From: Methylomonas rapida
Lineage (GTDB): Bacteria > Pseudomonadota > Gammaproteobacteria > Methylococcales > Methylomonadaceae
Assembly (NCBI RefSeq): GCF_024360925.2
Contig: NZ_CP113517.1
Span: 4,134,001-4,198,000 of the forward strand
Length of the DNA: 64,000 nucleotides
Direction: 5' to 3'
Below the pieces are notes generated by a model. The model searched no databases. It was given only the letters and a program-made list of their open reading frames with translations, and was not told the origin of the DNA. Position numbers and translations under genes: made by a program. Of the stretch, positions 1-64,000 are shown piece by piece (the stretch's first letter is position 1; each line of letters starts with the position of its first letter).

Positions 1-181
1 TGCGTATAAAGCGTACCGCCCGCATCGAAATATTGCAGGGTACCGGTATGCTGAAAACCCAGCCAAACTTTCAACGGGACTTGAGGAACCACATCGCTGC
101 AATTGACGAAACGCTGAAAATTCAGCCCGGCCAGGCTGGCGCAAAATGCCGCATCGCCCACGCGCGGCGAGCCAAAATTAT
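1..181 (-). pseudogene. Class 3 lipase, 3' fragment cut off by an ISL3 element
   Basis: This is the downstream part of a lipase gene whose upstream part lies at 1577-2140. Reading the minus strand across the junction after removing the insertion sequence and one copy of its 8-bp duplication restores a continuous frame: YNFGS is followed by PRVGD, as in fungal-type class 3 lipases. The fragment holds NCSDVVPQVP, which contains the likely catalytic Asp. It continues past the left window edge, so the catalytic His is not seen. Separated from its start and from the Ser motif, it is probably not expressed. Confidence 0.85.
174..181. repeat. Left target-site duplication of the ISL3 element
   Basis: AAAATTAT directly abuts the left inverted repeat and is repeated exactly at 1577-1584 beyond the right end. 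An 8-bp duplication is the size expected for ISL3 family transposition, and its perfect state suggests a recent insertion. Confidence 0.93.
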
Positions 182-207
182 GGCTCTTCCGTATTTTGCG
201 GAGAAAC

Positions 208-221
208 CACTACATGTAGTG
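208..221. promoter_or_regulatory. 14-bp perfect palindrome just inside the left IS end
   Basis: CACTACATGTAGTG is fully self-complementary and lies 4 bp inside the left inverted repeat, upstream of the transposase. It may be a transposase or host-factor site, or a hairpin that blocks read-in transcription. The role is inferred from position only. Confidence 0.5.
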
Positions 222-285
222 CTATAGTCTTTGCCTGCCACAGTGAGTTTTGCTAAGGTCGACAATTTAACGCTGGAGTATCGTG

Positions 286-1536
286 ATGACACAGTCGCTA
301 CTTCAAATACCGCTGGATATACCTGATGTTTGTATCGAAAAAGTTGAAACCACCGCCAAAGGCGAGTTCATCATCACGGTCAGTAGTACGTTAACCAGTG
401 CAACCTGCCATCAATGCGGCCAGAGGATCGATAAGTTTTATGGCTATGGCAGAGAAATCACCTTGCGTCATTTGTCGATTTTCGATCGGCCGGTTTGGAT
501 CAAGCTAACCCCCAAGCGCTATCGATGCCCTGACTGCCCCAAAGGTCCGACGACCACGCAACAATGTGGCTGGTATAACTGGAAAAGCCCCCATACCAAA
601 GCGTATGAGCAGTGGATATTGCGTGAATTGATCAACAGCAGCGTGACCGACATGGACGTGAAGCACGGCATCAGCGCCGAAGCGGCGGAAGGGATTATCA
701 ATCGGCACGTGGCCCAACAAGTTGATTGGTCTGCCATCCAAGGCATTCGCTTGCTGGGACTGGATGAAATCGCTTTGAAAAAAGGGCATCAAGATTTTGT
801 GGTCATCGTGTCGGCTATCGATACCGAGGACCATAAGCGGATTCTGGCGGTGCTGCCCGACCGCAAAAAAGAAACGGTTAAAGCCTTTTTGCAGAATATT
901 CCCGAGGCACAGCAACACGCGTTACAACGCGTCTGCGTGGACATGTATGAAGGGTATCGCAACGCCGTCTATGAGACATTGCCCGGCGTCGAGGTGGTGG
1001 TTGATCGCTTCCATGTCGCCAAGCATTATCGAGACGGCGCCGACCAGGTCCGCAAGGCGGAAATGAAAAAACTCAAGAATACCCTGTCTGCCGAGGATTA
1101 TGCCAAGCTGAAAGGCGCGATGTGGGCTTTTCGGAAGCGCTGGATGGAACTCTCTGCCGATCAGCAAACCGTTTTGCTTTTTCTATTCCAGCAAGCCCCC
1201 ATTTTGCGAGAAGTCTATATCCAACGGGAGCTTTTGACGGGTATTTTTGAGCGCCGACTCAATAAGGCTGAGGCCGAAAAAGCCTTGGATCGCTGGATGG
1301 AGCATATCAAAGTCTTGAAGTTGAAGGGCTTTGATGCGTTTGTCAAAACCTATCAAAACTGGCGAAATGAAATCACCAACTATTTCATTCGCCGGGAAAC
1401 CAGTGGCTTTGTTGAAGGGCTTAACAACAAAATCAAAAGCATCAAACGACGCTGCTTTGGCATTTACAATACCGTCCGCCTGTTTCAGCATATCTGGCTT
1501 GATATCGAAGGGAGACGGTTGTTCGGTTATGCATAA
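286..1536 (+). CDS. ISL3 family transposase
   Basis: This 416-aa DDE transposase moves the surrounding element. The N-terminus has a zinc-finger/HTH region with two Cys pairs (CHQC near residue 42 and CPDC near residue 85). The catalytic core shows LGLDEIA (first Asp), VCVDMYEGY (second Asp) with VVVDRFHVAKHY after it, and SGFVEGLNNKIKSIKRR (Glu), the usual ISL3 signature order. GTG at 283 or ATG at 286 could start it; GGAG at 274-277 fits the ATG better. The frame is intact and ends 18 bp before the right inverted repeat. Confidence 0.95.
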   Translation: MTQSLLQIPLDIPDVCIEKVETTAKGEFIITVSSTLTSATCHQCGQRIDKFYGYGREITLRHLSIFDRPVWIKLTPKRYRCPDCPKGPTTTQQCGWYNWKSPHTKAYEQWILRELINSSVTDMDVKHGISAEAAEGIINRHVAQQVDWSAIQGIRLLGLDEIALKKGHQDFVVIVSAIDTEDHKRILAVLPDRKKETVKAFLQNIPEAQQHALQRVCVDMYEGYRNAVYETLPGVEVVVDRFHVAKHYRDGADQVRKAEMKKLKNTLSAEDYAKLKGAMWAFRKRWMELSADQQTVLLFLFQQAPILREVYIQRELLTGIFERRLNKAEAEKALDRWMEHIKVLKLKGFDAFVKTYQNWRNEITNYFIRRETSGFVEGLNNKIKSIKRRCFGIYNTVRLFQHIWLDIEGRRLFGYA

Positions 1537-1576
1537 CCCTATATGTCGGGGCTACTCCGCGAAATACGGAAGAGCC

Positions 1577-1584
1577 AAAATTAT
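1577..1584. repeat. Right target-site duplication of the ISL3 element
   Basis: This second copy of AAAATTAT directly follows the right inverted repeat at 1555-1576 and pairs with 174-181. Confidence 0.93.
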
Positions 1585-2140
1585 AAACCCCTGTCGGCTC
1601 CAGATAGGCCGCCGCCATGGTCGCCAATGCCGCGCCCAAGCTATGTCCCGTGATCCATAGCGGCTTTTTCCTGATGCCAGGCCGCTCCAGTACGTCCAGT
1701 ATGTGGCGCCAGCAATCACCGCTCAACGCATGATAAAACCCCGCATGCACCCTGCCCCTGCCCGGAAAATCAACCGGCATGAAGTACGCATCGGTCAATA
1801 CATCCTTGAAAACATCCTGTTCGGTCCCGCGAAACACCAGCATAACCGCTTCGTCATTCGATACGATCAGCGCTTGAGTATCCTTGATGGGCTGATCCTG
1901 ACTATCTTGCTCCTTTCTATCGTCGATAAAGGCTTCCAAAGTCAACCCCATGCGCTGCAGCACAGGCTCGGCATCCGCTTCATCGTAGTAAACCAAATGA
2001 CTGAGATTACACAACCACCAGGCATTGACTAGCGACAACCCTTGGGCCTCGGGATCAAAACACCAACTGGCCTGGTGCTCAACAAAGGCTGGAAAACGTT
2101 CGGCGTGATAGACTGCATCGCGGGTAAAATTTGGCTGCAT
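1577..2140 (-). pseudogene. Class 3 lipase, 5' fragment
   Basis: This N-terminal part of about 188 residues contains the nucleophile elbow GHSLGAA, LVFRGTEQD (the region before the oxyanion hole) and HAGFYHAL, all typical of lipase class 3 (PF01764) proteins. The frame runs into the insertion sequence and would end at 1442 with about 45 foreign residues. ATG at 2140 (protein starts MQPNF) is preferred over an upstream in-frame codon because a G-rich stretch lies just ahead of it. The catalytic Ser lies here and the Asp at 1-181, so the insertion splits the active site. Confidence 0.88.
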
Positions 2141-2208
2141 AAAGCCCCCGAACCGGAATGTGATAATGCACAAAGTCTAGACAAAATGGCTTGAACATGA
2201 AACTGGCG

Positions 2209-2236
2209 CTTGAAAAAAATCGATGGAGCCTCATCT
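2209..2236 (+). promoter_or_regulatory. Sigma-32-like heat-shock promoter of clpB
   Basis: CTTGAAA (2209-2215) and CCTCATCT (2229-2236) are separated by 13 bp and closely match the sigma-32 elements CTTGAAA and CCCCATnT. They lie 35 bp upstream of the clpB start, whose family is classically heat-shock controlled. Confidence 0.65.
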
Positions 2237-2270
2237 CAGCGGCAACATCCCATTTTTTAGAGGTATCAAC

Positions 2271-4844
2271 ATGCGAATGGATAAACTCACCAGCAAATTC
2301 CAGCAAGCACTCGGCGACGCGCAGAGTCTTGCCCTGGGCAAAGACCATCAATTCATCGAACCGCTGCACGTGATGCTGGCATTGATCGACCAGGAAGGCG
2401 GCAGCGTCAAGCCCTTGTTGCAACAAATCGGCATTCAGGTCAATGCGTTGCGAGGCGATTTGCTCAAGGAAATCGATAGACTGGCCAGCGTGTCCGGCGC
2501 CGGCGGCGACGTGCAAATTTCCAACGAATTGTCACGGATGCTGAATTTGACCGACAAATTGGCGCAAAAGCGCAAGGACGCCTATATCTCCAGCGAATTG
2601 TTCCTGCTGGCGACACTGGAAACCACCGGCACCTTGCAAAACCTTCTGAAGAAGGCCGGCGTTACGACCGCGGCCGTCGAAAAAGCCATAGACAATCTGC
2701 GCGGCGGCCAGACCGTCAACGACGCCAGCGCCGAAGACCAGCGCCAAGCCCTGAAAAAATACACCATCAACCTGACCGAACGCGCCGAACAAGGCAAGCT
2801 CGACCCCGTGATCGGCCGCGACGACGAAATCCGCCGCACGATACAAGTCCTGCAACGCCGCACCAAGAACAACCCGGTCTTGATTGGCGAACCCGGCGTC
2901 GGCAAGACCGCGATCGTCGAAGGCTTGGCGCAACGCATCGTCAATGGCGAAGTGCCGGAAGGGATCAAAGGCAAGCAATTGTTGGCTCTGGATATGGCGG
3001 CCCTGATCGCCGGCGCCAAATTCCGCGGCGAATTCGAGGAACGTCTGAAAGCGGTGCTGAACGACATCGCCAAACTGGAAGGCCAGGTGATTCTGTTCAT
3101 CGACGAGTTGCACACCATGGTCGGCGCGGGCAAGGCCGAAGGGGCGATGGATGCCGGCAACATGCTGAAACCGGCCCTGGCGCGCGGCGAGCTGCATTGC
3201 GTCGGCGCTACCACGCTGGATGAATACCGCAAATACATCGAAAAGGACGCCGCCCTGGAACGCCGCTTTCAAAAAGTGTTGGTCGACGAGCCCAATGTCG
3301 AAGACACCATCGCGATTTTGCGCGGCCTCAAGGAACGTTACGAAATCCATCACAGCGTCGACATCACCGACCCGGCCATCGTCGCCGCCGCCACATTGTC
3401 GCACCGCTACATCTCCGACCGCCAGCTGCCGGACAAGGCGATCGATTTGGTCGACGAAGCCGCCAGCCGCATTCGGATGGAAATGGATTCCAAGCCCGAG
3501 GCGATGGATAAGCTGGATAGGCGCTTGATTCAACTGAAAATCGAGCGCGAAGCCATGAAAAACGAAACCGACGCCGCCTCGAAAAAACGCCTGGAAACCT
3601 TGCAGGAGGAAATCGCCGAACTGGAAAAGGAATATTCCGATCTCGACGAAATCTGGAAGGCCGAGAAAGCCGCGCTGCAAGGCACAGCCACGATCAAGGA
3701 GCGCCTGGAACATGCACGATTGGAACTGGAGGCCGCCCGCCGCGCGCAGGACTACACCCGCATGTCCGAACTGCAATACGGCGAAATCCCCAAGCTGGAA
3801 AAGGAACTGGACTTGGCTTCGCAAGCCGAAATGCAGGAAGCCAAATTATTGCGCAGCAAGGTCACCGAGGAGGAAATCGCCGAAGTCGTCTCGAAATGGA
3901 CCGGCATCCCGGTTTCCAAAATGATGGAAGGCGAACGCGAAAAACTCTTGCGCATGGAAGACGAACTGGCCAGACGCGTGGTCGGCCAGACCGAGGCCTT
4001 GAAAGCCGTCAGCAACGCCATCCGCCGCTCCCGCGCCGGCCTGTCCGACCCCAACCGGCCCAATGGCTCGTTCCTATTCCTGGGCCCGACCGGCGTCGGT
4101 AAAACCGAATTATGCAAAGCCCTGGCCGAATTCATGTTCGACACGGAAGAAGCCATGGTCCGCATCGACATGTCGGAATTCATGGAGAAACATTCTGTGG
4201 CTCGCCTGATCGGCGCGCCTCCCGGTTACGTCGGTTACGAGGAAGGCGGCTATTTAACTGAAGCCGTGCGCCGCAAACCCTATTCGGTCATTCTGCTGGA
4301 CGAAATCGAAAAAGCCCACGCCGACGTGTTCAACGTGCTTTTGCAAGTCTTGGACGACGGCCGCCTGACCGATGGCCAGGGCCGGACGGTGGACTTTAAA
4401 AACACCGTCGTGGTGATGACCTCCAACCTGGGCTCGCACATCATTCAAGAGCTGGCCGGCGAGGAGAATTACGCAAACATGAAAGACGCGGTAATGGAAA
4501 TCGTCGGCCAACATTTCCGCCCGGAATTCATCAACCGTCTCGACGAAGCCGTGGTTTTCCATCCGCTCGGCCAGGGCCAGATTCGGGCGATCTGCAAAAT
4601 CCAGATCGAACTGTTACGCCGCCGGTTGCAGGAAAAAGAAATTGGTCTGGAAATCAGCGAATCGGCACTGGATTTGCTCGGCGAAGCCGGCTTCGATCCA
4701 GTCTACGGCGCCCGTCCGTTGAAGCGGGCGATTCAACGGCAACTGGAAAACCCGCTGGCCAACGAGTTGTTGTCCGGCCGTTTCATGCCGGGTGACATGA
4801 TCAAAGTGGACAAGGCCACCGATGGGTTGACGTTCAGTAAATAA
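2271..4844 (+). CDS. clpB: ClpB disaggregase (Hsp104 family AAA+ chaperone)
   Basis: ClpB is a cytoplasmic hexamer that works with DnaK to pull apart aggregated proteins. From ATG 2271 ([16 protein letters not shown] just upstream) it is 857 aa, the same length as E. coli ClpB. In order it has a Clp N-domain, NBD1 with Walker A GEPGVGKT at residue 206 and Walker [10 protein letters not shown], a coiled-coil middle domain rich in Glu/Lys around 410-520, NBD2 with GPTGVGKT at residue 605 and [11 protein letters not shown], and a C-terminal D2-small domain. An in-frame upstream start (2223) overlaps the promoter and is rejected. Confidence 0.97.
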
Positions 4845-4855
4845 ATCAACGGTTA

Positions 4856-4897
4856 CGGGTTACGACGACCGCATCGGCTAGCAAGCGTCGTAACCCG
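4856..4897. terminator. Hairpin between convergent clpB and the DUF3014 gene
   Basis: CGGGTTACGACG (4856-4867) pairs perfectly with CGTCGTAACCCG (4886-4897) across an 18-nt loop. It lies between two converging genes, so a bidirectional transcription end is likely. No T tract follows, so intrinsic termination is uncertain. Confidence 0.5.
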
Positions 4898-4926
4898 GCA
4901 CCTGAAGCTTAATCGCACCGTTGGTT

Positions 4927-5781
4927 TTACTCTCTCGCGTTGCTCAGTTCTTGCGCTAACTGCTTGGTTTTCCGTTGAATCAAACGGGTATTTTCCGGCC
5001 CCATGCGCAACATCAATTTAGCGACGGGGTTTAGTTTTTCCAGTTCTGCATCGGCAAACTTGTAAAACACCGACGGCCTGACCACTGGGATCGGCTGTTC
5101 GATGATCGGTGCCGCCAGGATTTGCGCCGCGGCTTTCAAAAACAGGTCGTCCATCGGTCGCTCCGGCGGGTAGCCAAATTGATCAAAAACCTGCGACAAC
5201 AAGGGCTTGAATTTTTGATATGCCATTATGGCCGCCCTGGCATCGATGCCATCGATAGCCTGCGCCAGGCTGTCATAACGGCGGTAGCTTGCCTCGGCAA
5301 TCACTGATCCGTTATCGGTTTGTTGCACGCTGAAGGCTGCGGGTGGCTGCAAAAATTGCCTGTGTTTTTCCAGCCACAAACCTTGCGAAAAGTCATTGGC
5401 GATGATCAGGTATTTTTTGATCAATTGGTCCGTCGCCAACCAGGGCGCCAGTTGCGGAGATACGCCGAGCATGGCTTGGCGCATCATTTCGTCGCTATCG
5501 GCAAGCTCCGGCAAAGGCTGCGCTACAGCAGGCGAGGCCTGAATCGCGAAATCAGGCGGGTCTGTTGGTGCTTGCTCTATTGCCAACTGATCGGCCGTCT
5601 GCTGGTCTGCCTGGACGGTGTCGGACGCAAGCGGCAGTTCGATCTGTTTGATTTCAGGCTCTGCCGCGCGTTGCTCAGTTCGGTCAAGATACAGCCAGCC
5701 GCCCGCCAGTAACAGCACGCCAATCGCGCCTATTACCAAGCCGTTCGATTTTTTGCTGTCTGTTTGATCATAACGCCCCAT
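4927..5781 (-). CDS. DUF3014 inner-membrane-anchored protein
   Basis: This 284-aa protein has a short basic cytoplasmic start, one membrane segment at about residues 15-31 (GLVIGAIGVLLLAGGWLYL) and a Gln/Pro/Ala-rich linker to about residue 90. A soluble periplasmic domain follows, with the PWLATDQLIKKYLIIANDFSQG region and a VRPSVFYKFAD segment typical of DUF3014. The function of the family is unknown. A G-rich ribosome site precedes ATG 5781. The GNAT gene lies 47 bp upstream on the same strand. Confidence 0.8.
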   Translation of the reverse strand: MGRYDQTDSKKSNGLVIGAIGVLLLAGGWLYLDRTEQRAAEPEIKQIELPLASDTVQADQQTADQLAIEQAPTDPPDFAIQASPAVAQPLPELADSDEMMRQAMLGVSPQLAPWLATDQLIKKYLIIANDFSQGLWLEKHRQFLQPPAAFSVQQTDNGSVIAEASYRRYDSLAQAIDGIDARAAIMAYQKFKPLLSQVFDQFGYPPERPMDDLFLKAAAQILAAPIIEQPIPVVRPSVFYKFADAELEKLNPVAKLMLRMGPENTRLIQRKTKQLAQELSNARE

Positions 5782-5827
5782 TGCAGCCCCCTTTTTGCCT
5801 TTCCAACCAGCAGCCTGTCACGATGCC

Positions 5828-6313
5828 TCAAACCTCTATCCGTTTGGCGAAAAACACACTGTCGACCGCCATCAGAGGAAATCTGGCCGGTAAAGCCTGT
5901 TTGTCGATTTCGATAAAGCCGTTTTTCCGATAAAAACGCTGAGCGGATTTGAATTGCTCCGTCGTGCCCAGATAAATCTCCCGCATGTGTTTTTGCTGGC
6001 ACCAACACAACAGCGTATCCAACAACCGCCCGGCAACGCCGTGTTGACTACCGCGAAACGGCGCGGCGACGAACATCTTGCGCACCACGCCTTGGCCATC
6101 GCCTATGTCCAATAAGGCGATGCTACCAATGACGCGCGCATCCTGCAGCGCCAGCCAAAAGTTGCCGGCAGCGTGTTGATAAGACGCGGGGATATTCAGT
6201 AAGTCGGGTTGATCTTGCAGCGTGAGCGGAAGACCGAATTCATGTTGTTGAATCGGCAGAATCAGGGCTATCACGCCGGCTTGATAGTCAGCTGAAAAAG
6301 GGACGATGTCCAT
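5828..6313 (-). CDS. GNAT family N-acetyltransferase
   Basis: This single-domain acyl-CoA-dependent acetyltransferase is about 161 aa. The acetyl-CoA-binding motif A is represented by VVRKMFVAAPFRGSQHGVAG (basic-hydrophobic strand, then the RGxxxGxAG-like loop) and the C-terminal part by AQRFYRKNGFIEI. ATG 6313 (MDIVPF) is preferred because GAGGG lies 8 nt upstream; an alternative start is 6334. The substrate cannot be told from sequence. It lies 88 bp downstream of pcm on the same strand and could share its transcript. Confidence 0.8.
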   Translation of the reverse strand: MDIVPFSADYQAGVIALILPIQQHEFGLPLTLQDQPDLLNIPASYQHAAGNFWLALQDARVIGSIALLDIGDGQGVVRKMFVAAPFRGSQHGVAGRLLDTLLCWCQQKHMREIYLGTTEQFKSAQRFYRKNGFIEIDKQALPARFPLMAVDSVFFAKRIEV

Positions 6314-6401
6314 CACGCTGCCCTCGCTTTCCAAAATGAGTTTGGTCGTAGGAACGCCTTACAAAGCAGATTTCCCTGGCAGGGACCTCGTATCGACGAC
6401 G

Positions 6402-7070
6402 TTAATGGCTCACACCGGACAAAAACGGCACGAAGGTCACGGGTTCGATGATTTCGTCGATAAAACCGTCTTCGCTACGCGTGATGCGATGCAATTCCTG
6501 ACGCGTTTCGGTGCCGATAGGAATCACCATGACCCCGCCGACGGCCAATTGCTGTAACAAGGCCTCTGGAATCTCGCTCGGAGCCGCCGCCGCCAGTATC
6601 GAGTCGTAGGGGGCATGCTCCGGCCAGCCCCAGCCACCGTCGCTGTGTTTGAAGCCCACGGTTTTGATGTCCAGCTCCCACAGCAAGTCACGGGCTTTTT
6701 TCATCAATGGGGCGATGCGTTCGACCGAATAAACCTGTTCGGCCAACTTTGCCAAAATCGCGGTTTGGTAACCGCAGCCAGTGCCGATTTCTAACACCTT
6801 GCCCAGCGCGCGATTTTGCATCAGCAATGCGGTCATCTTGGCCACGATGTAAGGCTGGGAGATGGTTTGATTGTGCCCTATCGGCAGGGCCGTATCTTCA
6901 TAAGCCCGGCTTTCCAAAGCCTCGTCGACGAAGACGTGACGAGGGATTTCCGACATCACCGCCAGCACCTTGCCGTTACCAATCCCTTGCTGCCTAAGCC
7001 GGCTAATCATGCGTTCCCGGGTGCGTCGCGAAGTCATGCCCATACCCTGCAAACGTCGCTTCATGCTCAT
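6402..7070 (-). CDS. pcm: Protein-L-isoaspartate O-methyltransferase
   Basis: Pcm uses S-adenosylmethionine to methylate isoaspartyl residues and starts repair of aged proteins in the cytoplasm. The 222-aa protein shows [10 protein letters not shown] and [19 protein letters not shown] (substrate region), [13 protein letters not shown] (SAM motif I), YSVERI and [14 protein letters not shown] 7070 overlaps the surE stop in the sequence ATGA, with GGAG just upstream, so the two are translationally coupled. A longer frame to 7223 lies entirely within surE and is not used. In many gammaproteobacteria nlpD-rpoS follow; here a GNAT gene follows. Confidence 0.95.
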
Positions 7071-7816
7071 GTCTCCAATGCTAGCCACTCGCGCAATCCT
7101 TCCATGCGGTCGTAGCGGGTCAAATCCAGTTGTAAGGGTGTGATTGACACGTAACCATTGCGTATGGCGTCGAAATCGGTGCCCGGCCCCGCATCCTGCT
7201 CGCAGCCCGGAGGCCCGACCCAATAAATGGTATGGCCGCGCGGATCGTTGGTGCGAATCACGGCTTCAGCCTTATGCCGCTGCCCCAATCGCGTCGAGAG
7301 CAAGCCTTTGATCTGGTCTAGCGGCAAGTCCGGCACATTGACGTTCAACAGGGTATCTTGCGGCAAGGGATAGGCTTGAATTTTCCGCATCAAGGTCACG
7401 GCCACCTCGGCGGCGGTATCGAAATGTTTGGGATCGCTGCCGACCAGCGAAATTGCTACCGCCGGCAAGCCGAGGAAACGGCCCTCGGTTGCCGCGGCCA
7501 CGGTACCGGAATAAAGGACGTCGTCGCCCAGATTGGCGCCGTGGTTGATGCCGGCAAACACCATGTCCGGCTCGTGCTCCAATAGTCCGGTAATGGCCAA
7601 ATGCACGCAATCGGTCGGGGTACCATCGACGCGCACGAAACCGTTGTCGCACAGCGTCGCCCGCAGCGGCATATCCAGGGTCAGCGAGTTGCTGGCCGCG
7701 CTACGGTTTTTATCCGGACACACGACCGACACCTTGGCATGCTGCGCCAGCGCGTTCGCCAGGGCATTAATGCCCTGAGCCAAATATCCATCGTCGTTGC
7801 TGATCAGAATGTGCAT
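7067..7816 (-). CDS. surE: 5'/3'-nucleotidase SurE
   Basis: SurE is a metal-dependent phosphatase of nucleoside 5'- and 3'-monophosphates. The 249-aa protein begins [16 protein letters not shown], containing the metal-binding NDD motif. It also has [16 protein letters not shown], the [21 protein letters not shown] block (metal-binding Asn, Gly-rich loop) and GLPAVAISL. The start MHIL at 7816 is chosen over the 13-residue upstream extension because all family members begin at this strand. pcm follows with a 4-bp overlap. Confidence 0.95.
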
Positions 7817-7880
7817 ACTGTCGTGAAACACTTTAAAATTGCCGCATATTAGCAAAAAAACCGCAAAACCAGCAGCTTAC

Positions 7881-8447
7881 GTGAGAAAAAAAACCACTTC
7901 CGCAGACGACAGCGCCTTGTTCAGAAGCACTGTCGGCAACGTCCGGCGCGTCGACACCAATACGGTGAATCTAAGGCCCGATAAAAAACCGCGCCCGGTG
8001 CCGGCATTCAAACCCTTGGAACAAGTCGATCCCTTGCAGAATGAAGTGGGCGAGAGCCTGGAAACCCTGTTTCAAGAAGACAAGGTCGGCTTTCTGGCCC
8101 CCGGGTTACAAAAAAGCGTGCTGAAAAAACTGCGTAAAGGCTATTACGGCCTGGATGCCGACATAGACCTGCATGGTTTGACCAGTCGCCAAGCCCAGCA
8201 GCAGTTATTGCGTTTTTTGCATTACTGCGTGGAAGATGGCTGCCGCTGCGTGCAAATCGTACATGGCAAAGGCTACAACTCGCCGGATAATCAGCCTGTG
8301 CTGAAAAACGACATCAATTTATGGCTGCGCCAGCACAAGGACGTGCTGGCTTTTTGCTCCACGCCGCCCAGGGCCGGCGGCACCGGCGCCCTCTATGTGC
8401 TGCTGAAATTGTCCGACAAATTCGGCCAGCCGGAAGACGAATTGTAA
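7881..8447 (+). CDS. Smr-domain protein (SmrA/YdaL type)
   Basis: This is a predicted DNA- or RNA-acting Smr-domain nuclease of about 188 aa. The N-terminal half is basic and Pro-rich. The Smr domain (from about residue 90) shows LDLHG-type DIDLHGLTSRQAQQQL, VQIVHGKGYNS (the HGKG motif) and the C-terminal FCSTPPRAGGTGALYVLL, all diagnostic. The start is unclear: GTG 7881 gives about the usual length, and TTG 7839 would add 14 residues; neither has a strong ribosome site. It is divergent from surE and 4 bp ahead of the glycosylase gene. Confidence 0.88.
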   Translation: MRKKTTSADDSALFRSTVGNVRRVDTNTVNLRPDKKPRPVPAFKPLEQVDPLQNEVGESLETLFQEDKVGFLAPGLQKSVLKKLRKGYYGLDADIDLHGLTSRQAQQQLLRFLHYCVEDGCRCVQIVHGKGYNSPDNQPVLKNDINLWLRQHKDVLAFCSTPPRAGGTGALYVLLKLSDKFGQPEDEL

Positions 8448-8451
8448 GCCG

Positions 8452-8949
8452 ATGGCCGACATTCGGAGTTTCCCACCCATTGCCAATGCCGCCGCCCGCC
8501 TATTGATTCTGGGCAGCATCCCCGGCAAGGCCTCGCTGGAAGCCCACGAATATTACGCCCATCCTCGCAACCTGTTTTGGCGCATCATGGCCGACCTGTT
8601 GAACTGCGGACCGCTACAAGATTACCGCAGCAAAACCCAAGCCCTGCTGACGGCACATATTGCCCTGTGGGACGTCATGCAATCCTGTTATCGGCCGGGC
8701 AGCCTGGATGCGGCCATCGACAAAAACACCATTGTCGTCAACGACTTCAATGTTTTTTTTGCCAGCCACCCCAAGATAGACCGGGTGTTTTTCAACGGCG
8801 CCACCGCCGAGCACGCCTTTCGCCGCCTGGTGCTGCCGCAGCTAGTCAATCCAGCGTTGACGCTACAAAGACTCCCATCCACCAGTCCGGCGCACGCGGC
8901 GATGAGTTATTCGCAAAAACTGGCTGCCTGGCAAGCGCTAATGGATTGA
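8452..8949 (+). CDS. Hypoxanthine-DNA glycosylase, UDG family 6
   Basis: This 165-aa base-excision repair glycosylase is of the family that removes deaminated purine or uracil. The fold markers are LLILGSIPGKASLEAHEYYAH (motif 1, with GSIPG), PRNLFWRIM, IALWDVMQSC, VFFNGATAEHAF and LPSTSPAHAAMSY (motif 2). These match the DNA-deoxyinosine glycosylase type rather than classical Ung. It begins 4 bp after the Smr gene stop, suggesting one transcript. Confidence 0.85.
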   Translation: MADIRSFPPIANAAARLLILGSIPGKASLEAHEYYAHPRNLFWRIMADLLNCGPLQDYRSKTQALLTAHIALWDVMQSCYRPGSLDAAIDKNTIVVNDFNVFFASHPKIDRVFFNGATAEHAFRRLVLPQLVNPALTLQRLPSTSPAHAAMSYSQKLAAWQALMD

Positions 8950-9167
8950 GAAGCCGATCAATCGCGACAAGCCTCTCATGCGACATTCGATGCGCTTTGT
9001 TAGGCCCCCCTATGCGATACTAACGATCATGAAAAAGCAGCCTCACCCCGATAAACAAAAGCTTGCCCGCAAAGAGCTTGACAAAATCTTGAAAACAAAA
9101 CCAAACTGACTTGCAAAAAGCCTGTCGGCTAACGCGAATCTCTAAGTCAATACCGCTGCGAGGCCCC

Positions 9168-9737
9168 ATGATGAAACCACTCACTCAATCTGTCGCCATC
9201 GTTGTCATGGCTTGCAGCATCTGCGCGCCGAATATCGCCCACTCAAGTCTGGCGTCGGCCGAATTCCATTGGCTGGGCGACGGCGGCTACAAAGCGTCTG
9301 GAACTTTTACTTATAACGATACGCTCGAATCCATATCCGCCAAAGGTAGCAACTATGACGGCGGCTTCAACAACGGTTTGGACCATCTTGACATTAGCTT
9401 TTACGATCCCTTTGACAATCTTCTATTCAATACCACGAATGTACAAGATGGCGTGGTTTCCTACGAGTATCTACAGTTTACATTCAACCCCGGCACGATG
9501 GCGTTTGAAGATTATTTCGACTTGGGCGCCTATAGCGAAGACAGTGAAGCCCTCTATTACGTATGGGGACAAATGGGATCTGGAGATTCCTATCTGGAAC
9601 GTAGCGACGGGGTAACCTTGGACTCGCAGGCCATTCCCGCGATCACCGTAAGGCCAGCCACCATCCCGTTACCGAACGGCCTTGCCCTCTTTGTCACGGG
9701 CATATTGAGTTTGCTGGGCCTCAGGAAATTGGCGTAA
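9168..9737 (+). CDS. Exported protein with a VPLPA-CTERM-like sorting tail
   Basis: This protein of about 189 aa has a signal peptide (basic start, hydrophobic VAIVVMACSICA). A beta-rich, Asp/Asn/Tyr-rich body follows, then a C-terminal tail with TIPLPNGLALFVTGIL, a hydrophobic stretch and a final LRKLA. This Pro-containing motif, transmembrane stretch and basic end resembles VPLPA/PEP-CTERM signals processed by exosortase in Gram-negative bacteria that make exopolysaccharide. ATG 9168 or 9171 fit GAGG at 9160. The function is unknown, and no exosortase gene is in this window. Confidence 0.65.
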   Translation: MMKPLTQSVAIVVMACSICAPNIAHSSLASAEFHWLGDGGYKASGTFTYNDTLESISAKGSNYDGGFNNGLDHLDISFYDPFDNLLFNTTNVQDGVVSYEYLQFTFNPGTMAFEDYFDLGAYSEDSEALYYVWGQMGSGDSYLERSDGVTLDSQAIPAITVRPATIPLPNGLALFVTGILSLLGLRKLA

Positions 9738-9795
9738 GCCCATTCTTGGAAAAGCCAGGGCCTGTTTTCGGCGATGGCCTTGGTTACGGCAGCCG

Positions 9796-10611
9796 TCAAA
9801 CCGACACCTCCACCTCGTAACCCGCAAACTTGCGGATATTGATCACACCGGTATCGAATATCAAATACTGCCCTTTGATGCCTTGCAGCACGCCTGAAAT
9901 CAGCGGGTTCTTATCGAAATTGAAGGACTTGACCTTGACGGGATATTGCTGCACCGGATAACGAATCTCGGAGGGCTTGGCATCGCGCAAAAACTGCAAT
10001 GCCTCCGCGCCAAATTGCTCCACAACAGCAGCCAGACTGTCGCTGCATGTTGCCAGCAACTCGTCGCGCAATGCCGGCAAATCCAAGGGTTGCACGTTGT
10101 TTTTCAGCATCTGCTGCCAACTGGTTTTATCGCTGACATGTTCAGCCAAGGCCACTTCCACCAGACCCGACACATGCCGGGACAACACCTCAAACACCGG
10201 CAAGGCTTGCACGGCGCCCTGGTCTATCCAGCGCGTCGGAATTTGCGACTTGCGGGTAATCCCCACCTTGATGCCGGAAGAATTGGCCAGATAGACGATA
10301 TGCGGCTGAAAGCAGAATTCTTCGCCCCAGCTCGGCTCGCGACAGGTGCCGTCGGCGTAATGGCAGGTTTCCGGCTTCATGATGCACAGGTCGCATTGCG
10401 CCAGCTTGATAAAGCATGGGTAACAATACCCCTGGTTAAAGCTTTTATTGGTCTTTTTTTGGCAATGCACGCAAAAGATTTGCCCTGTGTAGCGCAATTG
10501 CATGGATTGCCCCAACAAGGGATTCAGCTCCAGTTCGGCCTCGCCAACCGGCAAACGGTATTGCACCGGCTCCGCCAGTTGCGTCGTCATTTTTTCCAAA
10601 CAGCCCTGCAC
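9796..10611 (-). CDS. DUF2797 family zinc-binding protein
   Basis: This 271-aa protein has an N-terminal Cys-rich zinc ribbon (FCVHCQKK, then YCYPC, then CDLCIMKPETC) and the segment HIVYLANSSGIKVGITR, which resembles GIY-YIG-like strands. All are hallmarks of DUF2797. The biochemical role is unknown. GTG 10611 is the longest start; ATG 10590 (MTTQLAEP) is possible. It is transcribed divergently from the lytic transglycosylase gene. A TATAAT-like hexamer at 10645-10650 on the plus strand lies in the 145-bp gap. Confidence 0.82.
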   Translation of the reverse strand: MQGCLEKMTTQLAEPVQYRLPVGEAELELNPLLGQSMQLRYTGQIFCVHCQKKTNKSFNQGYCYPCFIKLAQCDLCIMKPETCHYADGTCREPSWGEEFCFQPHIVYLANSSGIKVGITRKSQIPTRWIDQGAVQALPVFEVLSRHVSGLVEVALAEHVSDKTSWQQMLKNNVQPLDLPALRDELLATCSDSLAAVVEQFGAEALQFLRDAKPSEIRYPVQQYPVKVKSFNFDKNPLISGVLQGIKGQYLIFDTGVINIRKFAGYEVEVSV

Positions 10612-10756
10612 GATGTCAATCTCGGTCTCGTTAAATCAGTCGGCTATAATGACAGCGTTTTTGATTTGTACAAGGCGGAAGTGAATGTCTTTTTTCCAGA
10701 CGGGCCCGTTTTTTTATCCCCCGTACCAAGCGATTGCCGCCGATTTCATCTAGCCA

Positions 10757-11887
10757 ATGGATTTTAATTTGGCCAGCCGTCCAACATCTTCGCAATCTCG
10801 ACCAAAAAAACCAGCCCGCACCGACACCAAGCCGCAGCGCCCGCGCATTCCCCAAACCAGCCACAAACCGCGAAAAAGCGTAGCTCGGAAGCGCCCGCCG
10901 AAGCAGCCGTTCTGGAACCGGACCAATCTGCTTTTGATTAGCGTGGAATGGAGCGGGCTGATGGTCAGCGCTTTGCTGGGCACGATGCTGGCGCTGGGTT
11001 CATCCGCCAATGCGTTCTCGGGTTTGAGCTTGTTCAACAATATCTTGCCTTTTGCCGCCGGTATGGCCTGTTGGGTAATCGTTGCCGCGGCATTGCTGCT
11101 GGGCTGGCTGAAGTGGCGCCCCTGGCTGCGCCAGCGCTTGATTGCGCTGCCGGCGATCTTGTCCTTGGCGCTGAGCCTTGGGTTGATCTGGTTCGCGAGC
11201 CATGACGGCTCTCAGCAAGTGTTCAGCGATTTTCGCAGCCTGGTCGGCGGCAAACAGCAGGCGGCGAGAACTACCCTGGCTCATCAAGTCTATGCGGCTT
11301 ATCGCCGTCATGACCAAGCCCTGTTGCAGAAAATGATAACGCGCGCCGAGCCCTATCAGCGCGACATTCAACAGGCTGCAGAGGCGTTTGGTTTGGACGA
11401 AAACATCCTGAACGGCATCGCCGCAACGGAATCGTCATTCCTGCCGCGCCCCAGCCACGACGGCGGCCAAGGCCTGTTCCAGATCACGGCGGTGCCCAAG
11501 CACATTTGGCAGCAAGCCAGCGAACGACTCAATGTCAAGCAGCTGGAACTGACGAATCCGCGGCATAACGCCTTTATCGCCGCCGCGACGCTGAAGTATT
11601 ACTGGGCGGAAATGAAAGACGATCTCTTCCTCGGGTTATTGGCCTATAACATTGGCCCGCGCAACGGCGGCCTCAGATTCATCATGCAACAATATGGCGC
11701 CGACGACTTCATCAGCATGCAGCCCTATCTGCAGCAATTGCCGCGCGACTATCCGATACGGGTGTTGTCTTATGCCCTGGCCTTTAAACTATGGCGGCAG
11801 GATGGCGGATTACTGGCTTATCAAGACGGCGACAATGCGGTGCATATTCAGCGCGTCGGCATTCCCGGCTTGACCACGCTGTTTTAA
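10757..11887 (+). CDS. Membrane-anchored lytic transglycosylase (SLT domain)
   Basis: This 376-aa protein begins with a very basic, Pro/Arg-rich cytoplasmic tail (about 1-50). Three hydrophobic segments follow (about 55-80, 92-118 and 130-147), then a periplasmic SLT domain. The domain has IAATESSFLPRPSHDGGQG (catalytic Glu in the AxESxF motif), GLFQITAVPKHIW and LLAYNIGPRNGG, as in MltE/Slt enzymes that cut peptidoglycan glycan chains. A multi-pass membrane anchor is unusual for this class. Its stop overlaps the stop of the converging 1099-aa gene by 4 bp. Confidence 0.85.
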   Translation: MDFNLASRPTSSQSRPKKPARTDTKPQRPRIPQTSHKPRKSVARKRPPKQPFWNRTNLLLISVEWSGLMVSALLGTMLALGSSANAFSGLSLFNNILPFAAGMACWVIVAAALLLGWLKWRPWLRQRLIALPAILSLALSLGLIWFASHDGSQQVFSDFRSLVGGKQQAARTTLAHQVYAAYRRHDQALLQKMITRAEPYQRDIQQAAEAFGLDENILNGIAATESSFLPRPSHDGGQGLFQITAVPKHIWQQASERLNVKQLELTNPRHNAFIAAATLKYYWAEMKDDLFLGLLAYNIGPRNGGLRFIMQQYGADDFISMQPYLQQLPRDYPIRVLSYALAFKLWRQDGGLLAYQDGDNAVHIQRVGIPGLTTLF

Positions 11888-14800
11888 AGCCTAAAAACAA
11901 ACTCGTGCGACGCCACCGGCTTACCGAAATAAAAGCCCTGAAAAAACAGGCATCGTTTGGCACTCAAGAAGTCGATCTGCGCCTGGGTTTCCACGCCTTC
12001 GGCGATGACATTCAGACCAAGGCTCTTCGCCATCATGATGATGGTTTCGACGATCACGGCGGCGTTGGGATCGTCGATGTGCCGCACAAAGCTTTGGTCG
12101 ATTTTCAACTGACTCAGCGGCAGGCTTTTCAGATAAGACAACGACGAGTAGCCAATGCCGAAATCGTCGATAGAGATACGGACGCCCATCACTTGCAAGG
12201 CATGCATCTTGGCGATGGTGTCGTCGATATCCTCGATCACGCAGCCCTCGGTCAGCTCTATGACCAGGCGCTCGGCGCCGATACCGGCATCCAGTAAAGC
12301 CAGTCTGACTTGCTGAACGAAACTGCTTTGGCGAAATTGTCTGGAACTGACGTTGACCGCGACATGATCGATCCGATGGCCCAACCTGTCCCATGCCTTG
12401 ATTTGCCGGCAAGCCTCCCTTAACACCCAGGCACCGATAGGTTGAATCAATTGGGTGTCTTCCGCCAACGGAATGAAATCCAGCGGCGAAATCATGCCTT
12501 TTTCCGGATGCAGCCAACGAATCAAGGCTTCCGCACTGGCCACGCGCTTGTTCTGCATATCCACCTGCGGCTGGTAATACAGCACGAATTGCCCGTCCTG
12601 TAGCGCCTTGCGCATTTCTTTTTCCATCGTCAGCCGCTTGTCGGCCGCCTCTTGCATCGAAGGCCGATAGAAGCTGATGCCATTGCGGCCGCCTTCCTTC
12701 GCGCGATACATCGCGGTATCGGCTTGCTGAATCACGTCTTCCGGGTGCTCGATGGTTTCGGGATACAGCGTCACGCCGATGCTGGTGGAAAAATGGTGTT
12801 CGCTACCCTGTACGACGAAGGGCTGATTGATGGCCAGCAGGATTTTTTCCGCCAGCATGGCGGCATGATTGGTCGCCTGGTGCAAATCAAAAAGACGCCC
12901 CGGCATCAGGACGATGAACTCGTCGCCCCCCAGACGACACGCGGTATCTTCGTCGCGAATGATGGACTTCAAACGCTGCGCCACCTGCACCAACAGTTCA
13001 TCGCCAACCTGATGCCCGCGCGAATCGTTCAGGTTTTTAAAGTGATCCAAATCCAGGAAAAACAAGGCCCCATAACAATGCTGGCGCTTGGCGGCGGCAA
13101 TTTCGTGCTGCAACCTGTCCAGCAACAGCCGCCGGTTGGGCAGATTAGTCAAGGGGTCATAAAAAGCCAGATGGTGAATTTCCTTCTCCGCGGCCTTTTG
13201 CGCGCTGATATCGGAAAAAATCGCCACATAATGCGTCAGCCGGTTTTGATCGTCGCGCACGCCGGTAATCGTCAGCAACTCCGGATATAGCTCCCCATTC
13301 TTGCGCCGATTCCAGATTTCGCCTTTCCACTGATTGTTCTTCGCCAAAGCCCGATACATTTGCAGAAAAAAATCCCTCTCGTGCCTGCCAGACGACAACA
13401 AGCGCGGGTTCTGGCCTATGACCTCTTCGGCACCGTAGCCCGTTATCTCGGTAAAAGCCTTGTTGACTTTCAGGATACTGCCCTCGGCATCGGTCACCAG
13501 GATGGCCTCATGCGACTCGAAGGTAGTGGCCGCGACCCGCAATTCGTTTTCATGCCGCCGGCGCAACGCGATTTCCTGATTCAAGGCGGCGTTGCTGCGC
13601 GACAAATCGACGGTACGCGCCGCCACCAAATCCTCGACCCGCGCGGTGCGCCCGGTCAGCAATAACAAACCGAAGGCCGTCAGCCCGCTCAGTAAAAAGC
13701 CGCCTAGCAACAGCCAGCCGCTCAAAGGCGACTGCTGTAAATGAAAAAATTCCGCCGCCGGCAGAAAATACAGCCGCCAGTGACGCCCGGCAAATTCTAT
13801 GTTTCGGCTGGCGCCGAACTTGGCAGAGCTTGGATTCCGGTGAAAGTCGGGTGGCAGGTTGCTGTAAATCAGCTGATCTTGATCGTAAATATTCAGCAAC
13901 AGCTGCAGTTGATTGCGGCCCAGCCAGCTCAAGATCGCTTGCATGTCATTCTCGATGCGAAATGCCGTAGCGACAAATCCCACAAAAGCCGCGCGTCGCT
14001 CTTCCACAGTCTGCAAAGGTCGATGTTTGGCGTAGACCGGGGCATAGATGACGCTACTCCTTTTGTCATCCGTGTCCTGGATCAAATGCACCGGCCCGGT
14101 CGCCAACATTTCGCCGGTGTCGATGGCCTTGAATACCACCGGGGCGACTTGCGGATTGCTGCTGATGTCATAGCCCAGCGCTCGTTCATTGCCGGCTTGC
14201 GGCACGACATAGGTGACGGGAAAATACAAGCCACTCGCATCCGCAAGCTTCAAATCCTGTTTGCCGGTCAATTGGCGAATCGGCCTGCCGTTGACCTGCT
14301 CCCAGCGCGCGCGCTCGGCCCGGCCGACACGCTGCGTCCATTCCAGAATGCCGCTGTGCTGGTGACGAATGGACTCGGAAAAACTGATGAATTCCTCGCG
14401 CGATACGGTTTCGGAGCTGTCGAAAAAGGATCTCAACGCCATGTTGGTTGCTACATGGTCGCGCAAGTGCTCCTCTATCGTCGTGTGCAACAGCTGAACT
14501 TGGCGAGCGAACAGATTTTCCAGACGCAAATCATCCTGGCGGCGGCTGAATTCAAAGGCCCCCACGACCAACACGATCACCAGCAACAACGGATAAAGCA
14601 CGAAGCGGCGGCGGGCCTGCCAAATAGGCCGGGGCCGTCCCACGAACAATAGCAGTAACGGCGTGACGGTAGCCGCGCCAATGGCATCGCCAGCCCACCA
14701 CGTACTCCAGCTGCCGGCCAAGTGATGCACGCTGATGACATCGCGACTGTAAAGAGACAGTACACCCACCGTCGGAGCCAACAGGCAACTGATCACTATC

Positions 14801-15183
14801 AGCAAGAAGAAGCGCAGGATCTTGCCGTCCTCGATCAAGGCGTCCTGCTTTCCAATCCAGCGTTCAAACAGCCACAGGCCGAACCAAGCCTGCAGACAGG
14901 AGCCAATGCTGGCCATGGCTCCGATACCCAAGGACTCGACAATCCTTTCGAGGCTGGAAACATCGAGAAACGCGTAAAATTGAGCCGTCAATGCCCCGAT
15001 AAAAATACCGGGCAAGACAGCCGTGCGATAACTCAGCATTGCCGCCAACGCCACGCCGGCCGCAGGCCAAACCGGACTGATATTGGTCAGCGGCGTCGCC
15101 AGCAAAGTACCCAGCCACCCGCCGATAAAATAAGCAACGGCCGCTATCAGATTCAGCCAAATCCGCTTTTGCAGTTTGTCCAT
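11884..15183 (-). CDS. MASE1-CHASE-PAS-GGDEF-EAL c-di-GMP signalling protein
   Basis: This 1099-aa inner-membrane sensor controls cyclic di-GMP. In order it has a MASE1 multi-pass region (about 1-195), a periplasmic CHASE domain (about 220-430), another transmembrane helix near 490 and a PAS domain with IFSDISAQKAAEKE at its end. The GGDEF domain has intact RLGGDEFIVLMPG and the EAL domain has intact SAEALIRWLHP plus DDFGIGYSSLSYLKSLP. Both active sites look complete, so it may synthesise and degrade c-di-GMP. It is the last gene of the yajD-tag-hugZ run, 12 bp after hugZ. Confidence 0.93.
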   Translation of the reverse strand: MDKLQKRIWLNLIAAVAYFIGGWLGTLLATPLTNISPVWPAAGVALAAMLSYRTAVLPGIFIGALTAQFYAFLDVSSLERIVESLGIGAMASIGSCLQAWFGLWLFERWIGKQDALIEDGKILRFFLLIVISCLLAPTVGVLSLYSRDVISVHHLAGSWSTWWAGDAIGAATVTPLLLLFVGRPRPIWQARRRFVLYPLLLVIVLVVGAFEFSRRQDDLRLENLFARQVQLLHTTIEEHLRDHVATNMALRSFFDSSETVSREEFISFSESIRHQHSGILEWTQRVGRAERARWEQVNGRPIRQLTGKQDLKLADASGLYFPVTYVVPQAGNERALGYDISSNPQVAPVVFKAIDTGEMLATGPVHLIQDTDDKRSSVIYAPVYAKHRPLQTVEERRAAFVGFVATAFRIENDMQAILSWLGRNQLQLLLNIYDQDQLIYSNLPPDFHRNPSSAKFGASRNIEFAGRHWRLYFLPAAEFFHLQQSPLSGWLLLGGFLLSGLTAFGLLLLTGRTARVEDLVAARTVDLSRSNAALNQEIALRRRHENELRVAATTFESHEAILVTDAEGSILKVNKAFTEITGYGAEEVIGQNPRLLSSGRHERDFFLQMYRALAKNNQWKGEIWNRRKNGELYPELLTITGVRDDQNRLTHYVAIFSDISAQKAAEKEIHHLAFYDPLTNLPNRRLLLDRLQHEIAAAKRQHCYGALFFLDLDHFKNLNDSRGHQVGDELLVQVAQRLKSIIRDEDTACRLGGDEFIVLMPGRLFDLHQATNHAAMLAEKILLAINQPFVVQGSEHHFSTSIGVTLYPETIEHPEDVIQQADTAMYRAKEGGRNGISFYRPSMQEAADKRLTMEKEMRKALQDGQFVLYYQPQVDMQNKRVASAEALIRWLHPEKGMISPLDFIPLAEDTQLIQPIGAWVLREACRQIKAWDRLGHRIDHVAVNVSSRQFRQSSFVQQVRLALLDAGIGAERLVIELTEGCVIEDIDDTIAKMHALQVMGVRISIDDFGIGYSSLSYLKSLPLSQLKIDQSFVRHIDDPNAAVIVETIIMMAKSLGLNVIAEGVETQAQIDFLSAKRCLFFQGFYFGKPVASHEFVFRL

Positions 15184-15195
15184 GCCGTCTCCGCC

Positions 15196-15687
15196 CTAAT
15201 TTCGCCGCAACGGAGCTTGCAAGGTTATTTGCGCATCGACCGCAAAAGCCTTGCCAAAACCCGCAACGAATTGGCCTTGATTGGGGCTCAAGGCCAGCAG
15301 GTGAAAATCCGGCAAGCTTGTCAACAATCCGATGATGTCGCCGAATTTTTCCGCCATGGCTTGCAGAATTCGCTGATGCTCGGAATGGGTTTTGGGGATT
15401 TCCCTCGCCCGGCATTCCAGCGTCAAGCGCCGGCGCGCGAATGGATTGCCAGCGTCGGCCTCGTCTTCGATGAACATGATGGAAGCCTGCGGATGAGCCA
15501 ATAGATTTTTCGTGTGTTTCGCCAGTTCACTGACGAAAATATAAAAGCTTCCGTCCGTCCTCAAATAAGGCGCATAACTGATGTCGGCGTTGCCATCCGC
15601 GTCCCGACTGGCCAACAACAAGGTTTGCCGGCTGGCGATCAGGCGATCGCAGGCCGCTTGCAGGACTTCAAGCTCGGTTTCCATCAT
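15196..15687 (-). CDS. HugZ-like pyridoxamine 5'-phosphate oxidase-fold protein
   Basis: This 163-aa split-barrel protein resembles the heme-utilisation HugZ family. Visible features are SRQTLLLASRDADGNADISYAPYL (first barrel strands), FVSELAKHTKNL and the LTLECRARE and PNQGQFVAGFGKAF segments; the last is typical of HugZ C-termini. It may bind or degrade heme, or bind a flavin; the sequence alone does not decide. ATG 15687 overlaps the tag stop as ATGA. The c-di-GMP gene follows after 12 bp. Confidence 0.8.
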   Translation of the reverse strand: MMETELEVLQAACDRLIASRQTLLLASRDADGNADISYAPYLRTDGSFYIFVSELAKHTKNLLAHPQASIMFIEDEADAGNPFARRRLTLECRAREIPKTHSEHQRILQAMAEKFGDIIGLLTSLPDFHLLALSPNQGQFVAGFGKAFAVDAQITLQAPLRRN

Positions 15688-16256
15688 GGGTGCAAATTAG
15701 TTAACTGGGAATGGCGATAGCAGTCGATGGTGTGGTCGTTGACCATGCCCACGGCCTGCATGTAGGCATAGCAAATCGTCTTGCCGACGAATTTGAAACC
15801 GCGTTGCCGCAAATCCTTGCTCATGCGCTCCGATTCGGCGCTGAAAGCCGGCAACTCGGCATGCGTGCGCCATTGATGCTGTATCGGGTTACCGTCGACA
15901 AAGCCCCAGATATAGGCAGCGAATCCACCAAACTGCTCGCGCACCTGCAAAAAGGCCCTGGCATTGATGACGGCGGCCTGAATTTTCAAGCGATTGCGCA
16001 CGATGCCGGAGTCATTCAGCAATGCCTCTAATTTAACGGCGTCATAAGCCGCAATTTTTTCGGCATCGAAGTCGTCAAAAGCCCGCCGGTAAGCCTCGCG
16101 CTTGTCCAGAATGGTGCGCCAGCTCAATCCGGCTTGCGCGCCTTCCAGGATCAGGAATTCGAATAACTTGCGATCGTCGTGTAGCGGTACGCCCCATTCC
16201 AGGTCGTGATAGCGCTCCTCGTTGGCGCTGGCGAGCGCCCAGCGACATTTAGTCAT
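15684..16256 (-). CDS. tag: DNA-3-methyladenine glycosylase I
   Basis: Tag excises 3-methyladenine from alkylated DNA. The 190-aa protein begins MTKCRWALA with the zinc-binding Cys. It has YHDLEWGVPLHDD, FLILEGAQAGLSWRTIL (catalytic-pocket Glu) and near its end MVNDHTIDCYRH, holding the His and Cys that complete the zinc snap. All diagnostic residues are present. It overlaps yajD by 8 bp at its start and hugZ by 4 bp at its end. Confidence 0.95.
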   Translation of the reverse strand: MTKCRWALASANEERYHDLEWGVPLHDDRKLFEFLILEGAQAGLSWRTILDKREAYRRAFDDFDAEKIAAYDAVKLEALLNDSGIVRNRLKIQAAVINARAFLQVREQFGGFAAYIWGFVDGNPIQHQWRTHAELPAFSAESERMSKDLRQRGFKFVGKTICYAYMQAVGMVNDHTIDCYRHSQLTNLHP

Positions 16257-16614
16257 CCGTCTTTTGCAGCATTTTCTTCAGATCGGCGAAGGGATTGAAG
16301 GTGGCGACAGGGCCCTTGCCATCGGAACTAGCTTTGCCGCCGTAGCGCACCTGTTCCTCGAAACGCTGGTGTTCGTTATCGTGACAGTACAAACACAGAA
16401 GCTCCCAGTTGCTGCCATCGGTCGGGTTGTTGTCGTGATTGTGATCGACATGATGCACGGTCAGTTCGCGCAGGTTTTTATGGTCGAATTCGCGCGCGCA
16501 GCGGCCGCAAATCCAGGGAAACAGTTTCAAGGCTTGCTCGCGATAGCCCTTTTCCCGTTCTTCCTTGTAGCGCCGGGCTTCGGCGACGATATGGTAGGCT
16601 TTGTTGTCGGTCAT
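16249..16614 (-). CDS. yajD: YajD family HNH nuclease
   Basis: This 121-aa predicted endonuclease has the HNH fold. Zinc-binding pairs are CGRC (WICGRCAREFD) and CLYC (ELLCLYCHDNEH), flanking the core LTVHHVDHNHDNNPTDGSNW. The substrate and biological role of YajD are not established. It heads a tightly packed minus-strand run with tag. An 8-bp overlap joins it to tag, and moaA ends only 16 bp upstream on the same strand. Confidence 0.88.
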   Translation of the reverse strand: MTDNKAYHIVAEARRYKEEREKGYREQALKLFPWICGRCAREFDHKNLRELTVHHVDHNHDNNPTDGSNWELLCLYCHDNEHQRFEEQVRYGGKASSDGKGPVATFNPFADLKKMLQKTDD

Positions 16615-16630
16615 GGTTCGGCTCCGTTTA

Positions 16631-17644
16631 TCAACCGCCGGTAACGCTCATGTGGCGCAGAATGACGGGTTGTTCATGGATATTGAATTCGTGTTTTTCG
16701 GGTTTGATTTGCATCGCGTCAATGATAGCCTGCTTTAGCGCGGCCATATCGCCGGGATGCTGTCTTACCACGGCTTTCAAATCGATCGAATGCTCGTTGC
16801 CGAGACAGAGTAACAACCGCCCTTCCGCGGTCAAGCGCACGCGATTGCAACTGGCACAAAAATTGGCGCTGTGCGGCGAGATGAAACCCACCCGGCTATC
16901 GCTGCCGACGACGCGAAAATAATCCGAAGGGCCGCCGGTTTTGTCCGCAATGGCCTGCAGATCGAAGCGTTGCAGCAAATCCTGTCTGATCAAATGGCTG
17001 GGATAATAGGCTTCGGCGCGATCATGCTTATCAACCACACCCAGCGGCATTTCTTCGATGAAGCTGATGTCGATGCCGCGATCGACGGCGAATTGCACCA
17101 AATCGCAGACTTCAAGATGGTTGCGGCCTTTCAAAACCACCGCATTGATTTTGATACGTTCAAACTCGGCTTCACGAGCCGCGTTGATGCCCTTCAGCAC
17201 ATTTTCCAAATCGCCGGTACGGGTCAGGACCTTGAATTTGACAGGGTCCAACGTATCGAGGCTGATGTTGATGCGTTTGACGCCGGCGGCGCGCAAATCT
17301 CTCGCCATCGTCGCCAATTTGGAGCCATTGCTGGTCATCACCAGTTCATTCAGGCCAGGGATACGGCCGAGCTGTTGCAATAAATCCAACGCACCGTTGC
17401 GCACCAGGGGCTCGCCGCCGGTAATGCGGATTTTAGAGACGCCCAATTCGACAAACGCCTGACAGATGAAATGGATTTCCTCCAAGCTCAAAATCTGGCT
17501 GCGCGGCAGAAACACCATGTCTTCCGCCATGCAATAAACACAGCGAAAATCACAGCGATCGGTAATCGATACTCGCAAATAATTGACCACGCGACCGAAG
17601 CGATCGACGAGTCGATGGGATTGAGCAGAATCAGTCATGGGCAT
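16631..17644 (-). CDS. moaA: GTP 3',8-cyclase MoaA
   Basis: This radical SAM enzyme makes the first intermediate of molybdenum cofactor synthesis. From ATG 17644 it is 337 aa. The N-terminal cluster is CDFRCVYC (CxxxCxxC), with ITGGEPLVRNG after it. The C-terminal cluster is FCASCNRVRLTAEGRLLLCLG. The end is SVTGG with the required GG tail. An in-frame extension to 17746 lacks family similarity; ATG 17638 is an alternative. moaC, moaD and moaE lie 28 kb away. Confidence 0.94.
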   Translation of the reverse strand: MPMTDSAQSHRLVDRFGRVVNYLRVSITDRCDFRCVYCMAEDMVFLPRSQILSLEEIHFICQAFVELGVSKIRITGGEPLVRNGALDLLQQLGRIPGLNELVMTSNGSKLATMARDLRAAGVKRINISLDTLDPVKFKVLTRTGDLENVLKGINAAREAEFERIKINAVVLKGRNHLEVCDLVQFAVDRGIDISFIEEMPLGVVDKHDRAEAYYPSHLIRQDLLQRFDLQAIADKTGGPSDYFRVVGSDSRVGFISPHSANFCASCNRVRLTAEGRLLLCLGNEHSIDLKAVVRQHPGDMAALKQAIIDAMQIKPEKHEFNIHEQPVILRHMSVTGG

Positions 17645-18251
17645 GCTTAAAAAATAAACCTGGAAATGGTAACACAGCACGGTCAAACCGCTGAAAACGC
17701 CGCATATGTCCGCATGAAAAGTAAAAAAACCAGCACTATTCGGCAATAGCTGAAGTTATTGCACGCCAGAGTTCCGACTGGGGGTCAAAAGCGTTTGATC
17801 CACGAAAGACACAAAAATCACGAAAAATTTCAAGCAGCAACCATAATCAATGGTGAAACCCTATCGGTGAGCGCATAAGGTTGAATAAACATGAAATAAC
17901 CCATGCAAATATTCGGCGCAGGTACGGATTTATCCGCACAGTGCGAATGAATTCGCACATACCATTGCCGAGCTCATTTCTCACCTATTTCTTAACAACT
18001 TGCTGATCATTTGCGTGTATTTCCTGGACTACTGGTCTTTTTAAATCTGTCGCTGAATCGCGTCGGCTTCTCATTCCCGCGCGGCTGAGTCATTGAGCAC
18101 CGATGTCGGCGGTTGGTTCCCGCTATCCGTCATCCTTATCGTATGAACTGACCATGGCAACCATCTACAACCGAAAAAAGCGGCCGCGGATTGCAATTTA
18201 CCAGACTATCGGCTAAACCTAATACAGCCGAGAACTAACGGGAGAAAAATC
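17645..18251. other. About 600-bp non-coding stretch upstream of moaA
   Basis: No convincing gene or RNA was seen. One small inverted repeat, GTGCGAAT and ATTCGCAC, lies at 17941-17958 with a 2-nt centre. The stretch must hold the moaA promoter (minus strand) and that of the 117-aa secreted protein (plus strand; GGAG at 18241). A molybdenum cofactor riboswitch was considered but could not be recognised by eye. Confidence 0.4.
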
Positions 18252-18605
18252 ATGAAAACCGTTGATTTTTTTTATCGGAGCATCCTAAAAAACAGACCGA
18301 TTTTAATCGGCTTGCTCTGCTGTATAGGGCTTACAGCCAATGCAGAACCACCGCCGGCGGAAACCTTTACGCAACCCGATGAATTAGTCTTGACGCTTTC
18401 GGATGAATGGCTGGATGCCGGCGCCAATGACCATCACAGCTTGAACAAGCCCAAACACGCGCAGGATGCGGCGCTGCTGAATCGAAAACAGGAATCAAGA
18501 CCCGCCAACCTTGGTTGCGGCATGGATGTCAGTGACATTGACAGCGCGGAAACTTCATTGACCAGCCGTGTGGTCGGCAAATGTGACCTCAATTTCCGTT
18601 ATTGA
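18252..18605 (+). CDS. Small exported protein of unknown function
   Basis: This 117-aa protein has a clear signal peptide: positive start, hydrophobic PILIGLLCCIGLTANA, likely cleavage after ANA. The mature part is acidic, about 85 residues, with two cysteines (CGMDVSD and VGKCDLNF) near the C-terminus that could form a disulfide. I do not recognise the family. GGAG 8 nt upstream of ATG supports the start. The ABC importer genes follow on the same strand after about 200 bp. Confidence 0.6.
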   Translation: MKTVDFFYRSILKNRPILIGLLCCIGLTANAEPPPAETFTQPDELVLTLSDEWLDAGANDHHSLNKPKHAQDAALLNRKQESRPANLGCGMDVSDIDSAETSLTSRVVGKCDLNFRY

Positions 18606-18807
18606 GCGCAGGCCGGAAACATCAGGTCTACACTCTCCGTCACGCGCGCCGACCGACGCCGACATCCTTGCCGGCATTGCCGCCACACTTGCAACCCGCT
18701 CATTCCACACAAGCCATTGATTTCATTGACCTAAGCCGACTAGATTCTCGCACCCTCGCTGCCTGCGTTAAAATTGGGCTTTGGTCGCGAAAAATCGGCA
18801 GGGTTTG

Positions 18808-19776
18808 ATGATGAAAATAAATAGATTGCTGTTGCTTTGTTTGTTGTTGTGTTCGAATCTCGTCCTGGCGGCGGAAAACACGACGATACGCCTGGGTGTG
18901 ATGGCCTCCGGCACGCTGGCCTGGGAGCTGGCCGCGATGAAAAACGAAGGCTTGCTGGAAAATTCCGACTTTAGGCTGGAAACCGTCGCCATCGCCAATC
19001 AACAGGCCGGCAAAGTCGCGCTGCAAGCTGGCAGCGTCGACATGATCGTTTCCGATTGGATTTGGACCTCTAGCATGCGCGCCGAAGGCCATGATTACAG
19101 TTTTTATCCCTATTCCGACACGTCCGGCGGCTTGATGGTATCTGGCGATAGCCCCATCAAAACCTTGGCTGACCTGAAAGGCAAAAAACTGGGCATCGCC
19201 GGCGGCGAGCTCGACAAGAACTGGCTGTTGTTGCAAGCACTGGGCCGGCAACAGGGCATAGACTTAAACGCTTCGGTGGAAAAAGTCTACGGCGCCCCCC
19301 CCTTGTTGAGCCAGCAACTGACCAGCCAACGCCTGGACGCGCTGTTGACCTACTGGCAATTTGCCGCCCGTTTGGAAGCCCAAGGTTATCGTCAACTGCT
19401 GAGCGGCGAAGACCTCATTCGCCAACTAGGCATACAGGAAAGCGTCCCCAGCCTGGGTTATGTCTTCAAACAAAGCTGGGGCGAACAACATAAAGCAGCA
19501 TTGCAATCTTTCCTGCAAACCGCGCAAACAGCCAAAGAGACGCTTTGCACCTCGGAGCCAGCCTGGCAAAAAATCCTTGCGCTGACCGAAACCGATAATG
19601 CCGCCACCCAACAACAATTGCGAACCCGTTATTGCGCTGGCCGCGTCAAACAATGGGGCGAGGCCGAACAACAAGCCGCCGCAAGGATTTACCAGTGGCT
19701 ACATCAATTGGGCGACAACAAGCTGACCGGCAAAACCGATCAATTACAACCCGGCACATTCTGGACCAGTCACTAG
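18808..19776 (+). CDS. ABC transporter periplasmic substrate-binding protein (NMT1/SsuA-like)
   Basis: This 322-aa exported solute-binding protein has a signal peptide (MMKINRLLLLCLLLCSNLVLAA). It then has IRLGVMASGTLAWELAAMKNEG and AGKVALQAGSVDMIVSDWIW, the lobe arrangement of the nitrate/sulfonate/thiamine-precursor binding family. DLKGKKLGIAGG is the usual hinge-region segment. The ligand cannot be called. ATG 18808 or 18811 follow AGGG. The permease ATG comes directly after its stop. Confidence 0.85.
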   Translation: MMKINRLLLLCLLLCSNLVLAAENTTIRLGVMASGTLAWELAAMKNEGLLENSDFRLETVAIANQQAGKVALQAGSVDMIVSDWIWTSSMRAEGHDYSFYPYSDTSGGLMVSGDSPIKTLADLKGKKLGIAGGELDKNWLLLQALGRQQGIDLNASVEKVYGAPPLLSQQLTSQRLDALLTYWQFAARLEAQGYRQLLSGEDLIRQLGIQESVPSLGYVFKQSWGEQHKAALQSFLQTAQTAKETLCTSEPAWQKILALTETDNAATQQQLRTRYCAGRVKQWGEAEQQAAARIYQWLHQLGDNKLTGKTDQLQPGTFWTSH

Positions 19777-20535
19777 ATGCGATCGGACGGAAGTTTCCGG
19801 GAAAAACTGCTGGCGATTTCGTCGATAGCGGCATTATTGGCAATCTGGCAAATATCGGCTTTGGCATTGCAAAGCCCGACCTTACCAAGCCCGGCCCGCG
19901 TCGCCGTCGTATTCTGGCAAGCCACGCTGTCGGGCGAGCTCCCCTATCACCTCGGCATCACCCTATTGCGCTTGATCGGCAGCTTCAGCCTGGCCATGCT
20001 GCTGGGCTGCGCGATTGGTATCGCCTTGGGCAAAAACAAGACCCTGAATGCCTTTTTCGACAACTGGCTGGTGATCTTTCTGAACATACCGGCCCTGGTC
20101 ACCATCATCCTGTGCTATGTCTGGTTCGGCCTGGTCGAGTCGGCGGCTATCCTGGCGGTCGTGATCAATAAACTGCCGAATGTCGTCGTCACGCTACGAG
20201 AAGGCGCGCGCGCCCTGGACAAGGATTTGCTGGAGATGGCCCAGGTTTACCGCTTCGGCAAACGCAAAACCTTTGTGCATGTGATCTGGCCGCAACTGCA
20301 TCCGTTCGTGATGGCGGCCACCCGCTCCGGTTTGGCGTTGATTTGGAAAATCATCTTGGTCGTCGAATTACTCGGCCGCAGTAACGGCATGGGCTATCAA
20401 TTACACCTGTTTTTTCAATTGTTCGATGTCGCCAGCCTGCTGGCCTACAGCATTGCCTTTGTGGCGGTGATCCAGGCCATCGAAGTGGCGGTCTTGAAAC
20501 CACTGGAGCGCAAGACCCAAAGGTGGCGGCGATGA
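19777..20535 (+). CDS. ABC transporter permease (BPD type, SsuC/TauC-like)
   Basis: This 252-aa inner-membrane permease has about six hydrophobic segments. The cytoplasmic coupling loop is EGARALDKDLLEMAQVYRFGKRKTFVHVIWPQLHPF, the EAA motif in which an Ala-rich helix precedes a conserved Gly. It starts at the base after the binding-protein stop and overlaps the ATPase gene by 4 bp, so the three form one operon. Confidence 0.9.
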   Translation: MRSDGSFREKLLAISSIAALLAIWQISALALQSPTLPSPARVAVVFWQATLSGELPYHLGITLLRLIGSFSLAMLLGCAIGIALGKNKTLNAFFDNWLVIFLNIPALVTIILCYVWFGLVESAAILAVVINKLPNVVVTLREGARALDKDLLEMAQVYRFGKRKTFVHVIWPQLHPFVMAATRSGLALIWKIILVVELLGRSNGMGYQLHLFFQLFDVASLLAYSIAFVAVIQAIEVAVLKPLERKTQRWRR

Positions 20536-21275
20536 GCGATATTCGCATCAATATCAACAATAAAACCTATGTACTAGAGCACGATAGCGCGCAAACCCAC
20601 CACGCAATTGCCGAACTCGATTTCAGCGTGCATCCGCACCAATTCGTCTGTCTGGTCGGACCTTCGGGCTGCGGTAAAACCACATTGCTGAACATGATCG
20701 CCGGCCTGGATAAACACTACGACGGCGAGATCAGCATGGGGCGACCAGAGCACGTTCCGACGATAGGCTATGTGTTTCAAAACCCACGCTTGTTGCCCTG
20801 GCATACGGTGCGGCAAAACATCGAACTGGTATTTGCCGATCGAGCGCCGGCGACTTTGATAAATAACCTGCTGGAGAGCATGCAATTGCTGGAGGCTCAA
20901 CACCAATACCCGGAAAGACTGTCGCTGGGCATGCAGCGTCGGGTAGCGATCATCCGGGCCTTTGCGATCGATCCCGATATTTTGTTGATGGACGAACCCT
21001 TCGTGTCGCTGGATGCGCCCACGGCGCGCCAAGTCAGAAGCCTGCTATCTTCGCTATGGCGGCAACGGCCGCATACCGTGTTGTTCGTGACTCACGACTT
21101 GCGCGAGGCCATCGCGCTGGCCGATAGGCTGATTTTTTTATCGCCGTCGCCGATGCGCATCGTCAGCGACATCCAAGTTGATATTGCCCGCGACCAGCGC
21201 CACGACGAAAGCCAAATCGAAGCCTTCCGCGAGCGTTTGCTAGGAAATCATCCAGAAATCAGCGGACTGTTGTAA
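20532..21275 (+). CDS. ABC transporter ATP-binding protein (SsuB/TauB-like)
   Basis: This ATPase of about 247 aa energises the importer. It has Walker A VGPSGCGKTTLL, Q-loop VFQNPRLLPW, signature LSLGMQRRVAI, Walker B ILLMDEPFVSLDAPT and the switch His in LFVTHDLREA. ATG 20532 overlaps the permease stop as ATGA, with AGGTGG upstream; an in-frame codon at 20523 is less likely. yigZ begins 1 bp after its stop. Confidence 0.93.
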   Translation: MSDIRININNKTYVLEHDSAQTHHAIAELDFSVHPHQFVCLVGPSGCGKTTLLNMIAGLDKHYDGEISMGRPEHVPTIGYVFQNPRLLPWHTVRQNIELVFADRAPATLINNLLESMQLLEAQHQYPERLSLGMQRRVAIIRAFAIDPDILLMDEPFVSLDAPTARQVRSLLSSLWRQRPHTVLFVTHDLREAIALADRLIFLSPSPMRIVSDIQVDIARDQRHDESQIEAFRERLLGNHPEISGLL

Positions 21276-21276
21276 C

Positions 21277-21837
21277 GTGAAAATCGTCACCCAAGCCTCG
21301 GAATACGAAGAAATCATCAAGAAATCGCGCTTCATCGGCATCATCAGTCCTTGCGTGTCCGAGCGGGATGCCTTGCTGCTATTAAAAAGCCTGCACGAAC
21401 GACACCCCAACGCCAGCCATATCGTCCATGCCTACCGCATTCAATCGCCGGATGGTTTGATCTGCCGCTTTCATGACGCCGGCGAACCCAGCGGCACGGC
21501 CGGCAAGCCGATTTTTCAACATCTGGAAGGCAAACGACTGATCAATCTGACCGTGGCCGTGATCCGTTATTTTGGCGGCGTCAAACTGGGTGCCGGCGGC
21601 CTGACACGGGCTTATGGCAACATCGCCAAACACGTCATCGACAATGCCGACATCGTCGATTACATCGAAATGGCTGATCTGAAATTGAGCCTGGATTACA
21701 ACCAGCTGCAAATGCTGGAATATCAACTCAAAAAACTGGACGGCGAAATCATCCAGCAAGAGTTTGCCGAACAAGTCCATTGCCAAATCAAAATCCCGCA
21801 AACCAATCGCGATGCCCTGCTTGCGATATTCCAATAG
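21277..21837 (+). CDS. yigZ: YigZ / IMPACT family protein
   Basis: This 186-aa protein has the two-domain YigZ layout. An N-terminal UPF0029 domain shows KKSRFIGIISPC, NASHIVHAYRI, FHDAGEPSGTAGKPI and VIRYFGGVKLGAGGLTRAYG, followed by a ferredoxin-like C-terminal domain. Family members have been linked to stress and translation control, but the bacterial function is unsettled. The GTG start at 21277 lies directly behind the ABC ATPase stop, so it is probably co-transcribed with the transporter. Confidence 0.92.
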   Translation: MKIVTQASEYEEIIKKSRFIGIISPCVSERDALLLLKSLHERHPNASHIVHAYRIQSPDGLICRFHDAGEPSGTAGKPIFQHLEGKRLINLTVAVIRYFGGVKLGAGGLTRAYGNIAKHVIDNADIVDYIEMADLKLSLDYNQLQMLEYQLKKLDGEIIQQEFAEQVHCQIKIPQTNRDALLAIFQ

Positions 21838-21919
21838 GTCGACGGCCTACTAAAGATTCATGACCGATTTATGACTTATTGTCGCTCATAAAGAAACAAT
21901 GCATAAACCCGATCGGCCA

Positions 21920-21947
21920 TTGTAAATAAAAAAATAGCCGTTATAGT
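21920..21947 (+). promoter_or_regulatory. Sigma-70-like promoter for the 53-aa protein
   Basis: TTGTAA (21920-21925) and TATAGT (21942-21947) are 16 bp apart. They lie 46 bp ahead of the small gene start, in an AT-rich 155-bp gap after yigZ. Confidence 0.6.
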
Positions 21948-21993
21948 GAAATCGTCTTCATTGAACCGACTGAAATCAGTCTAGGAGCTTCAC

Positions 21994-22155
21994 ATGAACA
22001 AATCCAACAATCTTTACAGAGACATTCTGACCGGCATATTTTTTACCACCGGCGTGTTCGGCTTCATGTCAGGCGAGTTCATCCTCTCCACCATGCTGTT
22101 CGGTGCCGCCACGATCTCCAGCAATCTGGATTTCTCGGGCTCGTTCAAGGCTTAG
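21994..22155 (+). CDS. Small hydrophobic protein, 53 aa
   Basis: This short gene is well framed. AGGAG lies 7 nt upstream of ATG, a promoter-like pair precedes it, and a perfect hairpin with a T run follows at 22173-22200. The product starts MNKSNNLYRDILTG and has a central hydrophobic stretch (IFFTTGVFGFMSGEFILSTML), then a Ser/Gly-rich end. It may span or lie on the membrane. No family is recognised. Confidence 0.65.
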   Translation: MNKSNNLYRDILTGIFFTTGVFGFMSGEFILSTMLFGAATISSNLDFSGSFKA

Positions 22156-22172
22156 TAATCACGCACGGATTA

Positions 22173-22200
22173 ACATCGCAACGATTGCGATGTGATTTTT
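22173..22200 (+). terminator. Rho-independent terminator of the 53-aa gene
   Basis: ACATCGCAA (22173-22181) pairs perfectly with TTGCGATGT (22185-22193) around a CGA loop and is followed by GATTTTT. The rest of the gap up to 22421 shows no gene. Confidence 0.75.
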
Positions 22201-22421
22201 GTGTAGACATCGATGGCTTCAGTTGCGCTCATGGCCTTGGGCGTAAACTGAAGCCAAATCTGCCCATGCCAGCGGAATGCTTTTTACCGCTATCTGCCCC
22301 CTCCAGCCGAACGCGTTACGAGTCAGGCGGGCTCGCTGCAACCGGCGAATGCCTTATTTATCGGCAACCACCACCCTGATTAAGTATCGGTAAATCCCGC
22401 GGTCGAGACGTTTCGCCAAAC

Positions 22422-22451
22422 AAAAAAGGGCTGCACTTTTCAGTGCAGCCC
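22422..22451 (-). terminator. Rho-independent terminator of the carbonic anhydrase-SulP transcript
   Basis: GGGCTGCACT (22428-22437) and AGTGCAGCCC (22442-22451) form a perfect 10-bp stem with a 4-nt loop. On the minus strand the stem runs into six T residues. It is placed 58 bp beyond the sulP stop. Confidence 0.9.
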
Positions 22452-22508
22452 GCCGTGAGGGCAAAGCCCTAAGTGGAACGACATCGATAAAAATGTCCGG
22501 CTGACAGA

Positions 22509-24077
22509 TCAATGTCCCGTCGGCACGACATTTTCCACACTAAAACCTTGTATTTCGACATTGATATTGTCGTCCGGCGCCGCCAACAAAAAGTCAGCAA
22601 TGGTCTCCAAGATATCCTGGTCGATGAACAACGCCTTGTTGCCGTCAATCAACAACGTGCTGTCTTCGGGTATACCGCTCAAATGTTTGCGCAGCAAGGC
22701 TTTGTTCAGGAAGGAAACATCCTTGTGCAAGCGCAGCAAATAATGCGAGCCATGTTGGGTCAAGGTCATTGCCTCGTGGAAGTTCGCACGCAACACGAAG
22801 ATGATACCCACGACCATACCAATGACGATACCTTCCAACAAGTCGGTAAACAAAATGGCGACCACGGTAATCGCGAACGGCAAGAATTGGTTCCAGCCCT
22901 TGTTATAAAACTCGCGAATCATCGAGGGCTTGGCCAATTTATAGCCGGTTTGCAGCAGAATCGCCGCCAAGCAAGCCAGTGGAATCATGTTCAGGTATTT
23001 AGCAAAGAACAATACGCTGATGGCCAGAAAAATACCGTGGAAGAAACAAGACATGCGCGTTTGACCACCAGAATTGATATTGGCCGCGCTTCGCACGATA
23101 ACGGCTGTGATCGGCAAGCCGCCCACCAATCCACTGAGCATATTGGCAAAACCTTGCGCTTTCAGTTCGCGATTGGTTGGTGAGATACGCTTGTGAGGGT
23201 CCAGCTTGTCGACGGCCTCGATACTCAGCAGGGTTTCCAGGCTGGCGATGATCGCCAGGGTGGCCGCAATGCTATATATCTTGGCATTGCCAATGTAGCT
23301 GAAATCCGGCATGCGTAATTGGGCCACGAAGTTGGAAATGGAACCCAGCTCCGGCAAGGAAACCATGTGCCTCTCGCTGATGGCCAACTCTGGGGCAAAG
23401 TTTTTCGCCCACAGGGAAAAACCGACGCCCCAGACAACCACGATCAGAGGGCCGGGGACCAAGCGTACCAGCTTCAAGCGTCTCAATAAATTGGTTTCCC
23501 ACAGAACCAAAACCACCAAGGCCACGATGCTGACCACTGTGGCGCCGGGCGAAACCCCATGAATCATACCGTGCAAGGATTGCAGCAGTTCGGTAAAACT
23601 CGAATGCGCGCTCTCCTGCATATAGCTTTCGTCACCGACGAAACTGGCGTCAAAACCAGTCGCGTGCGGCGTTTGCTTGATGATCAAAATCATGCCGATA
23701 GCAGCCAGCATGCCTTTGATCACCGACGCGGGAAAAAACGCCCCGATCAAACCCGCCTTCAAAAAACCTAATGTCATTTGCAGGACACCCGCAATCACCA
23801 GGCTCAATAAAAAGGCCTTGAAATCGCCCAGCGTGGCAATGGCATCGAATACGATCACCGTCAGGCCGGCCGCGGGCCCGGATACGCTCAAATGCGAACC
23901 GCTTCCCCAAGCAACAATCGTCCCGCCTATGATGCCGGCAATGACGCCCGAAAACAGCGGCGCACCCGACGCCAACGCAATACCCAGACACAGCGGTAGC
24001 GCCACCAGAAACACCACGATGCTGGCGGGAATGTCTTTGCCAAGATTGCTCAAATAATAATTTACATGCGATTTCAT
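22509..24077 (-). CDS. SulP family anion transporter (probable bicarbonate)
   Basis: This 522-aa inner-membrane transporter has an N-terminal SulP core with many hydrophobic segments. It has the conserved VFLVALPLCLGIALASGAP and the SGPAAGLTVIVFDAI block, and a short C-terminal STAS-like part. SulP proteins carry sulfate, bicarbonate or other anions. Its position directly after a carbonic anhydrase gene, and beside the DabA cluster, argues for inorganic carbon, but this is inference. GAGAG lies just upstream of ATG 24077. Confidence 0.88.
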   Translation of the reverse strand: MKSHVNYYLSNLGKDIPASIVVFLVALPLCLGIALASGAPLFSGVIAGIIGGTIVAWGSGSHLSVSGPAAGLTVIVFDAIATLGDFKAFLLSLVIAGVLQMTLGFLKAGLIGAFFPASVIKGMLAAIGMILIIKQTPHATGFDASFVGDESYMQESAHSSFTELLQSLHGMIHGVSPGATVVSIVALVVLVLWETNLLRRLKLVRLVPGPLIVVVWGVGFSLWAKNFAPELAISERHMVSLPELGSISNFVAQLRMPDFSYIGNAKIYSIAATLAIIASLETLLSIEAVDKLDPHKRISPTNRELKAQGFANMLSGLVGGLPITAVIVRSAANINSGGQTRMSCFFHGIFLAISVLFFAKYLNMIPLACLAAILLQTGYKLAKPSMIREFYNKGWNQFLPFAITVVAILFTDLLEGIVIGMVVGIIFVLRANFHEAMTLTQHGSHYLLRLHKDVSFLNKALLRKHLSGIPEDSTLLIDGNKALFIDQDILETIADFLLAAPDDNINVEIQGFSVENVVPTGH

Positions 24078-24109
24078 ATTGATCTCTCAATCGTTGCTCA
24101 AGCTAAGGC

Positions 24110-24742
24110 TCAATTGGCGTACTGATAAATGGGATTGATCTGAGTCGTGTGATCCAAACTGATCAGTTGATCGATCAATCCATCCTTCAGGCCGTACACC
24201 CATCCATGCAACGAAGGCTTATGACCGTGTTTCCAGGCCGCTTGAATGATGGAAGTATGCGCCAAGCGATAAACTTGCTCGATGATGTTCAATTCAATCA
24301 TCCGATCCAGTTTTTTCTCCGGGGTAATGGATTCGAGCTCTTCTTGATGCAGGCGATAAACATCCTTGATGTGCATCAGCCACTTGTTGGCAATAACCAA
24401 ATCCGCGCTTTGCGGCTGCAAGGCCGCCTTGACGCCGCCACAGCCATAATGACCGCAAACGATGATGTGCTTGACCTTCAACACGTCAACGGCGTACTGC
24501 AACACACTCAGGCAGTTGAAATCGGTAATGATGACCTGATTGGCGATATTTCGATGCACGAAAATCTCACCTGGCTGGGCGTTGACGATGGTGTCGGCCG
24601 GCACGCGGCTATCGGCGCAGCCTATCCACAAGAATTCCGGCTTTTGTTCCTTGGCCAATAATTTGAAGAATTCAGGATTTTTTTTACTGACTTCTTCGGA
24701 CCAGGCTTTGTTTTCTAACAGTAATTTTTCAGGTGTGTGCAT
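24110..24742 (-). CDS. can: Beta-class carbonic anhydrase
   Basis: This enzyme interconverts CO2 and bicarbonate in the cytoplasm. From ATG 24742 (AAGGA 8 nt upstream) it is 210 aa. The zinc ligands Cys42, His98 and Cys101 and the Asp44-Arg46 dyad (CADSR) sit at the same numbers as in E. coli Can. Trp39 and Gly41 of the bicarbonate allosteric pocket are kept too, so it should be a type II, allosterically controlled enzyme. It precedes sulP by 32 bp and follows the DabA pump block by about 280 bp. Confidence 0.95.
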   Translation of the reverse strand: MHTPEKLLLENKAWSEEVSKKNPEFFKLLAKEQKPEFLWIGCADSRVPADTIVNAQPGEIFVHRNIANQVIITDFNCLSVLQYAVDVLKVKHIIVCGHYGCGGVKAALQPQSADLVIANKWLMHIKDVYRLHQEELESITPEKKLDRMIELNIIEQVYRLAHTSIIQAAWKHGHKPSLHGWVYGLKDGLIDQLISLDHTTQINPIYQYAN

Positions 24743-24842
24743 AACGATCATCCTTCATTAGCTAAATTAAAAATCATCTCAACGGTTTGAGCATCGGTGT
24801 TCACTCATACGCCGAGCCAGCTATATGGGTTTTTTGCCTAAC

Positions 24843-24907
24843 TATATCGAATCGAAACTATATGTCAAGAGAGCGCATATTTCAACATTTAGTTTCGATT
24901 CGATATA
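24843..24907. promoter_or_regulatory. Perfect 18-bp inverted repeat upstream of carbonic anhydrase
   Basis: TATATCGAATCGAAACTA (24843-24860) is repeated in reverse complement at 24890-24907 with a 29-bp spacer. Each arm contains TCGAATCGA or its complement. CTATAT also recurs at 24821, 24842 and 24858. The block lies 101 bp upstream of the carbonic anhydrase start and beyond the end of the pump genes. It is a strong candidate operator for a dimeric regulator of the can-sulP transcript. Confidence 0.65.
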
Positions 24908-25020
24908 AATAAAATTTCCTTGCTCTTTTTTTACGCGCCGTTTTGTCAATTTGCTATCACCCAACCTCTGGTTTAAAACAATCGCACAAGCCACCATCAG
25001 TCAATTCAATGTGCAGCGAA

Positions 25021-26592
25021 TCAACGCCCCATCCAGCTCGATATGAGACCTTCATTGGATAACATCGGTCTTTGATTGGCGTGCGTCAACAATATGACGG
25101 GCTGATGAAAGCGCCGCAACCAGACAGTCAGCGTAGCTTCTTGGCTAGAAAAAAGAGATTGCGGCCACATCCCCAACAACAAGACCAGACAAGCGGGAAC
25201 AAGCAACAACAAGAATTCTCGCACCCTGACATCCTGCATGCCGGCAACTTCCGCATGCAAAATCGGACCGAAAAAGCCGCGTCTGACAAAATTCAGGCAA
25301 TAGCCGGCGCCGACTACCGCGGCGAACAACACGACCACGCTTAGCGCCGGATAGGTTTTTAACGTACCGATAAACAACAACAATTCGGCCGGAAAACCAT
25401 TGGTAAGCGGCACGCCCATGCTGGACAGGACAAACAGGAAAAATAGCACCGTCAGCCGCGGCATGGGTTTGGCAAGACCGCCCAAATGCACCAGCTCATT
25501 GCTCCCCAAGCGCTGCTGTATCATGCCCGCGATCAACATCAAGCTGCCGGCCACGATGCTGAAATTCAGCAATTGCATGACCGCGCCCTGCAGCCCCTGC
25601 AAGGTAAACGAGGCAATCCCTACCAACACCAAACCGACATGGCTGATGCCGGCATAAGCCAGCAAGCGACGCAGATTGGTTTGTTTCAGCGCAATCAAGC
25701 CAGCGTAAATCATGGTGCTCGCGCCCAAGATCGCAAGCAGCCAGCGATGCTGCATGGCCGCTTCCGGCGCCAACGGAATCGCAAAGCGAATGAAGCCGTA
25801 AACGCCGAGTTTAAGCGCCATCAGCAACGCGCTGATTTGCGTCGGCGCCTCCATCGCCACGGTCGGCAACCAGGTATGAAACGGCAACAACGGCGCCTTG
25901 ACCGCAAAACCCAACATCAGCAGCAGAAAAATCAGCTCTTGCTCGGCCAAGCCTAGCGGCGTATTCAACAAAATCGGCAAACTGAACTGCAAGTCTTGCG
26001 GTATGGCACCGCCGGTTAGATGCGCATGATTCAGCGCCAGCAGGATGATCGCGAATAATAGCGGCACGCCGCCGAACAACATATATAAGGTATATTTCAT
26101 CGCCGCATGACGCCGCTCCGCGCCTATGCCCCACAAACCGATCAGGAAAAAAATCGGCGGCAGCGTCAATTCCCAGAACAGGAAAAACAACGCCAGATCC
26201 AGCGCGGTGAACACTGCCAGGGTGACGCTTTCCAATATCAGCAGCAGAGCCAAATGAAAGCGGGTTAAATGCCGCACCGTGTTCCAGCCAGCCAGCAAAG
26301 CCATCACGGTCAGCAATGCCGTCATCGGTAAAAACCACAGCGAAATGCCGTCCACGCCCACCTGATAATGAATATTCAGACCCGGTATCCAGGCATAATC
26401 TTCCAACAATTGAAAGCCGCCATAGTCGGGATTGAATTGCTTGACAACCAGCAAGGTCAGCAGCAGCTCGATGCCCGCCACGCCCAGGGCCAACCCTTTG
26501 GCCGTCGGCAAGTGCCTGACAAAAGCCAGCGCCAGGGCCCCCAGCAATGGCCAGCCCAAACAAAGCGTCAATATGGGAAAGGTCTCATTCAT
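25021..26592 (-). CDS. NuoM-like proton-channel subunit (DAB cluster, distal)
   Basis: This 523-aa membrane protein of the complex I / Mrp antiporter family (PF00361) has the family charge relay. Glu141 is in FLFWELTLPP, Lys232 in FAVKAPLLPFHTWLP, and MEAPTQISALLMALKLGVYG follows. With no other complex I genes beside it, it probably conducts protons for DabA-driven carbon uptake. The start MNETFP at 26592 overlaps the preceding gene by 8 bp; the upstream extension to 26643 is rejected. It is the last gene of the pump block. Confidence 0.88.
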   Translation of the reverse strand: MNETFPILTLCLGWPLLGALALAFVRHLPTAKGLALGVAGIELLLTLLVVKQFNPDYGGFQLLEDYAWIPGLNIHYQVGVDGISLWFLPMTALLTVMALLAGWNTVRHLTRFHLALLLILESVTLAVFTALDLALFFLFWELTLPPIFFLIGLWGIGAERRHAAMKYTLYMLFGGVPLLFAIILLALNHAHLTGGAIPQDLQFSLPILLNTPLGLAEQELIFLLLMLGFAVKAPLLPFHTWLPTVAMEAPTQISALLMALKLGVYGFIRFAIPLAPEAAMQHRWLLAILGASTMIYAGLIALKQTNLRRLLAYAGISHVGLVLVGIASFTLQGLQGAVMQLLNFSIVAGSLMLIAGMIQQRLGSNELVHLGGLAKPMPRLTVLFFLFVLSSMGVPLTNGFPAELLLFIGTLKTYPALSVVVLFAAVVGAGYCLNFVRRGFFGPILHAEVAGMQDVRVREFLLLLVPACLVLLLGMWPQSLFSSQEATLTVWLRRFHQPVILLTHANQRPMLSNEGLISSWMGR

Positions 26593-28117
26593 GGTCGTTC
26601 CGATGCTGACCGCGATGCCGGGGATAATGCTGGCCGATTTCACTGGCCTCCTGATCGATGAACTTCAACCACGGCGTGGTGTAAAAACCGGTGCCGATCA
26701 GCAATCCGCAAATGATCAAGGTAATGAGGCGCTCTTTCAGCACGGGATGATGTCGGCTGCTGTATGGCTGGATGAAGCGTTTCGGATGGGCGATGAACAC
26801 GCGTTGAAAAGCCCACAGCAAAAAACCGGCTGCCAGCACATTACCCAACAAAATGGCAATGGCGACGAACCAACCGTGTTCCTCTATGGCGCCTTCTATC
26901 AGCAAATGCGCCGCATCGAAGCCCGGCGTGCCCGGCATCACCATCGTGCTGAGCGCCGAAATCAAAAACAGCAACGCAATCGACGAATTGGCTTCGAACA
27001 AGCCGCCGAGACGCGGAAAAAACGAGGTGCGGGTGCGCTCATAAATCAGCCCGATGCTGAAGAACATGCCTGCCGTCGCCAAACCATAAGCCAGCGACAG
27101 CAATATGCTGCCTTCCAGCGCGAAGTCATTGAAGGAAAACACGCCTATCACCAGCATGCCGGTATGACTGATCACCGCGAACGCCAGCAAGCGCCGCATG
27201 TTGATCTGCATCAAAGCCAGCAAGGCCCCGTAAAAAATACCGATCAATCCCAGGCTGACGACAAACGGCGCCCATTGTTCGGCGGCGCCAGGCACCAATG
27301 GCAGGATGAAACGAATCAGCGCGTAAATCCCCAATTTCAGACCGATCAAAAAGGTCGCGGCACTCGCCACGGTGCCGTGCTCGGCCAGGAGCGGCAACCA
27401 GGCATGGAACGGAAACAGGGGCATCCGTACCGCAAATCCGAAAAACAGCAAAATGAAGATCAGGGCTTCGTTCGGTATCGCCAGTTTATGCTGTTTCAGC
27501 GTCAACCAATCGAACGTCAGCGGCGCGCCGTTTTCGCTCAAACCGTATCCCAGCAGCAAAAAACCGACCAAGCTCATGATCAAGGCCGACCCCCAATATT
27601 GCAGCACGACATTGATGACCTGGCTCCGCTGCCGGCCAGTACCGGCCGACAAGGTCAACAGGACCACCGGTACCAGTTCCAGCAAACACCAAAACCAGAA
27701 CTGCATCGCGTTCAAGGCCGCGAAGGCACCGATCAAAATCCCCTGATAGGCCAACAAACACGCCACGAACAAGCGGTCGTTGCGATGCCGGGTAATCAGT
27801 GTATAAATCAAGGCCAGCAGCCCCAACACGGCGGTCAACGGAATGAACAGAACATTAGTGCCATCGACGCCAACCCGATAACCCATGCCGAACAAATAAA
27901 AATGTTCCGCCAGATGGATGCCAGGGGTTTCCGCATCAAAGATTCGCAGCAAATACAGGCTCAACACCACATTGACCGTGGCACCCCAGACAGCGGTCCG
28001 CAACATATACTCGGCACGCACCCACAACACCGCCGCCATCGTCAGCAGCGGCACTACCGTCAGCGCCGTCAGCAACGGGAACAAACTCACCGCCGACCAG
28101 GACACGAGATTGGTCAT
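26585..28117 (-). CDS. NuoM-like proton-channel subunit with an Arg in place of the key Lys
   Basis: This 510-aa PF00361 membrane protein is related to complex I NuoM. The Glu in WCLLELVPVVLL (residue 147) is kept. The usual Lys of the VKMPxFPFHxWLP helix is Arg231 here (FAVRMPLFPFHAWLP), unlike the other three pump subunits. AEHGTVASAATFLIGLKLGIYA replaces the usual EAP segment. It starts inside the NuoL-like gene stop (ATGA, 28117-28114), so translation is coupled. It is either a non-pumping structural subunit or one with altered proton affinity. Confidence 0.85.
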   Translation of the reverse strand: MTNLVSWSAVSLFPLLTALTVVPLLTMAAVLWVRAEYMLRTAVWGATVNVVLSLYLLRIFDAETPGIHLAEHFYLFGMGYRVGVDGTNVLFIPLTAVLGLLALIYTLITRHRNDRLFVACLLAYQGILIGAFAALNAMQFWFWCLLELVPVVLLTLSAGTGRQRSQVINVVLQYWGSALIMSLVGFLLLGYGLSENGAPLTFDWLTLKQHKLAIPNEALIFILLFFGFAVRMPLFPFHAWLPLLAEHGTVASAATFLIGLKLGIYALIRFILPLVPGAAEQWAPFVVSLGLIGIFYGALLALMQINMRRLLAFAVISHTGMLVIGVFSFNDFALEGSILLSLAYGLATAGMFFSIGLIYERTRTSFFPRLGGLFEANSSIALLFLISALSTMVMPGTPGFDAAHLLIEGAIEEHGWFVAIAILLGNVLAAGFLLWAFQRVFIAHPKRFIQPYSSRHHPVLKERLITLIICGLLIGTGFYTTPWLKFIDQEASEIGQHYPRHRGQHRNDHE

Positions 28118-29688
28118 GATGCATACCCCAGCGCCACCATCAGCGTGATCAGCACGAACAAGGCCAGATAGCGCGGACTCAGCAACATGCGCTCAAATCG
28201 ATTGGCCGCCCGCCCGAGCCGGCGCCCCAAATGTATCGAATGTTTGCCAATACCCCGTAAAATGAAATGGTATTCAAACCAGCTCATCAGCGCGGCACTC
28301 CATTGCGCCAGCTTGCCGGCCAGGCCACTGCCCTGGGCAAAACTGTCTTCCTCGCTTTCCAAATTCGCGCCCATGCGTCTTTCTTCCCATTGCGCCAGCG
28401 AGGAAATCGCCTTGATCGCCGGTGCCGGCACGCCCAGCAGCGGATCGATGAATTTTTCGTCTATCGTGCGCATGTCGCTGGCCAGGCGCTGGATCGGTTT
28501 CAACAATAGCCAGTCCACGGCCGGCTCCAACCAGCCACGCTGCAACGACACTAAAAATGCCCAGCGGCATCGCGCCAGGGCCGGCACGACCGGTTTAACC
28601 GGCTCGCCATGGGTCACGTGCAAAATCGACGGTGCCGTCAGCAGCAAATAACAGCGCACTACGGCATGGGCGCACAGATGCCAGGCCGCCAAGGTCCAAA
28701 ATCCCAGGCCGCATTCGACGAACATCAAGCCCAACTGCGCGGAAATCGCAAAGACATGCGAGCTTTTGATGTCGGTCTGGCTCAACCCGACCCAATGGCT
28801 GTAGACCGTCGTCAATGCGCCGATCACGACCAAAACCGTCATCGCCAGCGGCGCCTGTTCGAACAAGGTCTGTAATTGAATCAGCAAAAACACCCCGGCA
28901 TGTATCATCACGCCGCCGTAAAACACCGCGCTGGACGGCGTCGGCCCTTCCATTGCCCGCGCCAGCCAAGGCGTGAATGGAATTTGCGCCGATTTGGCAA
29001 ACGCAGCCACGGCAAAACTCAGCGCAAGCAGCGTGGCGTCGCCGCGCGCCAAATCGCCGGCCGTCGCATTGATGAGTTGCCAATCCGAGCTTTCCAGCCA
29101 AACCAAGCTCAAGCCCATGCCCAGCAAGAAACCGCCATCGCCGACGCGATTGGTGACAAATGCGCGGGTGGCGTTATGCGCCGCGACGGGCCTGTCATAG
29201 GCATAGGCGATCAGGCAATAGGAACAAAGCCCCGCCACTTCCCAACCGACGAAAGTAAACAACGCGTTGCCGGACAGCACCAACAGCAACATCGCCGCGG
29301 CAAACAGATTCAAGCAGAAAAAGAAGCGGTGAAACCCGGCTTCACGATGCAAGTAATTGACGGAAAAACTCATCACGATGAATAGCAGCAGCGTAAACAG
29401 CGTCGCCAACAACAAATTGAACCCCGCCGCCTTCAGGCTGAATGAAATATGCAAGCCGCCCATACCGAGCCAATCGCCATAATTGAACACCTCGCCGCTC
29501 TGGCCAAACTGAGTGCCGATTGATAGCGTCACCGCCGCAAGCGCCGTCAGCGCCATCGAGGTCAGCGTAATGCGCGCCGTGGTTTTCTCGCCGTCGACGC
29601 CGTTCGTCACGCCGGCGAAATGGAGCACACCAACCGAGACCGCGGCCAAGAAGGGCAATAAAGGCAACAACACGATCCAGGCATTCAT
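28114..29688 (-). CDS. dabB: NuoL-like subunit, probable DabB partner of DabA
   Basis: This 524-aa membrane protein resembles NuoL/MrpA antiporter subunits. It has TFVGWEVAGLCSYCLIAY (Glu150), VTNRVGDGGFLLGM, AAFAKSAQIPFTPWLARAMEGPTPSSA (Lys232) and FYGGVMIHAGVFLL. The last differs from true NuoL and is like the DabB type. A long amphipathic C-terminal region ends in one more membrane helix. Its ATG overlaps the dabA stop as ATGA. DabB is known to form a complex with DabA and to supply proton motive force for CO2 capture. Confidence 0.85.
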   Translation of the reverse strand: MNAWIVLLPLLPFLAAVSVGVLHFAGVTNGVDGEKTTARITLTSMALTALAAVTLSIGTQFGQSGEVFNYGDWLGMGGLHISFSLKAAGFNLLLATLFTLLLFIVMSFSVNYLHREAGFHRFFFCLNLFAAAMLLLVLSGNALFTFVGWEVAGLCSYCLIAYAYDRPVAAHNATRAFVTNRVGDGGFLLGMGLSLVWLESSDWQLINATAGDLARGDATLLALSFAVAAFAKSAQIPFTPWLARAMEGPTPSSAVFYGGVMIHAGVFLLIQLQTLFEQAPLAMTVLVVIGALTTVYSHWVGLSQTDIKSSHVFAISAQLGLMFVECGLGFWTLAAWHLCAHAVVRCYLLLTAPSILHVTHGEPVKPVVPALARCRWAFLVSLQRGWLEPAVDWLLLKPIQRLASDMRTIDEKFIDPLLGVPAPAIKAISSLAQWEERRMGANLESEEDSFAQGSGLAGKLAQWSAALMSWFEYHFILRGIGKHSIHLGRRLGRAANRFERMLLSPRYLALFVLITLMVALGYAS

Positions 29689-32600
29689 CCGTTCACACCT
29701 CCCGCCACGTTGACCTGCTGGATCAGCATCGGCGCTACCGGTCCCGTTTCATCGCGGTAACAATCCTTGGAATTCTCTCGCTCCGGCACGGCTTCTGCCG
29801 GCGCATGCCAGGGTACAAAACCGATACCTCGCTCGAACAGGAAAATATCGCCGCTCTCGGGGTCCTGTGCAGAAAGATGCACCCAGCCGCCGCCTATAAG
29901 TTCCCGCAGCCCCTCTTGCTTGGCATAAATATTCTCCAAAACCTTGGTTTTGGCTTCGACGACGATTTGCAGCCGCATCGGTTCGTGAATCTCCACCATT
30001 TGCAAGGGCAAGCCGGTGCGCAAATCGCTGCCAGCGCCTTCCATCACGCCGAACAGGCCGGTGACGTTATGCGGAATCTTGGTGCCGCAACCCAAGCGTT
30101 CGTTGTTGACGCTGGAAAAGTAATATTCCAGATTGATGCCGGCGCCAACCGGGCCAGCGGTCAATAAAATGTTTTCCAAAATCGTGCCGTCGGCGTCCTG
30201 AGTTGGATCATAGGAAATCAAAAACAAGCGGCGATCGAAAAACGCGCCTTGCGTCGCCGCGCGCCGACCGATGTACGCTGCCGCATTGGTGGCATGCCCG
30301 AATTCCGGCCGTACTTGACTCAAGTCCATTGCCCGATTTTCGACAGCGCGAATCGCGGCCTTACCCGATCTTGGTTTGGAACCGGCGAAACGGCGGCACC
30401 GCTCCTGGGCTGCCAGGCCGTCGGCCTCAAGTACACAAGCTTGGACGCGGACAAAGTCGTCCCGCCGAGCAGAAGGAATTTGCTCCGTATCGAACCAGGT
30501 CACGATGTCACTGCAGGTATCGTGCTGAGCGCCGACGAACCAAGTGTCGTCTGGAATCGAAATGCCGCGTTCGGCCAGCAACCGCCGTACTTCCGGGCGG
30601 TTGGCCATGGCCGCGAAAACCCTGGCATTGGGCCCGCCCTGACGGCCGCCGCAGGCGCCACAATCATGGGCGGCTTCGTGCGGATTGTTCTGGCTGGTAG
30701 AGCCATGCCCCATCAGCGCGACGATGGGGGCAAAACCATAGGTCAAACCAGTGGTTCGCAGGAATTGCGCAACCCTATCGGCTTGTTCCTGGTCGGTAAA
30801 TCCAAGTTTTGGCGCTTGCACCATTGCAGATGTCGCATCGTCCGCGACAAAATGCAATTGCGTCGCCACCTTCGGAACCAATAATCGCTGCCAACCCAAT
30901 TCCAGATGCCGCTGACCGGTCGGCCACAGCGTTTTTCCGAGCAAACGCAGCAAATTGACCGGCGCGAAGACATACAGCAACGGGTAGGCCAACACCAAAC
31001 TGGCGCGCAGATTTTGATACAACTGATAGGCCAAGCCGTGAGTCATATGCAAGCCCTTGGCGTGTGCAACCAGCTGCTGTGCTTGCCCTGGTCGGATCAC
31101 TTCGTCGATCCGATGCGCGGGCTTGACCACCACCGGACACAGCGGTGTCACGTCATGCGCATCCAAAGGCTTATAGTTCATCGCCACCCCAAAGAAACCC
31201 GCGGCTCCCAAGGTTTCGATGGCGGGATTCAATTCTTCCAGATGGCGGCGAAAACTTTCTTCGCGCTCGTCCATGCAAAAAAAGATTTGGGCCCGCGGCC
31301 GGGTATCGCGCCGAGCCCAGCGCCCGCGCCGGCGATTGGCATGCAAGGTTCGTAATAATACCTGCCGATAATGACGCTCATAAGCTTCCAGCCAGACTTC
31401 GCCGCGCTGTCTTTCGTTGAATCCATCGATAAGTCGCAATAGATCGAGCAATTGCGCTTTGCTCAATTGTGCCAGCTCGGCTGTGCTGAGTTGCAGCCAG
31501 TCACATACTTTTAATAAGCGCCAGCCCTGATCATAAACGCTGAGTTTGTCGGGTTGAATGGCCAAGGGCGATTGGCGCCAGGTCCAAATGCGCTCGGCCA
31601 GCATGGACCAATCTTGGCTCTCCCGGCAGTTACTGCCCAACAAGGTTTGCGCTGCTTGCGCCAAATATTCCGGCAACTCACCGTTGAATAACGCCTGCCT
31701 GACCACGAATTCAGCACCGTGTTTGCCGAAATATGCCTGCAGCTTGTCCAAGCGCGGTTCACAATGCCAATGCTTACGGCAAAGGTCGTAGAGATAGGCG
31801 CGATCGAGAACGAGGCGTATCGCCAGATAATCCGCCAACTCGGGTTTCGCGGCATTATGCGTTCGATAGTCCGGATGGGTTTGTCGCCAATTGATCAAAC
31901 CGGACCATCCCGGCAGTTCCAGCGCTAACCGCTGCAAATAACCGGACCAACGATCCTGCGGTATGGCCATGGCCTGCAATTGCTGGAGAATCGCATCGAC
32001 GGCATTGTCAGGCAATGCCGATACCAGCTCTTCCCAACATGCCAATTCTTGAAAAATCGGCTGCGCATCCTGCGAGGCCTGTTGCCGCCAAACGTGGTAC
32101 AAGCCTGAATCCTGCTGCGCCAATCGCCAGGCCGCGAGGCCTTCGTCCAGCAAGGAGGCGCAAATCCGGATGAGCTGCGGCCGCACGTTGTCCAGAATAT
32201 CGATGCCGCACAAAGCCTGCAGCAAGCCGCGCAAGGTCAACTTATCGCCGACCTGGACAAATAATGCCTCGATGTCAGCGTTTATCCGTTGACGCATGAG
32301 CCGCGCGTCATCGCCGACCGAGCCCTCGTTTTTGCTCGACAACCAGCGCTCGGCCTGCTCGCCGCTCAAATCCAACAATTGTTCCGGATGCAAATCGGGC
32401 GTCTCGAGTTCAAGCTTTTGCAGCAATATGTCCCATAAGGCTCCCCATGTCTCGCCATTGGCCGTGCGTTGCTGCAGAACACCCAACTCGTCCACTTGCC
32501 AATGCCACTGCGCCGGACTGATAACGGATAAATTGCCTAACAACCCCAACCGGTAGAGTTGTAACGCCGTGACGCATTTGTCGCCCACTCGACAAACCGG

Positions 32601-32903
32601 CGGCCTGGCCGACAATTGAAATTGCCGCTCCAGTACGCTGTCGATGTCGTCGTCATCGATGCGACCCTGGCGATAAAGGTCGCGGAATCGCGCGGCCGGC
32701 CAGTAACAGTCTATGCCGGTCAATGCGGAAAATTCGGCCAGGGCCTGTTCGAACGGCAAATGCTCAAAACCATGCAAGGTATTGTGATGCACGAAATCGT
32801 GAATGGGCGCCTGGCCCGGCAGCACATGATCCAGGTGCCGTATCGCCTCGACGATACCGTGCCGCAACGCGTCGTAAGTCGCTGAAACCGATTGCATACT
32901 CAA
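29685..32903 (-). CDS. dabA: DabA (UPF0753/DUF2309), energised CO2-hydrating subunit
   Basis: This 1072-aa peripheral protein has a beta-carbonic-anhydrase-like zinc site. Cys543 and Asp545 are in FCMDERE, His733 in GHGSTSQNNPHEAAHDC, and Cys748 lies 15 residues later, the same spacing as the zinc-binding His and Cys of the Halothiobacillus protein. The N-terminus has the family signature FVHHNTLHGFEHLPFEQAL. Together with a NuoL-type subunit it hydrates CO2 one-way, powered by the cation gradient. It is longer than DabA proteins of about 830 aa. The NuoM-like gene lies 49 bp upstream and the NuoL-like gene overlaps its stop. Confidence 0.95.
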   Translation of the reverse strand: MSMQSVSATYDALRHGIVEAIRHLDHVLPGQAPIHDFVHHNTLHGFEHLPFEQALAEFSALTGIDCYWPAARFRDLYRQGRIDDDDIDSVLERQFQLSARPPVCRVGDKCVTALQLYRLGLLGNLSVISPAQWHWQVDELGVLQQRTANGETWGALWDILLQKLELETPDLHPEQLLDLSGEQAERWLSSKNEGSVGDDARLMRQRINADIEALFVQVGDKLTLRGLLQALCGIDILDNVRPQLIRICASLLDEGLAAWRLAQQDSGLYHVWRQQASQDAQPIFQELACWEELVSALPDNAVDAILQQLQAMAIPQDRWSGYLQRLALELPGWSGLINWRQTHPDYRTHNAAKPELADYLAIRLVLDRAYLYDLCRKHWHCEPRLDKLQAYFGKHGAEFVVRQALFNGELPEYLAQAAQTLLGSNCRESQDWSMLAERIWTWRQSPLAIQPDKLSVYDQGWRLLKVCDWLQLSTAELAQLSKAQLLDLLRLIDGFNERQRGEVWLEAYERHYRQVLLRTLHANRRRGRWARRDTRPRAQIFFCMDEREESFRRHLEELNPAIETLGAAGFFGVAMNYKPLDAHDVTPLCPVVVKPAHRIDEVIRPGQAQQLVAHAKGLHMTHGLAYQLYQNLRASLVLAYPLLYVFAPVNLLRLLGKTLWPTGQRHLELGWQRLLVPKVATQLHFVADDATSAMVQAPKLGFTDQEQADRVAQFLRTTGLTYGFAPIVALMGHGSTSQNNPHEAAHDCGACGGRQGGPNARVFAAMANRPEVRRLLAERGISIPDDTWFVGAQHDTCSDIVTWFDTEQIPSARRDDFVRVQACVLEADGLAAQERCRRFAGSKPRSGKAAIRAVENRAMDLSQVRPEFGHATNAAAYIGRRAATQGAFFDRRLFLISYDPTQDADGTILENILLTAGPVGAGINLEYYFSSVNNERLGCGTKIPHNVTGLFGVMEGAGSDLRTGLPLQMVEIHEPMRLQIVVEAKTKVLENIYAKQEGLRELIGGGWVHLSAQDPESGDIFLFERGIGFVPWHAPAEAVPERENSKDCYRDETGPVAPMLIQQVNVAGGVNG

Positions 32904-32952
32904 ACCGTCACATCCCGCACGCAGCCAAAAACAACCATGGAGATCACTGGCT

Positions 32953-34425
32953 TCATGGCAGCCTCTCCCCGATCACGCGCAGCATGCGTCCCACGGTGGA
33001 CGTCGACAATTCGATCAACGGCGCCGGGATTAAACCGAAAAAAACGATAGCCGTCACCAATACGCCGGAAGCCATCAGCTCGACGGGTTTCAAATCGGCA
33101 ATGTGCCGCATCTGCGGCTTCACCGGCCCGGTAAACAACAAGCCTATGGTGCGCATCGCGTAGGCGGCGCTGATCAGGATGCTGAGGCTGAAAAACACCA
33201 TCAAACCGCCCCATTGCTGAAAGCCGCCGATCAGGGTATGCAATTCGGCGATGAACCCCACCGAACCGGGCAAGCCCATGGCCGCCAGCAAGGTCAAGGT
33301 GGTAAACGCGGCAAAACGCGGCATCACTTGCACCAGCGAACTGTAATCCTGAATGTTGCGAGTATGGGTGCGTTCGTAAAGCAGACCGACCAGCAAAAAC
33401 AAGGCGCCGGCGATCAAACCATGCGCGCTCATTTGCAAAATCGCGCCAGTAAATCCTGTCTGGTTCAGCGAGGCGATGCCCAACAGCACCACGCCCATGT
33501 GACTCAGGGAGGAATAAGCCACCATGGCCTTCAAATCGCGTTGCCGCCAGGCCAAAAGGCCGCCGTAAATCATGCCGAACAGGGCCAGAAACACCAGAAC
33601 GGGTTGCAGCATTTGTGCGGCGACCGGCAACATCACCACCGTGCGCAATAAACCATAGGCGCCCATCTTCAACAAAATGCCGGACAGCAGGATACTGATG
33701 GGACTGGGCGCTTCCACATGCGCCAGCGGCAACCAGCCATGCAGCGGAAATATCGGCATCTTGACGCCGAAACCCAGCAAAAAGCCCAGCAACACCAGCA
33801 CCTGTTCCGTTTTGGGCATGTTTTGCGCCACCTGCCCCATCGACACCATCAAGGAGCCTTGGTGCTCCAAATCGTACTGGCTGACCGCCAACAGGCTCAG
33901 CAACATGAATACCGAGCCGCCCATCGTGTACAACACGAAATTCAGACTGGCGGCATGACGGCGCTTGCCCCCCCAGCGATCGATCAGAAAGAACAGCGGA
34001 ATCAGCGTCACTTCCCAGAAGATATAAAACAAGGCCCAATCCTGCGCCATGAACACGCCAAGCATGCCGAATTCCAGCAACAAGATGCAGATGTGATAGC
34101 CCTTGGCGCCGTCCGTGACGCTCAATGAAGCCAGCAAGGCAATCGAGGTCAATAAGGTCGCCAACACCAACATCGGCAACGACAAGCCATCGATGCCCAG
34201 CGCATAGGCGCTACCCAGCTTGGGGTTGAGCGGAAAGAATTCGCTGAACTGCATCGTGCTATTGCCGGCATCGAAGCCCGCCAACAGTCCACACGCTAGC
34301 AAAAACGCGCACAGCGCCGCCAGGTTGCTGATCGCGCGGATCAGCCCCATGCGTTTAGCGGACACCGGAACCAGAAGCAAAGCGCCTAGCGCCGGGGTCC
34401 ATAGCAGCGAACTCAAAATTGCCAT
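32953..34425 (-). CDS. NuoM-like proton-channel subunit (first gene of the DAB cluster)
   Basis: This 490-aa membrane protein is the most NuoM-like of the four. It has YIFWEVTLIPLFFLIDRWGG (Glu138), GFGVKMPIFPLHGWLPLAH (Lys222), VEAPSPISILLSGILLKMGAYG and AYSSLSHMG. Complete charge relay residues suggest real proton transport. It heads the minus-strand block in front of dabA. The full block encodes four antiporter-type subunits for one DabA, more than the simple DabAB pair. Confidence 0.9.
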   Translation of the reverse strand: MAILSSLLWTPALGALLLVPVSAKRMGLIRAISNLAALCAFLLACGLLAGFDAGNSTMQFSEFFPLNPKLGSAYALGIDGLSLPMLVLATLLTSIALLASLSVTDGAKGYHICILLLEFGMLGVFMAQDWALFYIFWEVTLIPLFFLIDRWGGKRRHAASLNFVLYTMGGSVFMLLSLLAVSQYDLEHQGSLMVSMGQVAQNMPKTEQVLVLLGFLLGFGVKMPIFPLHGWLPLAHVEAPSPISILLSGILLKMGAYGLLRTVVMLPVAAQMLQPVLVFLALFGMIYGGLLAWRQRDLKAMVAYSSLSHMGVVLLGIASLNQTGFTGAILQMSAHGLIAGALFLLVGLLYERTHTRNIQDYSSLVQVMPRFAAFTTLTLLAAMGLPGSVGFIAELHTLIGGFQQWGGLMVFFSLSILISAAYAMRTIGLLFTGPVKPQMRHIADLKPVELMASGVLVTAIVFFGLIPAPLIELSTSTVGRMLRVIGERLP

Positions 34426-34498
34426 TGCGTATGAAAACTCGTCAAATTAGCGTACATTCTAAAGGCATTTGGTTGAAATAGGCCAATCCGGACAAAAA

Positions 34499-34514
34499 TG
34501 GTTTATTTAAACCA
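34499..34514. promoter_or_regulatory. Palindrome in the divergent DAB / ODP promoter region
   Basis: TGGTTTA and TAAACCA flank a 2-bp centre. The site lies in the 190-bp gap between the divergently read first pump gene and the ODP gene, so a regulator bound here could affect both. The role is inferred from symmetry and position. Confidence 0.4.
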
Positions 34515-34615
34515 AACATCTTGCATTAGCATTTCCGCCACACTGGTGAGTTTGATTTCGCAAAGCCGCTGGCTTCGTGTACCCTAGCCCGCCACAAATT
34601 GGAGTAACGCAAAAA

Positions 34616-35368
34616 ATGCGTAATAACATCACTTTATTCAACAGCGATCAGCATCGCTATATCCTGTTAAACGAAAGCGAACCGGGAGAAGAAGACGGCA
34701 TTCCGTCCAATCAATACCTGATTCTGCACAATGGCAAGGGCACCCTGCTGGACCCAGGCGGCTTCGGCGTGATGCCTCAAGTCTTGAACGAGATGCTGCA
34801 ATATTTGAATCCCGAGGACATCGAGGCCATCGTCCTGTCGCACCAGGACCCCGACATCGTCGGCGGCCTGAACAGCTGGATGCAGCTGACGCCAGCGCGC
34901 ATCTACGCGTCGCGCATCTGGCTGCGTTTTTTGCCGCATTACGGCATTTCCGGCATGCAACGCTTCATCGGCGTAGCCGACCAGGGCGAACACATCACGC
35001 TGGATTCAGGCCTAAGCCTGCAATTCGTGCCCGCGCATTTTTTGCATTCGCCCGGACAAATCAATGCCTACGACCCCTTGTCGAAAATCTTGTTTAGCGG
35101 CGATGTCGGCGCGGCGATGGTACCCACCGACGAGTGCGAGGTGTTCGTCAGTGATTTTCAACGCCACTTGCCGTTTACCGAGGGCTTTCACAAACGCTAC
35201 ATGGCATCGAATCGCGCCTTGCGCTATTGGGTGCAACAGGTCAGAAAGCTGGATGTAGACATCATCGCCCCGCAACATGGACCTCTGTATCGCGGTCAAG
35301 CCAAGGAGGATTTCTTGAATTGGCTGTATGACCTTGCCTGCGGCAGTGATTTGCTGGATGTCGAATAA
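34616..35368 (+). CDS. ODP-type diiron metallo-beta-lactamase-fold protein
   Basis: This 250-aa protein is of the flavodiiron-like metallo-beta-lactamase fold without a flavodoxin domain. Metal ligand motifs are LSHQDPDIVGGL, AHFLHSPGQ, FSGDVGAAM and APQHGPLYRG, the pattern of oxygen-binding diiron proteins (ODP). Members of this family bind O2 and can feed signalling modules. ATG 34616 with GGAG 12 nt upstream is chosen over an in-frame codon at 34577. The GGDEF-EAL gene begins on the next base after its stop, so the two are surely co-expressed. Confidence 0.85.
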   Translation: MRNNITLFNSDQHRYILLNESEPGEEDGIPSNQYLILHNGKGTLLDPGGFGVMPQVLNEMLQYLNPEDIEAIVLSHQDPDIVGGLNSWMQLTPARIYASRIWLRFLPHYGISGMQRFIGVADQGEHITLDSGLSLQFVPAHFLHSPGQINAYDPLSKILFSGDVGAAMVPTDECEVFVSDFQRHLPFTEGFHKRYMASNRALRYWVQQVRKLDVDIIAPQHGPLYRGQAKEDFLNWLYDLACGSDLLDVE

Positions 35369-37519
35369 ATGAATTATCCGCACAAAAAGCCATCGCAGAT
35401 CAAGGCACTGTATATTCACAGCATTCGCACCCTGACCGAATTGCTGGAAGCGCAAAATCGTACCCAGAGTTTCGACCGCGGCGTAATCGATCTGGCGATA
35501 CGCGAAGTGGAGAAGCTGGCCGAGAGCTTGCCGGCTTTATTCGATAACAACGATGCCAAGACCTTGACGGTCCAGCACGCCCAACGCTGCCGGACCGTGG
35601 CGGCCAGCCTGTCATTGCTGAATCGGCAGCAAACCAAGGAAGCACAGAAAAATCGCGGCTTGCTGAGTTCGTTGATCATGGAAACGCACGAACTGCTGCA
35701 GCGCATGGAATTGACGTTGATCGACAAAAGCCTGTTCGAGCGGCAGTCCGCGGTGCTGGAAAACATCATCCTGTCCCATGAAAAGGTCACACAGTGGAAG
35801 GAATTCGTGCAAGACATCCTGCTGGAATTTCATGGTTTTTTTCCCTTCAACTTCTTCACCATCGCGTTTACCGGCGAATCCGGCATCCACATTTATATCT
35901 ACTATCTGGGCCATTACTGTGAAAACACCAAGGAACGGGTACGCAAGCGCCTGGCGGAAAATTTGCTGGCGGAATTGAGCATATCCCCCGATTCGCTGAT
36001 CGAACTGGAAGAATTCGTCATAACCGACATCAAGCAGCAACGCGGTTTCGATGAAATCGAAACCATCACCGTCGCGGTACCCGACGAAAAAATAGGCGTC
36101 GGCGGGATTCTGGGCGTCAGCTATGCGTCGGGTTATCCCTTGACGGTGCAGGAACAAAGCATCATCCGCTCATTGCTGTCGGTGATGGTAATGGTGGTCG
36201 GCTCCAGCAAGACGCTGTCGCGCTCGCTGCAGGAATTGGCCTATTACGCCGAACACGACCCCTTGACCGGTTTGCACAACCGCCGCTATTTCAATGAAAT
36301 CCTGGAATACGAAATCGAACGCGCGACCCGCCACAACGATCGCTTTTCGCTACTGTCTCTGGATCTGGATAATTTCAAGAGCGTCAACGACAGCTTTGGC
36401 CACATGACCGGCGACCAGGTCCTGATGCATCTGGCGCAACTACTGAAAAAACAGCTACGCAAGGGGGACGTCGTCGTTCGCCTTGGCGGCGACGAATTTG
36501 CCGTGCTGCTGCCCGGCACGGATAGCGAAAGCGCCCTGCTGGTCGCCGAATCACTACGGGCAGCGGTACACGATTACGATTTCGTTCTGGAAGGACTGCA
36601 ACACCGCCATATCAATATCACCACCTCGATCGGCGTGGCCACCTTTCCGAACGACGCGCCGGTAATCACCGATTTGCTGAGCGGGGTTGATTTGGCCCTG
36701 TATCAGGCCAAGAGCGTCGGCAAAAATTTCGTCTGCCCGCTGCAAACTCTGGAAACATCCCTGGCCCAAAACAAAAAATTGCTGGGCTTGTCCGAAGTAC
36801 TGAAAAAAGCCCTGAAAGAAGAGCGCATCGTGCCGTATTTTCAACCCATCATGGCTTGTCAAAGCGGCGAATTGCACGCCTATGAGGCACTGGCTCGCCT
36901 GACCACCGAAACCGGCGAGATCATTTCCGCGGGCATGTTCATCGATGCGGCCGACAAGTACGGCATCAACCTGAACCTCGACCACATCATGCTGCGCAAG
37001 GTCACCGCCTTCATGGCCAATCACCAGGCGGCCACCGGGACGATGCCCACGGTATTCGTGAATTTGACGCCACAGGAAATCCAGCGCCGCGACATTTTGC
37101 AATATGCGGAAAACCTTTGCCTGCAATACGGCATTCCGCCGGCCAAATTGGTGTTCGAAGTCACCGAGCGCGAGGCCATCGGCGATTTGTCGAACATGCG
37201 CAAATTCTTGAGCAAATTGCGTGAAAAAGGCTTTGCCTTTGCATTGGACGATTTTGGCAGCGGCTACAATTCTTTCCATTATCTGCGTGAATTGCATTTC
37301 GAGTACGTCAAAATCGATGGCGCCTTCATTTCCAACATCCTGAATTCCAAGGTCGACAGTATTTTGATCGAAAACCTCAATCACCTTTGCCAGCAACTGG
37401 GCATGAAAACATTGGCCGAGTTTGTCGAATCCGAAGAAATCATGCTGAAATTACAGGCAATGGGCATAGACTATGCTCAGGGTTTCCATCTCGGCCTGCC
37501 GCGCGCCAATTTTCTTTAG
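35369..37519 (+). CDS. GGDEF-EAL c-di-GMP protein paired with the diiron sensor
   Basis: This soluble 716-aa protein has a helical, coiled-coil-like N-terminus (about 1-130) and a sensory region of GAF type (about 140-290). A GGDEF domain follows with [13 protein letters not shown] and [14 protein letters not shown], then an EAL domain with [32 protein letters not shown] and [13 protein letters not shown]. Both catalytic motifs are intact. It has no membrane helix, so the neighbouring diiron protein may be the input. The stop lies 4 bp before rlmH. Confidence 0.93.
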
Positions 37520-37523
37520 CATC

Positions 37524-37988
37524 ATGCAAATTCATTTGATCGCCGTAGGCAACAAGATGCCGGACTGGGTGCAGCAGGGCTATAATGACTATGCCAAACG
37601 CCTGCCGCGCGAATGCGAATTGGTGCTGCGGGAAATCGCCCCCGACAAACGCCGAGGCGGCGACATCGCCCGCATCACCAAGGAAGAAGGCGAGCGCATG
37701 CTGGCGGCGCTACCGCCGCGCGCGCATATCGTCACGCTGGACATTCCCGGCAAGCCCTGGACCACCGAGGATTTGGCCAAGGCGCTCAAGCGCTGGCTAG
37801 GCAACGGCCAGCCGGTGGCTTTGATGGCCGGCGGCCCGGAAGGTTTGTCGCAGGCGGTCAAAGAAAGCGCGCAAGAATCGTGGAGTCTGTCTCCCCTGAC
37901 CTTTCCCCATCCCTTGGTGCGCGTGATCGTGGCGGAACAAATCTACCGCGCCTGGAGTCTTTTGAATAATCATCCTTACCACCGTTAG
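37524..37988 (+). CDS. rlmH: 23S rRNA pseudouridine-1915 N3-methyltransferase
   Basis: RlmH is a SPOUT methyltransferase acting on Psi1915 of 23S rRNA. The 154-aa protein begins [16 protein letters not shown]. It has [10 protein letters not shown] (knot cofactor loop) and ends [24 protein letters not shown], the family-diagnostic tail. Length equals the usual size. ATG 37524 comes right after the GGDEF-EAL stop; the overlapping upstream frame is not used. maf follows after 4 bp. Confidence 0.96.
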
Positions 37989-37992
37989 CCGC

Positions 37993-38568
37993 ATGTCCCC
38001 ACAAATCGTTCTGGCCTCCGCCTCACCCCGCCGCAGTGAATTGCTGAAACAAATCGGCATTCGCCATTTGGTCAAAGCGGTCGATATCGACGAAAGCCCG
38101 TGGCCCCACGAATCACCGCTGGCCTATGTGGAGCGTGTCGCGAATGAAAAATCGGCGGCCTGCCGGGCTTTATTGCAAAACGAGTTACCGGTCTTGGCCG
38201 CCGACACTAGCGTAGTCTGTGACGGTAACATCCTGGGCAAGCCTGAGAACAAACAGCATGCCATCGACATGCTGAACCAACTTTCCGGCCGGACTCATCA
38301 AGTTTATAGCGCGGTGTCGCTGCGTGGCGATCATCACTGGCAGGCCGTCAGCGTCAGCGAAGTCACCTTCAGGCACTTGCGCGACGATGAAATTCTGGCC
38401 TACTGGCAGACCGGCGAGCCGCTCGACAAGGCGGGCGCCTATGCCATTCAGGGTTTGGCCAGCATTTTCATCGAATCGATTACCGGCAGTTTTTCCGGGG
38501 TAATGGGTTTGCCGCTGTTTGAAACCGCACAACTATTAGCCAAGCAAGGGATTAAAATCATCGCATGA
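37993..38568 (+). CDS. maf: Maf/YhdE nucleoside triphosphate pyrophosphatase
   Basis: This 191-aa enzyme hydrolyses dTTP/UTP or modified pyrimidine triphosphates to monophosphates. Motifs seen are VLASASPRRSELL (phosphate loop), DESPWP, YVERVANEKS, VLAADTSVV (active-site Asp), GKPENKQHAIDML and KAGAYAIQGLASIFIE. These fit the YhdE subgroup. The stop overlaps the rng start as ATGA, the conserved maf-rng arrangement. Confidence 0.94.
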   Translation: MSPQIVLASASPRRSELLKQIGIRHLVKAVDIDESPWPHESPLAYVERVANEKSAACRALLQNELPVLAADTSVVCDGNILGKPENKQHAIDMLNQLSGRTHQVYSAVSLRGDHHWQAVSVSEVTFRHLRDDEILAYWQTGEPLDKAGAYAIQGLASIFIESITGSFSGVMGLPLFETAQLLAKQGIKIIA

Positions 38569-40019
38569 GTGAAGAAATTTTGATTAACGTCACCCCGCCC
38601 GAGACACGGGTCGCGGTGATCGAAAACGGCGTGTTGCAGGAACTGATCATCGAGCGCGTGCGGCAAAAGGGCCTGGTGGGCAACATATACAAAGGCGAAG
38701 TTTGCCGGGTTTTGCCGGGCATGCAGGCCGCATTCATCGACATCGGGCTGGAAAAAGCCGCGTTTTTGCATTTATCGGACTTCAATAGCCAGGAACTGGA
38801 AGGCGGTTCCGACAATATCGAGCATTATCTGAAAGAAGGGCAGAAAATCGTCGTGCAAGTCACAAAGGACCCGCTCGGCAATAAAGGCGCGCGTCTGACC
38901 ACCGATATTTCGATCCCGTCCCGTTATCAGGTCTACATGCCTTACGCCAGCAACTCCGGGGTATCGCAGCGCATCGAATGCGAGGAAGAACGCATCCGTC
39001 TTCGAGCCTGCATCGAAAGCTATCTGCAAAAACACACGGTACCCGGCGGCTTCATCGCCCGCACCGCGGCGGAATGCGTCGAAGAAGTCATTCTGTATTC
39101 CGACATGACCTTTTTGCACAAATTGTGGGAATCGATCCTGGAAAAAAGCCGCAAAGCCAAGGTCAAAACCTTGATACACGAGGACTTGCCGCTCAGCATC
39201 CGCACCTTGCGCGACTTATACAAGGAAGGCATCGAAAAAGTCCGCGTCGACTCCAAGGAAACCTTTTTGCGCCTGGTCGAGTTTGCCGAGACTTTCGTCC
39301 CCGAAGTGGTGCCGGTCATCGAGCATTATTCCGGCGAACGTCCGGTGTTCGACATCTATAACGTCGAGGACGAAATCAGCAAGGCGCTGGACCGCAAAGT
39401 GAAACTCAAATCCGGCGGCCACCTGGTATTCGATCAAACCGAATCGATGACGACGGTGGACGTCAACACCGGCGGCTACGTCGGCGGGCGCAATCTGGAA
39501 GAGACCATTTTCAAGACCAACCTGGAAGCGGCGCAAACCATATCCCGCCAGCTCAGACTGCGAAACCTTGGCGGCATCATCATCATCGATTTCATCGACA
39601 TGCAGAGCGATGACCACAAAAAGCAAGTGCTGGCGGCGCTGCAACGCAATCTGGAAAAGGACCACGCCAAAACCAAGATTACCGAAGTTTCCGCGCTGGG
39701 CCTGGTGGAAATGACGCGCAAGCGCACCCGCGAGAGCCTGGAACATATTTTGTGCGAACCCTGCTCCACGTGCGGCGGTCGTGGCGTGCTGAAAACCGCG
39801 GAATCGATTTGCCTGGAAATCTTCCGCGAAATCATCCGCGTGGTGCGCCAATACAGCGTGCAGCAAATTTTGGTGTTGGCATCGGAACAGGTCGTCGAAA
39901 TGCTGCTGGATGAAGAAGCCGACATGCTGGCCGAACTGGAAGTTTTTTTGAAAGTAGCCATTAAGATTCGGGCCGAAGCAGAATACAATCAGGAGCATTA
40001 CGACGTCGTCCTGCTGTAG
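38565..40019 (+). CDS. rng: Ribonuclease G
   Basis: RNase G is a single-strand endoribonuclease that matures the 5' end of 16S rRNA and degrades mRNA. The 484-aa protein has an N-terminal S1 domain (about 36-128, GNIYKGEVCRVLPGMQAAFIDIG). The 5' sensor and DNase I-like catalytic regions have TTVDVNTGGYVG and IIIDFIDMQ with the metal-binding Asp residues, and EPCSTCGGRG is the zinc-link. It lacks the long RNase E C-terminal tail. It overlaps maf by 4 bp. Confidence 0.96.
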   Translation: MSEEILINVTPPETRVAVIENGVLQELIIERVRQKGLVGNIYKGEVCRVLPGMQAAFIDIGLEKAAFLHLSDFNSQELEGGSDNIEHYLKEGQKIVVQVTKDPLGNKGARLTTDISIPSRYQVYMPYASNSGVSQRIECEEERIRLRACIESYLQKHTVPGGFIARTAAECVEEVILYSDMTFLHKLWESILEKSRKAKVKTLIHEDLPLSIRTLRDLYKEGIEKVRVDSKETFLRLVEFAETFVPEVVPVIEHYSGERPVFDIYNVEDEISKALDRKVKLKSGGHLVFDQTESMTTVDVNTGGYVGGRNLEETIFKTNLEAAQTISRQLRLRNLGGIIIIDFIDMQSDDHKKQVLAALQRNLEKDHAKTKITEVSALGLVEMTRKRTRESLEHILCEPCSTCGGRGVLKTAESICLEIFREIIRVVRQYSVQQILVLASEQVVEMLLDEEADMLAELEVFLKVAIKIRAEAEYNQEHYDVVLL

Positions 40020-40031
40020 GTACTGCATTTT

Positions 40032-43000
40032 GTGATTGGACATATTACCCGGGCTACCCGCCATCTGCTGTTTTGGTCGCTGATTTCGGCCGCCTTTCTG
40101 CTGAGCGCTGCGCGGATTTTTTTAGCCGGCTTGGACGAATATCAGCTCGAACTCGAAGATAAAATCCGCCAAGCCACCGACGTTCCCTTTAAGATCGGGC
40201 ACTTGGAAGCAGGCTTGCGCGGTTTCAACCCCGAGATCATACTGCGCGACATCCGCATCGAAGCCGAAGATCCGCAAAACAAGCCGGATTTGCAACTCCG
40301 GGAAATTCGGCTAGGCCTTGATTTCTGGCATTTACTGCTCTCCTGGGACCTGATGTCCGCCAGCCGGGTAACGCTGGTCGGCGCCAATGTCCACCTGACC
40401 CGCAAGGAAGACGGCAGTCTGGCGATCAAAGGCCTGCACGCCAGCGACGAGCAACCGCTCTGGTTGTTGCGCGGCCAACAGTACGAGATTCTCGACAGCC
40501 AAATTACATGGCAAGACCTCAAGCGCCATGGCCAGAAAGTTCATCTCGACCGCTTCGATGTGGTCCTGAAAAATCATTTTTCCGATCGAAGCCACGAGAT
40601 ACATTTGGTCAGCAGCCTGCCAAAGCAATATGGCGATTCATTTCGTATTTCCGCCCTCGTCAAGGGCGACATATTCAAAGCCGACGATATCGAAGGGCAG
40701 TTGTATATCGAAGGCACCGATCTGCAAGCGGCAACGTTGATCACCGGCGACTTGCCCCTGGGCCTGGATTTACGCTCCGGCGCTGGCGACATCAAAGTCT
40801 GGAGCGCCTGGAAACATTCCAGCCCCTATCAAATCGACGGCTACATTCAAGCGCAACAAATTGACATCAGCAAAAATCAAGGCAAACCCATCCACATGGA
40901 TACTTTCCAGGCCAGTTTTGCCTGGAGCGAAGACGATGGCCGCTGGCGCCTTGCCGGTTATGACGTCAATATCTTTACCCAGCGCCAGCGCTGGCCCGAT
41001 GGCGCCTTTTATCTGCAACAAGATACCGAGGGCAATCTGTCCGCTCTGATCAGGCAACTCGATCTGCCGGCGGCCATGCTCCTGGCACCTCTGATCGTCC
41101 CGACCGGACACGATCATGCCGAGTGGTTGAAACTGAATCCCACCGGCCGCCTGCGCGATGTCAGCCTCTTTGTCAGCCATGATCTGCAAAGCTACGCCGT
41201 TAGCGGTAGATTTGACGACCTGGGCACCGATCATTATGCCGCCATCCCTAAATTACGCCACTTGAGCGGACAACTCAGTGTCACCGACCAGTACGGCCAG
41301 ATCATTTTCGACAGCCACGATGTGGCCGCTGACGTCGATGGTCTATTCAGAAACACTGTCAGCATAAAGCTTTTGCAAGGTACGCTTCACTGGTGGCAAG
41401 ACGCCGAGGCCTGGCAGGTTTATAGCCATAATCTGGCCATAGACAGCCTGGACTTTCAAACCCTCAGCTCGCTGAACCTGCTCATTCCCAAGACCTCAGC
41501 CTCACCGGTGCTGGACATGCGTACCCACTTTGGCGGCTTCGAGGACATCAGCCAAGTCAAGAAGTATTTACCGGCCAAACTGATGGATGAGGACGCCGTC
41601 GCTTGGCTGGACGATGCCTTCATCAAAGGCAGGATCCGTCAGGGCGAAATGTGCATTCAGGGCGCGCTGGATCAATTTCCGTTTGTCACCGGACAGGGAC
41701 GTTTCGAAACCGTGTTTACGATCGAAAACGGGGAAGTGCAATTCAACGAAGACTGGCCGCATTTGCATGATTTATATGCCGATGTGCAGTTTCTGGGCGA
41801 GGACTTGCAAGTCGCGATTAGCGAAGGCCGCAGCGAAAAGGTCGATATTGATCAAGCCGTGGTGACGATACCGGCGCTGGCCGACAGTGAGCATGTGTAT
41901 GTGTGGGGGAAAGTGCGGGCCCAGATCATGGATGGCTTGGCATTTTTGCAGCAGTCGCCGCTGCGTCCACAAATAGAACCCGTTGCCAAAGTGCTCGACG
42001 GCGATGGCGAAACCCAAATCGACCTGGATCTGAAAATCCCGTACGCGGAAACCGTCCCGGTCAAAGTCAAGGTCGACGCGGAACTGAAGGGTGCGCAATT
42101 GACGTTAAAACCCATCAATCTGAAAGTCGACGGCATCAAAGGCATCTTGAACTTCACCGAAGACCGCATTGCCAGCGGCCCGCTCGAAGCACGCACCCTC
42201 GGCTACCCCATTCAAGGCAGATTGAGCAGCGATGAGCAGACGACCTACCTCGGCATAAACGGTAGCACCAGCTTTGAACGATTGAAAAAGCAATTTGCCT
42301 TTTTGCCGAATGACGTCGCCAGCGGCTCATTTTCGTATCAAGCCAGACTCGCCCTGCCCTACGCGGCGGAACAACCCGGCCAGCTCAACATTACCACCGA
42401 TTTGAAGGGGGTTGCGATCAAGGCCGAGAACGGCCTGGCAAAAACCAGCGACGAAGAGATGCCGTTAAGACTGAATTTTCAGCTCGACGCTGGCAACCTG
42501 CTACCGCTACAGCTGCATTATGGCAAGCAGCTACAGGCGGAATTGCTGATCGACAAAAAGCGTGAAAGCCTGTTCTCAGGGCATCTGGTTTTGGGTCAGG
42601 GTCAAGCTTCCCGCTATGGCAAAGAAGGTCTGAAAGTCGACATCAGGCAAGCGACATTCGACCTGTCCCAAGCCCTGAGCAGCTTTGGCAACCCCGAGCA
42701 ATCCAGATTTCCGCAAATCAGGGAAATCGCCATCGATACGCCGCAGTTGATTTGGCAAGGCCAGTCGCTGGGCGCCTTCACTGGCCGCTTGCAACACCAG
42801 GACCAGGCGTGGCAAGGCGAACTCAATAGCGCCATGGCTAAAGGCGCCTTCCATATTCCCAATCAATTAGGTGGCAATAACCGCATCTTGCTGGACATGG
42901 ATTACTTGAATCTGTCAGAGTTGAGCAACTTCCATCTGGATGCCGCGGAAAACGCCGTTACCGAGTTGCCGCTGATAGACATCAACAGCCGGCAGTTACT

Positions 43001-43826
43001 ATGGCGTACTGTCGACTTAGGTGAGTTGAGACTACAAACCGAACGTCTAGGCAACGGCATACATTTCAAGAAAATCCAATTGCATAACGGCAGCAGTAAA
43101 ATCGATGTAACGGCCGATTGGCTGAAGCTGGATAGCGGTACCGCCACGCAGGTCAAAGGGAGCCTGGACATGGAGAATTTCGGCAAGTTTCTCTCGCGAT
43201 TGGGCTATACCGACGACATCAAGGAGACTTCCGCCAACATCAGTTTCAAAGGCGGTTGGCACGGCGGCCCGCATCAGTTCGCGATGGATAGACTAAACGG
43301 TTTCCTGCAACTCGATCTGAAAGATGGCCGCATTTCCAGCATAGAACCGGGCTTTGGCCGCTTGCTGGGGTTGATTGCGATGGAACAATGGGTTAAACGC
43401 TTGAGCCTGGATTTCAGCGACGTCTATCGTCAAGGTTTGGCTTTTGACGAGATCAAGGGGCATTTCAAAATCAAGAATGGCCTGGCCTTTACCGACGATC
43501 TGACGATAGATGCCGTGGCCGCCACCTTCACCATCGCAGGCTTTACCAACCTGGTCGACAAGACCATAGATCAACGGGTCGCGGTAGTACCCAAGAGTTC
43601 CGATGCCTTGCCCATTGCTGGTACAATCGTGGATGGTATCGCCAGCATCATCACCCAAGTCGTCACCGATGATTATAAAGAAGGTTACTTTTTCGGCTCC
43701 AAATACAAATTATCGGGCAACTGGGGCAATGTCGAAGTCACCCCCCTGCACGACGAAGACGGCTTACTGAACAAAACCTGGCGCGGCCTGACCGATTTCG
43801 GCTGGCTGGATTCCATCACCGAGTAA
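40032..43826 (+). CDS. yhdP: YhdP family AsmA-like protein
   Basis: This 1264-aa protein has an N-terminal membrane anchor (about 12-33) and a very long periplasmic beta-rich body of AsmA/TamB type. It opens with RQATDVPFKIGHLEAGLRGFNPEIILRDI and closes with the DUF3971/AsmA-2 region (NLVDKTIDQRVAVVPKSSDALPIAG). YhdP homologues are thought to help move phospholipid to the outer membrane. GTG 40032 is the start with 12 bp from the rng stop. The order maf-rng-yhdP is conserved in gammaproteobacteria. Confidence 0.92.
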   Translation: MIGHITRATRHLLFWSLISAAFLLSAARIFLAGLDEYQLELEDKIRQATDVPFKIGHLEAGLRGFNPEIILRDIRIEAEDPQNKPDLQLREIRLGLDFWHLLLSWDLMSASRVTLVGANVHLTRKEDGSLAIKGLHASDEQPLWLLRGQQYEILDSQITWQDLKRHGQKVHLDRFDVVLKNHFSDRSHEIHLVSSLPKQYGDSFRISALVKGDIFKADDIEGQLYIEGTDLQAATLITGDLPLGLDLRSGAGDIKVWSAWKHSSPYQIDGYIQAQQIDISKNQGKPIHMDTFQASFAWSEDDGRWRLAGYDVNIFTQRQRWPDGAFYLQQDTEGNLSALIRQLDLPAAMLLAPLIVPTGHDHAEWLKLNPTGRLRDVSLFVSHDLQSYAVSGRFDDLGTDHYAAIPKLRHLSGQLSVTDQYGQIIFDSHDVAADVDGLFRNTVSIKLLQGTLHWWQDAEAWQVYSHNLAIDSLDFQTLSSLNLLIPKTSASPVLDMRTHFGGFEDISQVKKYLPAKLMDEDAVAWLDDAFIKGRIRQGEMCIQGALDQFPFVTGQGRFETVFTIENGEVQFNEDWPHLHDLYADVQFLGEDLQVAISEGRSEKVDIDQAVVTIPALADSEHVYVWGKVRAQIMDGLAFLQQSPLRPQIEPVAKVLDGDGETQIDLDLKIPYAETVPVKVKVDAELKGAQLTLKPINLKVDGIKGILNFTEDRIASGPLEARTLGYPIQGRLSSDEQTTYLGINGSTSFERLKKQFAFLPNDVASGSFSYQARLALPYAAEQPGQLNITTDLKGVAIKAENGLAKTSDEEMPLRLNFQLDAGNLLPLQLHYGKQLQAELLIDKKRESLFSGHLVLGQGQASRYGKEGLKVDIRQATFDLSQALSSFGNPEQSRFPQIREIAIDTPQLIWQGQSLGAFTGRLQHQDQAWQGELNSAMAKGAFHIPNQLGGNNRILLDMDYLNLSELSNFHLDAAENAVTELPLIDINSRQLLWRTVDLGELRLQTERLGNGIHFKKIQLHNGSSKIDVTADWLKLDSGTATQVKGSLDMENFGKFLSRLGYTDDIKETSANISFKGGWHGGPHQFAMDRLNGFLQLDLKDGRISSIEPGFGRLLGLIAMEQWVKRLSLDFSDVYRQGLAFDEIKGHFKIKNGLAFTDDLTIDAVAATFTIAGFTNLVDKTIDQRVAVVPKSSDALPIAGTIVDGIASIITQVVTDDYKEGYFFGSKYKLSGNWGNVEVTPLHDEDGLLNKTWRGLTDFGWLDSITE

Positions 43827-43877
43827 AAACACAGAAATTTTGGCTCTACCTAAAAAATAATAAGCAAAGGACAATCT

Positions 43878-44696
43878 ATGACAATCTGCGCTGCGATTCA
43901 AATGGCGTCCGGGCCGCAAGTCAACGCCAATCTGCTCGAAGCCGAAAAGCTCATCGCCGAAGCCGCCAAAGCCGGCGCCAAGCTGGTGGCCCTGCCAGAA
44001 AATTTTGCCATCATGGGCATGAACGAATACGACAAAGTCGCTGTGCGGGAGAAGGATGGAGAAGGTCCGATTCAAGACTTTTTGTCCTCATTAGCCAAAA
44101 AATATGGCGTTTGGGTCATTGGCGGCACCCTGCCGATGATCGCCACGGCCGACAACAAAGTCCGCGCCAGTTGCCTGGTGTACGACGACCAGGGACAACG
44201 CCTGGCGCGCTACGACAAGGTTCATCTATTCGACGTCAGCGTGCCGGATTCGACCGAAGAATACCGCGAGTCCGACTCAGTCGAAGCAGGCTCCAAGCCA
44301 GTCGTGATAGACAGCCCCTTTGGCCGCATCGGCATCGCCGTTTGCTATGATTTACGCTTTCCGGAATTCTTCCGCCCCATGGCCCGAAAAGGCCTGGATA
44401 TCCTGGTCATCCCTTCGGCGTTCACCGCCAAAACCGGCGCCGCGCATTGGGAAGTTTTATTGCGCGCCCGCGCCATCGAAAACCTGTGTTACGTGATAGC
44501 TCCCAATCAAGGTGGATTCCATGTCAACGGCCGCCAAACCTATGGCCACAGCATGATTGTCGATCCCTGGGGCGTCGTGCTGGACTGCTATAAGACCGGC
44601 CCCGGTTTCGTCAGCGCGGATATCGACAAAGCCCGACTGGAAAAAACCCGCACCGCTTTCCCTGCACTTGAACATCGCCGCATTTTCTGCGAGTAA
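43878..44696 (+). CDS. Nitrilase-superfamily amidohydrolase (Nit1/deaminated glutathione amidase type)
   Basis: This 272-aa carbon-nitrogen hydrolase has a complete Glu-Lys-Cys triad: Glu in ALPENFAIMG, Lys in RYDKVHLFDV, Cys in AVCYDLRFPEFFR. ENLCYVIAPNQGG and GHSMIVDPWG are typical of the Nit branch that removes deaminated glutathione. AAGGA precedes ATG. It follows yhdP, as the nit gene does in Pseudomonas-like clusters where tldD comes next; here a lipoprotein gene follows instead. Confidence 0.92.
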   Translation: MTICAAIQMASGPQVNANLLEAEKLIAEAAKAGAKLVALPENFAIMGMNEYDKVAVREKDGEGPIQDFLSSLAKKYGVWVIGGTLPMIATADNKVRASCLVYDDQGQRLARYDKVHLFDVSVPDSTEEYRESDSVEAGSKPVVIDSPFGRIGIAVCYDLRFPEFFRPMARKGLDILVIPSAFTAKTGAAHWEVLLRARAIENLCYVIAPNQGGFHVNGRQTYGHSMIVDPWGVVLDCYKTGPGFVSADIDKARLEKTRTAFPALEHRRIFCE

Positions 44697-44701
44697 GCAT
44701 T

Positions 44702-45280
44702 ATGTTGAAACACATGGTTTATGGTCTGCCCGTGCTGTTGCTTATGGGTTGCGCCGACACCTCCGACCGTTATCGCGATACTCACCAACTGGAATTACCG
44801 CCCGAGCTGCCGATCGATCATACCCACTCGCAGGCAGCCGTTGGCATGGACGATCTAAAACCCAAATCATCGGCGCTAGCAAACTTAATCGCTTTCGAGG
44901 ACGATGGCAGCAAGCCCTTGCTGACACTGAAAACCCGACCCGACCGAGCTTGGGACATGGTGGCTGTAGCACTGAAAATCAGCAACATCGAAGTGCTGGA
45001 CAAAAACCGCGAAGAAAATCGTATCCAAGTGCGTTACGATCCAGACACCGCCGGCAAGGAAGAAAGCTTGCTCGACATATTCGCCAGCGATAATTACGCC
45101 GAAGCCGAATACCTCATCACGCTACAAGAAGATATCCTCGGCATTCGAGTCAATGCGGCGCTCGCCAAACCCGACGAACTCGAATACGGCGACGATGCCT
45201 CGGCTGAATTGTTGCGATTTCTGCATAAAGTCATCGATGAAAAAATCATCAATCGAGAACCGAATAAAAGCGAGGAGTAA
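44702..45280 (+). CDS. BamC/NlpB-like outer-membrane lipoprotein, short form
   Basis: This 192-aa lipoprotein has a lipobox LLLMGC with Cys17 as the lipidation site. An early extended region DRYRDTHQLELPPEL resembles the BamC segment that contacts BamD. One helix-grip domain follows (TRPDRAWDMVAVALKISNIEVLDKN). E. coli BamC is about 340 aa with two such domains, so this one has a single domain. It may serve in the Bam outer-membrane assembly complex. It starts 5 bp after the nit gene and converges on moaC. Confidence 0.68.
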   Translation: MLKHMVYGLPVLLLMGCADTSDRYRDTHQLELPPELPIDHTHSQAAVGMDDLKPKSSALANLIAFEDDGSKPLLTLKTRPDRAWDMVAVALKISNIEVLDKNREENRIQVRYDPDTAGKEESLLDIFASDNYAEAEYLITLQEDILGIRVNAALAKPDELEYGDDASAELLRFLHKVIDEKIINREPNKSEE

Positions 45281-45290
45281 TATCTTCGCT

Positions 45291-45773
45291 CTAGCCTAGC
45301 CGCCAATGGCCCGACTTGCCGCCAGATTTTTCCAGCAACCGCACCCCTTGGATCACCATGCCGCGGTCAACGGCTTTGCACATGTCGTAAATGGTCAGCA
45401 ACGCGATTTGAGTCGCCATCAAGGCTTCCATCTCGACTCCCGTCTGTCCATTGGTTTTAACAGTAGTCAAGCAATGCACTCGATTAGCCTCTGGCTGCGG
45501 TTGCAATTGAATGTCGACATGCGTAATCGGCAACGGATGGCACAATGGAATCAAGTCCGCGGTTTTTTTGCTGGCCATGATGCCGGCAATCCTGGCTATG
45601 CCCAACACATCGCCTTTCTTATGATTGCCTGCCATAATCAGGGCCAGTGTATCCGGCAGCATCTCGATAAATCCTTCGCAGATCGCTGCGCGCTGGGTGA
45701 CCGCTTTGTCGCCGACGTCCACCATATGGGCTTCACCGGCGCTGTTGAAATGACTGAGAGCTGAGTTGGACAT
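45291..45773 (-). CDS. moaC: Cyclic pyranopterin monophosphate synthase MoaC
   Basis: MoaC converts the MoaA product into cyclic pyranopterin monophosphate. The 160-aa protein shows [35 protein letters not shown], the metal- and substrate-binding [27 protein letters not shown] and [14 protein letters not shown] 45773 (MSNSALSHF) is preferred over an in-frame codon at 45782. It is divergent from moaD across a 49-bp gap. Confidence 0.95.
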
Positions 45774-45822
45774 ATTCCGCACTGTGGGTAGAAATTTTCA
45801 TTGTATTATCGGGGGAATGATC

Positions 45823-46056
45823 ATGTCGATTAAAGTCCGCTATTTCGCCAGCCTGAAAGAGCTTGTCGGCCGTAGCGAAGACAAGCTACTGGTTTCCGCG
45901 CCACTGTCGGCTCGTGCCGCATGGCAACAGCTCAATCCGGAATTGAATATGCCCGATGCGGTATTGGCGGCGGTAAATATGAGCTATATCGAGCTAGATA
46001 GCGAAGTCAGGGATGGTGACGAACTAGCGTTTTTCCCGCCAGTCACCGGAGGCTGA
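45823..46056 (+). CDS. moaD: Molybdopterin synthase sulfur carrier subunit MoaD
   Basis: This 77-aa ubiquitin-fold protein ends FFPPVTGG; the C-terminal Gly-Gly is adenylated and thiocarboxylated to supply sulfur for molybdopterin. MSIKVRYFASLKELVG is the typical start. ATG 45823 is chosen because GGGGGA lies 7-12 nt upstream. moaE begins 1 bp after its stop. Confidence 0.94.
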   Translation: MSIKVRYFASLKELVGRSEDKLLVSAPLSARAAWQQLNPELNMPDAVLAAVNMSYIELDSEVRDGDELAFFPPVTGG

Positions 46057-46057
46057 C

Positions 46058-46516
46058 ATGGATATCAGATTATGCGAAGCGCCTTTTGATCCCTGGCAAT
46101 CATTACAGGAACATCAAATCAAACAAAAGCCGCTGCAGGGCAAATATGGCGCAACCAGCGTTTTCGTCGGCACCATGCGCGATTTCAACCAAGGCGATGA
46201 CGTGCGGCGCATGTATCTGGACCATTATCCAGGCATGACCGAAAAACAACTGCAGAAAATTGTAGACCAAACGCAAGCCCAATGGCGCTTACTGGATTAC
46301 CTGATAATACACCGCGTCGGCGAGGTAAGGCCAAACGAGGCTCTGGTATTGGTAGCCGTTTGGTCTACCCACCGTGGCGACGCCTTCGACGCCAGCCGCT
46401 TCATCATGGAAAACCTAAAAAGCCAAGCCCCGTTTTGGAAAAAAGAAATCCTGGCCTCCGGCCAACAACGCTGGGTGGAAAAAAATACCGATGGCTACCA
46501 AGTTCATCATGGCTAG
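46058..46516 (+). CDS. moaE: Molybdopterin synthase catalytic subunit MoaE
   Basis: This 152-aa partner of MoaD inserts sulfur into cyclic pyranopterin monophosphate. Family motifs are GATSVFVGTMRDFNQGD, YLDHYPGMTEKQL, IIHRVGEVRPNEALVLVAVWSTHRGDAFDAS and APFWKKEI, containing the catalytic Lys residues. It forms a two-gene operon with moaD. The stop is followed at once by a hairpin. Confidence 0.95.
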   Translation: MDIRLCEAPFDPWQSLQEHQIKQKPLQGKYGATSVFVGTMRDFNQGDDVRRMYLDHYPGMTEKQLQKIVDQTQAQWRLLDYLIIHRVGEVRPNEALVLVAVWSTHRGDAFDASRFIMENLKSQAPFWKKEILASGQQRWVEKNTDGYQVHHG

Positions 46517-46542
46517 CTTGAGCCCTGCTAAAGGCTCAAGCT
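46515..46542 (+). terminator. Hairpin directly after moaE
   Basis: AGCTTGAGCC (46515-46524) pairs perfectly with GGCTCAAGCT (46533-46542) over an 8-nt loop. There is no T tract, so termination strength is uncertain. It probably ends the moaDE transcript before the tRNA promoter. Confidence 0.55.
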
Positions 46543-46651
46543 TCCGCCGCGCATAGCTACAACGTGCCAAAACCTACTTTATTTTTACCCTTTGATCCAA
46601 CCAAAGTTATCGGCTTTGCAATTGGAGATCAATTCGGCTCAGAAAAAACAT

Positions 46652-46679
46652 TTGCATTTTGCAAAAACTCATATATAAT
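46652..46679 (+). promoter_or_regulatory. tRNA-Lys promoter
   Basis: TTGCAT (46652-46657) and TATAAT (46674-46679) are 16 bp apart and end 15 bp before the tRNA 5' end. This is a near-consensus sigma-70 promoter at the expected distance. Confidence 0.8.
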
Positions 46680-46694
46680 GAGCATTCAATTGAC

Positions 46695-46770
46695 GGGTCG
46701 TTAGCTCAGCCGGTAGAGCACCGCACTTTTAATGCGATGGTCGTGCGTTCGAATCGCACACGACCCACCA
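46695..46770 (+). tRNA. tRNA-Lys (anticodon TTT)
   Basis: The 76-nt tRNA has encoded CCA. The acceptor stem GGGTCGT pairs with ACGACCC, the D arm is GCTC...GAGC, the anticodon stem-loop holds TTT at 46728-46730, and the T arm GTGCG-TTCGAAT-CGCAC is perfect. Its 3' half from the anticodon loop onward is the attachment site of the adjacent prophage and is repeated at 56400-56450. Confidence 0.97.
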
Positions 46771-46776
46771 TCAATT
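46726..46776. repeat. attL: 51-bp att repeat in the tRNA-Lys 3' half
   Basis: The 51 bp from the anticodon loop (CTTTTAATGCG...) to TCAATT beyond the CCA are identical to 56400-56450. This marks the left junction of the inovirus prophage. Integration leaves the tRNA gene intact. Confidence 0.93.
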
Positions 46777-46787
46777 AGTTATAAATC

Positions 46788-46821
46788 AAGCGTTTACGGT
46801 TTAACCGTTTACGCTTTTTTT
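46788..46821 (+). terminator. Terminator downstream of tRNA-Lys, inside the prophage left end
   Basis: AAGCG ... CGCTT with an inner CGGTT/AACCG stem is followed by seven T residues. It lies inside the prophage, so the phage supplies a new terminator for the tRNA. Confidence 0.6.
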
Positions 46822-46827
46822 ATGTCT

Positions 46828-47829
46828 TTAGCTTTCCTTTCCTTTTTCTTTCCACTTATTATCTATATCCATTCCCGAAAGGGGATTAAAGGAACGAGCA
46901 GATTCAAGAAAATTTGGCGCAAGATGAGCATATCTCATCGTAACATTCAGACTTGAATGACCAAGTAACTGTTGAAGAGTTCGAATATTGCCACCATTCA
47001 TGATGAAATGAGAGGCAAAGGTATGCCGAAGAACATGAGCAAGCTGTCCAGGTGGACAAGTTAAGGAAGCACGCTTGAAGGCAGACCGGAAAGCACCATA
47101 ACAAGATGCAATGGTATTAGTGCGAAGGTATCGATAAACACTTTCATAAATTCCCACATCAACAGGAATGAAGCGAAATTGACCATTTTTTGTATCCGGA
47201 AAATAAAAGCCTTTGTTTCTAACATGATCAATCTTTAAGCCTTCAGCTTCAGACCAACGCGCCCCAGTGGCCAAAGAAATGGAAACCACGTAAAAAAGGC
47301 TTGAATTCTTAGATTGATGAACCGAATCGAAAAGACGAGAAATTTCATCTTTAGTGAGGTAACGTAGTTCAGTTTGCTTTTCCTTGAACTTGCGAACATC
47401 CTCAAAAGGACATTCATAACTGATAACAGATAGCCGCTTCAATTCACGATAAAGCGCCTTGAGCGTAGACAATTCCCTGTTAAGAGTGGCCACGTTGATT
47501 CCGGATTGAAGGCGATCTTGACGGTATCTTGAGAACAAAGAAACATCAAAATTTCGCGCAATCGGGTCATTAAGAACTTCAGCGATCTTGAGCAATCGAT
47601 TTTTTGTATCGATGGAGCTTTTTAGCGTTTGGCCATGCAAGTCATACCAAAGATTGACCAGATCGGAAAAACGTCGATTATCGCTTATCGGCTCAAATCG
47701 ACCTGAAAGAAGATTTTTCTCAAAAAAAGCCGCTTCAGCCTTAGAGTCAAAAAGCCGGATAACTCGACGACCTTTTACACCATCAGGACGAATATCGACT
47801 TTCCATTTATTACCGTCTTTTTTTGGCAT
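46828..47829 (-). CDS. int: Prophage tyrosine integrase
   Basis: This site-specific recombinase is about 333 aa. The N-terminal part resembles SAM-like core-binding domains. The catalytic domain has Arg in ATGARWSEAEGL, HVLRHTFASHF (HxxR), LLGHSSLNVTMRYAHLAP (His and nucleophile Tyr). It lies 51 bp from attL and ends toward the tRNA. ATG 47829 (MPKKDGNKW) or 47835 is used; the frame continues upstream but overlaps a 48-aa ORF. Most studied filamentous phages borrow host XerCD; this one codes its own enzyme. Confidence 0.92.
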   Translation of the reverse strand: MPKKDGNKWKVDIRPDGVKGRRVIRLFDSKAEAAFFEKNLLSGRFEPISDNRRFSDLVNLWYDLHGQTLKSSIDTKNRLLKIAEVLNDPIARNFDVSLFSRYRQDRLQSGINVATLNRELSTLKALYRELKRLSVISYECPFEDVRKFKEKQTELRYLTKDEISRLFDSVHQSKNSSLFYVVSISLATGARWSEAEGLKIDHVRNKGFYFPDTKNGQFRFIPVDVGIYESVYRYLRTNTIASCYGAFRSAFKRASLTCPPGQLAHVLRHTFASHFIMNGGNIRTLQQLLGHSSLNVTMRYAHLAPNFLESARSFNPLSGMDIDNKWKEKGKES

Positions 47830-47956
47830 AGTCATTAATAAATAAATCAAATTGTTTATATTTAGAACTTTTCCAAACACGAACAAAAACACGCCCTTTC
47901 CCAGAACAGCGATAGCCAGTCTTTCCAGAACGAAAAGCAAGAAAGTAAGCAACCAT
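47810..47956 (-). CDS. Small basic phage protein, 48 aa
   Basis: This short ORF lies between rep and int. It starts 2 bp after the rep stop and overlaps the int start by 20 bp. The product begins MVAYFLAFRSGKTGYRCSG and ends YAKKRR. It is rich in Lys/Arg/Tyr and likely binds nucleic acid or regulates. No family is recognised. Support is its tight packing between two real genes and a start that fits the operon. Confidence 0.5.
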   Translation of the reverse strand: MVAYFLAFRSGKTGYRCSGKGRVFVRVWKSSKYKQFDLFINDYAKKRR

Positions 47957-47958
47957 AA

Positions 47959-49272
47959 CTAAGCCGCTTTACCAATTATCCGCCGCATAGCAAGGCCCTT
48001 TTCGACGTTCTCCCTAAGATCAGACTCAGAAAGACCACGGGAAATGTAATAGCTAACGATTTGAGGGTAAAAATTAAGCCGTTTTAACTGGCCCATGACT
48101 TGCTTGGTATCCATTCCGGAACGAGCACAAAGGGTAATCATGTTCCCAATCAAAAGACTGATATTCTTGGCTATCGGATCGATTGATTCCTTTTTTTTTC
48201 GGCATATCTGCAAACCATCGGCAGGCACATAAAAAACGGGGTCTTGCATGAATAGTTGCCAAACTGGATGAAGAATTGAATCGCGGGAAAAATGCGAGTC
48301 TCTATCTTTACGCCCATTGTCAAGATTGTAACGAGTCAACCTCATGCCATAACGCCAAATATCGGTGAGATGTTCAGCCACGGCTTCCCAAGATTCCAGG
48401 GTTTTATCCATACCTTGACCGATTTCACGGATAACTTGATGATGGAAACGGAGTTCAAGACGACGAACGCGCTTGTTTTTATCGTATGTACCCAAAGAAA
48501 ATACTTCCCATTCTTTTTGAAAGTAATCCTTCTTATCGCGTTTGACGATTTCAAGCGATTTATCGTACATGCAGACTTGAAAAGCAGACGCCCGACCAAT
48601 CAGATAATTCTTTTCAACACCTGAACCGCCATAAGAAGCAACCGCTTCAGAAATATCACTCAAGTCGATTTCTGATATTGAATCGAATGTTCTAATGGTT
48701 CTGGAATAGGTCGATAGATGATCGAGAAAATCAACAGGAAACGTAAACCCCTGATAATCAAGCGCCAAATGGACAGCACAGCCACGAGGCTTGGCATCAT
48801 GGAGAAAGGCATTAGAAAAACCGTATTGACCGTGCAAACGCTGCCATATTTTTTTGACAGAGCGTTGACTAATGAAATGGGGGGAAAGCTCAATTTTTAG
48901 ATGCTGGCCAGGAGAATCAAGTTTTTCATAATACGAGCCAAACAGGATAACAACACCCTCTTGATTGTTCTGAAGCTTGTAACGATAACGCGCGGCTTTA
49001 CCCATTTTGGACAAATGCCAACAAATAGCCCCGGGACCTGGTTGACCCAAATAAATCAAGTCTTCCTTATTTTGAAGGTGAGTTTCTAACTTGTGAATCA
49101 AGCCCTCGTCAGGCACACCATGAAAAAGCTGTCTAATCGTATCAACGAAACAACCAACAATCTGGACATCCGAAAGATCAGTAAAGCCCAAATCATTGAA
49201 AAAAATTTTGCCTTGCGCGTCTTCGACGCCCTTAGACAAAGAATCAACAGAAAAACGACTAGAAAACTTCAT
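47959..49272 (-). CDS. Phage replication initiation protein (Rep_trans / RstA-like)
   Basis: This 437-aa protein probably nicks the phage plus-strand origin and starts rolling-circle replication. It has the replication initiation factor layout of RstA and Neisseria/Pf phages, with GRASAFQVCMYDKSLEIVKRDKK, RRLELRFHHQVIRE and WRYGMRLTRYN. ATG 49272 (MKFSSRF) with AGGTG upstream is preferred; the longer frame to 49395 runs through a palindromic region. A 0.5-kb non-coding palindrome lies directly upstream, a plausible origin. Confidence 0.82.
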   Translation of the reverse strand: MKFSSRFSVDSLSKGVEDAQGKIFFNDLGFTDLSDVQIVGCFVDTIRQLFHGVPDEGLIHKLETHLQNKEDLIYLGQPGPGAICWHLSKMGKAARYRYKLQNNQEGVVILFGSYYEKLDSPGQHLKIELSPHFISQRSVKKIWQRLHGQYGFSNAFLHDAKPRGCAVHLALDYQGFTFPVDFLDHLSTYSRTIRTFDSISEIDLSDISEAVASYGGSGVEKNYLIGRASAFQVCMYDKSLEIVKRDKKDYFQKEWEVFSLGTYDKNKRVRRLELRFHHQVIREIGQGMDKTLESWEAVAEHLTDIWRYGMRLTRYNLDNGRKDRDSHFSRDSILHPVWQLFMQDPVFYVPADGLQICRKKKESIDPIAKNISLLIGNMITLCARSGMDTKQVMGQLKRLNFYPQIVSYYISRGLSESDLRENVEKGLAMRRIIGKAA

Positions 49273-49344
49273 AACAACACCTAACGACCTATTTTTGGAT
49301 TTTGTCTGTAACGTGATACAAGGACGTTCACGGATTTTTTTAGA

Positions 49345-49711
49345 TTCGCCCTGAACCGTGGCGCTCGGGACTGGCCTGAACGGCCCTACGGGCAATAAAA
49401 CCCCTGAATGATGCGCTTAGCGCGCCCTTTTTAGATTTGGCTTGTTAATATGTGGAAAATTCAGGCGGGAAAGCGTGGGCATGGATAAGCTATGGACGGC
49501 GCGAGAGTCAATGACCACCGGGAAAAAACCCGATACAGGAAAACAAGAAAGCCGCTTGCCAAGACCAACACCGCCGCCCACAGCTTACCCACACCCACCC
49601 CGCCAGTTTTTCCACGATATTAACAAGCCGCCATAACAATTTCGCTTAAACGATCATCCGGTTTATTTTGATACGTTCAGGCCAGCCCCGAGCGCCACGG
49701 TTCAGGGCGAA
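49345..49711. repeat. Giant imperfect palindrome in the prophage intergenic region
   Basis: The outer arms 49345-49382 and 49674-49711 are 38-bp inverted repeats with one mismatch. Further in, 49439-49501 and about 49571-49629 are also inverted copies (shared core GGCTTGTTAATAT, then GTGGAAAA, TAAGCT and GGCGGCG-like parts). The whole 0.37 kb can fold into a cruciform. It fills most of the 482-bp gap between zot and rep, just upstream of rep. A replication origin or packaging signal is likely. Confidence 0.8.
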
Positions 49712-49754
49712 ATCATGTTTTTAAGTGGAAAGGAACGGAGCTACTTGTAATCGA

Positions 49755-51128
49755 CTACCCCGACGAAACAAAAGAAGGCACAACGGAAGCAGCCGGAGAA
49801 GGCGACGTAATAGCAGGAACAGGAGTGGGCTTAGATTGAGGCGGAAAAGGCACAGTTGATTCAACGACCGGCCTTGGCCAAGCGGAAGCGGGATAAGTTC
49901 CACCACTGGTTATAATGTCCAGCCCATAAGGCCGCAACGCAAGAGCACAACCAAAAGCCTTTAATTCATCCAGCTTGAAACGCTCGACTAATTGTTGCCC
50001 ATCATAAAATTCAACCAGGCCTGATATAACAAGATCACCATTACGGTCTTTTCCGGTAATCAAAGCCGCGAGCCTAGGGCGAAAACGAGTTACCAGATTT
50101 TCAACGAAAGCAGCACCACCGCCACCCACCGAAACGAAATTCGATTTTTCAGGCGATTTCTTTTCTTCAGGAGGAACCGGAGAAGGTGAAACAGACGCAA
50201 CGTTTTTAACAACATCTTTCGACCCAGGTAAATTGAAGTCACCAAAGCCAATACGCCAGACCAAGAAACCGACCAAGAATACCGACATCAAAACGATTTT
50301 GACCTTTGCACCATCGGCTGTATGTACCTTTTTTCTTGCCATTTCATCATCCTCTTCAGATATAGTTTGAATATTATTTATGTCATCTATTTGCGCCTGC
50401 AAACGATCAATATAAACACGTTTGGTTAAATAACATGGCGGCAAATAAGTATAAATAGCCCGCATATCAACAACACGTTTACCTAAGATTTCATTACCAT
50501 CATTAAAACGCTGGTTAGTATCATACCCATTATAAATATCGGTTCCCCGATAACGCCATTGCTCAACTCTAGAATCATTGAAATTCATCCCATAGTAAAC
50601 ATCGTAAAGATGAAATTTAGGCATATAGCCATCAAGAAATATAAATTCGAGAAAAGGCCCCAAGTAAGGTATCTTGCGACGATCAGAACGCGAAGCCTGT
50701 ACAAGATAATCACAAAGAGTATTTTTAATTTGCTTATCAATTAACTCATGATCTTGAGTTAAAAGTATTAAATCCCAATGGTCTTTTCTAGATAATAAAA
50801 GCCATTCAATAATTTCTTTTCTACCCTTTTCTTTCCAAGATCGACTATTAAGCCATAAGGCCAATTCATCCAAAACAATTAAACCGTTTTTATCCTCATT
50901 TTTATATTTCGGGTCATAAGCAGGAGGTAAAGCCAAAAAATCCTCATAACGAGGACGATCAGGAAGACGATAAGCAATTGAGTTATTATCTTCAGGTAAG
51001 AGATTTTCTAAATATAAATCGAGATTAGTAGCAACTGGACAACCGCGAGAAAGATATTCCCGCATTTTGGCAACAGCACAAAGGCTTTTACCTTCCCCAC
51101 GAACACCTTGGATAATCCAGCCCGGCAT
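49755..51128 (-). CDS. zot: Zot/pI-like phage assembly ATPase
   Basis: This 457-aa inner-membrane protein drives filamentous phage extrusion. It starts MPGWIIQGVRGEGKSL with the Walker A variant GVRGEGKS at residues 8-15. Walker B is GLIVLDELALWL, and a membrane helix near 265-285 is VKIVLMSVFLVGFLVW. The periplasmic Pro/Ser-rich tail ends the protein. It begins 2 bp after the DUF2523 stop, the usual pVI-pI order. Confidence 0.92.
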   Translation of the reverse strand: MPGWIIQGVRGEGKSLCAVAKMREYLSRGCPVATNLDLYLENLLPEDNNSIAYRLPDRPRYEDFLALPPAYDPKYKNEDKNGLIVLDELALWLNSRSWKEKGRKEIIEWLLLSRKDHWDLILLTQDHELIDKQIKNTLCDYLVQASRSDRRKIPYLGPFLEFIFLDGYMPKFHLYDVYYGMNFNDSRVEQWRYRGTDIYNGYDTNQRFNDGNEILGKRVVDMRAIYTYLPPCYLTKRVYIDRLQAQIDDINNIQTISEEDDEMARKKVHTADGAKVKIVLMSVFLVGFLVWRIGFGDFNLPGSKDVVKNVASVSPSPVPPEEKKSPEKSNFVSVGGGGAAFVENLVTRFRPRLAALITGKDRNGDLVISGLVEFYDGQQLVERFKLDELKAFGCALALRPYGLDIITSGGTYPASAWPRPVVESTVPFPPQSKPTPVPAITSPSPAASVVPSFVSSG

Positions 51129-51130
51129 GA

Positions 51131-51463
51131 TTAAACCGCCTTAGATTTAATTTTCAATACGTCATACCCAATTTTAGTCAACCAAGACCAAACACGAGCC
51201 GAAAGAATAGCCAAAAGACAAGGCACAGCATTGGACGGCATGACCCAACCCCAAACATCGAGAGCCAAAGAAGGAATAGTCTGATAAATACCTTGAACTA
51301 TAGAAAACATAGAGGATAAATAAAGCGTTAATACTGTAATAATTCCCGCAATAATAAAACCTAAAGCAATAATAGCCGGACCATATTTATAGAGTATTTG
51401 ATAAATAGCCGAACCAATAATACCTTGAAAAAACCAACGTAAAGCATTAAATAAAGCAGGCAT
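51131..51463 (-). CDS. DUF2523 minor coat protein (pVI-like)
   Basis: This 110-aa very hydrophobic protein has three membrane segments (about 10-30, 30-55 and 78-95). It corresponds in size, hydrophobicity and position to the DUF2523 proteins found between TspB/pIII and Zot in filamentous phages. It probably caps the virion with pIII. Its ATG shares one base with the stop of the pIII gene (TAATG). Confidence 0.85.
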   Translation of the reverse strand: MPALFNALRWFFQGIIGSAIYQILYKYGPAIIALGFIIAGIITVLTLYLSSMFSIVQGIYQTIPSLALDVWGWVMPSNAVPCLLAILSARVWSWLTKIGYDVLKIKSKAV

Positions 51464-52908
51464 TAGAACCTCACAATTGATTTAGAAATCATATTTAAAA
51501 TAATCCAAGCCGACCAAACAGAAAAAAACCAAGCCAATATTTCACGCAAAGGCGCTAATTTTTCACAAGGCTCGAATATAAATTCTTTACCAAAAATAGT
51601 CGTATTGATACCACCAGAACAAGAAGAATCAGAAGGCAACAAAGAAGAAAAAGCAGAACTTAGACTATATTGATTCGCAAGAGAATAAGCAGGATTTGAT
51701 TGATTAACAAAAGCCTCAAAAGAAGCACGATCTTGATTCAATTTATCATCTAACCCGTCAAATTCTATATCTGATTTATCATAATCAGATTCATCACCTA
51801 TAAATTCAGAAACTTTATCAAATAATTCATTTAATTTATCTGAAATAGATTTAGTATTATCAGCTGTATCAAGAGTGTTTTTCTCGACTTTTGAAAGATC
51901 AATTTTAGGCTGTAGTTTATTTAAAGACATAACCGCAAAAGCATCACCAGGATGATTGCTTTTTATGGTTTGAGAACCATCAGGATTAGTAATAGTTTCA
52001 CGTGTAACAGGCGGAACCCCATCTATATTCGGCTGAATAATTTCAGTTTCTTTTACAGTTCCATCTTGCTGAGTTTCAATTTGTTTAGTTGTTTCTATTT
52101 GAGGCTGATTAGAAACACAAAAATACTTAGTTCCAGAGGTATAGCAAGTTTGACCAGGTTGAGGAGAGTCTTCTTGCCTTAAGCAAACAAACGAACCATT
52201 TTCAAAAAGACATTTAAAAGGCTGATCATCAGAAGCACAAAGAGGTTGTGAACCACCAGGCGTCACAGTACAAAACTTATTTTCTTCATCAGATGGAAGA
52301 GGTTTAACGCAGGTTTTACCATAGCCTTGACCTATATCAACCAATTCAAAACCTTCAGCACATTGGGAAACTGGACAAGTAGCAGGATAAATTACAGAAG
52401 AACCGTCTTCACATTGAATAGACGGACAACCGGCAATAGAAAATTGGCCACCATCCGAATTTAAACAAACAGATGGAGAACCATCAATCATTTCAGAACA
52501 TTTGGGAATAAAATCATTAACATTTACACCCAAAGAAGTGCAACTAGGAATTGGAACAGAACAAGTACCATCAGAAAGACGTGAAGAACCAGAAGGACAA
52601 ACATCAACACACTGATTTAAGTAAACTTCTTTACCAGTAGGACATGAACAAATTCCATTTATATCGCGAGTTTGGCCAGAAACAGAACATTGAATATAAC
52701 CAGCAAGGCAGTAGGCATAATAATTACCACCACATATATAACGATTATACCAACCATTAATACACATGCTTGCGCCGCTAGATTCACCAGTTTTAACAGA
52801 GCAACCAGCAGCAGCAAAAGCTTGTGAGTCAGAAGAATACCAAGTTGTACCAGCAAAAGAATTGCCAGCCATGACCAGCAAATAGAAAAATACTAAATAC
52901 CGAATCAT
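51463..52908 (-). CDS. TspB-like receptor-binding/adsorption protein (pIII-like)
   Basis: This protein of about 481 aa is exported by a signal peptide (MIRYLVFFYLLVMAGNSFA). Its N-terminal half is Cys-rich, with many short Cys-containing modules (CSVKTGESSG, CICSCPTGKEV-like and so on), as in attachment proteins. A Gln/Thr/Pro linker and a coiled segment follow. The C-terminal membrane helix (LAWFFSVWSAWIILNMI) is preceded by GINTTIFGKEFIFEPCEKL, typical of TspB. It sets host pilus or receptor specificity. ATG 52908 or TTG 52917 start it. Confidence 0.83.
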   Translation of the reverse strand: MIRYLVFFYLLVMAGNSFAGTTWYSSDSQAFAAAGCSVKTGESSGASMCINGWYNRYICGGNYYAYCLAGYIQCSVSGQTRDINGICSCPTGKEVYLNQCVDVCPSGSSRLSDGTCSVPIPSCTSLGVNVNDFIPKCSEMIDGSPSVCLNSDGGQFSIAGCPSIQCEDGSSVIYPATCPVSQCAEGFELVDIGQGYGKTCVKPLPSDEENKFCTVTPGGSQPLCASDDQPFKCLFENGSFVCLRQEDSPQPGQTCYTSGTKYFCVSNQPQIETTKQIETQQDGTVKETEIIQPNIDGVPPVTRETITNPDGSQTIKSNHPGDAFAVMSLNKLQPKIDLSKVEKNTLDTADNTKSISDKLNELFDKVSEFIGDESDYDKSDIEFDGLDDKLNQDRASFEAFVNQSNPAYSLANQYSLSSAFSSLLPSDSSCSGGINTTIFGKEFIFEPCEKLAPLREILAWFFSVWSAWIILNMISKSIVRF

Positions 52909-52929
52909 GGCCAGCAAAGCCCCTAGTTA

Positions 52930-53151
52930 TTAAGTGGCAGAAGAAGCAGCACGCTTGAACATGCGCAAGATGATGAAAGCAACCGTGATAGGAATAGCCG
53001 CCGTCCAGGCCAAATCAACCAAGTCAAGAGCATCAGCTGAAAGATTGGTAAAGGCAGTTTCAGCCGCAGCTGGCAAAGCAGCAGAAGCAGCACTTACACC
53101 AGCCAAAGAACCAGCGACAACCAAGCCGCCATTTTTCAAAGAGTTTTTCAT
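52930..53151 (-). CDS. Major coat protein (pVIII-like)
   Basis: This 73-aa precursor has a signal peptide ending VSAASA and mature protein of about 49 residues. The mature form has an Ala-rich acidic start (ALPAAAETAF), a central membrane helix (AAIPITVAFIILRM) and a basic C-terminus (FKRAA) that contacts phage DNA. This is the classic filamentous coat layout. AAGGTG lies upstream of ATG. Confidence 0.9.
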   Translation of the reverse strand: MKNSLKNGGLVVAGSLAGVSAASAALPAAAETAFTNLSADALDLVDLAWTAAIPITVAFIILRMFKRAASSAT

Positions 53152-53163
53152 AAAATCACCTTT

Positions 53164-53289
53164 TTAACGTGGTGGAAAAATTGCCTTGGCAGCCATTTTA
53201 AAAGCCGCCAAGAGATAACCGGCTTTAAATCCTGTACTGAAAGCAACAATTAAGTAACCTATCAATTCTTGAAAATCAGATGCAGTCAT
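53164..53289 (-). CDS. Small phage membrane protein, 41 aa
   Basis: The product starts MTASDFQELIGYLIVAFSTG and ends AIFPPR. It has one hydrophobic stretch with a Lys-rich tail. It lies immediately before the major coat gene and 1 bp after the next small ORF. Size, hydrophobicity and position suit a minor coat (pVII/pIX-like) or pVIII-like protein; homology is not claimed. Confidence 0.62.
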   Translation of the reverse strand: MTASDFQELIGYLIVAFSTGFKAGYLLAAFKMAAKAIFPPR

Positions 53290-53290
53290 A

Positions 53291-53407
53291 TCAATAGGGC
53301 AAAAGTGATGCTAATTTGATACCCGAGATAAAACCAACAACCCACATGAAGGCATAAGAAAACACCATCATAAAGTTCAGAATGTCAGTTAATAATTGTT
53401 CAGTCAT
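53291..53407 (-). CDS. Small phage membrane protein, 38 aa
   Basis: The product starts MTEQLLTDILNFMMVFSYAF and has one strongly hydrophobic helix (MVFSYAFMWVVGFISGI). It sits in a chain of tiny ORFs between the ssDNA-binding gene and the coat gene, as filamentous phages place pVII and pIX. Its stop is 1 bp from the next start. Confidence 0.6.
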   Translation of the reverse strand: MTEQLLTDILNFMMVFSYAFMWVVGFISGIKLASLLPY

Positions 53408-53440
53408 AATTTTAAGCCGACTTCACAGCGTGAAGATGTT

Positions 53441-53830
53441 TTAAGCCAAAGGCTTAGATTCATTTACAGCAGGTTTTTTGTCCGCTGGTTTAGTATTAGT
53501 TTCAGGAATGTATTTTCTAATCGATACGGCAGAAAGAACGGCCTTATTTTGACCACCCATATCAACATCACAAAGAATTTCCATTACCTGAGGTAAAGTA
53601 ATATCGCCTGATTCCTGCATGGCTTGAATTTGAGGAAACATATCGAAAGGCATTTTAACTTTAATAATTTCATTGCCCAAAACATTAGAATTCTTTCCCG
53701 TATTAGGTTTAGTAACCCAGATTGCACCGCCTTTAGAATCTGCATCGATAGAATAACGAGTAACAGATTCGACATTACCAATAACGGTAGTTCTCATGGT
53801 TTCCATTAAGGCTTGATCATAAGCAGACAT
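53441..53830 (-). CDS. Phage ssDNA-binding protein (pV-like)
   Basis: This 129-aa protein probably coats single-stranded progeny DNA. The first half reads as a small beta-barrel (VTRYSIDADSKGGAIWVTKP, IIKVKMPFDMF) and the end is a Lys/Pro-rich flexible tail. Position in front of the coat genes and size match pV proteins of larger inoviruses. AAGG lies 8 nt before ATG. Confidence 0.7.
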   Translation of the reverse strand: MSAYDQALMETMRTTVIGNVESVTRYSIDADSKGGAIWVTKPNTGKNSNVLGNEIIKVKMPFDMFPQIQAMQESGDITLPQVMEILCDVDMGGQNKAVLSAVSIRKYIPETNTKPADKKPAVNESKPLA

Positions 53831-53888
53831 AGTAAATACCTTGTTTGAATGTTAAAAAAATGAGCAGATTAGCCAGTTGCTCAGCTGG

Positions 53889-53978
53889 TTATTTCTTTAA
53901 ATAATCCCGAATGTTACGAAGAAAAAAATTAATGCCGTCATAAATAAACAAAGCCGCCAAAGTAAGTAAAAATTCCAT
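53889..53978 (-). CDS. Possible 29-aa phage membrane peptide
   Basis: MEFLLTLAALFIYDGINFFL is followed by a basic end (RNIRDYLKK), a hydrophobic helix plus positive tail like small phage coat proteins. It ends 59 bp before the ssDNA-binding gene. No clear ribosome site is visible. The longer frame reaching 54239 runs through the hairpin region and is not believed. Confidence 0.35.
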   Translation of the reverse strand: MEFLLTLAALFIYDGINFFLRNIRDYLKK

Positions 53979-54086
53979 AGTTATGAATAAGGGTTTAAGT
54001 TTAAAAGACCAAGAAGCGTGCCGCTTAACTCCTAGATAGAAGCCCCTCCCGCTCACCATCCAGCATATAAACCGAAAGAATCCGCT

Positions 54087-54196
54087 GTATGGGGCGCTCG
54101 ACAGTAGCCGACAACCGCGAAGGCGCAAGGGTAAAGTGAACGCTAAGCGCCCTTGCGCCTTCACGGTATGCCGGCTCAGTCGGCTAAACCCCATAC
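54087..54196. repeat. Nested hairpin region of the prophage
   Basis: The inner arms GAAGGCGCAAGGG (54119-54131) and CCCTTGCGCCTTC (54150-54162) are perfect and extend to 17 bp with one mismatch around an 18-nt loop. The outer pair GTATGGGG (54087-54094) and CCCCATAC (54189-54196) encloses it. The segment is GC-rich in an AT-rich phage and non-coding. It is a good candidate for a complementary-strand origin or packaging hairpin. Confidence 0.7.
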
Positions 54197-54248
54197 CGCG
54201 GCTCCGTCCGGCATTTATAAGCTGGTTAGCAACTTCCATAATCCTTCC

Positions 54249-54551
54249 CTATAGGTCTTCAGCCAGATTTAAGCGATCGACATTGGAGTAATGCAACGTA
54301 ATAGCGTCTTGCAGTTCTTTAGGAAGTTCTTTGATGTAGATTAGTTGACGATGAATATAAAGAGTCATCACCGATTTAGTTAAAGTGAAGGGTTTAATGC
54401 CACGTTGAGTAGCTTCTTTTTCAAGAAGCATATAATTTGCAGCACTCAAAGCAGTTCGAAAGTTACGTTCCTTGGATAAAGCCGCTTTATTCTCCATCCG
54501 TGGAGGTAAAGAAGCTTCGTCTTCAAGGAATTCATTAAAAGGAATGTTCAT
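54249..54551 (-). CDS. Phage protein of unknown function, 100 aa
   Basis: This small charged protein starts MNIPFNEFLEDEASLPPRM and has a helical middle (FRTALSAANYMLLEKEATQRGIKPFTLTKSVMTLYI). It may be a small DNA-binding regulator; no family is recognised. AGG 7 nt upstream of ATG supports the start. It sits between the hairpin region and the 216-aa gene. Confidence 0.6.
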   Translation of the reverse strand: MNIPFNEFLEDEASLPPRMENKAALSKERNFRTALSAANYMLLEKEATQRGIKPFTLTKSVMTLYIHRQLIYIKELPKELQDAITLHYSNVDRLNLAEDL

Positions 54552-54575
54552 TATTAAACCTATACAAGAAAGGAA

Positions 54576-55226
54576 TTAACATATAGATAACGTTGGAAAA
54601 CCACGAAGACTAAGCGAATCATTAATATCAGAAATAGTCCTGTAACAAGCCCGTGAACCAAGCATCAAATCAGACATCAAAACCGCAAAAAGATCACGTT
54701 GAGAAAACTGATAAAGCTCATCAAATGAATAAATCTTTAAAGAATGTAATCGATAAACAGTTAAAGCCTTAAAAATATAGCCAGAAACAGGAAAACCACT
54801 TAAACCTTCAGGAGCAGAAACTAAAGGATCTGGCTTATTAGGAATGTAATCAGCCGCCCCGTCTTCACGACCTTGAGCAATTTCGCCAGTAGAACAAGGC
54901 AGTGGTGTTATTAATGAATCAAGCCAAGAAGCAGTAATAGACTCAATTTTAGATAAAAATAAATCGATATTATTATCGATAAAACAAAATTGACGCGATC
55001 TGTTGAATACATCAAACAAGGCATTAAAACGAGCTTTAAAAAAAGGAATCGAATTAAAGACCCGAGAAAAAGAAGAAGATAAATCTATAACGATTTCATA
55101 GTTACGTCGTTGATGATTAACATCATTAATAGATAAACCATATGAAATACAAGAAATATGACCTTGTATTTCATAGATGGCATCTTTAAATATCCGTTGT
55201 TGTTCAAACGTTATTTGAGTAGACAT
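54576..55226 (-). CDS. Phage protein of unknown function, 216 aa
   Basis: ATG 55226 (MSTQITFEQQ) has AAGGGGG upstream and is preferred over 55244. The protein looks helical and soluble. It has a stretch ending VFNRSRQFCFIDNNIDLFLSKIES and a C-terminal segment YRTISDINDSLSLRGFPTLS. No catalytic motif is obvious. It follows the Xis-like gene by 10 bp and probably is co-expressed in the early operon. Confidence 0.6.
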   Translation of the reverse strand: MSTQITFEQQRIFKDAIYEIQGHISCISYGLSINDVNHQRRNYEIVIDLSSSFSRVFNSIPFFKARFNALFDVFNRSRQFCFIDNNIDLFLSKIESITASWLDSLITPLPCSTGEIAQGREDGAADYIPNKPDPLVSAPEGLSGFPVSGYIFKALTVYRLHSLKIYSFDELYQFSQRDLFAVLMSDLMLGSRACYRTISDINDSLSLRGFPTLSIC

Positions 55227-55236
55227 ACCCACCCCC

Positions 55237-55455
55237 TTACGCAATAGCCAATTTAGCCATTTCAGTTAATGCAACAACATTAACCATTCTCTTTTTGCCG
55301 ATCTTGATACTTGGCAAATTGCCATTGATGACTTGGCTTTTAACGCTGTCATAAGTCATACCGGCGAGTTCTCCGAACTGGGTCATTGTCATAACAGGAA
55401 CAAAGCTTTGAACCTGTACCGTGATTTGCTTGACTTCTTTTTCGTGCTGTTCCAT
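55237..55455 (-). CDS. Xis-like / MerR-type HTH DNA-binding protein
   Basis: This 72-aa protein has a single winged-helix HTH: MTMTQFGELAGMTYDSVKSQVINGNLPSIKIGKKRMVNVVAL, the 'helix-turn-helix 17' excisionase layout in which a Tyr/Val-rich recognition helix precedes a basic wing. It is the first gene of the minus-strand operon and diverges from the repressor. This mirrors the Xis/repressor pair of Pf prophages, so it probably triggers excision and activates phage genes. Confidence 0.72.
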   Translation of the reverse strand: MEQHEKEVKQITVQVQSFVPVMTMTQFGELAGMTYDSVKSQVINGNLPSIKIGKKRMVNVVALTEMAKLAIA

Positions 55456-55518
55456 TGTTAGCCCCTTAGCCTCATTCGGCTGGTTGTGGGTCGTTGTGGG
55501 TTTTCAATTTTTAGAAAA

Positions 55519-55540
55519 TAGTACTAAGTTATTAGTGCTA
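55519..55540. promoter_or_regulatory. Operator in the Xis / repressor divergent region
   Basis: TAGTACTAA and TTAGTGCTA form a 9-bp inverted repeat with one mismatch and a 4-bp spacer. It sits midway in the 114-bp gap between the divergent genes, where a phage repressor would bind. Confidence 0.55.
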
Positions 55541-55569
55541 GGTCAATATTTTTTAGTAATATTTGCATA

Positions 55570-55836
55570 ATGCTAGGCGAAAGAATAGAAAAACTAAGAA
55601 AATTCAAGAAGTTAAGCAGAAGGAAGTTAGAAGAACTTACCGGAATAACTGACTACACTTGGCAATCAGTAGAGATAGGAAGGCAAAAAGCAAATGAAGA
55701 CCACATAGAAGCACTAGCAAAACTATGGCCAGAATACAAATATTGGCTTGTATTCGGTGAAACAATGGCAGAGAGCGGTCAGATCAGCCCAGAGCTTGAA
55801 GAAATCAGACGAAATCTAAAAACGGGTACACAATAG
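55570..55836 (+). CDS. Cro/CI-type phage repressor
   Basis: This 88-aa protein has an N-terminal HTH of XRE type: LRKFKKLSRRKLEELTGITDYTWQSVEIGRQKANEDHIEAL. A short acidic tail follows with no peptidase domain, so it is not a LexA-type self-cleaving repressor. It probably keeps the prophage silent by binding the operator upstream. No strong ribosome site precedes ATG, suggesting a leaderless or weakly translated message. Confidence 0.8.
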   Translation: MLGERIEKLRKFKKLSRRKLEELTGITDYTWQSVEIGRQKANEDHIEALAKLWPEYKYWLVFGETMAESGQISPELEEIRRNLKTGTQ

Positions 55837-55855
55837 CGGAGAGGGTAAGGGGAAA

Positions 55856-56281
55856 ATGGACAGGTACAGAAAAATAGACTGGAACAACGAAAGAAGAACA
55901 ATAAAAGATAAAAATGAAAAATTCAAAATTCAAGACATACACGAACCGATCAAACCAAGAGAAAAGAGCACACCAAAGAGAAAGGAAAGATACTTTGACG
56001 AGAACAAGCTATTTTTACCGATATTTTTAGCAATCGTAACAGCGGCCGCCGTCATTGGAGGCTTTAAGTTATATTGGGACTATCTTGAGCGCCAAGCATT
56101 AGAAAGAGATTTGAAAATAGCCAGCGAACAATTCAAGAAAGAAATGGAAAACATACAAAGAGAAAGCACGAGGTATATAAAGAAGACATTTCCAAAACAG
56201 CAAAATTCTAAACCGCAAAAACCAGAGCCAGTATGCAAACCGACAAAAATAGACAACGTTTGGCAAATGCACTGCGAATAG
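55856..56281 (+). CDS. Single-pass membrane protein next to the repressor
   Basis: This 141-aa protein has a very basic N-terminus and a membrane helix near 58-74 (LFLPIFLAIVTAAAVIGGF). A charged coiled-coil follows (LERQALERDLKIASEQFKKEMENIQRES), then a Lys/Pro tail with two Cys. No family is recognised. Rightward transcription with the repressor means it would be made in the lysogen, so a superinfection-exclusion or host-conversion role is possible. GGGG lies upstream of ATG. Confidence 0.62.
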   Translation: MDRYRKIDWNNERRTIKDKNEKFKIQDIHEPIKPREKSTPKRKERYFDENKLFLPIFLAIVTAAAVIGGFKLYWDYLERQALERDLKIASEQFKKEMENIQRESTRYIKKTFPKQQNSKPQKPEPVCKPTKIDNVWQMHCE

Positions 56282-56316
56282 ATAGCTTTCCTTTTTCTTT
56301 CCATCCAGACACACCA

Positions 56317-56382
56317 CAACAACACATAAAGACCTTTTTAATTTAAGAAATTGCTTTAATTTCAGGTCTTTATGTGTTGTTG
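56317..56382. terminator. Strong 19-bp hairpin at the right end of the prophage
   Basis: CAACAACACATAAAGACCT (56317-56335) and its exact reverse complement (56364-56382) flank a 28-nt AT-rich loop. No T run follows. It lies between the last rightward prophage gene and attR, so it may end transcription or serve as an integrase or Xis binding structure. Confidence 0.55.
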
Positions 56383-56399
56383 CGTATTATAGCAACGGT

Positions 56400-56450
56400 C
56401 TTTTAATGCGATGGTCGTGCGTTCGAATCGCACACGACCCACCATCAATT
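56400..56450. repeat. attR: second copy of the 51-bp att repeat
   Basis: This copy is identical to 46726-46776. It contains the anticodon loop through CCA of tRNA-Lys but lacks the 5' half, so it is not a tRNA gene. It is the right end of the inovirus and the left end of the next element. Confidence 0.93.
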
Positions 56451-56463
56451 CGATATACGAATC

Positions 56464-56497
56464 AAGCAGTTAGCTTTCACGGGCGACTGCTTTTTTT
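56464..56497 (+). terminator. Terminator beyond attR
   Basis: AAGCAGT and ACTGCTT form a 7-bp stem with a 15-nt loop, followed by a T run (to 56497). It presumably ended the tRNA-Lys transcript before the inovirus inserted. Confidence 0.75.
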
Positions 56498-56532
56498 GTG
56501 CCTGTCATTTTTCATTTCCGATTTTTTGACGA

Positions 56533-57594
56533 TTAAGCCGCCCGAATCAATGTCAGCTCGGGTTGTTGCTTGCCGTCGCAAAGCAATTCAACACACTCAA
56601 TGAGACGAGCAATTTCCGCCTTACTGTAATGCGTCGTGATATGCCCCGCGTGATGACCCAACAAGTCCTGACGATCTTCAAGGCTCACACCGGCAGCGCG
56701 TAACCGCATGCCAAACGTATGCCTCAAATCATGCACCCGTACATCAGCCAGATTAACCGCTTCACGGGCTTTTCGCCAAGCTCTGTTGTTCATCCTTTCT
56801 AATCGGTTGCCTTTCAGGTGAAATACGTACTCTGATTGACCCCGATAACGATCCACAATCGATCGTGCTACAGCATTCAGTGGCACGATACGTTCATGGC
56901 TATTTTTTGCACGCTCTTCCGTGACGATAAATACTGATTCATCAGTCCCGGAAATCTTAGCTTCGTGCTCCCATTTGAGACCACAGATTTCCTGATCTCT
57001 CAAACCGGTATGCAGCGCGAATAACACCATATCCGCCAAATACGGCGGCATGCTCTTAATCAGTCTTTCTTGCTCTGCAACCGATATAGGACGAGGCTTT
57101 CGCTTTGCTCCCTGTATGCTTGGTAACAGCGGCGCAGTGTCAAGCCAGGGTCGGCCCTGTTCGTCACGCCACATGGCTACGCAGAGATTGAATACTCTGC
57201 GTAGCACCGCCATATCCCGCTTCAAGGTTCCTGCCGAAATTCCGTTTGCTTTTCTGTCTCGAATATACCGATCCAAAGACGCAGAATGGATTTTCTTTAA
57301 AGCCAGGTCACCAATATAGGGCATCACCGCCCTTAAAGTATCAATATCCCGGTCTAAAGACCGTTTGTGTTCATTCTCCTCAGTGAAGCGAGCGGCCGCT
57401 TCATCAAAGATTCGATCTCGACGTTCACCATAAACCACTACGCTCCGGATCTCTTGTATCCGCTTTGCTAAGTAGCGTTCAGCGGCTTCGAGTTCCGTTT
57501 CTCCAGTGCTTTCGCGAAGCTTGATGCCCGCAACGGTTTTGTCGATGTGCCAGATTTGGCCTTTCTTTCTAAGGCCGGGGGTTGATTTTGCCAT
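56533..57594 (-). CDS. int: Tyrosine-type integrase of the second element
   Basis: This 353-aa recombinase has Arg in HTGLRDQEICGLKW, HDLRHTFGMRLR (HxxR), LLGHHAGHITTHYSK (His and Tyr nucleophile) and an N-terminal AP2-like arm-binding part (GQIWHIDKTVAGIKLRESTG). It shares little sequence with the prophage integrase but sits at the same tRNA att site in the same orientation. GGAGGA 7 nt before ATG 57594 fixes the start, which lies inside the preceding gene. Confidence 0.95.
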   Translation of the reverse strand: MAKSTPGLRKKGQIWHIDKTVAGIKLRESTGETELEAAERYLAKRIQEIRSVVVYGERRDRIFDEAAARFTEENEHKRSLDRDIDTLRAVMPYIGDLALKKIHSASLDRYIRDRKANGISAGTLKRDMAVLRRVFNLCVAMWRDEQGRPWLDTAPLLPSIQGAKRKPRPISVAEQERLIKSMPPYLADMVLFALHTGLRDQEICGLKWEHEAKISGTDESVFIVTEERAKNSHERIVPLNAVARSIVDRYRGQSEYVFHLKGNRLERMNNRAWRKAREAVNLADVRVHDLRHTFGMRLRAAGVSLEDRQDLLGHHAGHITTHYSKAEIARLIECVELLCDGKQQPELTLIRAA

Positions 57595-57797
57595 GTTAAT
57601 TCCTCCATTGGCTTACCCGGCTCTCCGTTCGCAGCTTTGAATGTATCAGCCCATGCATCTAAGTCAAGTCGATCATAAAAAACAGCTCTACCAACTCTGA
57701 TTTCAGTTAAGTATGGTCGAACCAATTTATTGAAAACTGGTTCGCTCATACTTAGATATTTGTGTGCGTTCTTTTGTCGAAAAAACCTTGACTGCAT
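57468..57797 (-). CDS. AlpA/excisionase-like DNA-binding protein overlapping the integrase
   Basis: This protein of about 109 aa starts MQSRFFRQKNAHKYLSMSEP. The HTH-like stretch AHKYLSMSEPVFNKLVRPYLTEIRVGRAVFYDRLDLDAWAD matches the fold of AlpA/excisionase proteins. The last 42 codons (127 bp) overlap the integrase in another frame. GAGGAAGAG before ATG 57797 supports the start. It likely couples integrase expression or directs excision. Confidence 0.7.
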   Translation of the reverse strand: MQSRFFRQKNAHKYLSMSEPVFNKLVRPYLTEIRVGRAVFYDRLDLDAWADTFKAANGEPGKPMEELTWQNQPPALERKAKSGTSTKPLRASSFAKALEKRNSKPLNAT

Positions 57798-58113
57798 CTC
57801 TTCCTCATGCCGCATAACTCGGATCTCCGGTTCATTGTTGATTAAGAGCCTACAGGTTAAATCAGCAAAAAAATGGATATTTGGAACATGCCTTATTTGT
57901 TTCAAAGAGGCACTGTGGATGGACACTTGAAAGAAGCAGGCACTACGATTGGGTGCCGCGAGCTATATTGAGGATTTTAGCAGCAACTACTTGAACATCT
58001 GAACGCGGGCATTCCAGTAGAGTTACTGCCTTGGCCTATTAGAAATAGTTTTATCTGATGAATAGCCGCAAGCCTAAGCCCTCGGTCACTGAGTTATATC
58101 TTGCTTCTTTATC
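57798..58113. other. Gap between the AlpA-like and 641-aa genes
   Basis: No gene, RNA or clear repeat is seen in these 316 bp. It should hold the promoter of the AlpA-like gene and integrase (minus strand) and the end of the 641-aa gene. Confidence 0.3.
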
Positions 58114-60039
58114 TTACGGATTGCGCCACAGGTTTGATAATCCAGGAATATTAACGAAACGTTCAAATGTATTAAATGTATCTATGAAATATTCAATAAA
58201 GCCGTTTATATACTCAATGCTGTACAGCTCCATTTTTTCAATAACTTCTTTCCGAAATTCAGCTTTTCTCTTCTTTAGTTGTAATGCATCATTAACTATT
58301 ATTTGTACTAGACGATGGTCTTCAATGATGGAAACGACTAAATCATGTCGAATGGTTAAAAACTTATACAAACTATCTGGCATACAATACAATAATGCAC
58401 TCAAACTCTTTTCTTTTTTGATATAACTTTCGTTTATTTTTGACAGCCAATTATAAACATTAATTTGATTATTAGTCCCGCCTTTAATCCGATTAGTATA
58501 TTCTTTATTGATTTTTGTTCTTGATCGAAGCTTATTATTTTTAATATATCCATTCAGAAGTAGCGCAGCGGAGGCTCCAATATAAGGATAACGAAACATT
58601 TTACGTTTAAATTCATATCGTTCGTCAGGTGTTGCTTCAAGATTATAAAATCTTACGTACATTTCAATCACTATCGTTGCGCATTCAAGCAAATCGTCCG
58701 GAATTTCATTTTTCTTTATATCAAACATTCCTTGTAGTACATTAATAATTTCAGAAGTAGAGTTAACTAGCTTCATCAAATAAATTCTATCCGGAATTTC
58801 ATTGCTCAAATCCGGATACATGTCTAGAAAAAAATCATAATCTTGTTTGGCTCTATTTAGAGATGAATGTTTTATTAACGTCAGCATGAGATTATCTTTT
58901 TCGATTAAGCCAAACTGAGCACTAAATCGCTTTAAATGCTCATCAACATACTTTTGCACATCTAAATAGGTTTGGTCTAAGGAAGTAGACCAATCTCTAT
59001 TATGAACACTTGTCCATCTTTCCCAGCACAGATTAAATAGTTTTTGTAGATAATCATCGAATCTTGCGAGTTGTTGATCAAAGTTGGTTGCACATTCATT
59101 TTTTGATAGCAGCAGGTGGTTTAAATCAGGGCGTTCATTCAAAACCGACTGTATTAATTCCTGGTAATAAAACCGTAGGATGGCGTCATTGAGACGTTTG
59201 TTATCGTTTGTATGAATCGACTCTTGATCTTGGAATCCATCAAACTCGGTTGCCACAGGGTTATTGGACATTGAAGGAAACTTCGTGTCATTCAGCATGA
59301 GTTCATGCCAACCGTTTTTAGCGATAGACAAGAAACTAAACAAACTCAATACCTTAAAATAATTAGACTTCTCATTATCAAAAAAGTATTTTTCGAGTTC
59401 GTTTCCTATGATTTTAGCTACCGTTTTTCTGTGAAAAAAAGGTTTGTCTTTAATGTCAAATACGGATAAAAAATAGTTCAGTAATTTTTTTCGCGACAAA
59501 TTAATTTCGTCAATTGCTTTAGGACAAGAAAGCTCATTACGAGATTTAGGAAAAATATCAGCTTTATTTAAAAGTATTTTATGTATCTCATACTGGGTAT
59601 AACAAAGTCCAACGTACCATGAAAGTAACATTCTAAAATCATTTGTCGTTTTTAGTCTTAGCAACAAAACATTATTATTTATTGGCCGTATAGACGAGAG
59701 TTTTCCTAAAAATGGTCCAGAAAATTGACAATGAAAAGTTGTATTACTTCCTTCGGCGTACTTTTTTTCTACCCAAGCTTCATTGTCAAAAAAATCAAAA
59801 TACGAAAATTTATGTATCGATAATTGGTTGACGTAGACCAAAACTCCTTCTTCATTCTCTAGCTGTACAAGCGCAATATGACGCACTTGATCTTTATGAA
59901 CTGAGTCGTAAGAAAATTCATATGCACAGAACGTATTAGCGCACATGTCGGCCGACTTAGAATTTTCGGCAACTATTCGCTTGGCATTATTTATTTTATT
60001 TAAAATCGACTCAGCACTATCGATAGTTAATAATCCCAT
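58114..60039 (-). CDS. Orphan 641-aa protein, unknown function
   Basis: This long, strongly AT-rich gene stands alone with gaps of about 300-400 bp on both sides. The protein is soluble and mostly helical. It contains no membrane segment, Walker motif, HTH or nuclease signature that I can recognise. The N-terminus (MGLLTIDSAESILNKI) and a KKRKAEFRKEVIEKME region near the C-terminus suggest coiled parts. Its place beside an integrase, isolated and compositionally foreign, is typical of cargo such as a single-gene defence system, but that is only inference. Confidence 0.65.
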   Translation of the reverse strand: MGLLTIDSAESILNKINNAKRIVAENSKSADMCANTFCAYEFSYDSVHKDQVRHIALVQLENEEGVLVYVNQLSIHKFSYFDFFDNEAWVEKKYAEGSNTTFHCQFSGPFLGKLSSIRPINNNVLLLRLKTTNDFRMLLSWYVGLCYTQYEIHKILLNKADIFPKSRNELSCPKAIDEINLSRKKLLNYFLSVFDIKDKPFFHRKTVAKIIGNELEKYFFDNEKSNYFKVLSLFSFLSIAKNGWHELMLNDTKFPSMSNNPVATEFDGFQDQESIHTNDNKRLNDAILRFYYQELIQSVLNERPDLNHLLLSKNECATNFDQQLARFDDYLQKLFNLCWERWTSVHNRDWSTSLDQTYLDVQKYVDEHLKRFSAQFGLIEKDNLMLTLIKHSSLNRAKQDYDFFLDMYPDLSNEIPDRIYLMKLVNSTSEIINVLQGMFDIKKNEIPDDLLECATIVIEMYVRFYNLEATPDERYEFKRKMFRYPYIGASAALLLNGYIKNNKLRSRTKINKEYTNRIKGGTNNQINVYNWLSKINESYIKKEKSLSALLYCMPDSLYKFLTIRHDLVVSIIEDHRLVQIIVNDALQLKKRKAEFRKEVIEKMELYSIEYINGFIEYFIDTFNTFERFVNIPGLSNLWRNP

Positions 60040-60422
60040 CTACTTTCCCTCTTTACCTGAATGCATTTTCTTCGCACACGTTCGCAGGAATAAAGTCATT
60101 AGAGTGACTGAAACCCTAGACTAAAATCTTTGGTGATTGTAACTTCAGAAATATATTGTGCGCTAATGTGGAAGATAAAAATTTGTCATCCCGCTTTTAA
60201 AAAATCCCAGTCACATATACCTACCCTGAGCTTACTTAATCCGTACTAGACATCACGCCTAATCGCGGATGAGTACGCTTGCTTTTCAATTGTCTTTTAA
60301 CGCGTGACGCCTGGCGTAGACGTTAGTCTTTGTTCTGCCGGATTGTAATCCTGGATGTTTGATGCACTATGGCGTGTGGAAATCCAAGATTGCATCCGGC
60401 ATTTTCTTAAGGAGTATCAATA
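60040..60422. other. Gap between the 641-aa and zinc-ribbon genes
   Basis: These 383 bp lie between divergent genes and hold promoters for both. AAGGAG ahead of 60423 is the ribosome site of the next gene. No RNA gene or repeat was recognised. Confidence 0.35.
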
Positions 60423-60782
60423 ATGAGTATGCAATGTCCCATTTGTCGTTCCCATCAGGTCATCAGCTTGGATCGAGGCAAAAAAATCGGTGGCGTGATC
60501 GGTACGGTGGGCGGTGCCGCGAGCGGTGTGGCTGGTGCCATGACCGGTGCGGCTACCGGCGCGGAAGTCGGTTTAACCGTCGGTCTGATAGCCGGGCCAG
60601 TTGGTAGCACCATGGGCAGTGTTGCAGGGGCGATTTTCGGTGCACTGATTGGTGCGGCCACGGGTGGCGTCACTGGGGCCAAGCTGGGCGAAGTCATCGA
60701 TCAGCGTGTGCTGGATAACTACGTCTGCCAAGACTGCGGCTTGTCTTTTAGCCACTATGCCAGACTAGATCAGACTATTTAG
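60423..60782 (+). CDS. Zinc-ribbon protein with a glycine-zipper core
   Basis: This 119-aa protein starts MSMQCPICRSHQV (CPxC) and ends with VCQDCGLSFSHYARL (CxxC), which together could form one zinc ribbon. Between them are about 65 residues of Gly/Ala zipper repeats (GVIGTVGGAASGVAGAMTG and similar) that can pack as membrane-inserting helices. This unusual mix suggests a DNA-linked or membrane-linked element protein. AAGGAG precedes ATG. Confidence 0.7.
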   Translation: MSMQCPICRSHQVISLDRGKKIGGVIGTVGGAASGVAGAMTGAATGAEVGLTVGLIAGPVGSTMGSVAGAIFGALIGAATGGVTGAKLGEVIDQRVLDNYVCQDCGLSFSHYARLDQTI

Positions 60783-60880
60783 TTTTTGTGTGTTCATCGT
60801 TTCAACAACCGCGCAAAGGTATCAGCTATCAGCTATCTCGCTGGCTGTTTCCCTGTTTAACTTATCTTTAGGAGTCATTT

Positions 60881-61849
60881 ATGGCACATTTACTCGAACA
60901 AATGGCCTATGTTGGCCAAACGCCCTGGCATGGCCTGGGCAATCCACTCGCCCCCAAACAGCCCATAGAAGTCTGGGCCAAACAAGCCGGGATGGATTGG
61001 CAGATCCAGGAATCCGAGGTTCGCTTCATGGCCGATCAGGTCGGTCACCTAGGGACAATTCATACCTTTGCGGACCAAAAGGTGTTGTACCGTTCAGACA
61101 CCAAGCAGGCTTTGTCGGTGGTTTCCCAACGCTATCAAGTCGTGCAACCGCGCGAGGTATTGGAGTTTTATCGCGATCTGACCGAGATTGCCGGCTATGA
61201 ACTGGAAACCGCCGGTGTCTTGAAAGGCGGCAAAAAGTTCTGGGCCTTGGCGAAAACCGGTCAATCGACGTCGCTAAAGGGCAACGATCTGGTCAATGGC
61301 TATCTGCTATTGGCCTCCTCCTGCGACGGCACGTTAGCAACCACGGCAACGCCCACCACGATCCGGGTGGTCTGCAATAACACCCTGACCATTGCCGTCA
61401 ACGGCGCCACCCAAGCCATCAAGGTGCCGCATAGCACCCGTTTTGATGCGCAGGCGGTCAAGCAACAGCTCGGTGTGGCGGTATCGCAGTGGGATGCCTT
61501 CATGTACCGCATGCGCATGTTGTCGGAACGCAAGGTGAAATCGCATGAGGCGATGAACTACTTTCTGCGGGTACTGTGCGACGTGCAGCCAGCCAATGGT
61601 GAACCGGTAGCATTGAGCAACGAACGCGCCTTGAAGAAAGTGCAGAGCCTGTATGACGGCCAAGGCCGGGGGGCTGAACTTGATTCGGCGAAAGGCACGG
61701 CCTGGGGACTGCTGAACGCTGTCACCGAGTATGTCGATCACGAGAAGCGAGCCCGCAGTACCGAGAGTCGGATGGATTCGGCCTGGTTTGGGCAAGGTGC
61801 GACTATCAAACAGCGAGCCTTGGATGCCGCACTGCAACTCGCGGCTTAA
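60881..61849 (+). CDS. DUF932 phage/plasmid-like protein
   Basis: This 322-aa protein of the DUF932 / phage-plasmid-like family (TIGR03299 type) shows WHGLGNPLAPKQPIEVWAKQAG and the diagnostic TIRVVCNNTLTIA. Its function is not known; such genes are common beside recombination genes on ICEs and plasmids. AGGAG lies 8 nt upstream of the start. A terminator-like hairpin follows. Confidence 0.85.
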   Translation: MAHLLEQMAYVGQTPWHGLGNPLAPKQPIEVWAKQAGMDWQIQESEVRFMADQVGHLGTIHTFADQKVLYRSDTKQALSVVSQRYQVVQPREVLEFYRDLTEIAGYELETAGVLKGGKKFWALAKTGQSTSLKGNDLVNGYLLLASSCDGTLATTATPTTIRVVCNNTLTIAVNGATQAIKVPHSTRFDAQAVKQQLGVAVSQWDAFMYRMRMLSERKVKSHEAMNYFLRVLCDVQPANGEPVALSNERALKKVQSLYDGQGRGAELDSAKGTAWGLLNAVTEYVDHEKRARSTESRMDSAWFGQGATIKQRALDAALQLAA

Positions 61850-61908
61850 ACCGGTCATGCCGAGTTTATCTACAACACCCCTTTACTAGCACAACGACAC
61901 AACACCAC

Positions 61909-61947
61909 AAAACGCCTGGTCAGCTTTGGGCTGACCGGGCGTTTTTG
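61909..61947 (+). terminator. Rho-independent terminator after the DUF932 gene
   Basis: ACGCC-T-GGTCAGC pairs with GCTGACC-G-GGCGT around a TTTGG loop and runs into TTTTT. It lies 60 bp past the stop. Confidence 0.8.
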
Positions 61948-61999
61948 TGTCTGGGGTTTCCTTAATCCCATTTCACTTTATGAATCTCAGGAGGTCATG

Positions 62000-63007
62000 A
62001 TGGCCAAAACCGCCTTACAACGATCCACCTCAACCAAGCCCCGTCCCGCCTTACGCTTGGTTGGTACCAAAGACTTGCCGCGCGAAGACTGGCTTGAAGT
62101 CAGAAAACGCGGCATTGGCAGTTCGGATGCCGCCGCTGCCGTGGGTTTGAATCCCTATAAATCCCAGTTGGAACTGTGGCTGGAGAAAACCGGTCGTGAT
62201 GAAAACTTGCCAAAGACCGATCCGCAGGACGAAGACAGTCCAGCTTACTGGGGCAACATTTTGGAACCGATTGTGGCTGCGCATTACAGCCGTCGTACCG
62301 GCAACAAGGTGCGGCGCATCAATGCCGTGCTGCAACATCCGCATCCTGGTCTGTCCTGGATGTTGGCTAATATCGACCGGGAAGTCATCGGCGCTGATGA
62401 TGTGCAGATTCTGGAATGCAAAACCGCCGGTATCAATGGTGCTCGTCTGTGGAAGGAAGGCGTGCCGGAATATGTTCAGTTACAGGTCCAGCATCAGTTA
62501 GCGGTCACCGGTAAGGTGGCTGCCGATGTGGCTGTTCTATTGGGTGGTCAGCATCTGGAGATTCATCGAATTTCGCGCGACGAAGCGTTGATTGGTCGCT
62601 TGATTCAGCTTGAGCAAGCCTTCTGGCGTTACGTGGAAACGGATACGCCGCCACCGGCAGACGGTTCCGAATCCGCTGAATTGGCTTTGCGCTGTTTGTA
62701 TCCCGCTGATTGTGGCGAGACCTTGGATTTCAGTCAGGACAGACAGTTATCAGCCACATTCGCCGATCTGGTCAACGTGCGGCAAAGCCTGGCGGATTTG
62801 GAAAAACAGGAAGCTCAGTTCAAACAAACGATTCAGCAAGCCATGGGTGATGCCAGCAAAGCCACCTTTGAAACCGGCGAAGTCACCTGGAAGAAAGCCA
62901 AGGATAGCGTGGCGCTAGATACCAAGCGTTTACTCCAGGATCAGCCCGATCTGTTACAGCAGTATGCCACCACCAGAACCGGCAGTCGTCGATTCCTGAT
63001 TCAGTAA
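62000..63007 (+). CDS. YqaJ-type exonuclease (lambda-exonuclease fold)
   Basis: This 335-aa nuclease chews 5' ends to make recombination substrates. It has KRGIGSSDAAAAVGLNPY (GxGxSD entry), YWGNILEPIVAAHY, LANIDREV (metal Asp), ILECKTAG (E-x-K) and YVQLQVQHQLAVTG (QxxHQ helix). AGGAGG at 61989-61994 is 5 nt before ATG 62000, so that start is preferred over 61997. Such enzymes pair with a recombinase; none is seen within the window. Confidence 0.9.
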   Translation: MAKTALQRSTSTKPRPALRLVGTKDLPREDWLEVRKRGIGSSDAAAAVGLNPYKSQLELWLEKTGRDENLPKTDPQDEDSPAYWGNILEPIVAAHYSRRTGNKVRRINAVLQHPHPGLSWMLANIDREVIGADDVQILECKTAGINGARLWKEGVPEYVQLQVQHQLAVTGKVAADVAVLLGGQHLEIHRISRDEALIGRLIQLEQAFWRYVETDTPPPADGSESAELALRCLYPADCGETLDFSQDRQLSATFADLVNVRQSLADLEKQEAQFKQTIQQAMGDASKATFETGEVTWKKAKDSVALDTKRLLQDQPDLLQQYATTRTGSRRFLIQ

Positions 63008-63106
63008 TTCAAGCCAATCCCCCTAAAGCCCTGCCAGTCAGACGCGCAAACTGGTCAGGGCCGCATGTTTCAACCATTCCCATATTTCAGTTCACAGGAG
63101 CACACC

Positions 63107-64000
63107 ATGTTAAAAGGTCTAGCTATCACGCCGCCAGTACTTGGGCGAATTTCTATCGGCAAGGTCGTCGAAAAGAACGGTAAACGCTTACCGGAGAAAG
63201 ACGACCAATTCACCATCACCAGCCAATTGCAAAACAAGGACGGCTGGTTAGCTCATCCGTATGATGAAGGCTTGCGTAAAGCCCAAAACGGCAAGATTCG
63301 CAGTATTCCGATTCGGCTAATGTTCAATGATCCTGATTTAAACTTTCGGGCGGAATACAGCTTGTTCGATCGAAGCACTGGCCGGCCTTTATGTGTCGGC
63401 AATGGCGAAAGCTGTAAACGCCGTTCCAAGGACGGTCTAAGCAGCCTGCCGTGTCCAGCACCGGAGGGTTGCACCCTGGCACAGAATGGTGCCTGCAAAC
63501 CCTATGGCCGCTTAAATGTGCTGATCGGTGACGAAGATCCGCTGGGCAGTTTCATTTTCCGCACCACCGGCTTCAATAGCATTCGAACCTTGGCGGCCCG
63601 CCTGGAATACTTTAAGGCCATTTCCGGCAATCGGCTGTCTTGTATGCCGCTGGAACTGAAACTGCGCGGCAAATCCACCCGCCAAAGCCATGGCACGGCG
63701 ATCTTCTATGTCGATATTACCTTACGGGGCCATCAAAGTATCGAAGAGGCCTTGGCGGAAGCCAAGCGTTTGGATGACGAGCGTCAAGCATCAGGCTTCG
63801 ATCAAGCCGCGTTGGATCAGGCCGCACGACTGGGATTTGCTAATGGCGCGTTTGAGGACAATGAGGACGACGGCTCGGCGGTGGTGGAAGAGTTTTTTCC
63901 GGTGGAACCCACGGAGCCTTCCGCTACCCAGTCAACGCCGCTGGCCCCGTTAACCGCAAAACTGGACGCGAAAACCCGGCAGCTGGATAGCGATGACTCC
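63107..64000 (+). CDS. gp3-like recombination directionality factor family protein, partial
   Basis: ATG 63107 has AGGAG 7-11 nt upstream. The frame stays open to the right edge (298 codons seen). The protein starts MLKGLAITPPVLGRISIGKV. It has a Cys-rich zinc-like region, CVGNGESC ... CPAPEGC ... GACKPYGRL, and IFRTTGFNSIRTLAARLEY. This fits proteins often annotated as hydrolase/metal-binding that belong to the phage gp3-like RDF family. The tail is Pro/Ser/Thr-rich. It follows the exonuclease by about 100 bp. Confidence 0.72.
   Translation, partial: MLKGLAITPPVLGRISIGKVVEKNGKRLPEKDDQFTITSQLQNKDGWLAHPYDEGLRKAQNGKIRSIPIRLMFNDPDLNFRAEYSLFDRSTGRPLCVGNGESCKRRSKDGLSSLPCPAPEGCTLAQNGACKPYGRLNVLIGDEDPLGSFIFRTTGFNSIRTLAARLEYFKAISGNRLSCMPLELKLRGKSTRQSHGTAIFYVDITLRGHQSIEEALAEAKRLDDERQASGFDQAALDQAARLGFANGAFEDNEDDGSAVVEEFFPVEPTEPSATQSTPLAPLTAKLDAKTRQLDSDDS

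Follow-up and report, generated by a model that had tools for sequence, protein, structure and literature searches.

Cyanobacterial NDH-1 CO2-uptake complexes (NDH-1MS) couple the hydration of CO2 to subunits of the NuoL/NuoM type; they are whole complex I assemblies, driven by electron transfer and equipped with a hydration subunit of another kind. The 2M complex I was reportedly the subject of a 2018 study by Chadwick. The DAB2 system of Halothiobacillus neapolitanus (DabA2-DabB2, PDB 9rd0) requires its zinc-site residues, functions with one DabB partner alone, and ceases uptake in the presence of the uncoupler CCCP (passages of PMC13144422). Operons in which ybcC (dabA) is accompanied by NuoM and SulP genes were outlined in 2017 as "clade C" in the COGNAT study, whose authors linked the number of subunits to the number of ions and proposed that ion export is driven by some exergonic reaction (sections of PMC5700660). 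Also described are variants of complex I in which the pumping subunits number as many as five and the lateral helix is lengthened (in part of PMC9040806), and in Nitrospira alkalitolerans nuoL/M-like genes lie near BicA, with no mention of DUF2309 in the sections of PMC7784846 drawn on here. Among titles and abstract openings of open-licence PMC articles, no description of the five-gene set presented below was found.

The locus is situated within a 64,000-nt stretch of the Methylomonas rapida genome (NZ_CP113517.1, assembly GCF_024360925.2, positions 4,134,001-4,198,000), referred to as the window, and all positions are counted within it. The block is encoded on the minus strand in the 5′-3′ order M1, dabA, L, M2, M3, followed by can and sulP, and all seven frames are open. 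The features are as follows:

32953..34425, minus strand: M1, NuoM-like antiporter subunit, 490 aa (Pfam Proton_antipo_M 231.9 bits; TIGR01972 478 bits)
29685..32897, minus strand: DabA, 1070 aa from ATG (Pfam DabA 842.8 bits)
28114..29688, minus strand: L, DabB-type NuoL-like subunit, 524 aa (in a clade with DabB proteins)
26585..28117, minus strand: M2, NuoM-like subunit, 510 aa, with an altered charge set (residue alignment)
25021..26592, minus strand: M3, NuoM-like subunit, 523 aa from ATG 26592 (Pfam 214.2 bits)
24841..24868, minus strand: promoter-like TTGACA-16-TATAGT before can-sulP, overlapping a 23-nt inverted repeat at 24843-24907
24110..24751, minus strand: can, beta carbonic anhydrase, 213 aa (Pro_CA 177.1 bits; PRK10437 264.4 bits, cut-off 251)
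22509..24077, minus strand: sulP, SulP-family anion (candidate bicarbonate) transporter, 522 aa (Sulfate_transp 200.9 bits)
22428..22451, minus strand: terminator-like hairpin and T run 3′ of sulP (10 pairs, 7 G-C, TTTTTT tail)

The arrangement given in a preliminary description of this DNA, with one NuoM-like gene before dabA and a NuoL-like and two NuoM-like genes after it, is borne out by the coordinates and profile matches (Pfam scores of the five genes range from 126.6 to 842.8 bits). The overlaps reported there within the block were found at three junctions (4-nt ATGA at DabA/L and at L/M2; 8 nt at M2/M3), but M1 and DabA are separated by a gap of 55 nt and do not overlap.

The DabA protein belongs to PF10070, and a NuoL-like DabB gene adjoins dabA with the 4-nt overlap. 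Its zinc site (numbered in the 1072-aa frame starting from TTG at 32903) is intact, as had been stated: Cys543, Asp545, His733 and Cys748, plus Arg547, are all present, and Cys543/Asp545/Arg547/His733/Cys748 align with C351/D353/R355/H524/C539 of DabA2. These residues are kept in all 72 rows from five-gene loci and in 53 of the 53 other DabA rows. Among the latter are some duplicates as well as same-kind DabAs whose flanks are short. The hydrophobic segment of the DabA finger is also present. Within the finger, where the alignment is loose, Tyr644 takes the position of DabA2 Glu444, which is needed for DAB2 activity; with the same looseness, a Glu at this position occurs in 0/72 five-gene rows and in 8/53 other rows, these eight being DabAs of about 860 aa within the genus. 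A missing Glu444 counterpart was considered as a hallmark of the five-gene set and rejected, as it is also absent from the second DabA of this genome and from 13/13 planctomycete rows.

In the tree, L clusters with DabB proteins (SH-aLRT 100). It resembles NuoL up to about residue 360, no NuoL-like TM12-15 being seen in its sequence; the position of NuoL K399 is gapped in 80/80 L rows, and past residue 331 there is only one strong hydrophobic segment (502-524). Residues about 373-417 resemble the start of the NuoL lateral helix, a weak C-terminal profile match with a probability of 56% for one NuoL profile and 19% for that of E. coli NuoL. In one locus (L055) a single 1015-aa frame gave the appearance of an L-M2 gene fusion, which was rejected: the end of L is out of frame at the junction, which suggests that two overlapping frames were joined by an indel.

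The main channel residues are kept in M1 (E138, K222, K253 and E394; 80/80 rows, 77 of them distinct) and in M3 (E158, K249, K278 and E420 in the 540-aa frame from GTG 26643; 75/75 rows). The charge set of M2 is altered, with R231 in place of Lys, A403 in place of Glu, E147 shifted by two, and the pair D401/H404. Arg replaces the central Lys in 75/75 rows and in 20/20 further loci, and D401 and H404 are invariant (76/76 rows). Because R231, D401 and H404 are invariant, the view of M2 as a dead channel was dropped, and it is better regarded as rewired.

The preliminary description had asked how the subunits group with DabB, NuoL and NuoM. The four membrane subunits make up four clades, one for each, apart from NuoL and NuoM of the same genomes; L falls with the DabBs and none falls with complex I. 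A NuoD/49-kDa subunit had no match in this genome, which thus lacks the mark of complex I or a group 4 hydrogenase; outside the block, PF00361 is represented by one DabB gene and one divergent NuoL-like gene. RuBisCO was not found in the genome either, and pmoA is present, which supports the earlier presumption of a methanotroph. Full-length NuoD matches occur in only 2/37 genomes of the genus, both without a long DabA (0/29 genomes with a long DabA vs 2/5 without, three unclear genomes being left out). Partial matches of 108-122 bits were detected in 10 other genomes, and 9 of the 29 long-DabA genomes carry one. These counts are only suggestive of the five-gene set excluding complex I within the genus; in other genera both occur in the same genomes.

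The five-gene set is complete and in the same order in 51/80 related loci, and a further 7/80 show as much of it as the contig end permits. Among 398 genomes sampled from the phylum, DabA was found in 36/36 genomes with an M2 relative vs 33/362 others (Fisher p 3e-32, kinship ignored), and the distance matrices of the five proteins (70 sets) are pairwise correlated at r 0.93-0.97; both the co-occurrence and the correlation figures are inflated by kinship. The gene order and the M2-DabA co-occurrence rule out a chance cluster. In two genomes (G230 and G234, 69% and 96% complete) dabA is unlinked from the other four genes, with all five kept, and L is grouped with M1, M3 and M2 rather than with DabA, which ties the M subunits to DabB itself. 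The set is not confined to this methanotroph but widespread: many related bacteria have it, and M2 is encoded in 36 of the 69 phylum-sample genomes that gave a DabA match. Shorter DabA-L-M loci make up 11/80, plus a twelfth with overlapping frames (L085); they come mostly from planctomycetes, and some have SulP. In one locus (L161) DabA is accompanied by a full-length NuoL and two NuoM. Antiporter arms linked to DabA may have expanded more than once, in the five-gene set, planctomycete DabA-L-M and L161.

The can and sulP genes do follow the block, as had been noted, but they probably constitute an operon of their own outside the overlapping genes, since can starts 269 nt behind M3 and a sigma-70-like site lies within this gap. 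Promoter-like sites of the TTGACA type are weak evidence in this region (6 observed vs 7.5 in shuffles), and terminator-like sites number 26 vs 20.5 in shuffles. The inverted repeat was not found before can in 16 other loci, scanned crudely from approximate starts, which leaves a conserved operator unsupported. Close relatives of can (at least 200 bits) occur in 15/20 stretches from relatives (14/14 from the same genus) and in 1/80 wider loci; judged by these counts, can is no steady member of the five-gene set. SulP genes are more frequent than can in the wider loci (12/80 with a score of at least 200 bits and another 26 scoring 60-200 bits). The SulP protein scores 124 bits with the BicA model NF050096, far below the cut-off of 880.

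There is good support, from gene order, trees, co-occurrence and the absence of NuoD from the genome, for assigning all four antiporter-type subunits to the one DabA and not to complex I. The joint occurrence of DabA, its usual partner and three channel-like proteins suggests a larger version of the known CO2 pump. We consider it probable that the block encodes an extended, proton-driven, CO2-hydrating DAB complex, its activity, direction, assembly and proton number being predicted from sequence. DabA would be a zinc enzyme of the beta-carbonic-anhydrase kind hydrating CO2 to bicarbonate inside the cell; L would be its DabB and serve as the docking site; and M1, M2 and M3 would be three added complex-I-type antiporter modules on the same membrane arm. 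Proton inflow through this arm would drive hydration one way, with M1 and M3, which have the main channel residues, probably passing one proton each, and M2 more likely acting as a coupling or spacer module. As RuBisCO is lacking, the bicarbonate would serve ordinary carboxylases rather than a carboxysome. The fuller proposal is about as likely as not: a five-subunit, multi-channel, proton-driven carbonic anhydrase in which a carbonic-anhydrase-like head replaces the redox arm on a row of antiporter modules resembling that of complex I, more than one proton is moved per CO2 and M2 is a rewired coupling module. The bigger multi-channel CO2 pump put forward at the outset survives as the best-fitting reading, physical association and stoichiometry being predictions.

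The extended complex is favoured by the conserved zinc site, the kept gene order, the correlated matrices, the separate clades, the co-occurrence of M2 with DabA and the lack of NuoD in the genome, by the retention of all five genes even where dabA is unlinked (G230, G234), by the grouping of L with DabBs together with its lateral-helix-like stretch, and by the published complex I precedent (in part of PMC9040806). Against it stand the absent Glu444 counterpart (in the loosely aligned finger), the sufficiency of one DabB in DAB2, the encoding of the four membrane genes apart from dabA in two genomes, the weakness of the lateral-helix match, the inflation of the co-occurrence and correlation figures by kinship, and the fact that the organism makes CO2 from methane, so that it is not evident why it should require a strong CO2 pump. 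It has also been argued, in part of PMC8552792, that having a carbonic anhydrase next to a transporter of this sort is wasteful. Some of these points would suit an ordinary two-subunit DAB (DabA-L) working beside a separate, co-regulated and co-inherited M1-M2-M3 proton/sodium antiporter that balances pH or ions during CO2 hydration: M1 and M3 keep their main channel residues, antiporter genes lie away from dabA in G230 and G234, and one partner is enough for DAB2 (passages of PMC13144422). This explanation is rather unlikely, as L stays with M1, M3 and M2 and not with DabA in those same genomes, a profile scan of the nine genes at 22509-37519 revealed no Mrp-type small subunit, and the rewired M2 is no plain antiporter.

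Methanotrophs produce much CO2, and this high output would agree with an energy-conserving machine in which ions are expelled as metabolic CO2, at a high level inside the cell, is hydrated. Such a role comes close to the COGNAT proposal of exergonic export with subunit number linked to ion number (sections of PMC5700660). It is nevertheless very improbable: by our own estimate the few kJ/mol gained from hydrating CO2 at normal internal pH would not cover the cost of one proton at full PMF, extra channels would worsen this energy balance, and CCCP stops DAB2 uptake (passages of PMC13144422). A derivation of the NuoM-like genes from a respiratory complex I, as leftovers or spare copies, is hardly credible; M1, M2 and M3 do score above the cut-off of TIGR01972, the model of the NuoM subfamily, but a complex I origin was rejected in view of the separate clades and the absence of NuoD from this genome and, at full length, from all but the two genomes of the genus mentioned above.

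How the antiporter modules of complex I are coupled over a long distance to a chemical step is an open question. If the extended complex is real, such coupling could be studied in a simple setting, free of redox reactions, on a CO2-hydrating head joined to a row of antiporter modules, and M2 would provide a naturally occurring departure from the conserved charge chain; many bacteria credited with a simple CO2 pump may then have another proton cost and another reach at low CO2 or high pH.

Compared with DAB2, the block shares the DabA family, the zinc ligands, the Asp-Arg pair and a DabB relative (here L). DAB2 has two subunits and a DabA2 chain of 870 residues, whereas the block has a DabA of about 1070 aa and three more antiporter subunits, and DabA2 Leu658 corresponds to His870. 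DAB1 and DAB2 as described have a single antiporter-type subunit, in contrast to the four antiporter-type genes found here. The DabA-L-M loci likewise have DabA followed by DabB and a NuoM-like gene, but with one M and an L of 450-474 aa without the extra C-terminal part. In the comparison with NDH-1MS, L stays below the cut-off of the NdhF3 model (163.7 of 588.7 bits). In COGNAT clade C, too, dabA precedes a NuoL-like gene and lies close to NuoM and SulP genes; its account, in the sections of PMC5700660 drawn on here, names no five-gene set, three NuoM paralogues, M2 residue change or link to CO2. Since the arrangement was outlined in 2017, the novelty claimed in the preliminary description has to be toned down. 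With the complex I variants the block would share additional NuoM modules in a single membrane arm and a lengthened lateral helix (part of PMC9040806), but they are redox enzymes, whereas the block has DabA and no redox module.

Seven open genes occupy the minus strand of the window at 22509-34425, and the first five constitute the M1-DabA-L-M2-M3 set.

Genes of the region, in 5′ to 3′ order
Minus strand: M1, NuoM-like subunit, 490 aa
Minus strand: DabA, 1070 aa from the ATG at 32897
Minus strand: L, NuoL-like subunit, 524 aa
Minus strand: M2, NuoM-like subunit, 510 aa
Minus strand: M3, NuoM-like subunit, 523 aa from the ATG at 26592
Minus strand, after M3: beta carbonic anhydrase (can), then SulP transporter (sulP)

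The preliminary description presented these genes as an overlapping block. This is correct from DabA to M3 (ATGA overlaps at DabA/L and L/M2, 8 nt at M2/M3), but M1 is separated from DabA by 55 nt. Divergently from M1 (34577-37519) lies a gene for an ODP-type metallo-beta-lactamase-fold protein, with one for a GGDEF-EAL protein behind it.

The host genome (one contig, 4.59 Mb, rated 100% complete) contains pmoA, which supports the presumed methanotroph, and its nearest named relative among the matches listed is Methylobacter marinus (DabA identity 59%). A search of the genome for RuBisCO gave no match. NuoD was also searched for in the genome and gave no match, so neither complex I nor a group 4 hydrogenase is indicated. 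Two DabAs are encoded, together with seven PF00361 matches. Four of these matches lie in the block, two are fragments of the second DAB's DabB, and the last is a weak NuoL-like gene. At 2963500-2970500 of this genome, a divergent NuoL-like gene (4423-1810 of that stretch, minus strand; 31.6 bits to PF00361) is followed by a DUF6671 gene and genes that look by eye like cysDN, and a LysR-type gene is divergent from it; this layout resembles the LysR-NuoL-DabA of some DAB operons, but lacks DabA. Of 37 genomes of the genus, 2 have a full-length NuoD, and neither of them has the long DabA; of the 29 that do have the long DabA, 0 have a full-length NuoD. Ten others match NuoD in part (108-122 bits), in some cases close to a PF00361 gene pair, perhaps a hydrogenase-4-like cluster. 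Elsewhere in the window (49755-51128) a Zot-family protein is encoded (66.7 bits). Such proteins are usual in filamentous phages, and the region, in which two of the long frames nearby (47959-49395 and 58114-60039) have no Pfam match, is perhaps an inovirus-like prophage.

The complete set, in order, was found in 51 of the best 80 of 151 loci with this DabA in named genomes, and seven more show as much of the order as the contig end allows. The remaining loci have L in two frames (L017), a merged frame (L055), DabA-L with at most one M (16, 13 of them planctomycetes by title) or DabA alone on short contigs (4). In L017 (Methylobacter tundripaludum SV96, 13488-16069) the two frames are about 900 nt apart, and this copy of L looks broken or interrupted. 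The hosts include Methylococcales, Nitrotoga, Rhodocyclaceae/Azonexus/Dechloromonas, Accumulibacter, a Magnetococcales bacterium and Thiotrichaceae; in one Thiotrichaceae locus (L069, 1075-4362), M1 is immediately preceded by a second DabA, which is encoded on the opposite strand. Nineteen of 20 stretches of relatives, picked for a long DabA frame, also contain the set, and one (L161) is of another type. As DabA was the starting point for both samples, these counts are biased towards it.

A search with M2, whose starting point is not DabA, was set beside a PF10070 (DabA) search over the same 398 genomes of the phylum. M2 matched in 36 genomes (own included; one match partial) at 234 bits or more, above a gap reaching down to 218 bits, where M3 and NuoM-like matches start. 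DabA was present in 69 genomes (one under cut-off): in all 36 with M2 and in 33 of the 362 without it. The full order was seen at 16 of the 20 M2 loci inspected (out of 35 non-own), and DabA-L-M2-M3 at two cut by contig ends. The other two (L200 and L203, one genus) read M1-M3-L-M2 without DabA, which lies alone on another contig; the PF00361 matches of these genomes (69% and 96% complete) are these four and three complex-I-like ones on one contig. The set thus persists in these genomes although its operon does not.

Clustering with DabB, NuoL and NuoM, proposed in the preliminary description as a check, placed M1, M2, M3 and L in one clade each (17 rows; support 100, 99, 99 and 98), separate from the NuoM and NuoL proteins that the same genomes encode. 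The tree (123 antiporter-type proteins, 482 columns) is a quick IQ-TREE run with SH-aLRT only, in which 27 of 120 inner branches are open and long-branch warnings apply. L falls in with the DabBs, among them the second DabB of this genome and those of planctomycetes (support 100). M2 is joined to the planctomycete M (96), but the connecting branch, of length 2.29, may be misleading. Nitrotoga is nested among methanotrophs in all four clades, which fits transfer of the set as a unit. When the five proteins were compared across 70 sets, their pairwise distances correlated at 0.93-0.97, figures that shared ancestry alone also raises.

Conserved residues were compared in E. coli numbering, in rows that include the window and a few identical proteins twice (distinct: 77/80 M1, 74/75 M2, 75/75 M3, 79/80 L). 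M1 keeps E144, K234, K265, H322, H348 and E407 (80/80), and M3 the same residues (75/75) except H348 (3/75). In M2, K265 is kept, K234 is Arg and E407 is Ala or Val (each 75/75), the TM5 Glu is shifted two residues on (72/76), and D401 and H404 are invariant (76/76); 20 further loci have Arg (20/20) and Val, Ala, Thr, Ile or His at E407. L keeps E144, R175, K229, K305 and H338, with K342 replaced by Arg, H254 by Tyr and K399 gapped (each 80/80). The DabA zinc site, described earlier as intact, is so: its ligands, D545 and R547 are kept in 72/72 rows from five-gene loci, and further loci have C543, D545 and R547 in 16/16 readable of 18 rows and H733 and C748 in 18/18.

L is NuoL-like up to about residue 360. 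Its residues 373-417 resemble the first part of the NuoL lateral helix: in hhalign they match residues 554-599 of one NuoL with a probability of 56% (E 1e-4 in a pairwise run), and of 19% when E. coli NuoL comes first. They match other DabBs better (94% and 84%) and NuoM not at all (0.1%). L then continues for about 100 residues and closes with a single hydrophobic helix; this part is absent from planctomycete L (450-474 aa), and the match of the L profile to DabB2 of the DAB2 structure is limited to the first 371 residues. By analogy with complex I, we infer that the C-terminal part of L may reach along the M subunits like the lateral helix.

That can and sulP follow the block was confirmed as to order, but the 269-nt gap between M3 and can holds a sigma-70-like site (11/12 positions), and a terminator-like hairpin lies behind sulP, so that can-sulP is probably an operon of its own. 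These signals are weak evidence, since promoter-like sites in the region (6) are no more numerous than in shuffles (7.5), and terminator-like sites number 26 against 20.5. A 23-nt inverted repeat (24843-24907, 96% complementary), whose 18-nt half-site has only these two occurrences in the window, overlaps the promoter-like site of can. Both genes are near the block in 15 of the 20 stretches of relatives (at least 200 bits; same genus, 14/14). In the wider sample of 80 loci, a close can was seen only in L010, where it lies upstream of M1 together with SulP. A SulP gene scores at least 200 bits in 12 of the 80 and 60-200 bits in another 26, mostly Rhodocyclaceae loci with the gene on the other strand. 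From these counts, SulP is a frequent neighbour of the set, in line with the 2017 COGNAT paper, and can a habit of this genus. A beta carbonic anhydrase is paired with SulP in Methylococcus capsulatus (PMC11423575), and one lies downstream of MpsAB in Bacillus subtilis (PMC8552792); the can-sulP pair is best seen as a neighbouring bicarbonate module.

In DAB2 of Halothiobacillus neapolitanus, DabA holds CO2 at a buried zinc site, and CO2 is hydrated only while protons flow through the DabB arm (PMC13144422). By analogy, CO2 would be hydrated here at the DabA zinc site, gated by proton flow through the arm. The presence of three additional modules, of which two carry the main channel residues, points to a stoichiometry above one proton per CO2. 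By our own estimate, each proton at about 170 mV contributes roughly 16 kJ/mol, which corresponds to about three orders of magnitude in the attainable bicarbonate/CO2 ratio. As this exceeds the need of uptake alone, the advantage could lie in working at low PMF or high pH, or some of the modules could serve a different purpose. At the place of Glu444, which DAB2 requires in its finger, 0/72 rows of five-gene loci have Glu in a loosely aligned part, so proton coupling probably differs from DAB2 in detail. In a cell without RuBisCO, the bicarbonate would go to ordinary carboxylases, which is also the use proposed for the product of MpsAB in heterotrophs (PMC6689103, PMC8552792).

The preliminary description considered the stoichiometry novel, a term that has to be softened. 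COGNAT had already outlined operons in which ybcC (dabA) precedes a NuoL gene and is often accompanied by NuoM and SulP genes, with the idea that the number of subunits sets the number of ions (PMC5700660), and the DAB2 structure paper describes two- and three-subunit systems (PMC13144422). The literature searched (open-licence PMC, title/abstract level) gave no description of a five-gene set with three distinct M orthologues, the M2 residue change, the split set or the genome-wide co-occurrence. The other type mentioned, L161 (genome G044, same order of bacteria; 4781-13275), combines DabA, a full-length 683-aa NuoL-like protein with the lateral-helix region and two NuoM-like genes that keep the main channel residues, SulP being divergent. 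In the tree, the sister group of the DabBs is this NuoL-like protein (support 98), which has a long end branch and is possibly a step between NuoL and DabB.
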